In this document: one piece after another, positions 1 to 64,000 of the stretch | Numbering within the stretch: position 1 is the first letter of the stretch | How the letters are laid out: each line of letters opens with the position of its first letter | Assembly (NCBI GenBank): GCA_947034895.1 | Contig: OX344764.1 | Coordinates: 65,267,348-65,331,347, forward strand | Length of the DNA: 64,000 nucleotides | Source of the DNA: Rhytidiadelphus loreus | Taxonomy: Eukaryota > Streptophyta > Bryopsida > Hypnales > Hylocomiaceae | Direction of reading: 5' to 3' | Position numbers and translations under genes: made by a program | The notes under the pieces: model-generated | Told to the model about the DNA's origin: nothing | The model's input: the letters and a program-made list of their open reading frames with translations, nothing else | Database searches by the model: none

Positions 1-197
1 AATTGCAATTGTCTTAATGTCTGCCTTTGTTACAAAACTGCAGAGACATACTTCATGTAAGTACCCATTTCCTCTTTTCTATGCAAGTACATTCCAATAC
101 ATAGAAGCACAGATACAGTAAAATTTACTTAGAACTGCTAAAGCCAGAAAAAAATCTGTCGTCTCCATGCAGACCTCAATTTGGAGCGGCAGGCACT

Positions 198-778
198 CTA
201 GGGGAGGACACTCTCACTACATTTGGGGTACCTACGTGCGGCGGTGGAAAAAGTAATTCATGTAATTCACCTTGAATAAACTATAATTTCATTCTAAAAT
301 TTTGAGCTTTGTTTAACAATGACTAAAGGTTTCTATTGACAAAAAATTCAATTCCAAATAACATAAGATATATTGTCTAGAAAGGGTTGAAAAATGAACT
401 AAAATGGCATGTTCTCCAACTAAAATATTTATAGAGCTCACATGAAGATGACTATTGCATCAATATTCAACCAAAATAAACTTTCAATAGAAAGCTATTC
501 TATATAATTTTTTTTTCATTTTTCAAATTTTTTTTCTTATATAATATAGAGGTGTGAAAGTTATTTTCAGCTTTACAGTGTATCTTTTTTCTTCAAAAAT
601 TTATAACTAATTACTATTAGCACAAAAAAATACCAATAATTCAAAACATAAACTTATAAAGTAGTAAAATCTATCCATAATTTTTTTTTTGAAAAAGAAA
701 TTAAATTTTAAGGTGTATTACTTGTTTTACTTTTTCCGCCGCACGTAGTTTGCTAAAACATAGGGAGTGTCCTCCCCG
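198..778. mobile_element. MITE (Mutator-like) with 10-bp target-site duplication
   Basis: The two ends are inverted copies of one another: GGGGAGGACACTC at the left and its complement at the right, followed inward by ACGTGCGGCGG, GAAAAAGTAA and a TACACCTT-like block, giving terminal inverted repeats of roughly 80 bp with mismatches. The flanking 10-mer GGCAGGCACT occurs immediately outside both ends (188-197 and 779-788), as expected for a target-site duplication. The interior is AT-rich and non-coding. A 9-10-bp duplication with long TIRs suggests a Mutator-type non-autonomous element; the family assignment is inference. It sits in the untranslated leader of the transposase that starts at 847, so it inserted after that element. 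Confidence 0.8.
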
Positions 779-846
779 GGCAGGCACTGCGGTTGTTCAC
801 GCAGCCGCTCCTCAGCATTCCTCCTGTGCACAATTACCAAACCAAC

Positions 847-3465
847 ATGACATCAACTGACAATAGTACAAGTGCAATTGAAGCAATAGAATGCAACTCA
901 AGCAGCAGCTGCGAAGACCATACAAGTCAGCGAAGCTTCTCCAACACTGCGGTGGATGAGGAGGACTACGGTGCACTACAGCATCTGCAACAACTCCGTC
1001 AGAGGCGGGCTGGTTCACGGAGGACCATGGGCGGAGAAGCTCCCAACTCTGCACAGAACAGCAAAGGTGGCGGGGGAGCTCCAAGCTTTGCATACAACAA
1101 CACCGGCGGTACAACTGCTATCCAGCGACAGAAGCGGAGCAGAAGATTGCGTGGCGGACTTGCGAAGCGGAAGCTGCATGCGGCTAGCGGTGTCGTTGTC
1201 TTCACGAACCCCGTTGAGGAAGAATCTGCGGCACCAGAAGGTCGCCCACTCCGACATGGTCAGAAGCCGGGGCCCGCCGACAGTCCTTCTAATCCCGCAG
1301 CAGCAGCGCCGTATTCCGCCAGCAAGCCCACGACATCAAAGAAACAGGCTTTGTGGACCAATGATCAGCTCCAGGCAGCTATCCTGCATCATGAGAAAGG
1401 TGCAAGCATGAGGGAAGCTACTGACAAATACGGAATTCCATATGCTACTTTTCGAGATTGGTGCTACGGTGTACGAAAAACGAGGAAGAAAGGAAGTGAA
1501 ACTGTTCTCAGTGTGTAGGAGGAACAAGAACTTGTACAATACCTACTGAACATGTGTGACAGGGGGCTAGGGCTGAGTCCTACAATGTTGAAAATGAAAG
1601 TATACGAAATGACACGGAATCGTGTAACGCCATTCACAGATGGAATTCCAGGTGACGGGTGGATGCGGTGGTTCCGACGCCGTCACCCTGAGTTGACAGT
1701 GAGGGTGGCAGAGGCCTTGTCCTCCTCAAGAGCCAAGGGATTGACTGCTGCAAATGTGCAAAGCTTCTACCAGGTTCTAGAGGATTTGTATATCTTACCT
1801 GGCTTTCCTCCAGACAGGATCTGGAATTGCGATGAAACTGGTGTGCAGGCAGGGGGCAGCGGTGGGGCGATAGTCATTGCTCGACGAGGAGCTTGTCACG
1901 TCCAAAAAACCGTCCCTGATCAACGAGAGTGGCTGTCTGTGCTTGTCTGCATCAACGCAGCAGGGTTAGCTTTACCATCGTTTTACATTTTCAAAGGACA
2001 GAGATGTCGGCAGAACTTCCTACAACATTGTGAACCAGGTGCAAGCATGGCAATGTCCCCCAAGGCGTGGATAACTGCTGACTTGTTCTCTGCCTGGATA
2101 TCACATTTTCTTGAAAGTGTCCAAGAATTTGGTGGCATTTCTCCTACAACAAGACATTTGTTGATCCTGGACGGACACGCTAGTCACGTAACGCTGGAGG
2201 TGGCTGTGAGAGCATCAGAAGCAGGCCTAGATATTGTTACTCTGCCCTCTCACACGTCACATGCGTTGCAGCCATTAGACGTCTCTGTTTTCGGACCATT
2301 CAAGAAATTTTTCAGACAATATTGAGATTACTGGGTGGCAAGGCACTTGAACCAACTTGCACAGAAGCACATTCTCGCGCAGTGGGTGTCCCTTGGCTTG
2401 AAGCAAGCCTTGACAGTGAACAATATTCAGAAAGGTTTTTCCTCTACAGGAATCTACCCGCTCAACAAAGCTGCTGTTGACTCGCAGCTGCGCCCCAGCG
2501 AGACATATGCTGCAAATTCAGTTGCCGAAGGTTCCCAGCTTCGTGAGCACCTGCACTCAACAGCATCGGTGGAAGAAGTACCTCTCCTACTGGACGACGA
2601 GCTGGAGGAGGGCTTCAACCGCCACAGCAATAGTAGCAGCACACACTACGTCGTGGATGGAGAGACCTCCGAAATGCAGGTGCCCGAAGACGTCGCTGCA
2701 GCAGGTGTCGACGACAATCCACGCTCCGTGAGTTGCTTCTTGCAGGTGCCTGCACTCACAGAGCACCGAAACCCTAGAAGCAGAAAGAGTCATCCTCTTG
2801 TCGACTTCTCCAAATCCCAACTCCTCACCTCAGATGGTTACATTACGACAGTCAAGCAATTGCAGGAAGAAAATGTGCAGAGAGCACGCGACAAGGAGGC
2901 AGCAAAGCTTCTACAACAACAAGCACAAGCCAGAAAATTACAGGAACGTGAAGACAAACGCAAATTGCGAGAAGCTCACCACTGCAAGCTTGTTGAGGAC
3001 CGTACAAAGAAAGAAGCAGAGCGTGCTCAGAAAGCGGACGAGCGTGCGCGGAAGGCTGCTGAGAGAGCTCGGAAGATGGAGCTCCAAGCGCAGGCGCGAC
3101 AGCAGCGCGCGGCGGGGACAGCAGAGAGAGAAGGCTCCCGCACTCCTGCTGCGAAGCGGCCAAGGCGGGGTCCACAATCACGGGCCGCACCACCTGCTGT
3201 TGACGGCGACACAAGCGCTCACGGCATTCCGACCTGTGCCCAACAATCTGAACCTGCTCCTACAACGACGTCGTTGACGGATTCGCAGCTCCTCCATGGC
3301 TCGCACTTCATGTTTGGCAATTCTTTTCAGAATCCTTTCAACCCTGTGCAAGCCATTGCACAACCATCCATCATGCCGAACGTCTCACACTTCCACCAAA
3401 TGCCCATGCCATACCCAATGCAAACTTTGTGGCCTCTGCAGCCAAGTTCACAACAAAACCAGTGA
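847..3465 (+). pseudogene. pogo/jerky-type DDE transposase, two in-frame stops
   Basis: A single frame of 873 codons runs from ATG 847 to 3465, interrupted only by TAG at 1516-1518 and TGA at 2323-2325. Domains in order: a low-complexity N-terminus, a Psq-type helix-turn-helix (codons about 170-220, with GASMREATDKYGIPYATFRDW), a CENP-B-like DNA-binding region (about 235-310), and a DDE_1 catalytic core with acidic residues in CDET (1831-1833), LDGH (2170-2172) and QPLDVS (2278-2280). The C-terminal third is a Lys/Glu/Arg/Ala-rich, coiled-coil-like stretch and a Gln/Pro/Met tail. This is the Tc1/mariner-related pogo/Tigger group, which cuts and pastes DNA. The reading frame continues with family-like sequence after each stop, so both are simple nonsense changes; the copy should be dead. 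I could not find its terminal inverted repeats. Confidence 0.85.
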
Positions 3466-4430
3466 TGGACCTAGCCGTTGGAGAAAGCCAGCAAAGCCAC
3501 GCGCCAATTCATTGAAGTTTAAAGATGAGCGGGAAAAGCGAGTTTGAAGTTACCTACTGTGTCAGTTCACTTGTTTATTATGGACAATACTCACTGTGCA
3601 TTGAAGTTTCCTGACACGCACATTACCATCCTTACGTGCCACAGGATTAGGTGTACAAAGAAAACTACTTTTTGTGCTATAGTTAATGACTACAATACTG
3701 CAGAACTATTCGTTTTGATTGCAGCCTATGGTCGAAATCAGAGAAGTCTATCTGACCACTGTAGGTTGAACCACATCTGCACTTTCAAAATTTGTAGTTA
3801 TTATATTTGTAGTCAGAAAATTCAGGAAAATTATACAATCCTTCCATAGTCTATTTCCATACACTGCAAAAATACATCAGTCCAGATTCACGCACTGCAC
3901 CTATGCAAAATTGCTTAAGTGATCAGGTATGGGTCGGCTACCATATATGGCAGTGAAATGGAATCATAACTGCAACACAATCATCAAGTCTTCAAAGTTA
4001 ACCTACAATTTTATTTTTATTTTTTAATTTGACAATTTATTTGTTGTACCAACCAAGGGTACCATGCAAATTGGGGAGGTAATAAGTTACTAAGAATTTA
4101 AATCAGTCTACCTAGTTCACATCAGATTCAAGTTGGCTTGTTTTCTTCAACTTACCACAAGTTGTCATGGAACTGTTGATCAAGTACAACTTGTGAAATT
4201 TCGTTGTCATGAATCTTTCAACAATTTGTAATTGATTCTCAGAAATCGTGATCATGTACCTTCCGTCGCATACCTTCAGAGTACGCTTGCCAATCCTTTT
4301 TTTCTTGAGTGGTTTTGGCAAAAAGTCAGATTGGCTGAGTGCCTTCTGTTGCCCATTCGGGAAGGGCTAAATTTTTGTTAATAGGATCCTATTGATGATG
4401 GTATATCTTCGTGATGATCAATGTAACAAA
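3466..4430. other. No gene seen; 3' flank of the pogo-like element
   Basis: AT-rich sequence with short open frames that have no recognisable motifs. The first few hundred bases probably include the transposon 3' end, but no terminus could be fixed. Confidence 0.4.
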
Positions 4431-4431
4431 A

Positions 4432-4575
4432 AAATTGCTTGGAAGTGGTGACATATTCTGGCACTTCAGGGGGGAAATGTTTTAAGAAAAAATAAAGAAA
4501 AAAAAAAGGTGAAATTGTTTGGAAGTGGTGATATAGTGTGGCACTTGGGGGCATTTCTTTCAAGGAAAATTGTAA
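4432..4575. repeat. Two-copy tandem repeat, about 83-bp period
   Basis: The phrase TTGGAAGTGGTGA, followed by a TGGCACTT block and an A-rich tail, occurs at about 4440 and again at about 4523. The copies are diverged. No coding or structural role is evident. Confidence 0.6.
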
Positions 4576-5772
4576 GGTGAATTTGTAGAATGAGTGCTTG
4601 GGGTGGGCTAAGGCACCATCCTACATTGTATGTAATGAAAAACTGGTGATGTACATCTATAATATGTACATTCTAGAATATGAGGTAAGAAAATAAAAAA
4701 TTTATTCTTAAGATGTTCTTCGTGGACACAAGTCAGAGGCCTAGCATGGGCCCATCCTTTCAAGAGAAAGTCTTAAAACAAGCATGGATCTCAAACTTAG
4801 CTAATACCAATAACTTCAATACTAAGTACAAAGGCCGTATTGATGATTTGCTCCTCTTGCCCACAGGTCATAGGCATCGTTATGCGGAAAAGTCTCAAAT
4901 GTAAAGATCTTCTACAAATACATTCCAACCACACATTCTAGATGGGTGTCTAAGGAATTTCGCAACTTATTCTTGAGAAATGCAAGAGAACTAAAGTACC
5001 TCTCATCCTCAATAGATCGTATTGAATGTTCAACTAACTTGTAGTACTCACGTAATGCCTTCACTTTGAGCATAATAAATGAATCCAAATAATACCAAAG
5101 ATAATGTCGTGATATAGACCATCTACTAGTTGAAATTGGTATCATCATTTGTTAGAGGGAAGTGTTTAGTATTGGAAGTTGTTGAGAGCTTTGTTGTTGG
5201 TTGTTCTTGTTTAATTGCCGGTTGATAATTGGTTGATTACTAGTTGATACTAGGGTTAAAAGGGTTGAGATTAGGGTAAGTTGGTAGCTAGCTACATTGG
5301 TTTGGGGTGACTATTTAGAGGCTCTCTTTCTTGTTTCTTAGTGTTTGGGGAGGTGGCAATTGCACTTGGGTGCAAAGTTGTGTATGTGTTGATGATTTTA
5401 TATTGAAGCAAGTACTAATGTGAGTTTTTTGTCTTGTGATTTGGAAAAGTGTTGGTTTAAGACAAATTTTTAGATCTGATTTTTGCCGGCAAGGTGATAT
5501 ACTATGATCCCAATTTTCAAATGTAGATCTCTTATGGTTATAGAGATATGAGGTGTCAAAGTAAAGGTGTTTGAAATCCAAGGCAACCAAAAAGGGAGTA
5601 TTTGAAAGTTTCAATATTCTTAAATTTTTGTGATCTATTTATGAAACTTGGAGGATACATTTCTTCACTCATGCATCTTCTATATTGTTTCAAAATCTTG
5701 CCTTCTATGAATTTGAGGTCTATGAGCAATGCACAAAAAAAAACTGAGTGTAGAAACTATGAGTAAATAAAA
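4576..5772. other. No gene seen
   Basis: AT-rich sequence. Short open frames on both strands carry no motifs and no credible splice structure. Confidence 0.4.
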
Positions 5773-6140
5773 GTCAATAGTGGAAAAATGTCCACCAAAG
5801 TTGGACAATACCTAGGATTGAGTTGAAATTTGGCATGTAAAAATTTGATAAGTTGATCTAATTTTTAGCAAAATTTCAAAATATTTGTAGAGCCTATCTA
5901 TAAGATAGTTTAGGTCAAAGTCAATTGTGCTAGTTTAAGGTATCTTGAAAAGGGTTAGAAAGTCAGCAGTGGAAAAATATCCACCAAAGTTGGAAAATAT
6001 CTTAGATTGAAATGAAAATTGGTATGTAAGTATTTGAATAGTTGATTTACATTGTGGTGAAATTTCAACTCATTTGAAGCTACTTTCCATCATTTATGCT
6101 AGATCAAATCTAAGTATAGCAAATTCTAAGGCATTGTAGG
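5773..6140. repeat. Degenerate tandem duplication, about 188-bp unit
   Basis: Two successive copies share GTGGAAAAAT(G/A)TCCACCAAAG, then TTGGA(C/A)AATA, AATTGG-ATGTAA, AGTTGATxTA and AAATTTCAA in the same order. The spacing is near 188 bp. The function is unknown; the length resembles a plant satellite monomer. Confidence 0.6.
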
Positions 6141-7504
6141 AATTATAAGATAGGGATTTGGAAGAAAAAAGAATTTGAGATTAGGTTTAGGGATATTAGG
6201 GGTATTTAAAAATATAAGAAATTATTTATAAAGCATCTCTACAAAAAAGGCCCTCTGTTATTTTGAATCTACTCACAAAACATTATGACAATATGTAAGG
6301 GGATTCATGTCAAAAGGGAGTTCCATATGCTTCTTGGCATTGCTCATCATAATAACTTGAACAAATTAAACCTTGCTTGGTCTCCAATTTGTAGAGGTCA
6401 AAGACAAGTAATTTTACTTGTCTTTAACCTCTACAAATTGGTCTTGTCAACTTTACTTGATCTTGTCAACTTCTACTAACTTGGGCTTATAGTAGTATGC
6501 CAAGTGTTCGTGGTGAAGCACTCCTATGCATTGCTTTGCAACCAATATTATGAGTACACCAAACACATCCATAACAACGTAGGCTTATAAACAAACTTTA
6601 GATTTAATCTTTTGCACAATCAAATGCATTATGGTCATGAGGGAATATAATTTTTTCCTCCCATTCTCAAATGAGCCTTCAATAAAGATTGAGGTAGTAA
6701 TTCATGTGCTTGTGTAGCTTGCACAAGCATGTTTTCATCCTAGCCTCTTTATCCTTTCTTGTTTCAACAACCTCCATACTTAAATCTCCATCATGCTGTA
6801 TACCTTCTATGTCATTTACCATGGTCTCTTCAATGTCTTCAATTTGCACACTTCCTACTTTAATGTCATCAATTTTAACCTCCTAAAGTCCTAGAGTCCC
6901 TTTGGGGGACTCTTGGGATTTGGGGGTAGTCACAGGGGTAGTCTTGATTTTTATTTCAAACAGTGCTTGAAAGCAAAAGTTATGGCACAATAAGTCCAAT
7001 ATGCAACTAAAGGGGCAGCTCAAAAAAATCACAAAAACTTGAATTTTTTTAATTTTTGATTTTTTCCTCAAAGATTATAGTTTTGTCTACATTTGAAGCT
7101 TTGATTAGTTCTATTTGGACTAATAATAAGAAAGTTATGAACAATCTTGTTTTTTTAAGCAATCTAAGCATCTTTTTGAAAAAATAACTTATATAACTCA
7201 TTATTTAAATCAATTTTTTATAATGTTTCCAAAAAAATTATTAGACAAGGTTAAGTTTTTTTGCTAAAACAATCTCAATGTTAGGATAATTGACTTTCAA
7301 TTCCACCTAAGAGCTATCAATAGTTTAGTTTTCCATTCAATCTTGAACCTACTTCTATTTAAAAAAATTTAATGAGTGAAATTAAGGGATTTTTTGGTGA
7401 TCTTTTTCCCTAGATTTTCAACTCAATTCTTCAATATACAAAATTAGAAAATAAAAAATAAGTAGTTCAATTTTGTTTTTTAGTTAAGAAGATTTAAAGC
7501 CAAA
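6141..7504. other. No gene seen; contains one end of a dispersed repeat
   Basis: From about 6884 the sequence (CTCCTAAAGTCCTAGAGTCCC, then AAAAGTTATGGCA) resembles the repeat family seen at 29638 and 38949. Its far end is not clear. The remainder is AT-rich without coding signal. Confidence 0.35.
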
Positions 7505-8477
7505 CACTAGAAGAAAATGAGGGGTTTTGCAACTACAATATGCAACTCATTTTGTAGTTGCATAGGACGTTTGCAATTAGGTGACAATGTAGAGTCTGTA
7601 GTTGCAGTGGACAAGTCGCATTAGTTGCAGTCTAGTTGCAAGGTTTTTTGTCATTCGACACCATACAAAGAACTTCATCCTTGTGTGCAACTTGTTTGCA
7701 ACTTGTAGATTTGTAAATTTTAAAATATAAATCTCAATGATTTGTAGATTTCAAATTTTCAGATCTACCTCCTTTCTAGATTTTAGAATTTCAGAACTAC
7801 CTTTTTCTTAGATTTTTGAATTTCAAATCTACCTTTTTCTAGATTTCAAAATTTCAAATCTACCCTCTTCCTAGATTTCAAAATTTCAGATCTACCTTCT
7901 TCCTAGATTTCAAAATTCAATTTCCTAGATTATAAAATTTCTTGAATTTTAATTATTTTTTAAATTCTTATATACAAAATCTACAAATTGTAGAAACCCA
8001 CAAATTATAGAAATCTTAGAATTCTATCAAAAGAATTCATTACATAAGACTATAACAACTTACAAGTCTTATATGTTCAATCTAATGGTACTCTTTACAA
8101 TTGATATGGGTCAATTGATATAACACGAATGGGAATGAACTTTGAAAGCAACTAGGAAACAACTAGAGTGCAACTAAGAAACAACTAGCGTACAACTAGG
8201 AAACAACTATGGTCATTTTACAGTTGCATAATAGTTGCATAGGACACTAGTTGTTTCCTAGTCTTTTTTTGCAACTACAAAATGACTACTTTGCAACTAA
8301 AACAATGAATGAATGTTGTAAAACAATGACACAAAACAACTACATTAGATTTGGTGCAAATAGAGAGGAAACTAGTTGCATGACAGTTGCATAGGGCACT
8401 AGTTGCATAGGGCACTAGTTGCATAGGGCACTAGTTGCATAGTAGTTGGTTGTGCCGGACGTGTTTTTCTTCTAGTG
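7505..8477. mobile_element. Non-autonomous CACTA element with AAA target-site duplication
   Basis: The element begins CACTAGAAGAAAA and ends with TTTTTCTTCTAGTG, flanked on both sides by AAA (7502-7504 and 8478-8480). The CACTA superfamily characteristically makes 3-bp duplications. The subterminal regions hold repeated motifs in both orientations, such as AGTTGCATAGGGCACT (several tandem copies at about 8385-8440) and GAAACAACTAG, the kind of subterminal repeat a CACTA transposase binds. No transposase is encoded, so it would move only in trans. Confidence 0.88.
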
Positions 8478-8829
8478 AAAAAATCTAGTCAAGTTAGGCA
8501 TAAAAAAAATTTAGTTCTTCACTTTACATGCAAATATCTTGCAATCTACGAAGTCAAAGTTTTTGAAATTACTTCCATGCATTCTTGTACTAGTCTACTA
8601 CTAGGATTCTATTGTATGATATGTAGGAAAAAACAATTTTTAAAGTTTTTTGCTTTTTGCAATAGAAATGGCAGTTTTGAGTGGATTTTGATGGAAAAGA
8701 GGCCTTGGGACTTTAGGTGTTTAGGTATATTTTCATCTCTTTTGCAACTTATATACCTGCTATAAAAATATTTTAATTTTCTAATTGTCCTAGTTGATTT
8801 GTACTTTCCATATATATAATTTCCTCTCC

Positions 8830-9840
8830 TTCCTTTGCCCATTCATCATCAAACTTGTCTCAGTGTATTATACACAAGTTGTAAAGGCAAATGTATGCGG
8901 TATCTAGATTTTGTATGTATCAAAGAGGTATATCAATTATCTTCAAAATAATCCTTAGTTTCCCTTTACATATATTGAAGGCTCTCTCTACATCCATTCT
9001 TGTAGAGGACTGAATAAAATTCTAGTGCATCTTTGCTCTAGATAATCCATCTTTTTCACCTTTGAAAAGAGAATAGAACCATGGTTTCATTGGATAAGTT
9101 CCTCTAATTTTGTAAGGTAATAGTTCACCTTTTATTACTATATTTCCAATATCTAAATTTTGAAACAAAGTCTAATCATGTCAATGCTTGGCCCACCAAA
9201 AATTATAATCCTAGAATGTACATTTACTCTTCCCTACACCTTAAAATATAGTTAAATAAGAACCTTTCCTACAATAATATGAAGTGGATCTATAGGAGGA
9301 GCAATGATAGGTATATCAATATATGGCTTCCATCAACCGCTCCAATCACATAAGGCAATCCCTTAAGCTCTTCAAACTTGGTTGCAATTCTCCTCAAAGT
9401 AGTTCTAGATTGTTTTTCAATCACTAATCATTTTCAATCATTTTCAATTGATGCACAAAACTCCCTAATAATGATAGATGCAGTATTTTCATGAATTCCA
9501 CAAGTTTCTACACAACCACATGATGAATTACCATCACTAAATCTATTCAAAGAAAGAACAACTTGATTTATGAGAGAAATGGCTAATCTAATTTTTCTAT
9601 CCACCTGACTTAATAATAGAGATAAGACACCACATAAATAATCAAAAGTTTCAAGAGATAACCTTGTATATTGCTTGAATAATTGAACCAAGTAACATCA
9701 AAATAACTATTTGCCATAACAACATAATGCTAATGCAAAGCAAACTTTTGTAAAATTGCAAAAACAACCATGAAATCTCACAACCATGAAGAACACAAGA
9801 GCTACTAAGATCTTTTGCCTCCGTCCATCCATCTTGTACA
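8830..9840 (-). pseudogene. Decayed PIF/Harbinger (HARBI1/ALP1-like) transposase
   Basis: Reading the minus strand from about 9690, a frame contains RLSLETFDYLCGVLSLLL, then KIRLAISLINQVVLSLNRFS, then GIHENTASIIIREFC, the usual N-terminal order of the PIF/Harbinger nuclease. After a frameshift near 9434 comes LKGLPYVIGAVDGSHI with the first catalytic Asp (about 9335-9350). A second shift leads to YYCRKGSYLTIF and then GGPSIDM, LLPYKIRGTYP and RMDVERAFNICKGKLRIIL, matching later conserved blocks. Several stops and indels separate the blocks, so the gene is dead. An upstream segment to about 9840 (KMDGRRQKILVAL) may be the true N-terminus. No terminal repeats or accompanying Myb-like gene were seen. 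Confidence 0.75.
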
Positions 9841-9849
9841 AATGGCAAT

Positions 9850-10573
9850 GAAAAGAGACTAGAATTTTCTAAATTTTATTGAATCAACTAACTTCTTGGC
9901 CTCAAGACCTTTACATATGGGAGAATTGACCCCATTATAATCTTATTCTAATGAGTATTCTAAGGTTGATGGCCTCTAGAACACCATGACTAATTCTAAC
10001 AACCATAGAGGAAACATGCACATTTAAGGTTCCCCAAGATTTGGACCTACAAAATGCAACTAATTGAATTTTAAATTGAATTTTAAATAGGCATTGCCAT
10101 AAATAAAAAGTACATAATATAAAAAAATAGGCCCCTCCAAAAGGAATTTGAAGGTAAATTTTAGTAGCAACGACACAAGATTGTTTATATGAAGACAGAA
10201 GTATTGCACTCAGCTTAACGGTTGCAAAGTTTTGCTCACATGTAATTTCCTAAATTTGACTCTAATAAAACACAGGGCATCATGAAACGCTACTCATCAG
10301 CTGTAACAAAAGCTACTCTTTCGCAGCCCATCATGCAAATTTGCTGGCAGATAGTCGGCAACAAAGTCGGTTGATTGTCCTCACCCAGCTTATGCAGCAC
10401 CTGAACAAGAAAAGAGAAAGTGCATCTGTTCCGTCCTATGCCTGAAAGAAAGAATAGAGGTAAACCCAAGAGGAGGACCACGTGCGGCCACGGACAAGAT
10501 GTTTACAGCTATGAGTCAATTCACGTTGAGAACATTCGCAGATTTGAGGCAGTTATGGCATGCCCCTTCCCGT
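9850..10573. other. No gene seen; includes probable 3' UTR of the hydrolase gene
   Basis: The part next to 10573 (about 10260-10573) has higher G+C than the AT-rich sequence beyond and lies just after the hydrolase stop codon, consistent with a 3' UTR on the minus strand. No defined poly(A) site is claimed. Confidence 0.4.
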
Positions 10574-13025
10574 CTACGACCTGAGTATCTCTTCCTCCAG
10601 TTCCAGTGCCATATGTTGCTCCCTACCGACTAATATATTGACATGATTGGCTCCAGGTATTACTGAGAGAGATACGTTTGAGTAGGTTTCCTTCAAGTCT
10701 ACGCCGCACTGAAGTGGGCAAATATTGTCGTCATCGCCATGGATAACCCTGACATGTTTTCCTGCTTTCTGTAGGGCTTTCATACTCCACTTCGTCGTAT
10801 AAGCACCAGAACATATGGTGTTGTGAAAGTTGTGCCAAGCTGTATTGTGCGTATGTTGCATGAAATCGTGGACGAGAAAATGTGGTACTCTGTTAAGACA
10901 AAACCGGCCTACTGGTTAGCTTCAAAACCAAGATTGTCGAGCCGAACCTCAAGAAAATTTGACGTCCCTCACTACTATGCGGGGCGGAAAAAGGCGAATT
11001 GTGTAACCGTCAATTTAGACGTTAGATCTAAGTAGGAACTCTGGATTACTGGGGAGAATCAAACTGACCTCCATCTTAAGAGTTTGTTGCAGGTGAATGA
11101 CAGGACGGGCTCCCAAAACCAGTGATTTTTGCAGACGACTAGGCAAACGACACGGCCCAAGTGCTCATACCACGACATAATTGAGTGGCCAAGTGCAACA
11201 GTTGGCCATATCTTCCTCGGTGCCACTTGCTTCAATAGGTGCAATGATGGTTGGCTGCCAGACATCGCTGGATAATACGGCTGAAACATAAAATGAAACT
11301 TTTTCATTAGTGACTCACAGATCTTTATCGTCGACAGGTCATCAATACACAAGCCCAACTTCCCTCTTTCTCGTTAACACAGAAGACTACACGATCGCAG
11401 ACCCTTCCAACAAGGCAATCATCGCAGATTGCATTATCCAAATTCTTCCAGCTTTACAGTTTGTAAAGCAATTTGGAGCGATAAAACAGTATCCTCTTAC
11501 CGGTGAGATAAGTGTTACTGAACGAACAGCACCGGGATCTTGGCCTGCAAGGGACAAAGCAATGGTGCAGCCCATGGAATGCGCAACAAGGTGATACTTT
11601 TTGAGCTTGAAACGGTCAATTACAGATCTGCATCCATGCAGACAAATTTAACCCATAAGATCACGGAATCAATACATCATGCCAATGGTAAACAAAGAAA
11701 TGTTCAAATAACGGGCAGTAAACAACAAGCGAACCGCAAGGCAGACCTGCGAACTTGAATTATCCCCATTGGTACTTTAAGAAAACAGCACAAAATCAGG
11801 AAGTGACGCTTACTTTCGAATCATTTGAATGTGATCGGCATTTGAATAATGGCAATCGGTAGGCTTCGGGCTCTTGCCAAACCCCAGTACATCGATAGCA
11901 AACAAGCGGTGCGTGGACTTCAAGTTATCTGAAAATACAGGGAACACTGTTTCCGACCAGAACGAGGAAGACGATAGAAATCCATGGATAAAAATCACAT
12001 TGTTTTCAGAATCGTCGCCGGCTTCGCTACTTGATACCGCGGCCCCTGTAAAATTCGCAAACATTGTAGAGCTTAATTAGCTTGAAAGCGAGCTTGGAAG
12101 CAACCTTCCATTTCACTGGCGACCACTGAATGCCGAAGCTGAACTGTGTGAGAGCTCCTTCATTGACATACGGTGAACCTTAGCACGCCAAGTAGTTTAT
12201 CAATGCTTGCCCTTTAATGATGATAAACATTAGAAATGGATTAGAGCGTCAAGGAAAATATTCATGTACAAAGATCAGAACAAAGATCAAAATCGGTCGG
12301 ATACAAGTAAATAATACCAGTTTGACCACACAAAATTAAGATGTTAGGTTAATGTATTCAGTGAATCAAGAAAGCTAACCTTTTCCGCCCAAACGTACAA
12401 AGAGGTCTTCGCTCGTATGCCATGCGGTGCAAGTGCAACAGCCACAGTCAGACCACCGCGACTTAGGCGACGAGGTTCCAGGTGAATTGTGCTGGAAGAC
12501 GGTTTGTCCACTACTCAATTGACATGATGAAACTCCTGTGTCTGTAGAATAGCTCTTCTCCACATTCAACACAAGCCCCTTGTCGAGGGAGACAGAATCA
12601 CAAGTCCTGAAAAGATTCCTACCGGAAATGAGATCCGCGCATCTGGATTTCAAAGGCTCTAATGTATCTATACTGAGACCTCGGTGCAGGGTGAGAAGGT
12701 GCACACGACTGCTTCCATGCTTGTGTCGCCTGCCATAAAGTGTACTTGATTGTCCTTCCCAAAATTCACAATCTGTAACAACACCTGATCCCGATAGTGC
12801 CAATTTATTGCTGTCTGCTTCAAAATTTGAGAGCTCTTCGCGACAGTAGCAAGAAATATCTCGTCTATCTAATGCCCAGTCCAGGAATGAGAACACAGGA
12901 CACAACATCTGATCCACGAGGTCGAAAAATCCGAAAACTATAAGACTGGCAATATGGATAAAAGAACTTGTCAGAGTCGACATCAGTGCTCTGGCAATCC
13001 CACGAGTATGAAATTCCCCCTCCAT
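10574..13025 (-). CDS. BDG: BODYGUARD-like alpha/beta-hydrolase, five exons, 510 aa
   Basis: Exons on the minus strand: 13025-12380, 12045-11814, 11627-11501, 11280-11069 and 10889-10574. All four introns (334, 186, 220 and 179 nt) have GT...AG ends, phases match at every junction, and the sum is 1533 nt with ATG and TAG. The N-terminus has a hydrophobic helix (FIHIASLIVFGFFDLVDQML), as in BODYGUARD. A WSDCGCCTC motif precedes the hydrolase fold, which includes VIFIHGFLSSSSFW, FGKSPKPTD, the nucleophile elbow VAHSMGC, SWYEHLGR, VCKNH, AWHNFHNTIC, the acid loop VIHGDDD and the histidine region GANHVNILVGRE. In Arabidopsis, BDG proteins act in the epidermal wall and promote cutin formation. The 510 aa here is somewhat longer than the roughly 470 aa of Arabidopsis BDG1. 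No defects seen. Confidence 0.93.
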
Positions 13026-14764
13026 GGTTCAAAGTTTTAGGTGATCGTAGCACTGTCACACTGACATGAAAACCATCTACAGCTTCCCCTTGAAAAGTCT
13101 TCGAGACTCTCAGCGAGTCGTACGCACACCTTAACTACAACAAAAAAATATAATCTACAGACTACGGTTAACTCTCGTACTTCGTAGAAAAGGACTGCAT
13201 TACACCTTAAACAGTGACTCTCCTGGTGCAATCGCTACTGGAGTGTGAGTTGAGCCAATCAAATCACAGTGCCGACACAGAGCAGCATATAAATCACAAA
13301 AATCCGTCCCACAAGAGCGCCACTTTCAAAACAGACTTCGCGTTCCCGCCCATCTACAAAAGATTAAAATCCTCTCTTGCTCCGGTTAAATTTTAAAAAA
13401 TCAAGAATCAATCGTTTCTGCTCAAGACTAAGCAATACACGCCTTGCTCAAAATCATACTCCAAACTCCGGCAATTCAAATAGTACGAGACAAACTAAAC
13501 AGTTTCTTTCAGCTCTCGAGAAAAGAAGTGCTACGTAATCCAAGATTGCAATTCTGAAGCGATCGCAAGAGTTGATTGAGCCAATAAAACCAACTTCCGC
13601 ATTGATCAAGCTAGCCCAAGAACCAAGCAATCATACCCGTTAAAGATTAAGCAAGCTGCGCGTTGCTCGGAATCATACTCCAAGTCCTGGACAATCAAAC
13701 AACACAAAGCGAAATGATCGAACAATCTCATTAACTCTCGAGAATGAATAATAAAAGTGCGACGCAAGACAAGTTTATATTCCACAACAAGCGCAAATTT
13801 ATAGCTAACAACAAGTGGCTGCTACCCGACGTACAAACTGTCAAGCACCCAGGGAATAAAATATTTTGACGCGCCTCAAACTGAAATTAAGAGAGTGAGA
13901 GCATCAAAGAATCCCTAAAAAATGAGCTTAAGCAACGCTTGGAAAATTTCTAGGAAATTGACTTTACCACCAGCTCGGTCACCGATGACGACGTGCACAA
14001 GCTCACACCACTGAAGCTCGTCCGGGAGTGCAGGATTGGAGCAAATGCGAGGCAACACAACTGCCGCGGATTCCTTCACCGCCCGCGGGTAGGGCACCCA
14101 TTCGCGTGGAGCTCTATCACCGTGGCTTGGAAAAGCACCCATTTGCCAGCTTTTTATCTGCAAAGTCTGGATGGACTTTGATTTATTTTATTTTATTAGT
14201 GAGGGCACTAAAATAGTGTTAGCTTGAAAATGAAAACCTTCCTCAACACGTAGTGAGAATCAAATGGCTTTGACACGAGAGGCTCTACCTCGTCAGCAAT
14301 GACCTGCATTTCGAAATGGCTTTGTCATGAAAGGACGTTTTGAACCTTGGTATTGATAAAAGTTGCATGTGAAGAAACAAATGGCTTTGACACGTGAGGC
14401 TCTCTCAAAACTTCGTCACATGTAACTACTACTTAGTAATATAAAGTTTCTTCTCCCCTTTGATCGAAGCCATTAAGATTCGCTCCAAATAAGGTAGTTG
14501 TCTGTAATTCCGACCCGCAACTTCAAAGCGTCCTTGTAGGAGGCTCTGAAATGGACACTAAGCAATTTTGAAATGGACACTAAGCAGTTTTGAAATGGGC
14601 TTTTGATAATGTGAGAGCTTAATAAGGTTTGATAGATGTTGGTTTATACTACATATATGGTGTAATAAGAGCCAGGGTGGGTCGATTTTGAACTAAGAGT
14701 GGATACAAGACATGTGTTCGCTTCATTTTTGCAAGAAACAAATTTATGGCTGAACATCCTTTCA
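13026..14764. other. Upstream region of the hydrolase gene; no confident gene
   Basis: This should hold the promoter and leader of the minus-strand hydrolase gene. No TATA box could be assigned firmly. A patch at about 13980-14135 is G+C- and CpG-rich compared with its surroundings and carries an 82-codon minus-strand open frame (13915-14163) with no recognisable motif. A 25-bp phrase GAAATGGACACTAAGCA repeats near 14550-14600, and AAATGGCTTTGACACG repeats near 14262 and 14381. Confidence 0.4.
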
Positions 14765-15260
14765 CTAAAATGATTCTCAGTCACTCATTAATTCTTGGAT
14801 TGATATGAAATTTTAGCCACACAAACTAGACTATTAGGCGCAACTTTTCCAACAAAAAAATATTGAAAACGAACCTTGTATGAAGAAGTTATAAGCCGCC
14901 GAAGTTCACTGTGATTGAAGAATGTCGGGATTTAGAACTTCGAATTGCTCCCAAACATTCAAAACAACTTGAATTAACATGAAAATTTTACCACAATAAC
15001 TAGACTTCAAGGGGAACATAACCCAACAAATTTTACTGGAAAAAAACTTAGAATGAAGGAGATAGAAGCCCCCAAAGCTGCAGCCAGCAGACGCAGTTTG
15101 GTGAACTTAAATTGAACTTGTGAACTTTGATTGGCTCCCAAAAAATCAATATAACTCTGATTGATCTGAAAATTTTATCTCACAAACTAGAAGAGAGAGC
15201 GAAAATTTTACAACAAGTTTTATTGAATTTGGAAATCGGATGCAAAAGTTAGAGCACTTT
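14765..15260. repeat. Degenerate tandem repeat, three units of about 190 bp
   Basis: Three consecutive blocks share the order: a CTCCCAAA/CAxTCAxT lead, TTGAATTxATATGAAA, ATTTTAxC-CACAAACTAGA, then AACAAxxTTTTAxTGAAA and a purine-rich AAGTTATAAG-like segment. The period is close to 190 bp. Identity is modest, so the tract is old. No reading frame is conserved across units. Confidence 0.5.
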
Positions 15261-16359
15261 GAATTGGACTTCAAAGTATGTGAAGACAATATTGATTCTT
15301 TGGCTTCAGTTTAGTAAAGGTCACATTTAGGAACCTTAAGTATTACTTGTTCAATGCTTCATTGCTTGGTTTTGGTCACACCATATCTTTTTTCAGACTG
15401 CGCGTGTGTGGGTTTTGCAAGGCCTAGGATCACAAATAGGTGCCTATGGCAGAATTCTTTGGAAATTCATAAGTAATTCATAAATGCTCAGAAAAATATG
15501 AAACCACTTGGGTTGCATCCCACATCAACTTCTCTTCAAGTGAAAAATAAGTGAAAATATTTTTAGGCATCTGAAAACCATCGAAAAGGCCCAACGGCTG
15601 GTAAACTGACGGTTTATGAGCACACTACCTTAATTGAAATCTATAAGAACTCTTAATCCCTAAAAGACTATTTAAGGAGATTACTTTTGATTTTCTGAAA
15701 ACTCAAGCAGGGTCTGTTGACTTCATAATTTGGAATTTTTGCATGAATTCTTTTAGGATGGATGCTAATCATCCTAATTTATGTGTGAAGCTTTGTTTTA
15801 TGTCATACATTCTCTAGAAAAATATTATTTAATTATTCTTGGATTGTATAATATATAAATATTAATTAATTATTCTTAATAATGAGGTGAAAGTTATGAG
15901 GAGTTTTATTTTGTGGGCAATGAATGTAGAAAAATATATAAAGTCATCTTTTGCACAATTGCACTCAGTTTTCAAATTTTTCAAATTAGAAAGAAAGAAA
16001 GGACACCTATTGTATACTAGAACATTCTCACCATTGGAATTAACAATTTTCAATTTCTTGTAAAATTTATTAGTAGTTTAATTATTTCTTTCATTCAATA
16101 CCACCTTCCACTTTATAATTTTCTTATAGATGGATGGACAATTTCATTAATCCTTGAAGGATAAGAGGGTGACCTTGGTAATCATCCCTTTTCATTACCG
16201 TGTGAATCATTGGCGTTAGAAATAGCAAAAGCACTTATTGGAAGTCAAAGAACTATATTAGACCTCCCTTTTTCACAATAAAATTCTAAAGATGAATAGT
16301 TGTGCTTTTGTCCTACTAGATTGATTCCGTGTCATCTATCAGACGTTTGAAGTCCATGT
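15261..16359. other. No gene seen
   Basis: AT-rich. Around 15435-15520 there is a diverged copy of a dispersed repeat also found near 19320-19430, 42270-42450, 49500-49690 and, inverted, 52680-52800 (phrases ATATGAAACCACTT and TTTGGAAATTCATAAGTAAT). Confidence 0.4.
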
Positions 16360-16361
16360 TG

Positions 16362-16795
16362 ACATTCAAGGGTTAAATGGCGGTATTCCATGTGCCATTT
16401 TTAGATTGCCTGGTCCTCTGCCCGGTCTAAACTATAAAAGTGACATCTAGGACTAGTATAGATTTTAGAAATCTTTAAATTATACAGATTTTATAAAATC
16501 TAGGACTAGTACAGATTTTAGAAATCTTTAAATAATATGTATTTTTAGAAATTTAGGATTGGTATAGATTTAAGAATCCTCAAATTATAGATTTTCATAA
16601 AAACAGGACTGATATAGATTTCAAACCGCACAGTCTGAATTGTAAATGTAACATCTAAAACAAATGTAGATTTCAGACATCTAGGAAAGGTGTAGATTTC
16701 AAACATTTTAGACAATTGTACATTTTAGACCGCCTAGTCTAAAGTGTAAAAATTGCCAAACTAGCGGATTGGTGCCATTTAACAAAATTGTCCAT
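16362..16795. mobile_element. Possible MITE with internal tandem repeats
   Basis: The left side GGTTAAATGGCGGTATTCCA and the right side GGTGCCATTTAACAAAATTG are imperfect inverted copies, and both resemble the ends of the smaller element at 23730-23845. Inside, at 16448-16640, a unit containing AGGACTAGTATAGATTTTAG is repeated about three times. No coding capacity. Boundaries are approximate. Confidence 0.4.
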
Positions 16796-17444
16796 ATGGA
16801 TATGAAAGTCTTTTTGGTTAAATTATTTACATGTATTCTCTACCCATTTAAAAATATATTGAATAAAACACACAAGTTATAAGGAAATACATGTTTTTTT
16901 CTCAAAGTGTTGAAAAGACAAAACTTCATGTTGGGGAAGGAGAGGATTGCTAGCATGTGAATTTCGGATCTTGTCTCCATGAGCCTAGGAATCTAAGCAC
17001 CTATGTTATAGCCATCTTCCATGATTATAGAGTACCTATTTTATAAGTATGTATGTTATAGACACCTTCAATGGTTGTAGGCTACTTACACCTAAGCTCA
17101 AGGTTCAAAGGCTCACATTTCTAGGCTCACATGCTAGCATTGTTATTTGGAAGGCCTAGAAAAGCCTTCATTTTGAAGTTTAGGCACATTGAACTTGCAA
17201 CCGGTGGGAATGTTCACTCTAAAATTTTGGGACAATGAACTTGAACAAGTTAACTAAAGGATCCTAAGGTTGGATTTGTTAAAAAATAATTATAGATGAA
17301 GATTGTAGCCTTACTTTGTGGACAAGTAGTTTGAAATAGTTTTGGACCTCTTCATACAAAAGAATTCTAAAATTTAAAGGAATAAAGAATCTACTTTAAG
17401 ATTTTGATAAATTTGAGCGGATATCCGTGGTATAAATATTTGAA
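16796..17444. other. No gene seen
   Basis: AT-rich, without motifs or splice structure that I can support. Confidence 0.35.
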
Positions 17445-17600
17445 AGAAAAAAGGTGGCAAAAAAGGGTAAAGGAAAAGGGTAAAGAAAAAAGGTGAATTT
17501 TTTTTTTTTGTTTAAAGATAAAAGAAAAGGATAAAAGAAGAAGATAAAAGAAGAGGGTGAAAAAAAAAGAATAAAAGAAAAAAGGAAAGAAATAGGTATT
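17445..17600. repeat. Polypurine tract (A/G on + strand)
   Basis: About 150 bases consist almost only of A and G, with repeated phrases such as GGGTAAAG, GGATAAAAGA and AGAAGATAAAAG. The long minus-strand open frames here (Phe/Ser/Leu-rich) are products of this low complexity and not genes. Confidence 0.7.
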
Positions 17601-17761
17601 CCATGTGTTCCGAAATGATTGTCCACTTTGAATGTCATGATTTTTTAAGGTTGTTTTGAGTAAGTCAAAAAATACCTCTTTGTAGCTAATTTTAATTAGG
17701 TTGCAATGAACACATGTGATGTTCTTCATTGATTCTAGTGATATAAAATTTGAAACTTTTC

Positions 17762-18414
17762 TTAACCCCTAAATGCCCAAGGCCTTTTTGAGCTTCTAGG
17801 AATTTGTTCTAAATTGAACAAAAAGACAACATTTTGATAAGTTGTATCAATTATTTTCGAATCGTAACCATACCAATTCAAACCAGGCATGTTAGAGAGC
17901 ACATAGGAAAAGAAAGCACAACAATATCACTGATGGATTAAAAGATTATAATGTTTGATCATGAGGGTGTTAAAACTGTGAAAGTAAGTTGAAGTCTTTC
18001 AATCCGCTTTTCACATATCAAATCTAAAAATTTGGTCACCAAAAAATACGAAGATAAAGGGCCTAACATGCATAACCCCAATCAATTCATGGCTTCTCAA
18101 AATCTACTCTACAATTTTTTAAATGAATTTCTAATGTGATTTTTTTCCAAGATCTAGTGTATTTGAGGCTCATTACCAAAAGCCCTCAACACTGCAAAAA
18201 GTCAAGATTTATAATGGACACCCTTGCACAAAATCTTGAATAGAAAAATCATAATCAATCATTTTCTAAATTGGATTTTTGATGCTAAAATTTGACTTCA
18301 AAAATTATTTTTTCAAAAATATAAACTACTAAAATTAGAAACTTGGTTAGGTTTTATTTAACTTCAAAGTATTGTTGACACCCAAATTTGGTGCCTTGGG
18401 CATTTAGGGATTAA
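17762..18414. mobile_element. Short TTAA-bounded element with 22-bp inverted ends
   Basis: The left end is TTAACCCCTAAATGCCCAAG and the right end is the near-exact complement (CTTGGGCATTTAGGGATTAA), one mismatch in 22 bp including the TTAA at both edges. The 653-bp interior has no gene. A related inverted copy lies at about 50185-50845. TTAA at both edges with CCCC(T)AA ends resembles the piggyBac arrangement, though PIF/Harbinger MITEs with TTA/TAA duplications are an alternative. Confidence 0.7.
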
Positions 18415-18553
18415 TTGTGTTTTTCACAATATGGTCAATAAAATTGGCTCATAAAAATATCAACAAAATTGTGGACAATCATTTTGAAACAAAGGGTTGT
18501 AAACGAACACATACAATTATTAATTCCACCAAGATAGAGACCGGGGAGGATAA

Positions 18554-18763
18554 GACCCCCTTATTGCCCCAACTAAGGATAAATGTGAAAATTGCCCCCT
18601 ATTTTTTGTTGCATAAATTTTATATTTCTTCACTTGCCCTAGCTAATTTGGGGCCTTTGATTGCAAATGAGAAATTCAGAATTTACAAATTTTATCATGG
18701 GTGACAAATAAAAAATTTCAGTGTTTTTTCTAAGAGGATAAAACATGGGGCAATAAGGGGGTC
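18554..18763. mobile_element. MITE, GACCCCCTTATTGCCCC family, copy 1
   Basis: GACCCCCTTATTGCCCC at the left and its inverse GGGGCAATAAGGGGGTC at the right enclose 210 bp. The interior phrases AATTTGGGGCCT(T/C)TGATTGC and GCCCCCTAT are shared with copies 2 and 3. Confidence 0.7.
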
Positions 18764-18778
18764 AATCCGCGCAGGGAG

Positions 18779-18989
18779 AATTGACCCCCTCATTGCCCCG
18801 GTCAACGTTGGTTTGAAAAAAAAAGCCCCCTATGTTGTGCCAATTTTTTGATAATTCTTGCATCTCCTGAGAGTAATTTGGGGCCTCTGATTGCAAATAT
18901 GAATTCAGAATTTCAAAAGAAAATTAAGTCTCACAAATAAAAAATTCCAGGGTTAACTTTGCCCTGGAGGGGCAATGAGGGGGTCAATT
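18779..18989. mobile_element. MITE, GACCCCCTCATTGCCCC family, copy 2
   Basis: AATTGACCCCCTCATTGCCC opens and GGGCAATGAGGGGGTCAATT closes a 211-bp element in tandem with copy 1. It is strongly similar to copy 3 at 42029, including the flanking GGGAGA before and CACCCTGGCC after. Confidence 0.75.
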
Positions 18990-19509
18990 CACCCTGGCCG
19001 GTCAATCCTCCTGGGCCCAAGATAGGCGGCACAACCGAAGTGATGGGCATCCATTGCTAAAAGAAGAAGCTTCGTCAAACTTGTGAGATACCGAAAGCAC
19101 TGGGCCTGCTAAGCTAACGTACTCCATGTGAACCTGAAGTGCTGTATATATATCCAAAGTGAATTGCCTCAGATTGCCGTCATGGAGTTAGATTTTTTTT
19201 GTTGGGTGACACTTTAGGAAAGCTGTCAACAGGCGGAGCTCACACTGAACATCTTCAGCTCAAAAAAGGCCCCTTCTCATCGTCATATGATACTAATATA
19301 GAATTGTTTTTCAATCATTTTTCAAAGACAGTAAAATAGATGTGGAACCTAACATAAGTGGTTTTGTATTTTTCCAAGCATTTTTGAATTAGTTATAAAT
19401 TTTCAAAGATTCTGGACATAGGCACCCTTGAAGCCCTCTGTTCATCGTCCAATTTTTGGACGTCGACGCAATTAGGGATTAAGGATCACCCTATCTCCAT
19501 TCTCCACCT
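18990..19509. other. No gene seen
   Basis: Includes a diverged copy (about 19310-19430) of the dispersed repeat containing TTTTTCAAAGACA and TTTCCAAGCATTTTTGAATT. No coding signal. Confidence 0.35.
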
Positions 19510-20060
19510 AAAAATAGGGACAATTTGAAGAAGATGGGCACTTTTAGAGCATACTACCTTAGTGTGCCATGTGCCATTGTTACAACCAAAATAAAAATAA
19601 AAATAATTTTCTATAAATTTTTAATTCAAAAAAACTTCAAAGTTCAATATCTTTCATACTGTAGGTCCAACTACCATGAAACAAAGCATGTGCACCCTTC
19701 CTCACCAATGGCTTTCCAACGGTACCAAGCATACAACTAGGGATGCAGGGTCTAGGAGATCTCACCATAAAATATAAACAAAACAAACAACCTAACTTAA
19801 TGGATGGACTAGTCATGTGCCATTGCCATTGCCATAGTCAAAAGAAAGTTAAAAGTAATTTTCTAATTTTTTTACTCATAAAAACTTTGAAATTCAATAT
19901 TTTTAATGTCATAGATCCAAATGTCACAAAACAAAGCCTAAATATCCCTCTTTGTCGAGGGCTTTCTAATGATACCAAGCACGCAATCCGAAGACGCATG
20001 GTCCAAGAGATCTCAACATATCAAACAAACATACAAACAAACATACAAACAAACTACTTA
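19510..20060. repeat. Tandem pair of about 248-bp units plus CAAA microsatellite
   Basis: ATGTGCCATTG, AAAGTTCAATAT, a TAGGTCCAA/TAGATCCAA block and CCAAGCA(T/C)(A/G)CAA recur in the same order at about 19567 and 19815. A diverged single copy lies at about 63640-63790. The second unit ends in repeated CAAACATACAAA at 20020-20055. Open frames inside are incidental. Confidence 0.6.
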
Positions 20061-20387
20061 TCTTTAATAAAGGATAGTTTGTCATTGTCAAATGATAAGG
20101 GTTAGAACTTTCATACAGGACATGGATACTTAAACATTGTTTATCAATGAGGCAAAGGGTTCCTTTCATGTCCTTGGAAACAGGACACCTACACATAGTG
20201 AACAATATTGTCTTATATGGTTCTTCAACAAACCCTAATCCTTGATTTAATTAATAAGATCCTCTTATATATCTAGCAAAGCATAATACCTTCTAAGCAT
20301 AGTGAAGACCATTACCTAGTTATACAATGATATGTATGAATTTCACTCATATGTCAACTCTATTTCCTAAAATAGATACACAATGAT

Positions 20388-20604
20388 CACTATAAGAAAC
20401 CCATGTTTTAGGTGATGTTTTGTAATTTTTTTAAACGGATTTTAGGTGACGTCCATTGCAACAAGCCCATGTTTTTATGTCAACATTGATGTTATGTTGG
20501 ACGTATTGTTGACATAAAAACATGGGCTTGTTGCAATAGACGTCACCTAAAATCCGTTTAAAAAAATTACAAAACATCACCTAAAACGTGAGTTTCTTCT
20601 AGTG
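20388..20604. mobile_element. CACTA-type hairpin MITE with GAT target-site duplication
   Basis: CACTATAAGAAAC at the left and GTTTCTTCTAGTG at the right, flanked by GAT on both sides (20385-20387 and 20605-20607). The two halves are inverted copies over about 95 bp each (for example GGTGATGTTTTGTAATTTTT and its complement), so the transcript would fold into one long hairpin. At 217 bp with no coding capacity, it is a miniature derivative of a CACTA element. Confidence 0.9.
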
Positions 20605-20930
20605 GATTAACATTGTTGTCACAAGCATTGCAAACAATCGTATATGTATCCATATCTATACAAGTGGAATCCATGCATGTAAATACATATGTATTTGGAT
20701 CATTTGATCCCCACATGTTTAAATTTTTAAATTTTGACCCTTGGCCAACCTACTTTTTGAAACAGATTGGTTGGTGTTTATGAGGGGATAGTTCATATGA
20801 CATGAATATGACTTTCTTGATGAGACTTTCATATAAAATTATTGCTTCAAAAACATATATAATCATACAAAACCTTTCTAGTATTATGAAATCTTGAAAT
20901 TTTTTATTTAAAAGAGTTCAAGTAGCTTCC

Positions 20931-21829
20931 TTAACCCCTAAGAGATCAAGACCTTTTTTCGCACTCAAAATTAAACTGCCATTTCTATAGCAAAGACTAA
21001 AACAATTTGAAGATTGTTTTTTTGTAAACATCTAACCATAGGATGTTATACCTAACTAGTACAAGAATGTGTGAAAAAAAATTCAAAATTTTTGACAAGA
21101 CAGATTGCAAGATATTTGTGTTTAAAGTGAAAAAAACAAGTTTTTCAACAGATTGTGGGACTAGATTATTTGACTTTGAACCTTCTCAACTTAAATTTTT
21201 TGTACTACAGGGTTTTGAGTTGTAAATCTATTTGGTGGAGAATTGAGTTGAGAGTCTAGAAAAAAATAAAAAAATAAAAAAACTTAATTTTTATTCTTTA
21301 AAAAATTATTATATAGAAGTAGATATAAGATAGAAAGAAAATCTAAATTATTAATATTTCTAAGATGGAATTAAAATGCACTATTTCCAATGGTGAGATT
21401 GTTCTAGAAAGCAAACTAAACCACGTGGAACTTTTTTTTTGAATTGTAAAAATTGCATTCAGAAATAAATCCTACAAGTTATTTTTTCAAGAAGATGCTC
21501 TAATTGCCCAAAAAACAAGATTGTCCGTAACTTTCTCATAACAAATCCAAATGGTATGAATAAAAGCTTTCCATGTAGACAAAAATATAGTCTATATGGA
21601 AATAAATAAATAATTTTTTTTTGTTGCTTCCTCTCCCTTGCTTTTAGCTTATTTGGGTTTAACTTTTATTCCCAAGCATTAATTAAAAAAAATTATATTC
21701 CCATGAAACTAATCAATTTTCCTATCTTCAAAAAAAGTTTCAAAAAATCAAGACATAAATTCAGACTGTAGGTACCTACCCAAAATCCCACTTGTCCCTT
21801 GAAGGGACAAATGGTCCTTTGGGGGTTAA
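20931..21829. mobile_element. TTAA-bounded dispersed element, CCCCTAAAGG family
   Basis: Starts TTAACCCCTAAG and ends CCTTTGGGGGTTAA. The right end (TGTCCCTTGAAGGGACAAAT region) is the inverse of the left ends of the copies at 38949 and 29638, so this copy is inverted relative to them. It is 899 bp and non-coding. Outer flanks beyond TTAA do not match. Confidence 0.6.
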
Positions 21830-22645
21830 ATTGCAGGGTCTTTTTATGTTTACTTAGTGAAATTTCATATCATATGAAAGCCAATTCATACACCAAAATT
21901 CATATTAATATTATATGAAAATGGCAATGGGACTAGGGAAATCATACTATTGTCACCCGATAGCCAAGTTTCTTTGGGCTTTACAACAAACAAACTATTC
22001 TCTTTACAAATGCAGACAAAATCATAAAGAAGTCACTTTTGAGTTGCACTACAGTAACTAAGGTAGAACCACCTAAAACTTTTGTTTGAGCTAATGTGTG
22101 TGTGAATCGAGAAATAATTATTCTGGGTTATTTATAAACTTGTAGACAAACGAGTTTTAATCTTTTTAATTATGTTTTTTGGAGAATTTTTGTAATTTAT
22201 ATGAATTTTCAAAGTCAAGACTTGAAGAGACGTTAATGTGTCCTAGCAATAGATTCATCTTTTAAGCACTTTTAGAAAGACCTGAAAAATCAATTTGTTG
22301 AAAATTCTATTACTACACAATGATATCATGCCATGTGTATAAGGTGGGTACACCTAAAAGCGCCACTTATTGGCACTTTGTATAGTTACTGTTGTTAGGC
22401 TGATTAGATTTTGATTTGTTGTGTGGGCAAGAACAAGCACATTCCAACGCACCAAAAAACATAAGATTTGAATATTGTATGCAAAAGTTATTAGCAGTCA
22501 AAGTCAGTTTTTGAAAGCACCATCTACAACCTGTAAAGATGACTGATTTTGAAAATGTATACTTGTTCTAGATGGCACTTTTAGGTCAGGTGCCATTTTA
22601 GGAGTACCTACCTTAGTTGGAGACATTCCACAAGGATGGTTTCAC
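21830..22645. other. No gene seen
   Basis: AT-rich; nothing beyond scattered homopolymers. Confidence 0.3.
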
Positions 22646-23575
22646 CCCTTAATCCCTTATATTCTTAGAGTATAATTTCACAAAAAGAACTCCAAAATTT
22701 CCATTTCTAGTACAAGTACCAAATTTTAGGGAATTTTTTTTTGATTCATGTAACTATAGGATCTTGTAGTACGTTGGATTGAAAAGATGTGGAATTTTTT
22801 TTTTAAATTTTCACAATGTAGATTGCAAGATATTAGCGTTTGAAGTGACAAAAATCCTTTTGGGGGCCCTACAAAAAATAGGGCAGTTGCACTTCACAAG
22901 GTCACACTTGTATGAAAAACTAATGTCCAAAATGGTGGTACTTCTTTGGATTTGTTCTTCAAGTCAAGTTGGCTACACACTTGAAAAAATTCAGGTCATT
23001 TGGAATTGTACAACATGTAGGGAAAAAATAGTAAGTAGAAAGAAGTAGAGAAAGATTCAAAATACTAAATGTTAAGAATTTAATTACGGACTTGAAAAAT
23101 GCCAATCCCAATGGTTGTAATGTTGTAATAACAATCTACATCCTATGATTTTATTTTATTCCCAAAATATTGAAAATTGAATTAAATACAGGACTTCAAA
23201 GTTTATTTTAGAGTAGAGAATCCATATTTGCCCACAAACTAAAACTCCTCATGACTTTCATCTCATTAATTGAAATGGAATGATTCAAAGTTTACCACGT
23301 ATATATAAATCTAGAAAAACAATCTCAAATTTTTATCTTTGAAAAAAGTGATTTTTTTTAGAATTTTTTTGACTTGCCTAGGTTGCCCGCATTTCATAGA
23401 AAATTACATATCATACAATAATTTTTTAACCATGTAGTTGTTATACCTTGAAGCTATTCTTTGGGCACATGTGTGAAAATTTCAAAGAAAAAAATAAGAA
23501 TTCCATTTGTGGAGAGCTACCTAAAATTTCTATGTTGCCAAAAAAATGTAGTTTGGTCCTTTAGGGGTTAAAGAT
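22646..23575. mobile_element. Probable further copy of the CCCCTAAAGG family
   Basis: The right end TTTGGTCCTTTAGGGGTTAA is clear and is preceded by GCCAAAAAAATGTAG, which recurs near 39590 and 29588. The left end (CTTAATCCCTTATATTC) is a weaker match. Open frames within are not supported as genes. Confidence 0.45.
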
Positions 23576-23729
23576 AAAGGAACAATCCAAATTTTCTAAA
23601 TTCAAAAGGTGCATTATAAAATAAAACTTTGAAAAATAATTTAACAATAGAATTAAAAAAAATTCGGTAAAAAATGATGTGTAGATCATATTGATATAGT
23701 TAGATCTACTACTATACTACTATATATAT

Positions 23730-23845
23730 AGGCAATTTCGTTAAAATGGCGGCAGTTTTTTGCCATTTTACTAGAATGTAGTGTTATTTTTCTAACAAAT
23801 GTAGTGCCATTATACTGGAATACCGCCATTTTAACGAAATTGCCT
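23730..23845. mobile_element. Small MITE with perfect 23-bp inverted ends
   Basis: AGGCAATTTCGTTAAAATGG (continuing CGG) at the left has its exact complement at 23823-23845. TATATA lies outside both ends, so a TA duplication (Tc1/mariner, Stowaway-like) is possible but cannot be told from the local AT repeat. The 116-bp element has no gene; its ends resemble those of 16362-16795. Confidence 0.7.
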
Positions 23846-24399
23846 ATATATATCAATAAAAATTAAAGCCAAATTTTTTGGAAGATTCTAGAATACTACA
23901 AAAGGTTCTACAAGGTACTAGAAGACTATCAATGTATCTAGAAGGTCCTTGAATGTTCATGGTAGTCATTGACATTGATGAACTATGAGCACGCTCATTA
24001 ATGTTTGACACAGGATAAAGTGTATGAGTATCAATGCACCTTGTAGCCTTACCTTTGCGGCTCAGTGTTCACAACTAACTCTAAATCACATTCTCTTCAT
24101 CTTCTTAGTAGAACAATAGGTCTTTTTGTTAATATGGCGGGACATTGTCATGCGTACAAGCAATGGACATCAATCAATCAACTCCTTTGCTCAACACTAA
24201 GGTTGGAGTGTCATGGGAGATAGGATGTTTGTCTTCCTTGTTCACATTCGAAGGGACGTCAACAAAACTTTGAAGAGGTGCTCTCTGGGGAGACGCACGC
24301 ATCTTGTGCACCAAATTGTTCATTGATCTTTGTAATGTAAATTTTGTCTACTTATCAAAATCACAAGACAACTAGTATAGGGGTAATTTCCAATGGAAA
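23846..24399. other. No gene seen
   Basis: Non-repetitive AT-rich sequence without supported coding segments. Confidence 0.3.
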
Positions 24400-26330
24400 G
24401 GTCGATAAGTCTAACGTATTTGTGACTAAGGTCACTTGTTTTACAGATTGAATACTTACCTACTTGATTTTGTAACTTGTTTTGGGATTCTAAACAAAAG
24501 GTCCCACACTCATGTCAAATCATCTCAGTCCATTACCAATGCTAATATAATAGACACAATGAATGCGGTCACAGTCCTTTACTAGTGGTTGGCTCTTTGT
24601 CAAATCCTCTTTGTCAATTTGTCAATAGGGTTGGTCAATTTGTCTTATGCATGCTCTAACCACTTAATCAAATGGCCAAGTTATATATTTGAAGTACAAA
24701 TAAACTTTTAGGGACAATAGTATTAATTATTGTTTCCTCTTTTTGTTCCCTCTTTACTAGGCGGTTTTAGATTTACTAGCCTAATTCCAATTTATCATGC
24801 TCAAATCAAATCTATATCGTGATCTAATTTGCCATATGCAAGGTATGAAAAGTTTAGACTTCTTTCCTGGTTTGGTTGATTTATCTTTAATCAGCCATGC
24901 TTTCGCTTTCGCTTTTAAGTTAATCCATCTCCAGCTTTCAAGCGCTCAAAATTAGTCTACTTGTCTCAGCAATAGCTTCGTACTAGATGGCTTGATCAAA
25001 TAGACTCTAAACCCAAACAATTAGACTTCCTGTCTACTTGCTATATAACTTAGTCAATTGGTCCGGCTATGAAAATTGACTTATCTTAACCTTACTTTTC
25101 TAGCTTACACCAAGTCTAATTGATACACTCTCGTTGTGAATAAGACCTAAATTATTTGTCAATACGACTCATGCAAATTGTGATATGATCAATTTGATAT
25201 ACTCCATATCTATTTAATACCTCAATACTTAATTACACACATGCTCAGACTATTAGACTTAATTAATCTCAATGTGACCAAACTGTGTTACTTCGACAAT
25301 TTGTTAATTCTTACATAGACTATTTAACTTATCTGTTGCTCACCTCACAGGTCAACTCGTCCAACCACAAGCCCTGTTCTAATTAATATTATCAATGTAC
25401 TTGCAGAATGTTAATCAGACCATTTTACATTGATGCATGATCAATTTGACTTAAGCATACTTGTGCTGTAATTCAACAATTTAGAAGTTCGTCTTTTACT
25501 TACCAGTTTGAATGTCTGAGTTTGCGGTTACTCACAGGGCGATTTGTCTTTCGAATCCACTTGACCTGCGCTGAGTCGAGTTGATTCCCGGCTGGTTCGA
25601 CTTCTCCAGCAGTCGATTTGAACGACCAGTTTATTAACTCAAATGTTATTAACAATTTGACCCAACTGGCCACTCGGCTTCAACTAGACTAATCTCACAA
25701 GGTGCGGTTCAAATAGCAATGGTCCATTACTCAGTCAATTAGCTTCTCAACAATTTAAATCATATAAGAATGTTCATAACAATTTGACCACTTGCAAATT
25801 ACGTTATTTAGCATAATCCATTTTCAATTCAGTCATGCAATCTTGCTGACTCAAAGACTTAACAATTTGACCACCCCAGTCATAACAAACAATCAGTTAA
25901 TTCAACATACACTTGCTCATTCTTACTTCATAACAACTTGACTTAAAATTGCCAATTAGAGCTGCGATTTAACTGCAAACTCCATACAGGCCACTAGACT
26001 GCACTCAGTCGACTTGACCACACACAATGCTCAATCACAACTCACAGACGAATAGTTCACAGCATTTAACAACTCGACACTGGCACTTCTCATAAGCATT
26101 CACAAGCAATTAGACAGTTAATCACACACAACAAATTAACTCACACAAGGAACCTCACCACCTGTGAATTCCCAAACACTTAGACACACTTACTCACAAC
26201 CTGTGAGTTTAAACAAATTGATAGTAATATATTTATATATTAAATTCGACGAATTGTACAGAGTTTGAGAGTTTAAAGCTAATGCTGGCTCTTCTTCACG
26301 CTGGAGAGAGAGAGAGTGATCAACTAGACA
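24400..26330. other. Motif-rich non-coding tract (CAATTTGAC and TAGACT phrases)
   Basis: The phrase CAATTTGA(C/T) or AACTTGAC recurs many times, together with (A/T)TTAGACT and ACTTG(A/G)C, and homopolymers are rarer than in neighbouring DNA. No periodic unit can be defined and no frame stays open. It could be a strongly diverged satellite or a decayed retroelement. The tract ends near a short GA repeat (about 26304-26318). Confidence 0.4.
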
Positions 26331-27650
26331 TTTGGACTTATAGTCCCAAAAAGACTATTTGAAAGGTGGCATCTGTTCAAGCTGAAATTCACGACTATCT
26401 ACTTGCCTTGCTTCGCATCCTAGTCTATTAGCCCTGTTCATATCTAATTTCTGCCAATTAGCCTTTCACATACGAAATCCATCTAATTGACATGCTATAA
26501 TGGAAAATAGATCTTTTACTAACTGCATTCACATTTACAAAGGCAAGTAAACCAAAAATTTCAAAAATTAGAACTACAATCTTGCTAGAGGTGAGTTCAA
26601 GGTCCAATTGGCTTGAGAGAGGCAATAGCAAACTATTGAAAATAGAAAACTATATGAGTCCAACCAAACAATGTAATTTATTCCTTGGGCCTAATGATTA
26701 TATATTTTTAGAATTAATATAAGGTCTAAAAATCATATAAGAAAATATTATTGGAATATTTTTGGAATAATTCCATTACTTATAGGGTACTATAAAATAC
26801 CCCTTGGACTCATGTGATCCCTCTAGCTGATTGATATGCTCAAAGGTTTTTGTAGACCATCGAACAAGAAAAGGAATTGTTGTGTATTCTATGCAATCCT
26901 TCTTAAACTTGCAACGCTTCATGTCTTCATAAGTGATGACCCCTCTAATGGTTGGAAGGATGACGAGGCCACTAAGCGAGAAAAGGGTGATGTAGACATT
27001 GTGCATGTTGTATACATACATATCCTACAATTTTGTGCTCTAGGTTTGTATTAGAATTTTACTTTATTTATTGACTAAGATGGAATAGTAAAATTCATCT
27101 AGAACTTGAACCTTCATACATTGAAATTTTTGTTATAAGTAATAAACATTACATTCATGAAAAGAAAGAATGTTCTGGTTAGTTGCAAATGTAAACTAAT
27201 GATGCAATCCACATTGCTTGCACTTCAGTTTCATTGGTTGTAATGAATTTGTCTTCGTCTCTAGCTATAACAATTGCCAAAACATATCAACCCTTTTTTG
27301 ACACCACGGGGCTAGAAAGCACCATTGGAAATTACGTAGCAAAAAAAACTGAAGGAAATTATTGATAACATAAATTTAAAAAGCCCAAACTTGCCTAGGA
27401 TTTCGTGGGTGTTGCCAGAAAGCATAAACCCTATCTGCCTTGAATCTCGTGATTGCCAAATTTCCTACCTTTGCCAAAATGTCGTTCTTTCTTCACGCCA
27501 AATTGCCTCTCCTCTGCTACCTTTCTTGCCCGGATCCGAGAAGAAAAATGTGTCCGCTGCAACCAGCCATATGCAACTCAAATGCAACTAAGTGTCCTAT
27601 ATAACTATCTTGCAACTACAATCTTCTATAATTGCACCAACTTTGATGTG
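26331..27650. other. No confident gene
   Basis: Short open frames at 26776-27054 and 27391-27674 have no family motifs. The latter part becomes less AT-rich and carries CAACTACAATC/TGCAACTA phrases like those inside the CACTA element at 7505. Confidence 0.3.
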
Positions 27651-28004
27651 TATGTTGTTGTAGTTGTAGAGTAGTTCACTAAAGATGATATTTAGTGTTG
27701 AGTGACATTTAGTGTTTTTACCCCCCTACTAGCGACAACACTAAATCTGAACTTGTCCACAATTAGTGTTAGCACTAGTAGAAAATTGTGTCCAAATCAA
27801 CAGAAAATCATCAAAAACTTGTTGATTTGAATACTGCATTGACCGTTTTTACATTTTTTTGTTGATTTGAGCCCAAGCTAACACAATGGTTAACAAATTT
27901 TTGTTGATTTGAGCACAAGTTAACAAAATGGTTTAACAAATTTTTGTTCATGTGAATAGTGCAACAACCAAATCAACATGTTTTTGTTCAATGTTTTAGG
28001 GTTG

Positions 28005-28540
28005 TGTTGGGGTTGTTTTAGGGTTGTTTTAGGGTTGTTTTGAGGTTGTTTTGGGGGTTGTTTTGAGGTTGTTTTGGGGTTGTTTTGGGGTTGTTTTGAG
28101 GTTGTTTTGGGGTTGTTTTGGGGGTTGTTTTGAGGTTGTTTTGGGGTTGTTTGGGAGTTGTTTGAGGGTTGTTTGAGGGTTGTTTGGAGGTTGTTTGGGG
28201 GTTATTTTGAGGTTGTTTTGGGGTTGTTTGGGAGTTGTTTGGGGGGTTGTTTGGGGGGTTGTTTGGGGGTTGTTTGGGGGGGTTGTTTGGGAGTTGTTTG
28301 GGAGTTGTTTGGGGGTTGTTTTGGAGGTTGTTTGAGGGTTGTTTGGGGGGTTGTTTTGGGGTTGTTTGAGATTGATTTGGGGGTTGTTTGGGGGGTTGAT
28401 TTGGAGGTTGTTTTGAGGTTGATTTTGGAGTTGTTTTTGGATTGATTTGGGGAGGTTTGAGGAGGTGTGGGGAGGGGGGAGGATTTGGATTTTTTGAGGT
28501 TGTTTTTGGAGTTGTTTTTGGATTGTTTGTGGAATGTTTT
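28005..28540. repeat. G/T minisatellite, GGTTGTTTTG-type units
   Basis: More than 40 units of GGTTGTTTTGGG, GGTTGTTTGGGG and close variants, 10-13 bp each, with almost no C on the plus strand. Open frames on both strands (Gly/Val-rich and Thr/Pro/Lys-rich) are by-products of this repeat. Confidence 0.9.
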
Positions 28541-29637
28541 TGAAATCATTAAGAATTTTTCTAAAATTATGAATTTAGAGTTCAAATCGTATTTTATTTT
28601 CAATTATATTTTGAATTTGATTGAAGTTCTAATTAAATTCATAATGTAATTCAACTTTGTTTGTATCAAGATTTTTAACATATGAAAGGCCCATAATTGC
28701 TTCTAAATATTAGTCTTCAAAGAAGGCTTAAATCTTCATTTATATTTATATTTTCAATAGATTTAACTAAATGATCTAACTTATATTTATTTTGACCTAT
28801 TTTCCATCTTGAAATTGTAAAATAAAAAACTTCACCAATTGCAACATCAAGATGCTTGGATTTAAAAAAAATAATGTTTCATTCATACCAAATGATTATA
28901 TTTCATTTTTCCAAAATTTTATTTGAAAAATTTAGATACATATCAATTCTACAATTTGTAATTTTCCATCATATGCTAAAAAAATATGTTAAAGAATGTA
29001 TATTAAAAATTGCAACAAAAAATATTTTATATTCATGCTTGGAGAAAATAATAAGTGGATATAAATAGAGATTGATTTACAACATTCAATGAAAAGAATT
29101 CTAGTAATGAAACTAAAGATTTCCAAACCTAATGGTTGTAATGTACTAATGTACATGTTGTAGTCAAAAATTTGCATCCTATTTTTGAAATTTAAAAAAT
29201 ATATATTTGAAATTGCATTCAATAAAGAAACTTAAAATTTACTATACAGTGCAATTTCTACTTTAAATTGGAAATTGAAATTCTTCATGAGTTTCACCTC
29301 CCTAATCTATATAGAACAATCCAAAAATTCTCACAAGATTAATATTTTAGAAACTAATTTGAAATTCCTATTTATTTGAAAAATACATTCAAATCTACTT
29401 GGCTAACATGCATACATATCTAGAAAATCTATACATCATACAATAACTTTCTCATGATGTAATCAAAAGTTATAAAAATTGTGAGTCCTTCAAACTATCC
29501 CTTCACCACATGTTGTGTAAAATTTTAAAGGAAAAAAAAGGGAATTCAATTTCTAAATACATGAATAAAAACACTAGAAATATTGTCAAAAAATTCTACT
29601 TTGTTCTTTAGAGGTTTAAATTTTAATTTTAATTTTT

Positions 29638-30350
29638 CTGACCCCTAAAGGACCATTGTCCCCTCGGTGGACAAAATGGATTTCGGGCAAGTTTGTATGA
29701 TCTTAATTTTTAGTTAAACTTTTTTAAACCTCCTCATAAGATAGAAAAATTTATTAGCTACGTGGTAATATAGATTTTATTTCAGTTGGTGCTTGGGAGC
29801 AAAAGTTATGGCATCTTAACCATAAATTTCACGTCACTAGGCAGAATAAGAAATGTACAGAAATTTGAAATTAATTTTTTAATTTTTTCCTTCTTGAAAA
29901 TCATATTTTTGTCTACATGTGAAGCTTTTATTCATTCCATTTGATTAGTACTATGAAAGTTAAAAACAATTTTGTGTCCAAACGGGCAATTTGAACATCT
30001 TCTTCAAAAAATAACTTATTGGATGCAATTTTGGATGCAATTCTCACAATTTTTCAAAAAAAAATGTTTAACAACTTTAAGTTTCCTATTTAGAACAATC
30101 TCACCGTTGACATTATTGTATTTCAATTCCATTTTAGAGCTATTAATGCTTTAGTTTTTATTTCAATCTTGAACTTGCTTCTACTTAATAATTTAAAAAA
30201 AAATGAAAATCAAGAGTGTTTTTAAAAAAACAAAATTTAATTCTAAACTTTCAACACAATTCTTGAACACAAAATTTTTTAAATATTTAAATTCTAGATG
30301 AGCAATTTCCAAATTCTAATTTAGAGCTATTCAAATTGTATGTTCTACAT
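29638..30350. repeat. Partial copy of the CCCCTAAAGG dispersed family
   Basis: Begins GACCCCTAAAGGACCATTGT and continues through CAAAATGGATTTCGGGCAAG and AGCAAAAGTTATGGCATCTT as at 38949. A right terminus of a second copy (TTTGTTCTTTAGAGGTTTAA) lies just upstream at 29604-29623, so two copies appear to abut here. Confidence 0.5.
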
Positions 30351-30547
30351 TACAAAAAACTTGAATAGGAATTGTGTCCAAACCACCTCCTAGTAAAATG
30401 TTTGCCAAATAATTAAAATATCTTTAATTGAATTGAAGTTTTTAACACTAAAATTTCATGTGGAAAATTTTTAAACCACCAAGTTTGACATTGTATAAGC
30501 AATAGAAATATTTTCTATTAACTACTTAACTCACAATTCAGTCTTTT

Positions 30548-30911
30548 TTCAATTCAGCAGACTTTGGAGGCTGTTTTTGCATAGTAAAGTCTTTTTTTTC
30601 AAAAAACTTCAAACTAGTAAAAGTTGGAAGATCAAGTAAACTTTCATCTCCAAAAATCCGTTTGTGATTTTGAGTCTTCAATAAAAAGTTATGGGCAAAA
30701 TTCAGAGAGAGTGTTTGTAAATATCAAAAAATAATTTCATTCCAAACCCTCTCTGAATTTTGCTCATAACCTTTTACTGAAAACTCAAAATCACAAACAG
30801 ATTTTTGGAGATGAAAGTTTAATTGATCTTCCAAATTTTACTAGTTTGAAGTTTTTTGAAAAAAGGTACTATACTATGAGAAATTAGCCTCCAAAGTCTG
30901 CTGAATTGAAC
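30548..30911. repeat. Long inverted repeat, arms of about 170 bp
   Basis: TTCAATTCAGCAGACTTTGG at the left is matched in reverse by CCAAAGTCTGCTGAATTGAA at the right. Complementarity continues inward through AAAACTTCAAACTAGTAAAA, TGAAAGTTxAxTTGATC and CAGAGAGxGTTTG, with a short centre near 30725. A transcript could form a long imperfect duplex. It lies inside the CACTA element at 27773-31364. Confidence 0.75.
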
Positions 30912-30984
30912 CAAAAATGACCAAAATTTGAAAACCGAAATAAATAACTTTTTTTTCCCATTATGGTCATGTAATTTTCCACAT

Positions 30985-31047
30985 GGTGCAATGGATAAGA
31001 CCTTGCACCCCTAGCCAAGGGGTGCAAGGTTCAAACCCCATTGCACC
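30985..31047 (+). repeat. tRNA-like hairpin with B-box consensus
   Basis: GGTGCAATGG at the 5' end pairs with CCATTGCACC at the 3' end. An inner hairpin pairs CCTTGCACCCCT with AGGGGTGCAAGG. GGTTCAAACCCC fits the Pol III B box, and TGGATAAGACC is A-box-like. At 63 nt it is too short for a normal tRNA and no anticodon arm can be assigned, so it is a tRNA-derived relic or SINE-like fragment. Confidence 0.45.
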
Positions 31048-32033
31048 CCGCCCGCGTGGGGTGCCACCTAGGTGCTGCCCGCGTGGCGGGTGCCATGGGG
31101 CGCTCGCAAGGCAGTTTTTAAATTTTTTTTTTTCAAAATTAAAAAATTGAAAAAAAATTAACAAATTTTTGTTGAAAATTATGTACAAATCAACAAGTTT
31201 TAGTTGCAATTTTTGTCCAAATCAACAAGTTTTAGCTAGAATTTTGTCCAAATCAACAAAAACTTGTTGATTTTTGTCCAAATCAACAGGTCCAAATCAA
31301 CACAAACTATTTTGTCCGAATCAACACTTTTTTGTGAAGTTGGACGCTGAATTTTCTACTAGTGTAGACTTGAATGCGCCGCCTTCTCCTTCCCTGGAAT
31401 TGCTTGGGTTCTCAACTTCATTGCGTTGCCGCCTTCTTCCCTGGCTTCTTCCCCACGCTTGTCTTCGTTGCGTTTTGCGAAGCTCCCCTGTCTTGCATTT
31501 GCTGGTCGACTAGATGCTTGCGAATTCTCTGTGAGTGAGCTTCTACAGCTTTCACAGCTCTCAGAGATTTAGCTTTCGTAGCTTTCTCTGCTTTTTGCCA
31601 TAATGAGCGAATCCTGTAGTCTCCATGGCTCCATCAGTCGTTGCTCGCGGTAAAGTTCGGGTGAAAGTCTCGAGCCCTACTTGGCCCTTATATTGATGTT
31701 CAGCGTTTTCTGTGTCGGGAACTGAAGCTTGCGCCAATCCTAGTTGGTCCCTCCCAAGGCAAGTGTGCTGCCCTTGCTGCTGCGATCTATCGGGCTTTTT
31801 TTTGAGGGGGGGGTATAGTTTGCCGTTCCCGCCCACCCGGCACATTTCAAATTTGCCGCCTCCGCTTACTACCCATCCTCGCGTTGGTCCACCGCTCCGT
31901 TCATGCATCTGCTCCTCCACAGCTCCGTTTTCAGGTCCTCGCATCTTCTCACCAACAGGTCCATTTCAGGTATTAGCGACACCATTGCAATCGTCTTGTT
32001 GTCCTCTATATTATATCAATTTTTTTTTTTTTT

Positions 32034-33571
32034 TTGGTCGACATTTTTTTTTTTTTTTCACGTTGTGGCTCAGATTCATGGCGGAAATCCCTTGACGTCT
32101 CCAACAAGTTTCCACCATTGCCACACGAAAGCGGATCATCACATGGATGGTGCAAGACGAATGGTCTCCCCGGTCTCTACAACCGCACCATCCACGCTTT
32201 CCCCGAGCATTTCCGAGGTCAACGAAGCTCCAATTTGGTGCGTGCAACGCGTTGGTGGGCACTCCGTGATCGATATTGCAACGAAGGAGAAGAACCCCAA
32301 GGGCTTCCACCACTTTCATGCACCGCAGCCGATCTGGAGGACAAAAACAGCTCCGTACAAAGGCAGCACCCGGTCGTGGTCACAAACGCTCCGAATGGGT
32401 ATAGTGGCTCTACCCGCTCTTACTTGATGCATTCGAGCATTTCAAAAAAACTGGTGTGAAATTCTCTTCCCGTTTGCTAATTGAGTTAGCAAAAACGATC
32501 CTAGTGGACCCTACAGCCCCTTATACAACCCTATCTAGAGATCCTAAGGACAATGTTTTATTGCTTGAAAAAGTGACCCACTGTTGGATCCAGCAATTCA
32601 TGCATATCCAAAACATTGTCCTCTTATTTCAAAGCGGTCGTCTCACTTGCAGTCCTGAAAAAGAACAAGAAATTGAGATGCAAGTTGCATACCATCTAGG
32701 AGTCTTAAATCGAGGATTTCAGGATGGCACCTTTGATGAAAATCTAATGGAGAATATAGACAAAACCCATTTTGTTCTAAACATGGACAACGGTAGAACA
32801 TTAGGCTTCCGTGGTGATACAACAGTCAAATATGCCGAGGTAGTATCGGGTGGAGATTCAATGACAATGGTCATTAGAATCTCAGGGGGGCGTCGATCCA
32901 TGATCAAAGCTCCTATGTTGATATTTACAAATCCGAATAGCAGTTATCCAATTCGAGGATTGAATGACAACATCCCAGGGGTATGTTATCGTACGGGTCC
33001 TAAAGAGTGGATGGATCACACTCTATTTTCAGATTATTTTGTAGAACCACGAGCCTTCCAATCTGATGTCCATGGCCGCTCAAAATTTATTTGGGTAGAT
33101 AATTGTACCGGTCATAACATGACCCCAAGACTTAGCACTATTTTGGAAGCCAAAAATGCCATCTTGAAATACTTGCCACCTTGTTCGACCCACCTTTGCC
33201 AACCAGCAGACACGTTCATTATTTCTAAGGTGAAAGATGCATGGACCAAAAGATGGGAGGCAAAGAAAACAGACTTAATAGCATTGAATGCTTGGCAGAA
33301 TACACCTCGAGCGGATGGTGGTTGGTCAAGGAAACTCTCAAATCCAAGTAAGAGGTTTTTCTTATAGTTAGTTGCTGATTCTGTTGAAGATGTCAACCGG
33401 GAACTTGATTGTGACAATATCAGCTATGCTAGAAAAGCCATGATCAGATGTGGTATGTCTTTAGCTCTAGATGGCAGTTGGAGTGTGGAGCAACTTTTTC
33501 CACATTTGCAGGAGATAGTAGGAAAGTATGGGCAAATTTTTCTAGGGCAACATGTGCCTCCGAGAATCTGA
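32034..33571 (+). pseudogene. DDE_1 superfamily transposase, frameshifted with two in-frame stops
   Basis: The N-terminal part, in one frame at about 32040-32330, has LPGLYNRTIHAFPEHFRGQR and RATRWWALRD. After a frameshift near 32290-32350 the second frame gives GRGHKRSEWV, a TAG (32402-32404), then WLYPLLLDAFEHFKKTGVKF and the catalytic region. Acidic residues lie in NMDNG (32786-32788), WVDNCTGH (33098-33100) and CQPADTF (33209-33211), after LPPCSTH. A second TAG at 33365-33367 precedes a conserved-looking tail (ARKAMIRCGMSLALDGSW) that ends with TGA at 33569-33571. This is the CENP-B/pogo-related DDE_1 group but clearly different from the transposase at 847-3465. It should be inactive; the true start was not found. 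Confidence 0.8.
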
Positions 33572-34218
33572 AATTTGTGCTTCCATGATTTTCAGAAATT
33601 ACAATGTACATTCCATCTTCTTTATGTTATAAACCACTCTTTCATTGATAATGCTTGTTGTATACTTTTAATTAATCACTTCTAACTTCCTACGCTTTTA
33701 ATGTCATTGTTTTGCATGTATTTCCTGAATTTTCTAAATTCACAAACACTAAATTCAAACATGTAACTTTCTGGCAAGTCTCTCAAATCACCGTAGTTCA
33801 CATTTAGTGTTTGAATTGACATTTAATGTTACTTACTTTCATAGGGTAATTGGCTTTTAGTGTATGCCTTCGTATTTAGTGTACAAGACACTAAATATCA
33901 TCTTTAGTGTTGTTGTAGTTGTAGAATAGTCGTAGAAAAAAATGTAGGAAAATGGAATCGTAACAGAGTGGGTATTTTTCATCCTATATTTGTTAGAAGT
34001 GTCGATGTGGACAACTTTGCATTATGTGGAATCCACAACTACAGTCAGGGTTGTCTTGTCTGACAGAATTTCGAGTTTTTGTGTCTAATAGACGTCGCAT
34101 GTCGCATGTCGAATTGTCGAGTTGTCGAGTAAGGGCGGTTTTTGTTGTCGTGTACGGATTTCGGATTTCAAATTTTTTTACCCCTTGGTAAAATGGACTG
34201 TAATACGTGGTTGTGACG

Positions 34219-34478
34219 TGGCGTGCTTCCTGAGGGGCGACCGCGGGTAGGGGGGCGACCGCGGGTAGGGGCGACCACGGGTAGGGGCGACCGCGGGTAG
34301 GGGGCGACCACGGGTAGGGGCGACCGCGGGTAGGGGGGCGACCACGGGTAGGGCGACCTCGGGTCCAAAATCTTGGGCGACTGCGGGTCCGAATCCAGGG
34401 CGACCGCGGATCCGAAGTCCAGGGCGACTGCGGGTCCGAAATCCAGGGCGACCGCGGGTCCTACTTCATGGGCTACAA
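34219..34478 (+). repeat. GCGAC-NN-CGGGT array 1 (left subterminal)
   Basis: About 14 units such as GCGACCGCGGGTAGGG and GCGACCACGGGTAGGG, all on the plus strand, becoming irregular toward 34478. It lies about 175 bp inside the left terminus and downstream of the hAT transposase. The central dinucleotide varies (CG, CA, CT, TG) while GCGAC and CGGGT stay constant. Confidence 0.9.
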
Positions 34479-34985
34479 GTCTGGGGCCCCCACAACATTT
34501 TTTTTCCAATATTTAGTCTTCAACCAACACATTCCACGGCAAATCGGCAATATATAAGCATTGAATTATATGCTCGGTACGTACCAAAGCAAATGAACAT
34601 GCATTATGTAATGATATATCATGGAACAATCAATTCATAAGCCTAAAACATAATAATAATAAAAACCTTGGACAATAATCATATTAATTTAAATGGAACT
34701 GCGTACATACATAGGGATGATCTTCACAATTGAGTACCAAGACCACTCCTGTTTGAAATTGCACACTTATTTGCAAAAAATACGAATACCTTCATTAATC
34801 ATCATCGTCAACACCAAAGTACCTTTTACAATCTTCCTGACTTTGTGAAGCCAAGTGATGGACTACACAAAATTCAAAATCTACCTATTTCATTACAAGC
34901 TTTGGCAACAAATCTTCACTACAAGGCATTGATGTTAAATCCTTATAGTACTATTTGAAGGCCTCCACATCTATAATGCAACACA

Positions 34986-37900
34986 TTACATTGTGAAGGT
35001 AGAATCGCTTTCCGCTTCATCTGCATTGGGGTCGGTGTCTTCATGTGGCCCACTACTGTCACTAGCTCCTGAGACCTCGTTTTCATCATCCTCTCTGCTT
35101 GTAGGTTGAAGGATCACCTCACGTTCCACCTCAGAGTTCAAATTTCGCACTTGCGTTTCTAAACCACCAACAACTTCGGCTAGCACTAATCGCTTTGTCG
35201 GCCTCGATGCATCAGTGGTTCCACTGATAATAGGGCCTGTCGGTCGCTCAAGCACCTGCTGCCCAACATGTTGACGCTCTGCTCTCGCTGCTGCGCTTGA
35301 TGGCCAAGGATTACGAGTGGAATTTCGTTCTCCAATGACAAATGGATGGATCGCATGGTTTTGACGCTTGGGGTTCCGTGTCAGTCTATCTTGCGTCTTG
35401 CAGGTTCGTTTATTTCCTGATTTGGAGTGTTCACGCGATCGCCTGGATGATTCTCCAGGGCCTGACATCAACGAGGCCGGAGTAGGTTGTGGAGCTGAGC
35501 CATGCACTCCTTCATCAACGATTTGTCGTAGATCATTATGTGTCGGCGACCTTGTTAGAGGAGTTGGTACTATCCTCGATGTTGTGGCAATGTCTACACT
35601 TGCAGGGCGATTGGACCCACGGGTACGGGTCTCGTTGAATACCACTTGCAATGGCGCATCTGAATCGTACACCCTAGTTTCTGTTGCAGTGTTGTTGGTC
35701 GGTGCTAAACTTGGACGAACTGCAGGTACCTCTTCAATATGCGACACCTCTTCTTGCCTTTCACCCTGTACATTAACTCGTACACCACTTCGGAGGTTCA
35801 TTGGCATACTAGGCGGCAGACATGTGGCAATTGGAGACCTTACAAGCTCCACTTCATCTGCCACTGGAATATCTGCACCGTCATTGTTGTCATCAGGAGT
35901 TCTTTCCCTCGTTGGGTCTGCATTGATTACCGGAAATGCATCCCAAGCCGACACATGAGGGGCTTCGTCTCTGCGGTGGTGCGACGCCTCTGGAGAGCTC
36001 AATCCATCATCATCACCCACGAAAGTGTTGTGGTATCGTCCTCGTGGAGGACTACCTACACGGGGCACCATACCAGCCCACCTATTTCCACGGAGGCGTT
36101 CTTCTACTACCACACGTCTCTGTTCTTCTCTCAAATCTCTAAACCTAACTTCATCTTCGTCCCCCGAAGAATATGGTTCCTCATTCTCTTCATCTGTATC
36201 TCCATCTACAAGGTACTTTTCGTAGAATAGTGCTGGATTGTGTCCTTGTTTTTCACGTTCCAATTTGCTGTTGGTGTAGATATACACCAACATCTCAGCC
36301 TTCTTTGTGGCTAGGCGATTACACACTTTATCGTGTACAAACGAATACATGCTCCAGTTTCTTTCACAAGATGATGCTGAGCATGTCAGAGACAAAACTC
36401 TCCTTGCTATTTTTGGAAGAGCGTTCCCACCCACACGATTCCACCATTGATGAGGCAACAAGTTACATCGAGTAACATCTGGAGCCTCTTGTAATGGATC
36501 AAAGGGACCCGACTTCTCTTCAAATTCCATCAACTCAGCAATTGCTTCATCTTCATCCATATTCAATAGTCCGCTTAATTTTCTGATGACTCGATTCAAT
36601 GCCCGCTTTGCCTCTCCATTTTTATGAAGCTCTTCCACATCTGTCAAATACGGGTTCAACAATGCCCCTGCATAATGGAGGTCCGTGCGCATCAACTTCC
36701 AACGAGCATCAAATTGTTTTAGGAACTTCGTCGCGGTCTGCTCATCAAGAAAGAACGGAGCCTCCTTTAAAGTGCACACGTGCTGACGAAGGCTACTCAT
36801 TATTATCCAAGCTTTCGGCATCGCCGGTATTTTGCCATCGAACTGGCGCAGAGCAAGAATCACTGGAAGAACCATGTGCTGGAAATTACCGCATTCCACC
36901 CAAAACACTTCCGAAACTATGTCCTCTCGCGCTTTACGGGCCCGCTCTCTTGTAATGAGTCCGTTTGTTCTGCTGACCAAACTATTCTCAAATGGCATAT
37001 ACGTCTCGTCCCCCACCACGAATTGAAGCACTTGTTTGCACTCTACCAAACGGTCTATCATGAGAAAATGCACTGCGAAGCGTGTGGCCGCGGGAAGTCT
37101 CAATGACTTCTTCGGCGAGTACTTACGGAAGAGACCCAAAGTCAAGTGGTACTTCTTTATAAACTTCACAATTGCCTTGGCCTTATCCACTAGATCTTTG
37201 ATCCTTTTTTCCTTTCCCCAGTCTTCTAAAAGTAAGTCCAATATATGTGCGGCACATCCTTGCGTATACATGTGGGGATACCTTGCTTGCAACTCGCGCA
37301 TTGACCCTGTCATTACGGAAGCATTGTCTGTACACAATTGGACAATATTTCCTGGTCCCACCTGCTCTATGTAGGTAGCCATTGTATTCACCGTATACGC
37401 CATGTCTTTCCTCTCTCCTGTGGTGTCTACCGATCCCAGGAAGACATCACCCGCAGGGCAAACGAGCATCATATTCAACAAGGGACGGTGATTTGTATCT
37501 GACCATCCATCTGAACAGATAGTGGCTCCATATTGGGTAATAGAACTCTTTGTTCAACTACTGACCATTTTCGTAACAGCCTCCTTCTTCACATCAAGTA
37601 ATTTAGTGCGCACCGCATTGTACGATGGCGGGGAATATGGAAATCCACATGTCGAAGTTGCTTTCACAGCATTCACAAAGGCTGGGTGCCGCACCACATT
37701 GAATGCAATGTTAGCCTCATAAAAGAAAGAAGCCCATAGTCTGTCCAAGTTTTGTCTTTCATTGACCCGGAATGATTCATCCATGCTTTGTTGACGAGAA
37801 ATCGAGGTTGAGCGCATCCTTCTCACCGTCACAGGAGTAGAATTCGTTGAATCTAGATTACGAGGCGGTGCATTAGGTGCTTCTGTCCTGTCGCTTGGGT

Positions 37901-38273
37901 CCACAGACCCTTCCACTGATGCATCCACAATATACCCTGCAACGGACTCAACAACAACATCAACCTCAAGATCTACTCCATGCATCTCCTCCAAACTCAT
38001 TTCTTTTGGTACAATCCCTTCACAGTTTCTGAATAATTCGAGGACTACGGATGGAATACGTTTACAACGTTCCACTGTTGATGTACGGGGGTAACCAAAG
38101 TGACCAAATGCCCGCTTCCACACGAAAACTTTGTTCCAACCACAAAAAATACAAGTCCTCGTATTTGCGGAACGAGCGGGGTTCGTTTCAATAACCAACC
38201 AGGGATCCCACTCCTTTGTGGCTCTTCGAGTATCATTTATGTTCGTCCTCCTCCCCGCTCCTCGGTTTGCCAT
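34986..38273 (-). pseudogene. hAT transposase (BED finger, DUF659-like core), one in-frame stop
   Basis: One frame of 1096 codons runs from ATG 38273 to TAA 34986, broken only by TGA at 37554-37556. Codons 41-74 form a BED-like zinc finger (CIFC, H58, C70, KRIP). After a Ser/Thr-rich linker, the DUF659-type hAT core contains SITQYGATICSDGWSD, LVCPAGDVFLGSVDTTGE, LCTDNASVM and GCAAHILDLLLED. The hAT dimerisation region (about codons 610-680) has QWWNRVGG, LSLTCSASSCERNWS and VCNRLATKKAEML. A long, acidic, low-complexity C-terminus (about 400 residues) is unusual for the family. The enzyme would bind element ends and catalyse cut-and-paste movement. The stop falls just before the conserved core and removes it unless read through. 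A motif array lies about 290 bp upstream of the start. Confidence 0.88.
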
Positions 38274-38565
38274 ATTGTTTATCTGATATGCGTTATTCCA
38301 AACCGAAACGTATATGTACCCAAGTGCTTCGGAAAAAAAAATTATGACAAAGCCACCGCTTCGAGTAGTTTTCTAACCACTCAAAGCAAGGTTGTTGCCC
38401 TCTGAAGAATATAACATTGCATGAAGCCTCTTGAGAAGATCCAAGCCATATGTTCATCAACAGAGCAATGGAAATCCAATGTTGTTCCTCTACATTTATA
38501 GTGCTTTCGGTCTTCCCTCCACACGCTCCAAGGATGGTTTTAGGGCGCCGCTATCAAACTCTATT

Positions 38566-38930
38566 ACACCCGAGGTCGCCCTACCCGACCGCTGGTCCAC
38601 CTCCAGGCATATGGAGGCGCGTGCCTTTGCAGTAGTCGACTTCGGGTCACATGGTGCGAACGCGGGTTCCGGCAGGCGACTTCGGGTCCGAAATAGGGCG
38701 AACGCGGGTCTAGGGAGGGCGACTTCGGGTCCAAGTGGGGCGACTTCGGGTCCAGGGAGGGCGACTTCGGGTCCCGGATGGGCGACTTCGGGTCTCAGAC
38801 GGGCGACTTTGGGTCCCGGATGGGCGACTTCGGGTCTCAGATGGGCGACTTCGGGTCCCACATGGGCGACTTCGGGTTTCATGGGAGACTTCGAGTGCCA
38901 TGGGCGACCTCGGGGGAAAGAAGGGCGACT
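38566..38930 (+). repeat. GCGAC-NN-CGGGT array 2, upstream of the hAT gene
   Basis: About 17 units, chiefly GGGCGACTTCGGGTCC and GGGCGACTTCGGGTCTCAGA, mostly on the plus strand, that is, antisense to the hAT gene that starts 293 bp away at 38273. Collagen-like or Arg/Pro-rich open frames over it are artefacts. Confidence 0.9.
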
Positions 38931-38948
38931 TCATGTGCATAAAGATTA

Positions 38949-39650
38949 ACTTAACCCCTAAAGGACCATTGTCCCCTCAAGGAACAATATGGATTTTGGG
39001 CAGGTTCCTATGATCTCAATTTTTAATGAATTTTTTGGAAACTATCTCATAATATACAAGAGCTTATTACCTTTATGGGAATATAAATTTTGTTGCAATT
39101 GGTACCTGGGATTCCGGGAACAAAAGTTATGGCATCTTTAACATAATTTGTAAGGAACGTCTTAGGGCAAAAAAAGAAATCTACAATAATTTGAAATTAA
39201 TTTTTTAATTTTTTTCTTCTTAAAGGTCATATTTTTGTCTACATGTGTAGCTTTGATTCATTCCATTTCGATTAGTAATGTGAAAGTTATGAACAATATT
39301 GTTTGGCAAGCAATCAAAATGAAATGATTCAAAGTTTTTCACATAGATATAAATCATAAGAAATTAAGAACCAATTTCAATATCAATTTTGTTATTGGAA
39401 ATGCCTTGTCATTTGTGAAGAATATCATTAATTTTTCGGGGGACCAACTGAATGCTAAGTATTGAAAACTACTTATCATACAAAAACATTTGAACCACGT
39501 AGTGAGAAGTTCTAAAATTTGGTAGGCTTCGAATTTAATCCTTTAAAAAATGTTGTGCCAAAGGAGATACTACAAATTCTATTCATGTTTCCCTTCTAAA
39601 TATCACTATGATGCCAAAACAAACTATTTCACTCCTTACGGGTTTAGGAT
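38949..39650. mobile_element. CCCCTAAAGG-family element nested in the giant element
   Basis: Starts TTAACCCCTAAAGGACCATT and ends in a decayed GGGTTTAGG near 39650. The interior matches 29638 (CAATATGGATTTTGGGCAGG, AGTTATGGCATCTTTAA) and the GCCAAAACAAACTATTT end block. Non-coding. Copies outside the giant element show that it is an independent family. Confidence 0.55.
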
Positions 39651-40114
39651 TTAGGAATATCTTCAAATCTATAGTAAACTTTATTTATTTTCACATCGTA
39701 GGAAGATCTTGCAATTGATGTACATGGCAAACTAGAAATTGTATGAAGTTGTTCAAATATAAATAATTGTTTGGATGTTCGGTATGAATTTCTTAAAAAG
39801 ACAATGGTATTATTACATTGTTGGTATTTTGTGTAAATGAAAGCACAAAAGTCTACGTAGAAAACTGACCTACAACACATGCAATAAATGTATTTGACAT
39901 GTGTCTAATCATCAAGAATTAGATCTTCAAAACACATAAAGGCTAATTCATATAGGAATATTTATATATCTTTATTGAAGAAACAAAACATGGACCCCAT
40001 TGTACAACATGAGGTGGTTCTAAAGGTCAAAGCAACCCTTCCGATATACACAAGTTTAGAAAAACAACTACCTATTAGTCTATTATTTACTAGAAGACTA
40101 CCTCTAGCCCAAAA

Positions 40115-41680
40115 TCATGCAACATCCGTATTGGCCTCCTCTTCCCTTTTCTTCTTCATGACTTCAAACTCATGGGCCGCAATTCTATAAGCACTCTTCA
40201 AAAGGGGTAGGTCATGGTTCCACATCTTGTTTTTGATCCAAAAATTCTTGAACGTTCTCGCATAACCAATGTGTGCAGTCCGGAAATCTATGTGCTTCTG
40301 AAACTGGTGTTCAAGCTTCTTCAAAGAAACTAACTTCTGCTTCAAGGAAGCTACCTCTGATGTCAGCACACAATGCTCTTCATCTACTAATAATGCATCC
40401 AAAGCCATTGGAAGGTCAATGGGGCCTACAACCGTGGTTTCTTTTAGGTCATTCAACCTTGACTGCGCCTCTTCCACAGCTTTCCTTTCGGTATTCAATC
40501 GGTTTTCTTCTGCCAAACACTCTTCCATTATTTTGGCCATTCGTTTATCCAAGAACGGGGTGGAATTTGAGGTAGAGCCTCCATCTTTGCCTTTATTGAA
40601 TTTCAAATAAAATTGCTCCAGCTCATCCATTTCCTTTTGTTGAACTGACAAACGAACTTTCCCGCTTATGATTAGTGCTTCAAGGGTGTGCTCATCGTTG
40701 TCCTGAATGTCACCACCAGTGTGTTCACGCTGCCTTTCACATTCCATTTCTATTTCTACCAGTCTACCAAGAATAGCCTTCAACTGGGCTTTATAAGCTT
40801 ATTTTCCTTGCCTCCTCGTGTCTTCAAGATATAATACTTCCCTTCCTGCTTCTTGAAGAGGTAGTTCTTCACATGAATCAAAAATCACCAATGCTTGTTC
40901 AGCATCTCGTTGCAACCCGATCTCGCCCTCCTCCTTGTCTTCCTCCATTTCTCGCATGCGTGCATATACATGTTGAAGAACTTCGTCTTCCTCAGGATGA
41001 CGGAAGTGCATTGGCTCCAACGATCTAAGAGGCGCGACATGCAATACTACTGCCCCTTCTGAGTCTCCAACAAAAGGTACCACCGCTGCCATATTTTCTT
41101 CAAGTATTGGATCTTCATTTGGGGGCATAGGGTCTGCAATGTCTTTTTCATCCGAGTCGGTGGAGGTGGACGACTGGCCCCAATCGTAGTCTTCATCCGA
41201 CACTTCTTCTTTGAAATGTTTTTTGGGCCCTAATCCATCCCTCGGATTATTTGATGGATCCACCCTTGGAATGTCTTTGGTAGTGGGAACTATGCTATTG
41301 GGAGTTTTCTTAATGGTCCTCCAATCCACAGTTCGTCGCAATTGTAGCTCTGCATAGACCATTTGGCATGTACCCAATGAAACTTGACTCCCCTTCACTG
41401 TTGGTTTTTGATATAATGTCCGGTAAACTTCGATGCACCGTTGCACAAATGCATCATCTTTGCAGTAGTGAAGATTAGCATTGTTTTGGCTGATATGGAC
41501 ATCGTGCCGGAAGTAAGGGAATAGCTTATCGATATGGCACCACCCTACGTAGGCCTTGCAAGTGTTGAACGTCCAATCCGATTGCACGTTTTGCCAATTT
41601 GGAAATGCCCTTGCTGTTGGGTCCAAAAGGATGGCTACATTCCGACTATGGCGCTCTCCTTTCTTCTTTGCCTTCTTAAA
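40115..41680 (-). pseudogene. Cargo protein P1: WCHI-domain plus coiled coil, one in-frame stop
   Basis: The open frame enters at 41680 (FKKAKKKGERHSRNVAIL) and runs to TGA 40115, with TAA at 40799-40801. The N-terminal ~105 residues match P2 and P3: W...W, YVGWCHIDKLFP, RH, NLHYC, FVQRCIEVYRTLY, MVYAELQLR and VDW. An acidic Ser/Asp/Glu-rich middle follows, then a Glu/Lys/Leu-rich, probably coiled-coil C-terminus. I do not recognise the domain. A candidate ATG (41691-41693) is followed by nine C residues, which puts it one base out of frame with the body; eight would restore it. Array 3 lies about 185 bp upstream of that ATG. Probably inactive. Confidence 0.75.
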
Positions 41681-41875
41681 GGGGGGGGGCCATGGTGAAT
41701 ATAGGATGTGTTGGTATCCTCCAAGTGCTCAGAAAGTATGGTCTTCCACAATCGACGACAACACAAAAAGTGTCCTAGACACAAGATTCCAGTGCACGAA
41801 CACGCATCCAGACGCTTGAAAGCATATGGAAGCCGATGCACAGCACTGGAAAAGATAGTGGCAGCTCGCATCCGT

Positions 41876-41997
41876 GGCGACCGCATTTGTACCCGAAGTT
41901 GCCCTGGGCGCGTGCGGGATCAGGGTTTAGGGGGGCGAGTGCGTTAAATGGGGCGACCGTGGGTACAGGGAATTCTGGGCGACCGCGGGTCCAGGGA
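41876..41997 (+). repeat. GCGAC-NN-CGGGT array 3, upstream of P1
   Basis: A short degenerate array (GGCGACCGCATTTG, GGGCGCGTGCGGG, GGGCGACCGTGGGT, GGGCGACCGCGGGT) on the plus strand, antisense to P1. Confidence 0.75.
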
Positions 41998-42028
41998 AAG
42001 GTAGTAGACTCAGGAAATGCAGAGGGAG

Positions 42029-42232
42029 AATTGACCCCCTCATTGCCCCCGTCAACTTAGATTTTTAAAAAAAGCCCCCTATATTCTGCCAACTTTTGGG
42101 TAATTCTTGCATCTCCTAGAAGTAATTTGGGGCCTCTGATTGCAAATATGATTTCAGAATTCCCCCAAAAATTAAGCAGTGCAAATAATAAATTCTAGGG
42201 CAAGCCCTGGATGGGCAATGAGGGAGTCAATT
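42029..42232. mobile_element. MITE, GACCCCCTCATTGCCCC family, copy 3
   Basis: AATTGACCCCCTCATTGCCC to GGGCAATGAGGGAGTCAATT, 204 bp, highly similar to 18779-18989 and nested inside the giant element. Confidence 0.75.
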
Positions 42233-42249
42233 CACCCTGGCCCTCACAA

Positions 42250-42950
42250 ATGGCTCATCTCAAGACTGATCTCCCTTTTTCATGTATTTACTTCAATGAA
42301 AATATTTTTAGATCATTTTTCAGACAAAGAAAAATAAAAGAAGAATCTAACACAAGTGATTTCATTTTTTTAAAGTATTTTTTAATTAATTGTAAATTTC
42401 CAAAGGACTTGTGTCATAGGTCCCTACTTATGCCCCTAGGTCTCCCATAAAACGTTCACTTGCAACTTCTAAAGAAAAATGGGGAAGTAAAGAGAATGAA
42501 TTGGCTTTTACAATTGATAATTTTTTTTTCTCGAATCATTTAATGATTATGGAGGTCAATTTATGAACTACAGTTTGTCCATTTCAAAGCCACTTATAGA
42601 GTCCATTTTTAATGCCCACTCCATTTTAGAGCCTTCTACCTTATATTTACTTTCACATCCTCACAAATGGAGAAAGGAAGTACAATTTATGTATCAATGA
42701 ATAGGTGGTAGTAAAATCGTGGGCCACCGCAATTAAAAATATTCCCAACATGTAATGAGTTTAATAGCTTTTTCAAGTGATATTAAGTTCTGGAAGAGAA
42801 CATTTTAGTGTGCCAATATAATTTGTAGTTCTTCATTTCAACTCCAATCCCAAATTTATTTTTATAAGCAATACACTCAACCATGAAAAAGTAAATTTGG
42901 TAGGTTATCATCTCACAACTCTTATCCAATATTGCACCTTCATGAAACGT
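42250..42950. repeat. Dispersed repeat segment
   Basis: The 42265-42460 phrases (TTTTTCAGACAAAGA, GTCATAGGTCCCTA) recur at 49500-49680. The 42480-42960 part recurs inverted at about 52030-52680 (TATTCCCAACATGTAATGAG and its inverse). No supported gene. Confidence 0.5.
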
Positions 42951-43301
42951 GCATACTAATACACAAGCTAATTAAACATTCCTATGGTTAGGTTCTTGTT
43001 TCATAAAACTTGCTTCAATGGAAATAACTATAAGTCCATGCTCTTTTCATAAAGGAAAAATACAGTTGGAAAGGCATAGGCACTTAGGGGGTCATTAGTA
43101 ATGCATTCTAATTGTTAAGCTAAACTTATCTTTTGACTGTAAATGGATTAGGCAAACACCGCTCTTGTAAAATCAAATTTCATTCGCAAGTATTTATTCG
43201 TCATTGTCCATAATGACGAACAATTCTAATTAAATAATGATTTAGCACAAGTGAATTCTAAAATACTGTATATCATTACAAATTAGTTACTTTAAAGTTT
43301 C

Positions 43302-43557
43302 AAAAATTCCCGTAAAGACCTCGGTCTAGGCCAGGTGTCATGCTTCGAAGGTTTGACCAAAGACCTCCTCGACCTCCGCAGTGAGATGTTTTCTATCTCA
43401 CTGCGGAGGTTGAAGAGGTCCTTGACCGAACCCATAAGCCCAAACCAGAACCTCGTACATCATGTACACCGGGTTGGGAATTGAACCGTAGACCTCTCAG
43501 ACTCCACTTGAATTCGAAGAAGTCGACCCTTGTCTGAGAATCCCTTCCACTACTTCA
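43302..43557 (-). ncRNA. Putative Pol III-type 256-nt hairpin RNA, copy A
   Basis: On the minus strand: A-box-like TGAAGTAGTGG (43557-43547), B box GGTTCAATTCC (43487-43477), a stem-loop (43420-43362) and a T5 run (43306-43302), exactly 256 nt. The stem pairs ACCTCCGCAGTGAGAT with ATCTCACTGCGGAGGT without mismatch over a 7-nt loop. Array 4 lies just upstream. The promoter assignment is from consensus only. Confidence 0.6.
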
Positions 43558-43696
43558 CCTGCTCGTTGGTCACATCGGGAATCACCTTCGATGCACCACT
43601 CCTTGTCCATCCCATCTTTATTCATTTTTTTCTTTGATTCTACGGGGCTTCAAAATACCATCAGCCGCCCAACAAAAATTAGTCTCCTCGTTTTGG

Positions 43697-43983
43697 ACCC
43701 GAAGTCGCCTTACCCGAGGTCGCCCACGTCCCAGAAAAGAGGGAATTTCAAATGCGTGAGTTTTTCCCTCCACTCTAGACCCGTGGTCGCCCCACCCGAA
43801 GTCGCCCCACCCGAGGTCGCCCTAGCACCGCAGAAAGAAGTCCCCAATTTCCCCCTTCTCTGGACCCGTAGTCGCCCTACCCGCGGTCGCCCCACACGAA
43901 GTCACCCCACTCGAGGTCGCCCCAGCACTGCTGAAGGAAGTCCCCAATTTCCCCCTTCTCTGGACCCGCGGTCGCCCCTACAT
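43697..43983 (-). repeat. GCGAC-NN-CGGGT array 4, upstream of RNA copy A
   Basis: About 11 units, written ACCCGAAGTCGCCCC or ACCCGAGGTCGCCC on the plus strand, in two blocks separated by GCAxTGCxGAAxGAAGTCC. Same orientation as the RNA gene. Confidence 0.9.
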
Positions 43984-44225
43984 CAGTATTTGAAAGAGTC
44001 ACTTAGAGAACATTGCTGTCATGGTAGGTGAGATCATAGAATATTTTCTACATAGCTTACAATTATATCACATGATCATTTTATTAAATGGTCCCTAACA
44101 AGGCTTCAATATCCTCAAGCCCTACAATCATGAACCGAAAACCCTACAAAGCCCTCGCAAACTAGAACCTATACCCAAACCTAAACCCTTGAATGCCCAA
44201 CCCATTTTAGGATGTTTTATGAATG

Positions 44226-44434
44226 TGCTTTAACATCAACAAGAAGCCAACATTTTGAATTATAGAATCAATTTCTTTGTACTTCTTCATTTTTCCTCCA
44301 ATGCCAAAAAACTTTATTTGTGCAAATTATCAAATTGTTGTGGAGGGGGATAATACACTTGAAGTAAAAAATGTACATTTCTCTTATTCTCTTGTTATAA
44401 TCTTACAACAGTTACGCAATGTTGCACTCAAAAT
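44226..44434. other. Link between tandem X units; no gene
   Basis: AT-rich sequence whose inverse partly recurs at about 50030-50180 (TGTATACTTCTTCATTTTTC-like phrases). Confidence 0.35.
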
Positions 44435-44795
44435 TAATGTGCATACTAACAAGCAAGTTCTTTATACATTCATACGGTTAGATTCAAAAATAAATAGGAA
44501 ACTTGCTTCAATGGGAATTACTATAAGTCCATGCTTTTTTTTAATAGAACAAATACAAGAGGGAAAGGCTTAGGCACGTAGGGCCTAATTAGTAATGCAC
44601 TCTAATAGTTAAGTTAAATTTATCTTTTGACTCTAAATGGATTAGGCAAACACCCCTCTTGTAAAATCAAATTTCATTCGCAAGTATTTATTCGTCATTG
44701 TCCATAATGACGAACAATTCTAATTAAAGAAAGATTTAGCACAATTGAATTCTAAAATACTCTATATCATTACAAATTAGTTGCTTTAAAGTTTC

Positions 44796-45051
44796 AAAAA
44801 ATCCCGTGAAGACCTCGGTATACGCCACATGACATGCTTCGAAGGTTTGACCAGGAGCCTCTTCGAACTCCACTATGAGCTGTTTCTTATCTCATAGCGG
44901 AGTTCGAAGAGGTCCCTGACCGAACCAAGAAGCCCAAACCAGAACCTCGTACATCATGTACACCGGGTTGGGAATCGAACCGTAGACCTCCCAGACTCCA
45001 CTTGAATTCGAAGAAGTCGACCCTTGTGTGAGAATCCCTTCCACTACTTCA
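44796..45051 (-). ncRNA. Putative Pol III-type 256-nt hairpin RNA, copy B
   Basis: A-box-like TGAAGTAGTGG (45051-45041), B box GGTTCGATTCC (44981-44971), stem-loop (44914-44857) and T6 run (44801-44796). The stem core is CTCCGCTATGAGAT against AGCTCATAGTGGAG. Compared with copy A, the CAG/CTG pairs have changed together to CTA/TAG. Length is exactly 256 nt. Confidence 0.6.
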
Positions 45052-45187
45052 CCTTCTCGTTGGTCACATCGGGAATCACCTTTGATGCACCACTTCTTGT
45101 CCATCCCATTTTTACTCTTTTTTTTTCTTTGATTGTACGGGTCTTCAAAACAACATGAGCCGCCCAACACAAATTAATCTCCCAGTT

Positions 45188-45477
45188 TTGGACCCAAAGT
45201 CGCCCCACCCGAAGTCGCCCAAGTCCCAGAGAAGAGGGAATTTCAAATGCGTGAGTTTTTCCCTCCTCTCTGGACCCGCGGTCGCCCCACCCGAAGTCGC
45301 CCCACCCGAGGTCGCCCCAGCACCGCAGAAAGAAGTCCCCAATTTCCCCCTTCTTTGGACCCGTAGTCGCCCTACCCGCGGTCGCCCCACCCGAAGTCGC
45401 CCCACCCGAGGTCGCCCCAACACCGCAGAAAGAAGTCCCCAATCTCCCCCTTCTCTGGACCCGCAGTCGCCCCTACA
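45188..45477 (-). repeat. GCGAC-NN-CGGGT array 5, upstream of RNA copy B
   Basis: About 12 units, same form and layout as array 4, including the spacer CACCGCAGAAAGAAGTCCCC that recurs in arrays 4 and 7. Confidence 0.9.
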
Positions 45478-45925
45478 TCAGTATTTGAAAGAGTCACTTA
45501 TAGAAGACTGCTGTCATGGTAGGTGAGATCATAGAATATTTTCTAGATAGCTTACAATTATATCACATGATCATTTTATTAAATGGTCCCTAACAAGGCT
45601 TCAATATCCTCAAGCCCTACAATCATGAACCGAAAACCCGACAAAGCCCTCGCAAAGTAGAACCCTAGAATCCAAACCGTAACCCTCAAATGCCCAATGC
45701 ATTTTAGGATGTTTTAGGATGCTTTAAATTGTACAAGAAGTCAACATTATATGTGCCTACTAACAAGCAAGTTGTTTAAACATTCATACGGTTAGATTAA
45801 AAAATAAATAGGAAACTTGCTTCAATCCCAATTACTGTAAGTCCATGCTTTTTTTTCATAGGAAAAATACAAGAGGGAAAGGCTTAGGCACATAGGGCTT
45901 AATAATTAATGCACTCTTATTGTAA

Positions 45926-46674
45926 TGCACTTCAAGATTTTTTCTCAAAGTAGCCAAAGTGACGGTTTTTAGTGGTTCTGAACCTATAATGGCCTTCGAA
46001 CTTCAGGGGTTAAATTCACATCTAAAGAAACTTTTATTAGTTTTCGATTATGGCTCAAACATATAGATCTTGCAAGAATATTTTGACCTTGTATTCAAAA
46101 GTAATGAACCTGGAAGAAGCCTTCAAGGTACTCTTTGTAAAAATGTTTTGTGAAACATTAAAAGGCAAATTCAAAATTTAATTTTTAATTTGTAGACCAA
46201 AATGGTTTTGTTGAGAGAAAACGTAATTTCTACATATAAAGGTGAAATTAATTTCACCTAAAAATGGTGTATTGCATTTAACCCTTATGTTCCCATTTTT
46301 TCTGGCCCATTCAAACCAATTGAGAAATGTCGTTTTTATTGCCAAAAACCTATTAAGATTACAAGAAAGTCATCCTTTTTTGCCGGATGAACCAATACAA
46401 GTGCCGATTGTCAATGCTTTTTAGAAGGAAAATGGGCTCCATTATTCCAAGGCTATATATCTTACTGTAGGATATCTTACTGGAACATTGAGCCTATTTA
46501 ATTCATTCATTGCAGCAAAATACAAACATTGATATGAGAGATTCAATACAACATACCATGAAGAATAGATCCACAATATTGCCAATTTGGGGAAAATGGC
46601 ACTTCATATTAAAATTTGATTACATGTACTAGAAGTACTACTCCAAAATGATACTATGGTATTCTTCTATCACA
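45926..46674. other. No gene seen
   Basis: Contains a CTTCAGGGGTTAAATTCAC end resembling the CCCCTAAAGG family (about 46000) and no supported coding sequence. Confidence 0.35.
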
Positions 46675-48315
46675 CTACAACACGGAGTCCCGAAAAACTA
46701 ATTCTGGAGGCTTCATATTCCAGGGTGGAAGCATGAGTGAAGCTACCACCTCAGAGCATGTGAGTCTCGTCTGTAAGTCAAGATCCATAAGCGCACGTAA
46801 CTTCATTGTAAAGAACTTTCCCGACTCAGGGTTTTTGAATAGTTCCCTGTCATATTCACCCATATAACCAATTTTCATGTTCCAAATCAATTTACCAATA
46901 GAAAACGAATCAGACTTAACCGTATACTTGTGCCTGGCTTGCATCTTGTCAAGGCTCGTTTCTGAACCCTTTGGCCCAAACACATAGAACAACTCTGGAG
47001 CCACCCACCATCTGCCTTTCAACATGTCATCCCTCTCTTTTGTGGTTTTGTATCCAAAATGTGAGGGAGCTCCCTCTTGTATACGACTGGCAATTCCCCA
47101 ATCGCAAATCCCAATGTTTATAACATCATCCGAGTACGGCGGATAATGGATTAATATGTTGTTGGGAGACAAATCGTTGTGTAGAACACCTTCATTGTGT
47201 ACAAGACTTGTCACATAAACAAGGGCCCATGCTAACTTCGCCTTGTGCCTTCGAAAGAGGCTAATTTGCTTCACCTGCTCTTGTTGAAGTTCCTTCACCA
47301 ACTTGATTTCGTGCCAATCGGCATGTGGCACGACCTTCTCATTCAAGCGAACAAGTTTGTTCAAATTACCACCATTCCACCACAACGTGTAGGCCTCCAT
47401 TGTATTGGCGTGGATAGCCACAAATTTAACAATGGCTGGGTGATTTAAAGGACACACCAAGGCCTCAATGGATCGTTCATATCTCGCATCACGCGTGTTT
47501 GTTTGCTTTGACACCTTCCCCGCAAAATGTACATGCTTGGGTATTGTAGACATGCCATCAATGTATACCTTACGCACCTTTCCATACCCCCCTTGTTGGT
47601 CATATCCACTAAGCGGAACCACTTTTGCACTAGAATTGATCCACATGAGAGACGATCCACTGTTTTGAGAAAGAGCAGCCGTCAATGCGTCCAACTGCCA
47701 CCCCATCGCCCTAGATACAGTCTTTGATAGTCTAGACGCCGCTTTCTACCACCATGCCATTTTTGCGTGGAATTCGATGGTCTCCTTATTTTCACACCCA
47801 GGGACTATAGGTCGGTGCTCTACAATGATTTTTTTGGTATTGAAAATGATTTCCATGAGCACGTTCTCCATCCACTTCTCATAGTTGCCAAAGTACATTT
47901 CATCCACGTCAGCATATTTCGGGGATTCTTTGCACTTTTTTAGAATAAAAGTGCTCAAATCTCTCTTCAACTTAATGATGCCTGATTCTTTATGCCTCAA
48001 GTATGTAGACTCTAGGAATTCCACAGTGCGTCCCTCGTACCATTCGAAACACACTCGCTGTGCAAATATTGAATAATCACGTGGAGGATAAGTTGGGTCC
48101 TTATCATGTGCCGTCTTTGACTTCTTCGACTTTGATGATGACTCTCCACCCGTTGACTCGTATGAGTCAATAGTCACTTGGAACTCCGCGGGATTGTCAA
48201 GGTCGGTGCCCCTTACATATTTCCTTATAGCATTCTCCCATTCCCGGGGGTCATCGTGGTTAATATCCCATAGAGATGGATGCATTGTACTACTCCCTTC
48301 TCTTGGATTAGACAT
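46675..48315 (-). pseudogene. Cargo protein kinase with HND/DWG motifs, one in-frame stop
   Basis: One frame of 547 codons runs from ATG 48315 to the stop at 46675, broken by TAG at 47746-47748 (codon 190). The N-terminal part is unrecognised (Ser/Lys-rich linker, then a Lys/Glu-rich helical region). The kinase domain follows: glycine loop QQGGYGKV (about codon 241), lysine in HFAGKVSK (codon 267), catalytic loop LHNDLSPNNIL (about 378-388) with Asp and Asn kept, DWG (about 405) in place of DFG, and WVAPELF as the APE segment. HND for HRD suggests no Arg-based activation-loop control. Key catalytic residues remain, so it may derive from an active Ser/Thr-type kinase. Array 6 lies about 165 bp upstream and is shared with RNA copy C. 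Confidence 0.82.
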
Positions 48316-48477
48316 AGCTCTTCCTTCACAAAGTTACCTACAATCGATGAATAAATAGAGTCGTGGAAAAAAAGGGCAACAAGTCCACACCCCAATCACC
48401 GCCTTGGCCCACAAGCTCGCATTCAGCCACTACAAGGTGGATGAAAGCCGTAGCACAGGACCAAGACTGGCGAATGC

Positions 48478-48862
48478 GGGTGGGGCGACCGCTTAAGTAC
48501 CCGCGATCGCCATAGGGGCGCGTGCGGGTGACAGGGCGCGTGCGGGTAAGGGCGACCGCGGGTAAGGGCGACCGCGGGTACCAAAGCGGTCCTGAAACCT
48601 GAACCCGAGGTCGCCCCCTACACCCGAGGTCGCCCTGGAACTTGGGACTTCCAGCTTTTTTGGTGCTGGGGCGACCTCGACTGGGGCGACTTCGGGTAGG
48701 CGACTTCGGGTGGGGCGACCGTGGGTCCAAAAGTCGTGGAAAATTCACGCATTTGTAATCCTCTTTGGGGGATTGGGCGACTTCGGGTGGGGCGACTTCG
48801 GGTGGGGCTATGGAGCCGTGGGGCGACTGGGAGACTATTTTGTGTTGGGCGACTTCGGGTAT
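48478..48862 (+). repeat. GCGAC-NN-CGGGT array 6, between the kinase gene and RNA copy C
   Basis: About 16 units in three blocks: plus-strand GGGCGACCGCGGGTAAG and GGGCGCGTGCGGGT, then two minus-strand units, then plus-strand GGGCGACTTCGGGTGG. It separates the divergently oriented kinase (minus) and RNA gene (plus). Confidence 0.88.
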
Positions 48863-50170
48863 TTTGAAGCCAATAGAATCAAAGAAAAAAAGGAATAAAA
48901 ATGGGATGGACAAGGAGTGGTGCATCAAAGGTGATTCTTGATGTGACCAACAGGAAGGTGAAGTAGTGGAAGGGATTCTCACACAAGGGTCAACTTCTTC
49001 GAACTCAAGTGGAGTCTGGGAGGTCTGCGGTTCAATTCCCAACTCCGTGTGCATGATGTAGGAGGTTATAGTTGGGTCTTACGGGTTTGGTCAAGGGGCA
49101 CTTTGACTTTCGCACTGAGATGAAAAACATTTCGGTGTGAAATTCGAAGTGCCCCTTGGCTCAATCCTTGAAGCACGTCGCGTGGCCTATACCGAGGTCT
49201 TCACGGGATTTTTTGAAACTTTAAAGTATCTAATTCGTAATGATATAGAGTATTTTAGAATTCAATTGTGCTAAATCTTTATTTAATTAGAATTGTTCGT
49301 CATTAGGGACAATGACGAATAAATACTTGTGAATGAAATTTGATTTTACAATACGGGGTGTTTGCTTTATCTATGTAGGGTCAAAAGATAAGTTTAACTT
49401 AACAATTAGAGTGCATTAATTACTAATGAACCCCTAAGAGCCTATGCCTTTCCAAGTGTAAGGTAGGAGGCTCAGAAATGGTGCACCTAAGGGCTGGTCT
49501 GCCTTTTTCGTGTATTTCTTTGGACGGGAATATTTTTAGCTCATTTTTCAGACAAAGAGAAATTGATGAGGAATCTAACCCAAGTGGTTTCATATTTTTC
49601 CAAAGATTTTTGAATTACTTATGAATTTTCAAACGAGTTGGGTCATAGGTCCCTATTTGTGACCCTAGATCTTTCATGAATGGTTCACTTGCAATTCTAA
49701 ATAAAAATGGAGAAAACACAGAGAATGATTGGCTCTTCCAATTAATAATGTTTTCTTCCTTGGTTCATTCAATGAATGTATTGGTCAATTTCAGAACTTT
49801 AGATGCACCATTCCACAACCATTTATAGGAGCCATTCTTAATGCCCGCACTCTTTCACAACCTCCTACCTTAGTTTTTCTGTTCTGAAAAGAGCATGGAC
49901 TTGTAGTTATTCCCATTGAAGCAAGTTTCCTATTTATTTTTAATCTAAACGTATGAATGTTTAAACAACTTGCTTGTTAGTATGCACATTCATTTTGAGT
50001 GCAAAATTGCGGAAGAGTTTTAAGATTATAACAAGAGAAATGTACATTCTTCACTTCAAGTGTATTACCCCTCTCCACAACAATTTTAAAGTTTGCAGAA
50101 AAAAAGTTTCTTGGGATTGGAGGAAAAATGAAGAAGTATACAGAAATTGATTCTATAATTCAAGATGTTG
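48863..50170 (+). repeat. Unit X, copy C (inverted relative to A and B)
   Basis: Carries the RNA gene, TTCGTCATTAGGGACAATGA, the TTTAACTTAACAATTAGAGT segment, then a copy of the 42265 dispersed repeat and the AAGCAAGTTTCCTATTTATT segment. The order matches copies A and B read on the other strand, with an extra insertion near 49460-49870. Confidence 0.75.
48959..49214 (+). ncRNA. Putative Pol III-type 256-nt hairpin RNA, copy C
   Basis: A-box-like TGAAGTAGTGG (48959-48969), B box GGTTCAATTCC (49029-49039), stem-loop (49093-49157) and T6 (49209-49214), 256 nt. The lower stem AAGGGGCACTTTGA pairs with TTCGAAGTGCCCCTT, differing from A and B on both arms. The upper stem TTTCGCACTGAGAT faces ATTTCGGTGTGAAA through Watson-Crick and G-U pairs. 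Confidence 0.6.
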
Positions 50171-50184
50171 GCTTCTTGTTCAAG

Positions 50185-50845
50185 TGAACCCCTAAGTGAC
50201 CACGAGGACAGGATGGGTCCTCAACCAATTTCCTAAGTTAAACAAAACCTTACCAAATTACTATATGTAGTAATTAATATTTTTGGAAAATTCTTTTTGA
50301 AGTTTAGTTTTAGCTTCAAAAATCTGATTTTGAAAATGATTGATTATGATTTTTCTATTTAAGATTTTGTGCATGGGTGTACACTTGCAATCTTGACTTT
50401 TTGTAGTGTTGAGGGCTCTTAGGAATGAGCCTCAAACACACTAAATCTTTGAGAAAATATCACATTACAAATGAAATTTAAAAAAATGATAAAGTAGATT
50501 TTGAGAAGTTATAAATTGATTGGGTTTATGCACCTTAGGCCCTTTAAGCTCATATTTTTTAGGTGACGAACTTTTTAGATTTCACATTTGAAAAGAGGAT
50601 TGAAATACTTCAAATCACTTTCACAGATTTAACACCCTCATGATAAAACATTATAATCTTTCAATAAATTAGAGGTATTGTTGTGTTTTCTTTTCTAATG
50701 TGATCTCTAATACGTCTAGTTTGAATTTACACGGTTACAATTCAAAAAGAATGGATAGAACGTATCAAAATGTTGGATTTTTGTTCAATTTAGAGCAAAT
50801 TCTAGAAGCTTAGCAAATTCCAGGGTCATTTTGGGGTTCAAGCAA
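50185..50845. mobile_element. TTAA/CCCC family Y element, inverted copy of 17762-18414
   Basis: Ends TGAACCCCTAAGTGACC and GGGTCATTTTGGGGTTCA are inverted copies. The interior (GATTATGATTTTTCTATTTA, CTTGACTTTTTGTAGTGTTG) is the inverse of 18185-18270. Here the outer tetranucleotide has decayed from TTAA. Confidence 0.6.
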
Positions 50846-51090
50846 ATTCATAAACCATCCTAAAATGCGTTGGGCATTTGAGGGTTTAGGTTTGCGTTTC
50901 TGGTTCTAGTTTGCGAGGGCTTTGTAGGGTTTTTGGTTCATCATTGTAGGGCTTGAGGATATTGAAGCCTTGTTAGGGACCATTTAATAAAATGATCATG
51001 TGATATAATCGTAAGCTATCTAGAGATTATTCTATGATCTCACCTACCATGACTGCAGTCTTCTGTAAGTCACTCTTTCAAATACCAATG

Positions 51091-51322
51091 TAGGGGCGAC
51101 CGCGGGTGAGGCGACCGCGGGTCCAGAAAAGGGGGAAACTAGGGACTTCTTTCTGCGGTGCTGGGGCGACCTCGGGTGGGGCGACTCCGGGTAGGGCGAC
51201 TTCGGGTAGGGCGACCGCGGGTCCAGAGAGGAGGGAAGAACTCACGCATTTTTGCTTCCCTCTTTTCTGGGACTTGGGCGACCGCGGGTAGGGCGACTTC
51301 GGGTGGGGCGACTTCGGGTCCA
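51091..51322 (+). repeat. GCGAC-NN-CGGGT array 7, upstream of RNA copy D
   Basis: About 9 units (GGGCGACCGCGGGT, GGGCGACCTCGGGT, GGGCGACTCCGGGT, GGGCGACTTCGGGT) on the plus strand, sense to the RNA gene, with the same spacers as arrays 4 and 5. Confidence 0.9.
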
Positions 51323-51457
51323 AACGTTGAGACTATTTCGTGTTGGGCAGCTGATGGTATTTTGAAGCCCAATAGAATCAAAGAAAAAAAAGAATAAAGA
51401 TGGGATGGACAAGGAGTGGTGCATCAAAGGTGATTCCCGATGTGACCAACGGGAAGG

Positions 51458-51713
51458 TGAAGTAGTGGAAGGGATTCTCACACAAGGGTCAACTTCTTCG
51501 AACTCAAGTGGAGTCTGGGAGGTCTACGGTTCGATTCCCAACTCCGTGTGCATGATATAGGAGGTTATGGTTGGGTCTTACAGGTTTGGTCAAGTGGCAC
51601 TTTGAATTGCGCACTGAGATGAAAAACATTTCGGTGCGGAATTCAAAGTGGTCCTTGGCTCAATCCTCGAAGCACGTCGCGTGGCCTATACCGAGGTCTT
51701 CACGGGATTTTTT
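51458..51713 (+). ncRNA. Putative Pol III-type 256-nt hairpin RNA, copy D
   Basis: A-box-like TGAAGTAGTGG (51458-51468), B box GGTTCGATTCC (51528-51538), stem-loop (51598-51650) and T6 (51708-51713), 256 nt. CACTTTGAATT pairs with AATTCAAAGTG at the base of the stem, and GCGCACTGAGAT faces ATTTCGGTGCG above. An alternative reading is a tRNA-derived SINE, but all four copies travel inside the larger X unit. Confidence 0.6.
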
Positions 51714-52095
51714 GAAACTTTAAAGTAACTAATTTGTAATGATATAGAGTATTTTAGAATTCAATTGTGGTAAATCATTATTTAATTAGATTTGTTCGTC
51801 ATTATGGAGAATGACGAATAAATACTTCTGAATGAAATTTGATTTTACAAGACGGGTGTTTGCTTAATCTATGTAGGGTCAAAAGATAAGTTTAACTTAA
51901 CAATTAGAGTGCATTACTAATAAAGTCCTAAGTGCCTTAAGCCTTTCCCTCTTGTATTTTTCCTATGAAAATTGAGCATGGACTTATAGTAATTGCCATT
52001 GAAGCAAGTTTTATAACCCGAAAATCTAACCGTATGAATGTTTAATTAGCTTGTGTAGTTGTGTATTAGTATGCACGTTTCCTTTGAGTGCAAAA

Positions 52096-52828
52096 TTGGA
52101 TAAGAGTTGTGAGATGATAACCAAGAAAATTTTCATTTTCTTTATTGATTGTATTGCTTATAAAAGAAAATTGGGATTGAAGGTGAAATGAAGAACTACA
52201 AATTATATTGGCACTCTAAAATGTTCTCTTCCAAAACTTAATATCACTTGAATAGCTATTAAACTCATTACAGGTTGGGAATATTTTTAATTCTGGTGGC
52301 CTACGATTTCACTACCACCTATTCATTGATACATAAATTTTTTTGCTCAGGCAAGGGTGTGCATTGAAGCATTTGACACTCAAGGAAACACTATCGTAAA
52401 TATTTTTTTAGTTGGGGAGTTTCTCCAAATCCGACGTCCATTGGATTTTAAAGAGGGTTCCTTTCTCCATTTGTGTGGATGTGAAAGTAAAGATAAGGTA
52501 GAAGACTTTGAAATGGAGCGGGCATTAATAATGGACTCTATAAGTGGCTTTAAAATGGACAATCTGTAGTTCATAAATTGACCTCCATAATCATTAAATG
52601 ATTCGAGAAAAAAAAATTATCAATTGTAAGAGCCAATCCATTATCTTTACTTTCCCATTTATGTTTAGAAGTTGCAAGTGAACATTTTGCAGAAGACCTA
52701 GGGGCATAAATAGGGACCTATGACAGAAGTCCTTTGGAAATTTATAAGTAATTATAAAATACTTCCAAAAATATGAAACCACTTGTGTTAGATTCCTCTT
52801 TTATTTGTCTTTGCCTGAAAAATCACCT
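52096..52828. repeat. Inverted copy of the 42265-42960 dispersed repeat
   Basis: Phrases such as TTGTAAGAGCCAATCCATTA and CTAGGGGCATAAATAGGGAC are the inverse of those at 42420-42520. Open frames here are not supported. Confidence 0.5.
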
Positions 52829-53106
52829 GAAGTCGCCCAGGGACCCGCACCCGAAGTCGCCTAGGGACCCGCACCCGAAGTCGCCCAGGGACCCGCACCC
52901 GAGGTCGCCCAGGGACCCGCACCCGAAGTCGCCCAGGGACCCGCACCCGAAGTCGCCCAGGGACCCGCACCCGAAGTCGCCCAGGGATCCGCACCCGCGG
53001 TCGCCTTGTGGACCCGTGGTCGCCTGGGTACCCGCAGTCGCCCTTGTTCGGTCGGGGGACCCGCACTCGCCCTACTTGGAGGACCTGCACTCGCCCTCCC
53101 GCGACC
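52829..53106 (-). repeat. GCGAC-NN-CGGGT array 8, upstream of P2
   Basis: About 13 units, very regular at first (CCCGAAGTCGCCCAGGGAC in 24-bp steps from 52833), then degenerate. Minus-strand orientation, that is, antisense to P2, which starts about 350 bp downstream. Confidence 0.92.
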
Positions 53107-53452
53107 GCTAGTCCCAATACAAATGGGGTGGGGTGGACTTGCGGTCATCAGTCCCCCTGCTTCTGTGCAAAGGCTGTCATCCACCTTGAAGTGGCTGACT
53201 GCATGTGCGTGAGGCAGGGATTGGGGAATGAAGGAATTTCATTCTTCTCATTCCATGCATGTCTAAACCGCGGTGTTTCGTAAACTTGACCCTATCTGCT
53301 ACGATCTTTGAACCTTGAACATCTACTTCTGCTTCGATATTTGTAAATGTGTCACACGTATGATTATTAGTTTCACTTAGTTAGAGTAAGTATTTTGGCA
53401 TTGAGACTTTTATATAGTATATATTGCTTAGTTATACATACGTTGTTAAAAC

Positions 53453-54946
53453 ATGGAGCGTACGACCTCGCCATCTCCTCCTACCATACCTACTCCATTG
53501 ACTCCGCAAGAGAAAAGGGCGATGAAGGACAAGGGTCGAATACGGTCAGGCAAGAAGCACAAGAAGCGCGTGGCCATATTACTTCATCTGAAGATTAAGG
53601 CTTTTAAGGGTTGGAGGGATGAACCAGAGCCTTGGAGTTACCGGACTGTTGCGAAGTATGTGGATTGGTGCCACATCAGCAAGTTATTTCCGTTGTGTCG
53701 TCACCCTTTGCACGTTCAAAACCAAAAGGTTAACCTTGCGTATGCTACGGACACAAGGTTCATGCGTAGATGCTGCGAAGTATGGACCCTTCTATATTTG
53801 GAGACCAAAGTGTACAGAAACGATAATTTCAGTTTCTTTCTTGTACGAATGGTGTATGCCGAAGTTGTTTTGAAGAAGGTAGTCGATTGGACAACACTCC
53901 CAGAAATGCTTATTGCGGTCCGTCCGGACCAAAAAGAGTGGGAGGAAGCCTCCAACTTGTGGGCAAAGTATCCTCTTGATATAAGCAAGATGATGACACC
54001 GATTAAGCGTGGAGCATCATTTGTTGCTGATGAAGAAGTAGTTTGGTCTTCCACTTCTTCCTCGGACGAGCACATCCATGAGTACAACGGATATTCCTTC
54101 TCTAGCGATGATGAAGATGTTTTTGTCACCGAGTCCAAGAAGTCTTTGGATGTGGGCCTTCAGAAGAAGAAAGATCGTGGAAAAGAGCCCATTACCTCAA
54201 CCAGCCATGAAGAAGTCTTGAAAAAAGTTGACCCCATGGAAGTGGAGGACTTTTCCACAGAGGAGTGTGCGATGCTAGAAGGTGATAGTGATTCATCAGA
54301 CAATGAGGAGACCTTGATTGCCAAAATCGAGAGTGCACGTTTATCATTGAGTACAAAGAGTGAGGAACTGAAGAATTTGAAGGAACGCGAAGTGTCTTCT
54401 CCCACTGAAGCTTATTTGAAGCAACAATTGAGGTCTCTCAACCAAATACTCAAAGAGAGAGATGACGATTTTGTTGCTTTTAAGAAGAATGGAGACCAGT
54501 ATTTAACTAAGCAGAGCACCGGGAAATTGTCGCAAGCTGACCATTGTTTATTGTGGAAATCAAAATTAGAAACCCTGCAACGCAGACGTAGGAAAGCACA
54601 GAATGAGCGGCGAGCACTGCGTGTTCAAATTACCGAAGAAGAAAAGAAATATTACGAAGCGGCCAAAAAACATGTCAAGGAGGTGGACGTTTTGGCAACG
54701 GCCTCGACATACGGTAATCTACCAGAGGAGTTAGAAATGCTTCGGAATTTGGTGAAGTTCCATGAGACTAGAGTACAAGTGTTGGAAGACGAGTTTGTGG
54801 ATCTGAGAGCCGAAAGTGAGTATTATACGCAGTGGATGAAGTGGATGAAGGATACAACGGGAAAGAGAGGTGAAGAATACGAGAAAGTGGGTCCTCCTCC
54901 TAATATGAGTGACTTCCTAAACCAAAAAGAGGTTTTTAGAAAGTAG
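53453..54946 (+). CDS. Cargo protein P2: WCHI-domain plus acidic and coiled-coil regions, intact
   Basis: An uninterrupted frame of 497 residues from ATG 53453 to TAG 54944-54946, the only intact protein gene of the giant element. Residues about 20-42 are basic (KDKGRIRSGKKHKKR), possibly nuclear or nucleic-acid binding. Residues about 46-150 form the domain shared with P1 and P3: AFKGW, PWSYRTVAKYVDWCHISKLF, CRHPLH, VNL, RRCCEVWTLLY, MVYAEVVLKKVVDW. About 195-290 is acidic and Ser-rich. About 290-450 is Glu/Lys/Leu-rich with predicted coiled-coil character. There is no intron and no motif I can assign to an enzyme. Array 8 lies upstream. Function unknown; an accessory or DNA-binding partner for the transposase is one possibility. 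Confidence 0.8.
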   Translation: MERTTSPSPPTIPTPLTPQEKRAMKDKGRIRSGKKHKKRVAILLHLKIKAFKGWRDEPEPWSYRTVAKYVDWCHISKLFPLCRHPLHVQNQKVNLAYATDTRFMRRCCEVWTLLYLETKVYRNDNFSFFLVRMVYAEVVLKKVVDWTTLPEMLIAVRPDQKEWEEASNLWAKYPLDISKMMTPIKRGASFVADEEVVWSSTSSSDEHIHEYNGYSFSSDDEDVFVTESKKSLDVGLQKKKDRGKEPITSTSHEEVLKKVDPMEVEDFSTEECAMLEGDSDSSDNEETLIAKIESARLSLSTKSEELKNLKEREVSSPTEAYLKQQLRSLNQILKERDDDFVAFKKNGDQYLTKQSTGKLSQADHCLLWKSKLETLQRRRRKAQNERRALRVQITEEEKKYYEAAKKHVKEVDVLATASTYGNLPEELEMLRNLVKFHETRVQVLEDEFVDLRAESEYYTQWMKWMKDTTGKRGEEYEKVGPPPNMSDFLNQKEVFRK

Positions 54947-55411
54947 TGTACCGCATTTTGGTGAACAATATTGTAAATTTGTAAGTAAGATCCAATTTTG
55001 GATATTGCGGCTCTCTCGTGATTTAGTAAAGAATATGCTACAATTTTTTTGGCATTCAAAGTTCACGTGGTTTTTTAATAATTATTGTACACTTTGTAAT
55101 GTGTATTGCAAATTTCTGAACTTAGTGTATTCGCGAAATATTTAGTCACAGCTTTTGAAACCAATGTAGTACAAGAACAGAAGACCTAATGTTGCTCAAA
55201 TCAGTTTTGTTATGTCATTTTATTCTGGATTTGTACTAGAAATGTTTATCTTGATATTTATTGGGTGAAAACATAGCCCTAAAGACCTAACCCTCTACAG
55301 TTAAAATAACCAATTGCTTCATTTTCTAGCTAAGTTCCATCGCTACTTACATGGCTTGGTGAATTTTCAAATGATTCCAATAGGTTTTTTCCATTTTCAG
55401 TGTTTTTCTAA
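54947..55411. other. 3' flank of P2; no gene
   Basis: AT-rich sequence after the P2 stop, likely including its 3' UTR. Confidence 0.35.
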
Positions 55412-56358
55412 ACCCATAAAGTCCGAAGGCCATTTTTAGGTGAAGAAAAAATCAAAACTGTCATTTCTATAATTCTATTGTGTTTGTCCAAAGAAAAAAA
55501 TAAACTTTTGTGGAACTGAAGCTGAGGATCTTGAACTTCACTTGTTTAAGATTTTGTGGTTAAAATTGTACGATGTTTGACTGTACAGATTTAGAGATAT
55601 GAGCATTCAAAGTTGAAGAACAATTTTTTTGCAACACTGGACTACACTTTCAGACGACTTTGATTGCTATTTCTTCCAAAAATGTGCACTATGGAATTTG
55701 AATTTAAAATTTATTGTGTTGAAGAATTGAGTTGGGAGTGTAGGAAAAAAATATTCAAAAAATAATAACTTCCTTTTCATACTTCAAAAAATTGTCAAGT
55801 AGAAGTAGATCCAAGGTTAAAAGAAAAACTAAATTGATAATAGCTCTTACATGGGATTGGAACACAATAATCCGTTAGTCCCAACAGTGAGATTGTTGTA
55901 GGAAGCAAACTTCTCCTTTAAAATAAACTAATTAGAGAAAATTTGAAAATTGGATTTTCAAATGAATTCTATAAGTTATTTTTTGAAATATTTGTTTACA
56001 TTGCCTTAAAAAGAACAGGGTTCTTAACTTGCACATCACTAATGAAAATGGAATGAATCAAATCTTTTTATGTAGACAAAAACATAATGTTAGCAAAAAC
56101 ATGAACAAAATTAAATCTATTTTGGATTTTTGCAATGTTTTTTGTATTGCCTGCCGAGTTTAGTTCTAGGTATTTTGTGGCGTAACTTTTGCTTCCGGAC
56201 ACCAATTGAAATAAAAATTATATTCCCTCAAAGCTTATCAGATTTTATCTTTTCACAAAAAATTTCAAAAAATTAGGGTACAATTTCAAGCCATAGAAAC
56301 TTGCCCAAATTCCAAATTGTCTCTAGAGGGGACAATGGGACTTAAGGGGGTCATCATG
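55412..56358. mobile_element. CCCCTAAAGG-family element, inverted copy
   Basis: From CTAAACCCATAAAGTCCGAA to GGGACAATGGGACTTAAGGG. The right part is the inverse of the 29638 and 38949 left ends. Non-coding, nested in the giant element. Confidence 0.5.
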
Positions 56359-56956
56359 TTCACTTTTTCTGTTTATGGAACTAAAATGATAACAATTACA
56401 ATCTTCCATGAAATGAATTGAGATAATGAGATTGCTTACAATGATATACAATTTTGAATTCTAAGTAATAAAATTTAAAGTTTACAGTTGAATTAATTTT
56501 AGAAGCTTAAATGTCAATGCAAATGACAATGTCAAAGTGAACTTCAACTTTAATAGCTCTTTGATAATAAGCTTCATACAATCAGTTGTACCACATATTT
56601 GATTTTGTTCGAACATAGTGAAGTCTTTGGAGTAGAAAATAATGTAGAATATGTTTCAAAAATGAAGGCACTGTAATATTCTCGGTAATATTGCAATACA
56701 AATGTGTAGCATACAATCATAGAAGGCTCGAAGTTGGCCTATATGGAACAAAACAAAAAGACTGAGAGCTACACGCTTCTACCATATATAATACGCTTCT
56801 ATATACTAGGGGTTTGACATTATATATCCTTGGACGTAAACCAAGTAACCAAAGGAGAAATGAATTCCATCATTAAATTCTCAGACGTCAAATCCATTTG
56901 GATTGTTTTTACTTCTTAGAAGAACTTGCTTCACCATGTGAAGGTTGAAGTGCCTC
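56359..56956. other. No gene seen; 3' flank of P3
   Basis: AT-rich; contains nothing I can support beyond a probable 3' UTR of P3. Confidence 0.35.
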
Positions 56957-59389
56957 TTAAAGGACTATCTTCTTCTTTGCACGAGTTCGTGAAGCTGGCC
57001 CTTCCGCATTCAAAATGAATTCCAGGACGTTGGAATCTTGGAGAGCTTGTAGGGTCCTTGTGGTTTGTGGAGAATGTGCTTCCAAAAGATAGTCCAATGC
57101 TTGACTTTGGTAATAAGGTCCATACGTAGAGTCCATGCAAGCCATGTTAGTCATGTCTTCAAGAGAGGCAAATTGATTGCGATCGGGTCCCCTTTTACCT
57201 TCATTATCCCAACGGTGTCCTTCCGGATGAGGACCCCATTTGAATTCTCCCGAGCTCTTCTCGAAGTATCCACCAAGGCATTGGTAGAAGAATGCCCTTC
57301 TCCCTTCATTGTGTGGACCTTTTCCCATCAACTTCGGTGCCACTTTGACAATCTCCGCCGGGTCAGTTTCCCAGTTCAATTGAGAGCTACTAGGTGCCTT
57401 TTCATCATCATGTAGCCCTTGACGCTAGCTCCAAACGAGGTCACGACCCCACAGTGTCGTATTAGTCGTCGTTTCAACGCTATGTTCCCAAGAAGGTGGC
57501 ATGTACGTCATCAAGTTGAACATGGCATACAAGCGATCATGGAATGGTGTTGAACAAAGTACACAACGTCGTCTAATGAGGCATCCCATAAGGAGGCATT
57601 GAGGATGGTACACATGTGCACATGACCCGAGAGCCCAACCACCTTCAGGGCCAAATTGCTCTTGACAAATGGGGCATTTTGTATGGTCGAGTACGAAAGC
57701 TGCAGGTTGTGGCCATAATAGCTTTTGGTCCTTCACCTCCATGTGACTAGACATTTGCTTTGCATGGTCCCAGCCTTGTTGTGCCCAATCTATAATATTT
57801 GTGTCTGCCAACATCGGCATGTTTTCAGGAAACATGTCATCTAAGAGTGCCCAGGATGTGAGTCCATTCTCACGTTTAGGTAAAGCTGCAACAAAATTCT
57901 TTGAAACCTTATCTAATTCTTTGGCTATTTGCTGCGATCTATCCACGGAGAGAATGCACGCCACCTTCCAATGGTAGTACGTGGCAACCAATTGATCCAA
58001 CCGTTGTTGAAGCTTTTCGTTCTGCTTTTCAAGGTCTCTTTCTTTGTCACTCTGCCTTGATTGTTGAACTGTTGGAAATGAGAGTGAATCTTGGGTCCCA
58101 TGAATATCGTTCGTGTCAGTGGTCGTGTCTCCGCCAATCGTAGTGAGGAACGCACTTCGATTATTTTGCAAAACCTTAGCACGCTTGGAAGGTGGTGGAT
58201 GGCAAGGAACATCGTCGGTAAGGTCCCCCACAACTTTGTCTAGATGATGTGGATCATGGTCAACAAAAGCCTCATCCATATCTGACAAAGTGAAAGCGCC
58301 AGCCTGATTTTCTCGCAGGGCTTGAAGCTCGGTAGATTGTCGTGCAATGAGAGCATCTTTCAGTTGGCACTGTCCTTGCAATTTCTTCAAGTCACTTTCC
58401 AATGAAGCAATCTTGTTGTCTTTGATCTGTATGATGTTTTGAGCCTTTGCTAGGGTCAGAGTGTTGTGACCTACATCCACTCGGGATTGAAGAGTTGGTG
58501 CACCAACAATTGTTTCACTAGGCCCTTCATCGTTGCAACTGAATTCGAAGACATCACTTGGATTCTGTGCAGGCAATGGTGGATTTGAAGCTGATGGAGA
58601 AGCTCCTTGTGGTCCAATTCGTGTAGTGGAACGTCGCACTCTTGACGATTGTCCCGATTTACGTCCCCGTGATGTTCCGACGCCATGGATAATTTCATTC
58701 TGATTTGGGGGGAGGCCGATAGGTAGTTCCGTGGCTCGTTCTACCCGAAGCACTCGCGTACCATCTGAATTGTCATCCTCTTTTGATGACTCTGTGTCAA
58801 TTTCAACCTGGGCCTGATTCCTAGGAACACTTCGAAAAGGACCCAATCCACCCTCTGGAAAAAGGAGAATTCCTTTTGGTATGCACCCGTCCTCTGGACG
58901 TTTTACGTGAGGACTAGATTTGATCGTGCTCCAATCGACTTCTTTCTTCAATGCCACTTCAGCATAGGCTCCTCTGGCAAGGAAAAGAGGGGCCTCATTC
59001 CTTTCTACAGAGGCCGTATTGTAGAGAGCTTGCCACAATTCAATGCACCTGTTCACGAATATTTCATTCTCACAGAACTTCAAGTTCGCCTTGTTGGTGT
59101 GTCGATGATGATGATGACGCCATGCTGGAAAGAACTTGCTGATGTGGCACCACTCAATGTAATCTTCGCAAGTTTGTATTGACCATGGCTCAGGTTCCTC
59201 GTTCCACCCCTTGAAAGCAATGTGGTCAGCACTATTCAACACATGCAATCGCTTTCGGTGACAAGTACCCCTACGCTTCCGTTCCTTGTCTTTTTGAATC
59301 TTTCACAATCCCAAACCACGACGTGGACGTGGAGCCGATGGAGGGGCTTCAGCAAGAAATTCTCCAGTGGTATTGTCTCCACTAGCCAT
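56957..59389 (-). pseudogene. Cargo protein P3: WCHI-domain fused to RING-H2, two in-frame stops
   Basis: One frame of 811 codons runs from ATG 59389 to the stop at 56957, with TGA at 59303-59305 (codon 29) and TAG at 57425-57427. The shared domain lies at about codons 52-160 (AFKGW, PWSIQTCEDYIEWCHISKFF, WRHHHH, NLKFC, FVNRCIELWQALY, AYAEVALKKEVDW). A low-complexity middle and a coiled-coil-like helix follow. A RING-H2 finger at about codons 572-612 (57554-57676) has CPIC, SCAHVYHPQC and RRCVLC with all eight metal ligands, so an E3 ubiquitin ligase-like role is plausible. Past the second stop the frame continues for 155 codons (WGPHPEGHRWDNEGKRGP) without recognised motifs. Array 9 lies about 200 bp upstream. 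Confidence 0.8.
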
Positions 59390-59589
59390 GGTGGGTTGTT
59401 GAAATGAAGGTCCTAAAAAATGTAGAGGGATTGTTGAAATCAAACCACTAGAAAAAGAACCTTGGATGAAAGTAGTCAAATAGTAAATTTTCAACACCAA
59501 ATGCTTATGCATGTAGCCAGAAAGGGATACAAGCCAAGAAGCCTTAGTAATGAACATGGGAGAATGAAGATTCGGCGACTTCATATATA

Positions 59590-60047
59590 GGCGAACCCGG
59601 GTGTGGATGCAAAATGGGCGCGTGCGGGTCACGTAGGCGACCAACGGTCTTGGAGGGGCGACCAGCGGTCCTGGGGGGGCGACTGCGGGTCCTGGCGGGG
59701 GCGACTGCGGGTCCTGGAGGGGCGACCGCGGGTCCTGGGGGGCGACCGTAGGTTCTGGGGGGGCGCATGCAAGTGACAAAGGGCGAGTGCGGGTCTTGGA
59801 TGAGGGCAAGTGCGCCGACGGGTGCGGGTATCAGCGACCGCGACCTAGTACCCGTGTTCGCCTAAGACCTGTAGTCGCCCCATACCCGCAGTCGCCCCTA
59901 CCCGAAGTCGCCCCGGACCCGCGGTCGCCTTACACCCGAAGTCGCCCCCACCCGAAGTCGCCCCACCCGAAGTCGCCCTCACCCGAGATCGCCCCACCCG
60001 AAGTCGCTCCCTACCCGAAGTCGCCCTCACCCGAGGTCGCCCAACAT
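59590..60047. repeat. GCGAC-NN-CGGGT array 9 (upstream of P3 and right subterminal)
   Basis: Two opposed halves. At 59590-59830 plus-strand units (GGCGACTGCGGGTCCTGG, GGGGCGACCGCGGGTCC) lie upstream of, and antisense to, P3. At 59835-60047 minus-strand units (CCCGAAGTCGCCCC) read inward from the right end, mirroring array 1 at the left end and lying about 160 bp from the terminus. Confidence 0.9.
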
Positions 60048-60178
60048 TTGCCACATGGCAGCCAGGTAAGCCTAGGTAAATGGGGGGTAAATTCCAGAAA
60101 AGTCAAAGGATAAAGTTGACTCTATTAGACGGACGGGCCCCTCTACTAGACGTCTTCGACGTCGAGTTTGTCGAGTTG

Positions 60179-62905
60179 TCAAGTTGTCCGGGTAGACAAC
60201 CCTGGTGCTGGAGTCAACTCCCTAAATTTCTGAACAAGTGGCTCCCTTGCAACCTTCACTTCATTGGGCATGCTCTTCCAAAAATCATCCAATGGTTTCA
60301 ACCCAGACATTCTTGGAACACTTTTTAAAAAATCTGGAGGAAATGGAGCAAGCATAAGTTGCTTCTTCATCTTGTACTTCACAAGATCTTCACCGGTGGT
60401 ACTCACTGTCACATTAACCCCTGCATTAGCGGTGCCTGCAAGGGCCATGATAATGCCATTTGTAGATCCCAACGGTAACCACTTCCGACCCTCTTCAATT
60501 GCAAACTCTATAGTCCATAGATTGGGATTGCCCGTACCATCAAGTTCAATCCACCATCCGTGCTCCAACCAATTTGAAAACACTTTCAGTGCCATACTAC
60601 GCTGCACAAAAATTTGTATATACAATTTAATACTTGCTGTTTTTTGAGAGAACCAACCAAAAATACTTTGAGATTTTACTTATATGAACTATGATGGCAA
60701 TTACATCACTTACAACTAAAAGTAGGTATTATAGAAAACGATGTTCACTAATGAACTAATTGCAAACTTCCTAAGTGTGTTTCAGCATAGTGCATTGCTT
60801 CTTCACATAAAAGATGTTGATTTGTACTATTTGACTTCATGAAATTTGTTTTTCTACTTGACAACGTCTAATATACAGAAAAACTAATCTTGTATACAAT
60901 TCATATATGAAACAATATGAAGTCTTCTATATTCTTTATAATAAAAACTAAACTACAATACTTCAATCCCAAATGCTACTTTAAGTAGTATTAAAAAATG
61001 ATCTTAAAGTAAAAAAAACTTAAAAGTGAAGAGAAAAAAAAATTCAAATACAAAATACAACATACAACAAACTGTACACCAAGTTCATGCATGTACGTTC
61101 TATGGTGTTTAAAAAACGTGTCACTATCATCTCCTCTCTTTTCACATTTTAGAAATACAAATAATGTCAATTTCCAAAGCACATTGTGAGATTCTTTGAG
61201 GTTCTACTATTTGAGATTTCTATAACATCTCTATATTTATATTTCTCTGTACTATAAGTCTTTAGAAACTACATTGACTTCAAGAGAAACGTACTTTGAA
61301 TTACTTGTACCGTCTTCTACCAAGAGATATATTATTCAAAAAGAAAGATCGAGAATATTGTGTACGATTTCTTAATACAATTCTTAAGAAAAAATTAGAC
61401 ATTTCCTTATATCAAATACGACCTACTGATTACTTATTTTTTATCCATTCAAAACGACAGTGAGAAAAAAATTCATCCTTTCATTCATACAAAAGGTAAT
61501 GACATTCACTTAAACGTAAAATCATGGCACCTTCCTCATTTATTGACACATGAAAATGATATCTTAACTTTCATAATAAGCCAAAAAAATTATTCTATAA
61601 TTTCTATGAATTTCTAGAAACTACTCTCCCTATGGACGGTCCTCTATGTGTTTGTTGTACAAGCCTTCACAGATGTCTCCAACCATTCATTCAAAACTAC
61701 ATTGAAATGTAGAAATATATGACTCTTTTTATTACGAGATCACACAAAGATCATGGTGGAAGATCATATTGAAAAGCATACAATGAATCCCGTACTTCAC
61801 TGCATTGGAGATAGAAAAAAAGTGTATTCCTATGCATATTTCTGCTTGCAGTTCATTTACTAACTATGTTTGTTATAGCAAATTCATTACATGTACCGGA
61901 TTAAATTCTATTATGAATCGAACAAAAAACTCATGAGCATACTTCACCAAATGAAAACCAGTACTAATAGAGAACCCAGTTAAGGGCATGGGTTTCTTTC
62001 AAGTAAAACATTCTAAGAATCTCAGAACACAGTAAGGAAAAAGTACATTCAAATTTTGTTCTTTTTTAAATACAATATAAAAAAATTATCTTGTTATATT
62101 GCACTATTCTATCAAAAAACAATTTTTTTTTTGAACCCGTGACCATTCCACAATATAGTTATAACAACACTAGAGGTGACATTGAACTATTAATAACAAA
62201 TGAACACAGGCTAATGTAAAGTACCTGAGTTGTTGTCACTACAAAAAATATATGCAAACTACTTTTTCTCTATTCTTTCAATTATACTGAGTCTACATTA
62301 TTATTTTATATACTAAAAAATTATTTTAATATTCAAATGTTACTTCAATACATAATGAAGGCACATAATTTTTTTTTAACAATGACGTATTTTGTAGAAT
62401 TTCTGAAGAAACTCACCTCAATGATGAGTGCAACAATGTATATGTGAAGTAATTCCTCACTGTATTGTTAATTTACTAACTCTACAAGATATTCACACAC
62501 CACAATCGTTATGAATAATTAGTTCACACTCTATTTGTAGGCACTAAATAATAAATGAAAAATACAATGCTACAAATTGACCCATTTGCAGAGAAAAAAA
62601 TGGAAGTTTAATTTCTTACTATATATGAATGTGAAGTCGTAAGAAGGACCTCAAAGATATTAAGCATAGGAAAAATTTAAAACATCATTCATTCAAACAG
62701 TACTTATACATTTGAAGAATGTATGTTTTAAAGTTTTTCTTTAAAAAATTATATACATTCTCAATGTTAATGATTGGTTCAGCATTCACAATTGATTTTG
62801 AAAAGCTAACACAAAGTGGCACCTTGAAAACTACTTAGAAAATAGTACCTTTGCAAGGTTTCCTCAGCTGCATTTAGCAATCGCCAGAGTGCATATTTTA
62901 GAAAA
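60179..62905 (-). pseudogene. Truncated spliced plant gene, product not recognised
   Basis: Three minus-strand segments join in phase with AG/GT borders: 62905-62849 (LKYALWRLLNAAEETLQ), 62459-62417 (EELLHIYIVALIIE, with GTGAGT donor) and 60601-60179 (RSMALKVFSNWLEHGWWIEL, KWLPLGSTNGIIMALAG, KKQLMLAPFPPDFLK). The last exon reads through ELTPAP into the terminal repeat of the giant element at 60204 and stops eight codons later at 60179, so the original C-terminus is missing. The acceptor of the 62905 exon is less certain, and upstream exons were not fixed, although about 63070-63110 (IDAYTVLAWEDEVVYK) looks coding. No family was recognised. Confidence 0.5.
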
Positions 62906-64000
62906 CTTCAATACCTACAAAACAACATTACACGAACTTGCTCATATATTTGAGATTCCTAAATATTTTTTTCTAATAAAAACATAAATTAAAGCACTAT
63001 ATACTACACTTTAGAGAAAAATTTAAATCTGCAATTGAAATGATGTTCAATAAGTTTGATTTATAGACAACTTCATCTTCCCATGCTAATACGGTGTATG
63101 CATCAATCTTACAAGTATTTTTCATGATGTCTTAAATTTTACTTGTAAACGTCATATGTACTTGACCTTAACAAACAAAGATTTAAACATCTCAATATAA
63201 AAAAAAAATTCTACATGCCTAAGGTCTTCTTTGAACTTCTTTAGAATTGTTCACAAAAAGAAAACCAACATTTGTATAAGTTGTTAAATTTTAATTCGGA
63301 TTGATTGAAATTAGAGATGTTTGAGATTATATAGTTAAAAAATATATATATAATACCATTGAGGATTTCAAATAAGTTAATGTTAAATCACAAAGTTATT
63401 AAAAAATCCAAAACTACATTAGAAGATGTTAATCTTCTTTTCACATGTCAAATCACAGAAACTTGTTGACATAAAAATATGGAAATTCGAGACAGTACAT
63501 GTGGAACTCAAAGTAATTCTTGTATTCGAGAATTACTAGTTTCACAAATTTCTATAATGTTCTTAAATAACTCTTTCTTCTTTTTCTACAAAAAAAATGG
63601 AACTAAGTTCCCACTTCCTACACTAATTTCTCGACATGTAGCACTACCTCAATATTTTCAAATAACTTTTGTACATTAGGTTCCAAAATGTCGAGTAACA
63701 ATGCCCGTACATCCCTCTTCACCAAGGACTTTCCGATAGAACATGGCACACGTTCAAAGAGATCTCACCATAGCTAAGATAGATGGCTGTGAAAGCAACC
63801 TAACTCTATAAGTGATCGAACTCTAAAGCATACCAATAACATCGAGGCACATTTTTTATTTTTTCAATGTACCAACAGTGTACATGTACGGAAGGGGTTG
63901 CTTTAAAAACCATTGTGTTTCAACTTCAAAAATTCGTAACTAATTCTGCAAAGGTTAAAAAACTATAAAATGACTTGAATTAGATGCTAATTTCATTTTT
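60606..64000. other. AT-rich intron/intergenic sequence and one dispersed repeat
   Basis: Apart from the small exons of the truncated gene, this stretch has no supported coding sequence. At about 63640-63790 there is a diverged copy of the 248-bp unit seen in tandem at 19510-20060. Confidence 0.4.

What the first reader, a model, noticed from the sequence alone, without database searches (positions are those of the whole stretch)
43302..51713. Four copies of a 256-nt Pol III-like RNA gene with a covarying stem-loop
Seen: at 43302, 44796, 48959 and 51458 the distance from an A-box-like TGAAGTAGTGG to the last T of a T5-T6 run is exactly 256 nt, with a B box (GGTTCxATTCC) 70 nt from the A box. 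Between B box and T-run is a long hairpin with a 7-nt A-rich loop. Arms differ between copies but change together: CAG/CTG in A is CTA/TAG in B, and the lower stem CTC/GAG of A and B is CAC/GTG in C and D. Paired changes imply selection on RNA structure. I know no named RNA of this form.
Basis: partly seen in the sequence, partly recalled or inferred. Interest (0 to 1): 0.9.

Follow-up and report, generated by a model that had tools for sequence, protein, structure and literature searches.

The report
Covarying hairpin inside a giant transposon
The four repeated "RNA genes" are not free-standing genes but pieces of a module repeated inside a 26-kilobase jumping gene found in many copies across what is probably a moss genome, and each piece carries a long hairpin whose two arms have changed together, so the pairing seems to matter even though its job is unknown.

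Summary
In detail: four units at the stated places, each exactly 256 nt, with a long hairpin whose arms change together. The units are internal parts of a 26.2-kb hAT-superfamily DNA transposon (34046-60204): CAGGG termini, 8-bp target duplications in 2 of 4 elements with both ends read, and a DUF659 + hAT-dimerisation transposase. In the window they face outward (--++) around a cargo kinase gene, in modules that align well past both the "A box" and the "terminator". Pol III or SINE status is not supported: no tRNA match, A/B boxes not clearly above chance, no boundary at the unit's ends. The hairpin holds up with more data: in 23 chosen copies, 18 of 33 pairs have changes on both sides. The 27 distinct within-class changes are all one-sided, with A-C as common as G-U (9 vs 8); between classes G-U exceeds A-C 15:4 (14:4 without a constant pair). 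This hints, weakly, at past RNA-level selection on the sense strand. Template switching at the DNA level remains the main rival. Function is inferred, not shown.

The parts
34046..60204 (.). Giant hAT-superfamily transposon, 26,159 bp, termini CAGGGTTGTCT... / ...AGACAACCCTG; contains all four units
   Evidence: Homology to the window begins at 34044-34046 in 3 of 3 fetched left sides and ends at 60203-60206 in 9 of 10 right sides
34986..38372 (-). hAT transposase: 34986-37553 (DUF659 + Dimer_Tnp_hAT) and upstream ORF 37554-38372 in the same frame, separated by one stop codon in this copy
   Evidence: Pfam PF04937 3.2e-32 and PF05699 5.1e-6 for 34986-37553, no Pfam match for 37554-38372; ORFs
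40115..41728 (-). Cargo gene P1 (ORFs 40799-41728 and 40115-40798), paralogue of P2, no Pfam match
43302..43557 (-). Unit A (256 nt)
43343..43437 (-). Hairpin of unit A with flanks (95-nt alignment window)
44796..45051 (-). Unit B (256 nt)
44837..44931 (-). Hairpin of unit B
46675..48315 (-). Cargo protein kinase gene (46675-47706 Pkinase; 47746-48315 adjoining ORF without Pfam match)
   Evidence: PF00069 4.3e-16
48959..49214 (+). Unit C (256 nt)
49079..49173 (+). Hairpin of unit C
51458..51713 (+). Unit D (256 nt)
51578..51672 (+). Hairpin of unit D
42307..45923 (-). Left arm: tandem modules carrying units A and B; inverted relative to the right arm
   Evidence: self-comparison; module alignment
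48639..52831 (+). Right arm: modules carrying units C and D (interrupted at 50235-50846 by a repeat also found at 17757-18364)
53450..54946 (+). Cargo gene P2, downstream of unit D on the same strand; only a Pfam match below cut-off (NuA4, 13.3 bits against 25)
57425..59302 (-). Cargo gene P3, paralogue of P2 with a weak C-terminal RING-finger match (below Pfam cut-offs)

Best explanation
The four units are homologous parts of a roughly 1.3-2.5-kb module, repeated in tandem and facing outward on both sides of a cargo kinase gene, inside a 26-kb hAT-superfamily transposon that multiplied across this plant (probably moss) genome. In the contexts examined the units spread with the transposon and by tandem duplication of the module, not on their own (shown). 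Each module carries a hairpin of 33 or more pairs. Its foot and its loop-proximal pairs are nearly constant, while about 20 pairs between them have changed a great deal with pairing mostly kept (shown). Inferred: the module is transcribed in the sense direction as part of a transposon RNA (units A and D lie upstream of cargo genes P1 and P2, on their strand). Base pairing was kept by selection on that RNA while a lineage was active, and decays once a copy is dead. The likely job is that of a leader or dsRNA stem in the transposon's own transcript.
For: Transposon: main matching pieces 92-99% identical in the 10 fetched contexts; ends and TSDs GTCATTGT and CCTGGACG; transposase domains. Of 34 unit clusters on contig C1, 16 have an exact left terminus 9.4-13 kb away in the right orientation, against a mean of 0.23 (maximum 3) for shifted positions. 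Genome-wide, 695 unit motifs with 0 control matches and 663 left ends with 0 control matches. Tandem spread: unit number in the left arm varies, with one array of 11 at 1,362-bp spacing. Hairpin: 18 of 33 pairs changed on both sides, 94.2% of cells paired against 81.7% shuffled and 31-49% slid. RNA level: 27 of 27 distinct within-class changes are one-sided, 8 giving G-U, 9 A-C. Between classes, distinct G-U to A-C states are 15:4 (counted; binomial p 0.019, Fisher against within-class 0.08); without one G-U pair that is constant in all classes, 14:4, p 0.031 and 0.086.
Against: No transcript data. The G-U/A-C contrast is small and borderline, and the 10 class references are related (B', D' and F44 are sub-classes), so the states are not independent events. 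Differences between B and B' and between D and D', some of which break pairs, are not in the count of 27. A sequence that pairs with itself on both strands can also be maintained by template switching. Counting each pair once, faster divergence of the hairpin is significant in only 2 of 10 class comparisons. 18 of 34 C1 clusters had no exact left terminus within 15 kb (termini with mismatches were not listed).
Confidence: 0.62

Rival explanations
1. DNA-level palindrome: the hairpin is a quasi-palindrome in the transposon whose arms are kept complementary by template switching or arm-to-arm conversion, with no RNA function.
For: Template switching can make and maintain hairpins with multi-base paired changes (PMC8794818, abstract and opening of the introduction read). 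The hairpin is the fastest-diverging part of the module (A vs D 0.67 identity in the worst 64 nt, against 0.80-0.97 in the other windows), as a mutation hotspot would be. Within-class polymorphism per site is also higher in the hairpin than in the flanks in 3 of 5 classes. Block changes such as D versus D' look like conversion.
Against: All 27 distinct within-class changes are one-sided, so correction is not quick in recent copies. The process should treat G-T and A-C mispairs alike, but between classes G-U exceeds A-C 15:4, or 14:4 without a constant pair.
Confidence: 0.28
2. miRNA-like or hairpin-siRNA cassette (a special case of the RNA reading): constant foot and loop-proximal pairs serve processing, and the changing middle of about 20 pairs is the small-RNA duplex, diversified among tandem cassettes.
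For: The variable middle (alignment columns about 19-38) is 20 pairs long, between a foot and a loop-proximal part that are nearly constant. Several distinct classes occur in one element. For the class E arm, 4 exact genome matches have no listed partner arm and remain unexamined, so outside targets are not excluded.
Against: For class E, of 25 matches of the 5' arm that could be checked, 20 have the partner arm 36 bases away and 1 more is the fetched unit L056; the one lone 2-mismatch site (C1:982059) equals the one control match. In the window none of 22 arms matches beyond its shuffled controls except one site at 945-946 (arm A3, 4 mismatches; A5, 5 mismatches). The searches for classes A and C did not complete. 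Classes I and H have longer loops.
Confidence: 0.17
3. Free-standing Pol III gene or tRNA-derived SINE of 256 nt, as first proposed.
For: Perfect B-box consensus (recalled) GGTTCRATTCC in all four units with a T5-T6 run at the end; the unit's first 64 nt are among the most conserved windows of the module; B-box-like sites 16 against 10.3 in controls.
Against: No tRNA match. A+B-box-like pairs 12 in the window, 4 of them at these units, against 7.05 in controls. Homology runs past both ends without a break. The fetched contexts are the transposon, and 16 of 34 C1 clusters have an exact transposon end nearby.
Confidence: 0.05

Closest known systems
hAT superfamily DNA transposons (DUF659 / Dimer_Tnp_hAT transposases of plants)
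   Different: 26 kb long, with a kinase, three paralogous cargo genes without a Pfam match above cut-off, and tandem hairpin modules; typical hAT elements are a few kb (recalled)
Cargo-carrying large transposons (fungal Starships)
   Same: A transposon moving a set of non-transposition genes
   Different: Starship classification centres on a tyrosine recombinase (abstract start in a search listing); here the transposase is hAT
Plant MIR hairpins arising from transposons
   Same: Long near-perfect stem in a repeat
   Different: No Rfam miRNA family matches at cut-off (best mir-1265, 16.7 bits against 79); no target shown; no small-RNA data
tRNA-derived SINEs
   Same: B-box-like motif, dispersed, many copies
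   Different: No tRNA similarity found, no own ends or target duplications seen, embedded in a DNA transposon

Membership tests
hAT superfamily transposon (the 26-kb element) | Transposase with hAT dimerisation region | tested here: met
   PF05699 26.6 bits (cut-off 21.4), PF04937 111.7 bits
hAT superfamily transposon (the 26-kb element) | 8-bp target-site duplication | tested here: met
   Perfect in 2 of 4 elements with both ends read (L042/L025, L043/L040); absent in the window's own copy and in L041/L022
hAT superfamily transposon (the 26-kb element) | Short terminal inverted repeat starting CAGGG | tested here: met
   CAGGGTTGTCT at both ends in all 4 elements with both ends read; the CAGGG hAT motif itself is recalled
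hAT superfamily transposon (the 26-kb element) | N-terminal BED-type zinc finger | tested here: inconclusive
   ORF 37554-38372 has no Pfam match; a C-x2-C...H pattern is visible but not scored
tRNA-derived SINE | tRNA-related head | tested here: not met
tRNA-derived SINE | Own ends with target duplications at independent sites | tested here: not met
   Homology continues through both unit ends; fetched contexts are the transposon
Pol III gene with internal promoter | A and B box at suitable spacing, T-run terminator | tested here: inconclusive
   Present, but 12 such pairs in the window against 7.05 in controls at relaxed stringency
Pol III gene with internal promoter | Pol III-dependent transcript of about 256 nt | not testable with these tools
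   No expression data
Plant miRNA gene | Stem-loop precursor with near-perfect ~21-nt duplex | tested here: met
Plant miRNA gene | Precise 20-24-nt small RNA from one arm | not testable with these tools
   No small-RNA reads
Plant miRNA gene | Complementary target outside the hairpin | tested here: inconclusive
   Class E: 21 of 25 checkable matches are hairpins, 4 exact matches unexamined; window-only scan for the other classes

The most novel reading that the evidence does not exclude
A giant cargo-carrying hAT transposon carries tandem, outward-facing arrays of structured RNA cassettes whose foot and loop-proximal pairs are constant and whose ~20-bp middle is diversified with pairing preserved: a transposon-encoded small-RNA or structured-RNA system that varies its specificity between cassettes, perhaps against rival or sibling elements.
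Probability: 0.13. Interest if true: 0.85.

Novelty: new variant of a known kind. Interest (0 to 1): 0.5.

Why it matters
A family with hundreds of units in one genome, split into paralogous classes, makes a long-standing question testable. Are paired changes in hairpins the work of selection on RNA or of template switching at the DNA level? Recent copies give a near-neutral baseline and the between-class changes give the outcome, and the G-U against A-C contrast separates the two. It also adds a 26-kb cargo-bearing hAT element with a kinase and three paralogous cargo genes, probably in a moss.

Tried and rejected
Rfam on the whole window and at E<=10 on 701 bases: nothing credible. SINE reading: rejected by module alignment and contexts. 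Diversifying selection: a McDonald-Kreitman-type table was significant at 0.05 in 7 of 10 class pairs with sites counted singly, but only in 2 of 10 (A-E, B-E) with each base pair counted once, so I do not claim it. Targets of the arms: in the window none of 22 arms beyond shuffled controls except one site at 945-946; in the genome class E only, with 4 matches left unexamined. Literature: three searches on large or cargo hAT elements and mosses and three on covarying or transposon hairpins. The listings (15 of 536; 12 of 5,503; 3 of 3; 3 of 3; none for 69 and 70) showed no title describing this. That is not proof of absence.

Rows dropped: 4 of 55 unique units (L050, L054, L057, L058, with indels) were left out of the pair-change count. 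In one search the 55 unique units come from 79 finds, with overlapping loci among them. D-class copies were fetched as best matches to the window's copy, so that class is biased toward similarity. A1 holds 23 chosen hairpins of the 55 unique units.
Full report
OBSERVATION. TGAAGTAGTGG starts at 48959 and 51458 on the + strand and at 45051 and 43557 on the - strand; the last T of the T-run is nucleotide 256 in each, and the B-box-like GGTTC[A/G]ATTCC starts 70 nt after the A box (read). The 95-nt hairpins fold at -50.0 to -60.9 kcal/mol with z -8.4 to -12.2.

WHAT SURROUNDS THEM. Self-comparison shows that the units are part of long repeats: left arm 42307-45923 and right arm 48639-52831, inverted to each other, on either side of a protein kinase gene (46675-48315, Pkinase 4.3e-16). 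The four modules align without a gap from about -64 to about +384 around the A box, through both supposed ends of the RNA gene. The window lies in an unnamed 407-Mb genome of 489 contigs. The D unit has 707 first-look candidates there, of which 40 were scored, all 98-100% identical over the full query. I fetched 20 kb around 10 copies. On the right side, homology ended at window 60203-60206 in 9 of 10, and 1 of 10 (L023) ran off its stretch. On the left side, 8 of 10 stayed homologous past the units, some with module gains or losses; in L037 the stretch ended inside a tandem array, and in L032 homology stopped at 47356. Three of three further left stretches began to match at 34044-34046. The termini are CAGGGTTGTCT and its inverse. 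Two of 4 elements with both ends read have perfect 8-bp duplications (GTCATTGT; CCTGGACG); the window's copy and L041/L022 do not. ORF 34986-37553 has DUF659 (3.2e-32) and Dimer_Tnp_hAT (5.1e-6).

COPIES. The unit motif (<=2 mismatches) occurs 695 times with 0 control matches. The 100 listed places (exact, contig C1) form 34 clusters: 14 of four, 7 of three, 10 of two and 3 of one. Sixteen of 34 have an exact left terminus within 15 kb in the right orientation, and 3 more within 30 kb; randomly shifted termini give 0.23 within 15 kb on average, 3 at most. Only exact termini were listed, so this is a lower bound; 15 of 34 had none. The left end occurs 663 times. If the 34 clusters per 100 motifs hold genome-wide there would be some 240 hairpin-bearing clusters (extrapolation), so many family members may lack the modules. 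The right-end count did not complete. Left arms differ in unit number: in class E, 11 listed units follow each other at 1,362-bp spacing on C5.

HAIRPIN. I found 79 units (55 unique) in window and loci, which I sort into nine classes A to I with sub-classes B' and D'. On 23 chosen hairpins (alignment A1) with 33 pairs, 94.2% of cells pair and 18 pairs have changes on both sides. Shuffles average 81.7% and 13.6, with 0 of 500 as high in any of five measures; slid versions pair 31-49%. The tool warns that related sequences can exceed shuffles without structure; the count of pairs changed on both sides is its safer measure. A model of the hairpin finds only the four known hairpins in the window, scoring higher on the sense strand (94-102 bits) than on the other (48-60); the model was built from these sequences, so the scores confirm nothing by themselves.

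SELECTION OR MUTATION? Three results bear on this. (i) The hairpin is the fastest-changing part: A against D 0.67 identity in the worst 64 nt, 0.80-0.97 in the other windows; fixed differences between classes are 5-40% per hairpin site against 2-7% in flanks. Since paired sites are counted twice, I recounted each pair once, and the excess over within-class variation is then significant only for A-E and B-E (2 of 10). I therefore do not claim diversifying selection. (ii) Within classes, all 27 distinct changes are one-sided: 8 make G-U, 9 A-C, 7 other mispairs, 3 turn G-U to a standard pair. This looks like neutral decay, and quick arm-to-arm correction is not seen. B', D' and F44 served as their own references, so differences such as the pair-breaking block between D' and D are not in this count. 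(iii) Between classes, distinct non-standard states over 10 references are 15 G-U, 4 A-C and 9 other, counted by me from the per-position listing. Against 1:1 this gives p 0.019, and against the within-class 8:9 a Fisher p of 0.08 (0.05 one-sided). One G-U pair is constant in all ten; without it 14:4, p 0.031, Fisher 0.086 (0.062 one-sided). RNA tolerates G-U better than A-C, whereas DNA template switching should not care. This favours, weakly, RNA-level constraint on the sense strand. The classes are related, so the p-values are optimistic.

MECHANISM. Shown: passenger module in a hAT element, tandem expansion, covarying stem. Inferred: sense transcription, since A and D lie upstream of P1 and P2 on the same strand, and P1/P2/P3 are paralogues; selection for pairing in active lineages; a role as leader or dsRNA stem of the transposon's own RNA. 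The variable middle of 20 pairs invites a small-RNA reading. The class E arm has 149 genome matches at <=2 mismatches, not all listed. On C1 and on C2 up to 55.47 Mb, where the listing lets arms be paired, 20 of 25 five-prime-arm matches have their partner arm 36 bases away and one more is the fetched unit L056. Of the 23 two-mismatch matches there, only C1:982059 stands alone, equal to the one control match; the other two unpaired by the 36-base rule are the arms of the fetched unit L050. So outside targets are neither shown nor excluded.

AGAINST POL III AND SINE. No tRNA match; A+B-like pairs 12 against 7.05 in 40 Markov controls, B-like sites 16 against 10.3; no ends at the unit.

LITERATURE. 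PMC8794818 (outline with abstract and opening of the introduction read) reports that template switching can create and maintain RNA hairpins; this is the basis of the main rival. Other papers were seen in listings only.

Noticed in passing
window 40799-41728 (-), 53450-54946 (+), 57425-59302 (-): Three paralogous cargo genes sharing a motif around W...WCHI.K.FP..RH, the third with a weak RING-finger match; no Pfam match above cut-off covers the shared part.
   Followed up: partly
window 34253-34435, 38637-38931, 43684-43977, 45160-45472, 48500-48860, 51093-51334, 52823-53111, 59884-60042: A GGGCGACCTCGGGTG-type repeat of 15-bp period recurs across the transposon and next to its genes; possibly transposase-binding or regulatory arrays (coordinates partly read by eye).
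   Followed up: no
window 51792-51819 and the homologous places in units A-C: A second, smaller inverted repeat (TTCGTCATT...AATGACGAA), about 80 nt after the T-run, in the strongly conserved downstream part of the module, present in all four modules.
   Followed up: no
G000:C5:20630547-20644167: Eleven class E units at exactly 1,362-bp spacing: a local tandem expansion of the module.
   Followed up: partly
window 6947-7456, 21169-21826, 29641-30294, 38948-39333, 55694-56351: A diverged repeat of several hundred bases present both inside and outside the giant transposon.
   Followed up: no
window 20388-20604 and 30548-30910: Two long palindromes matching their own reverse complement at 90% and 86%.
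   Followed up: no
window 1519-2325 and 32405-33367: Reading frames with DDE_1 transposase domains (the first also HTH_Tnp_Tc5); the second lies just left of the giant element.
   Followed up: no
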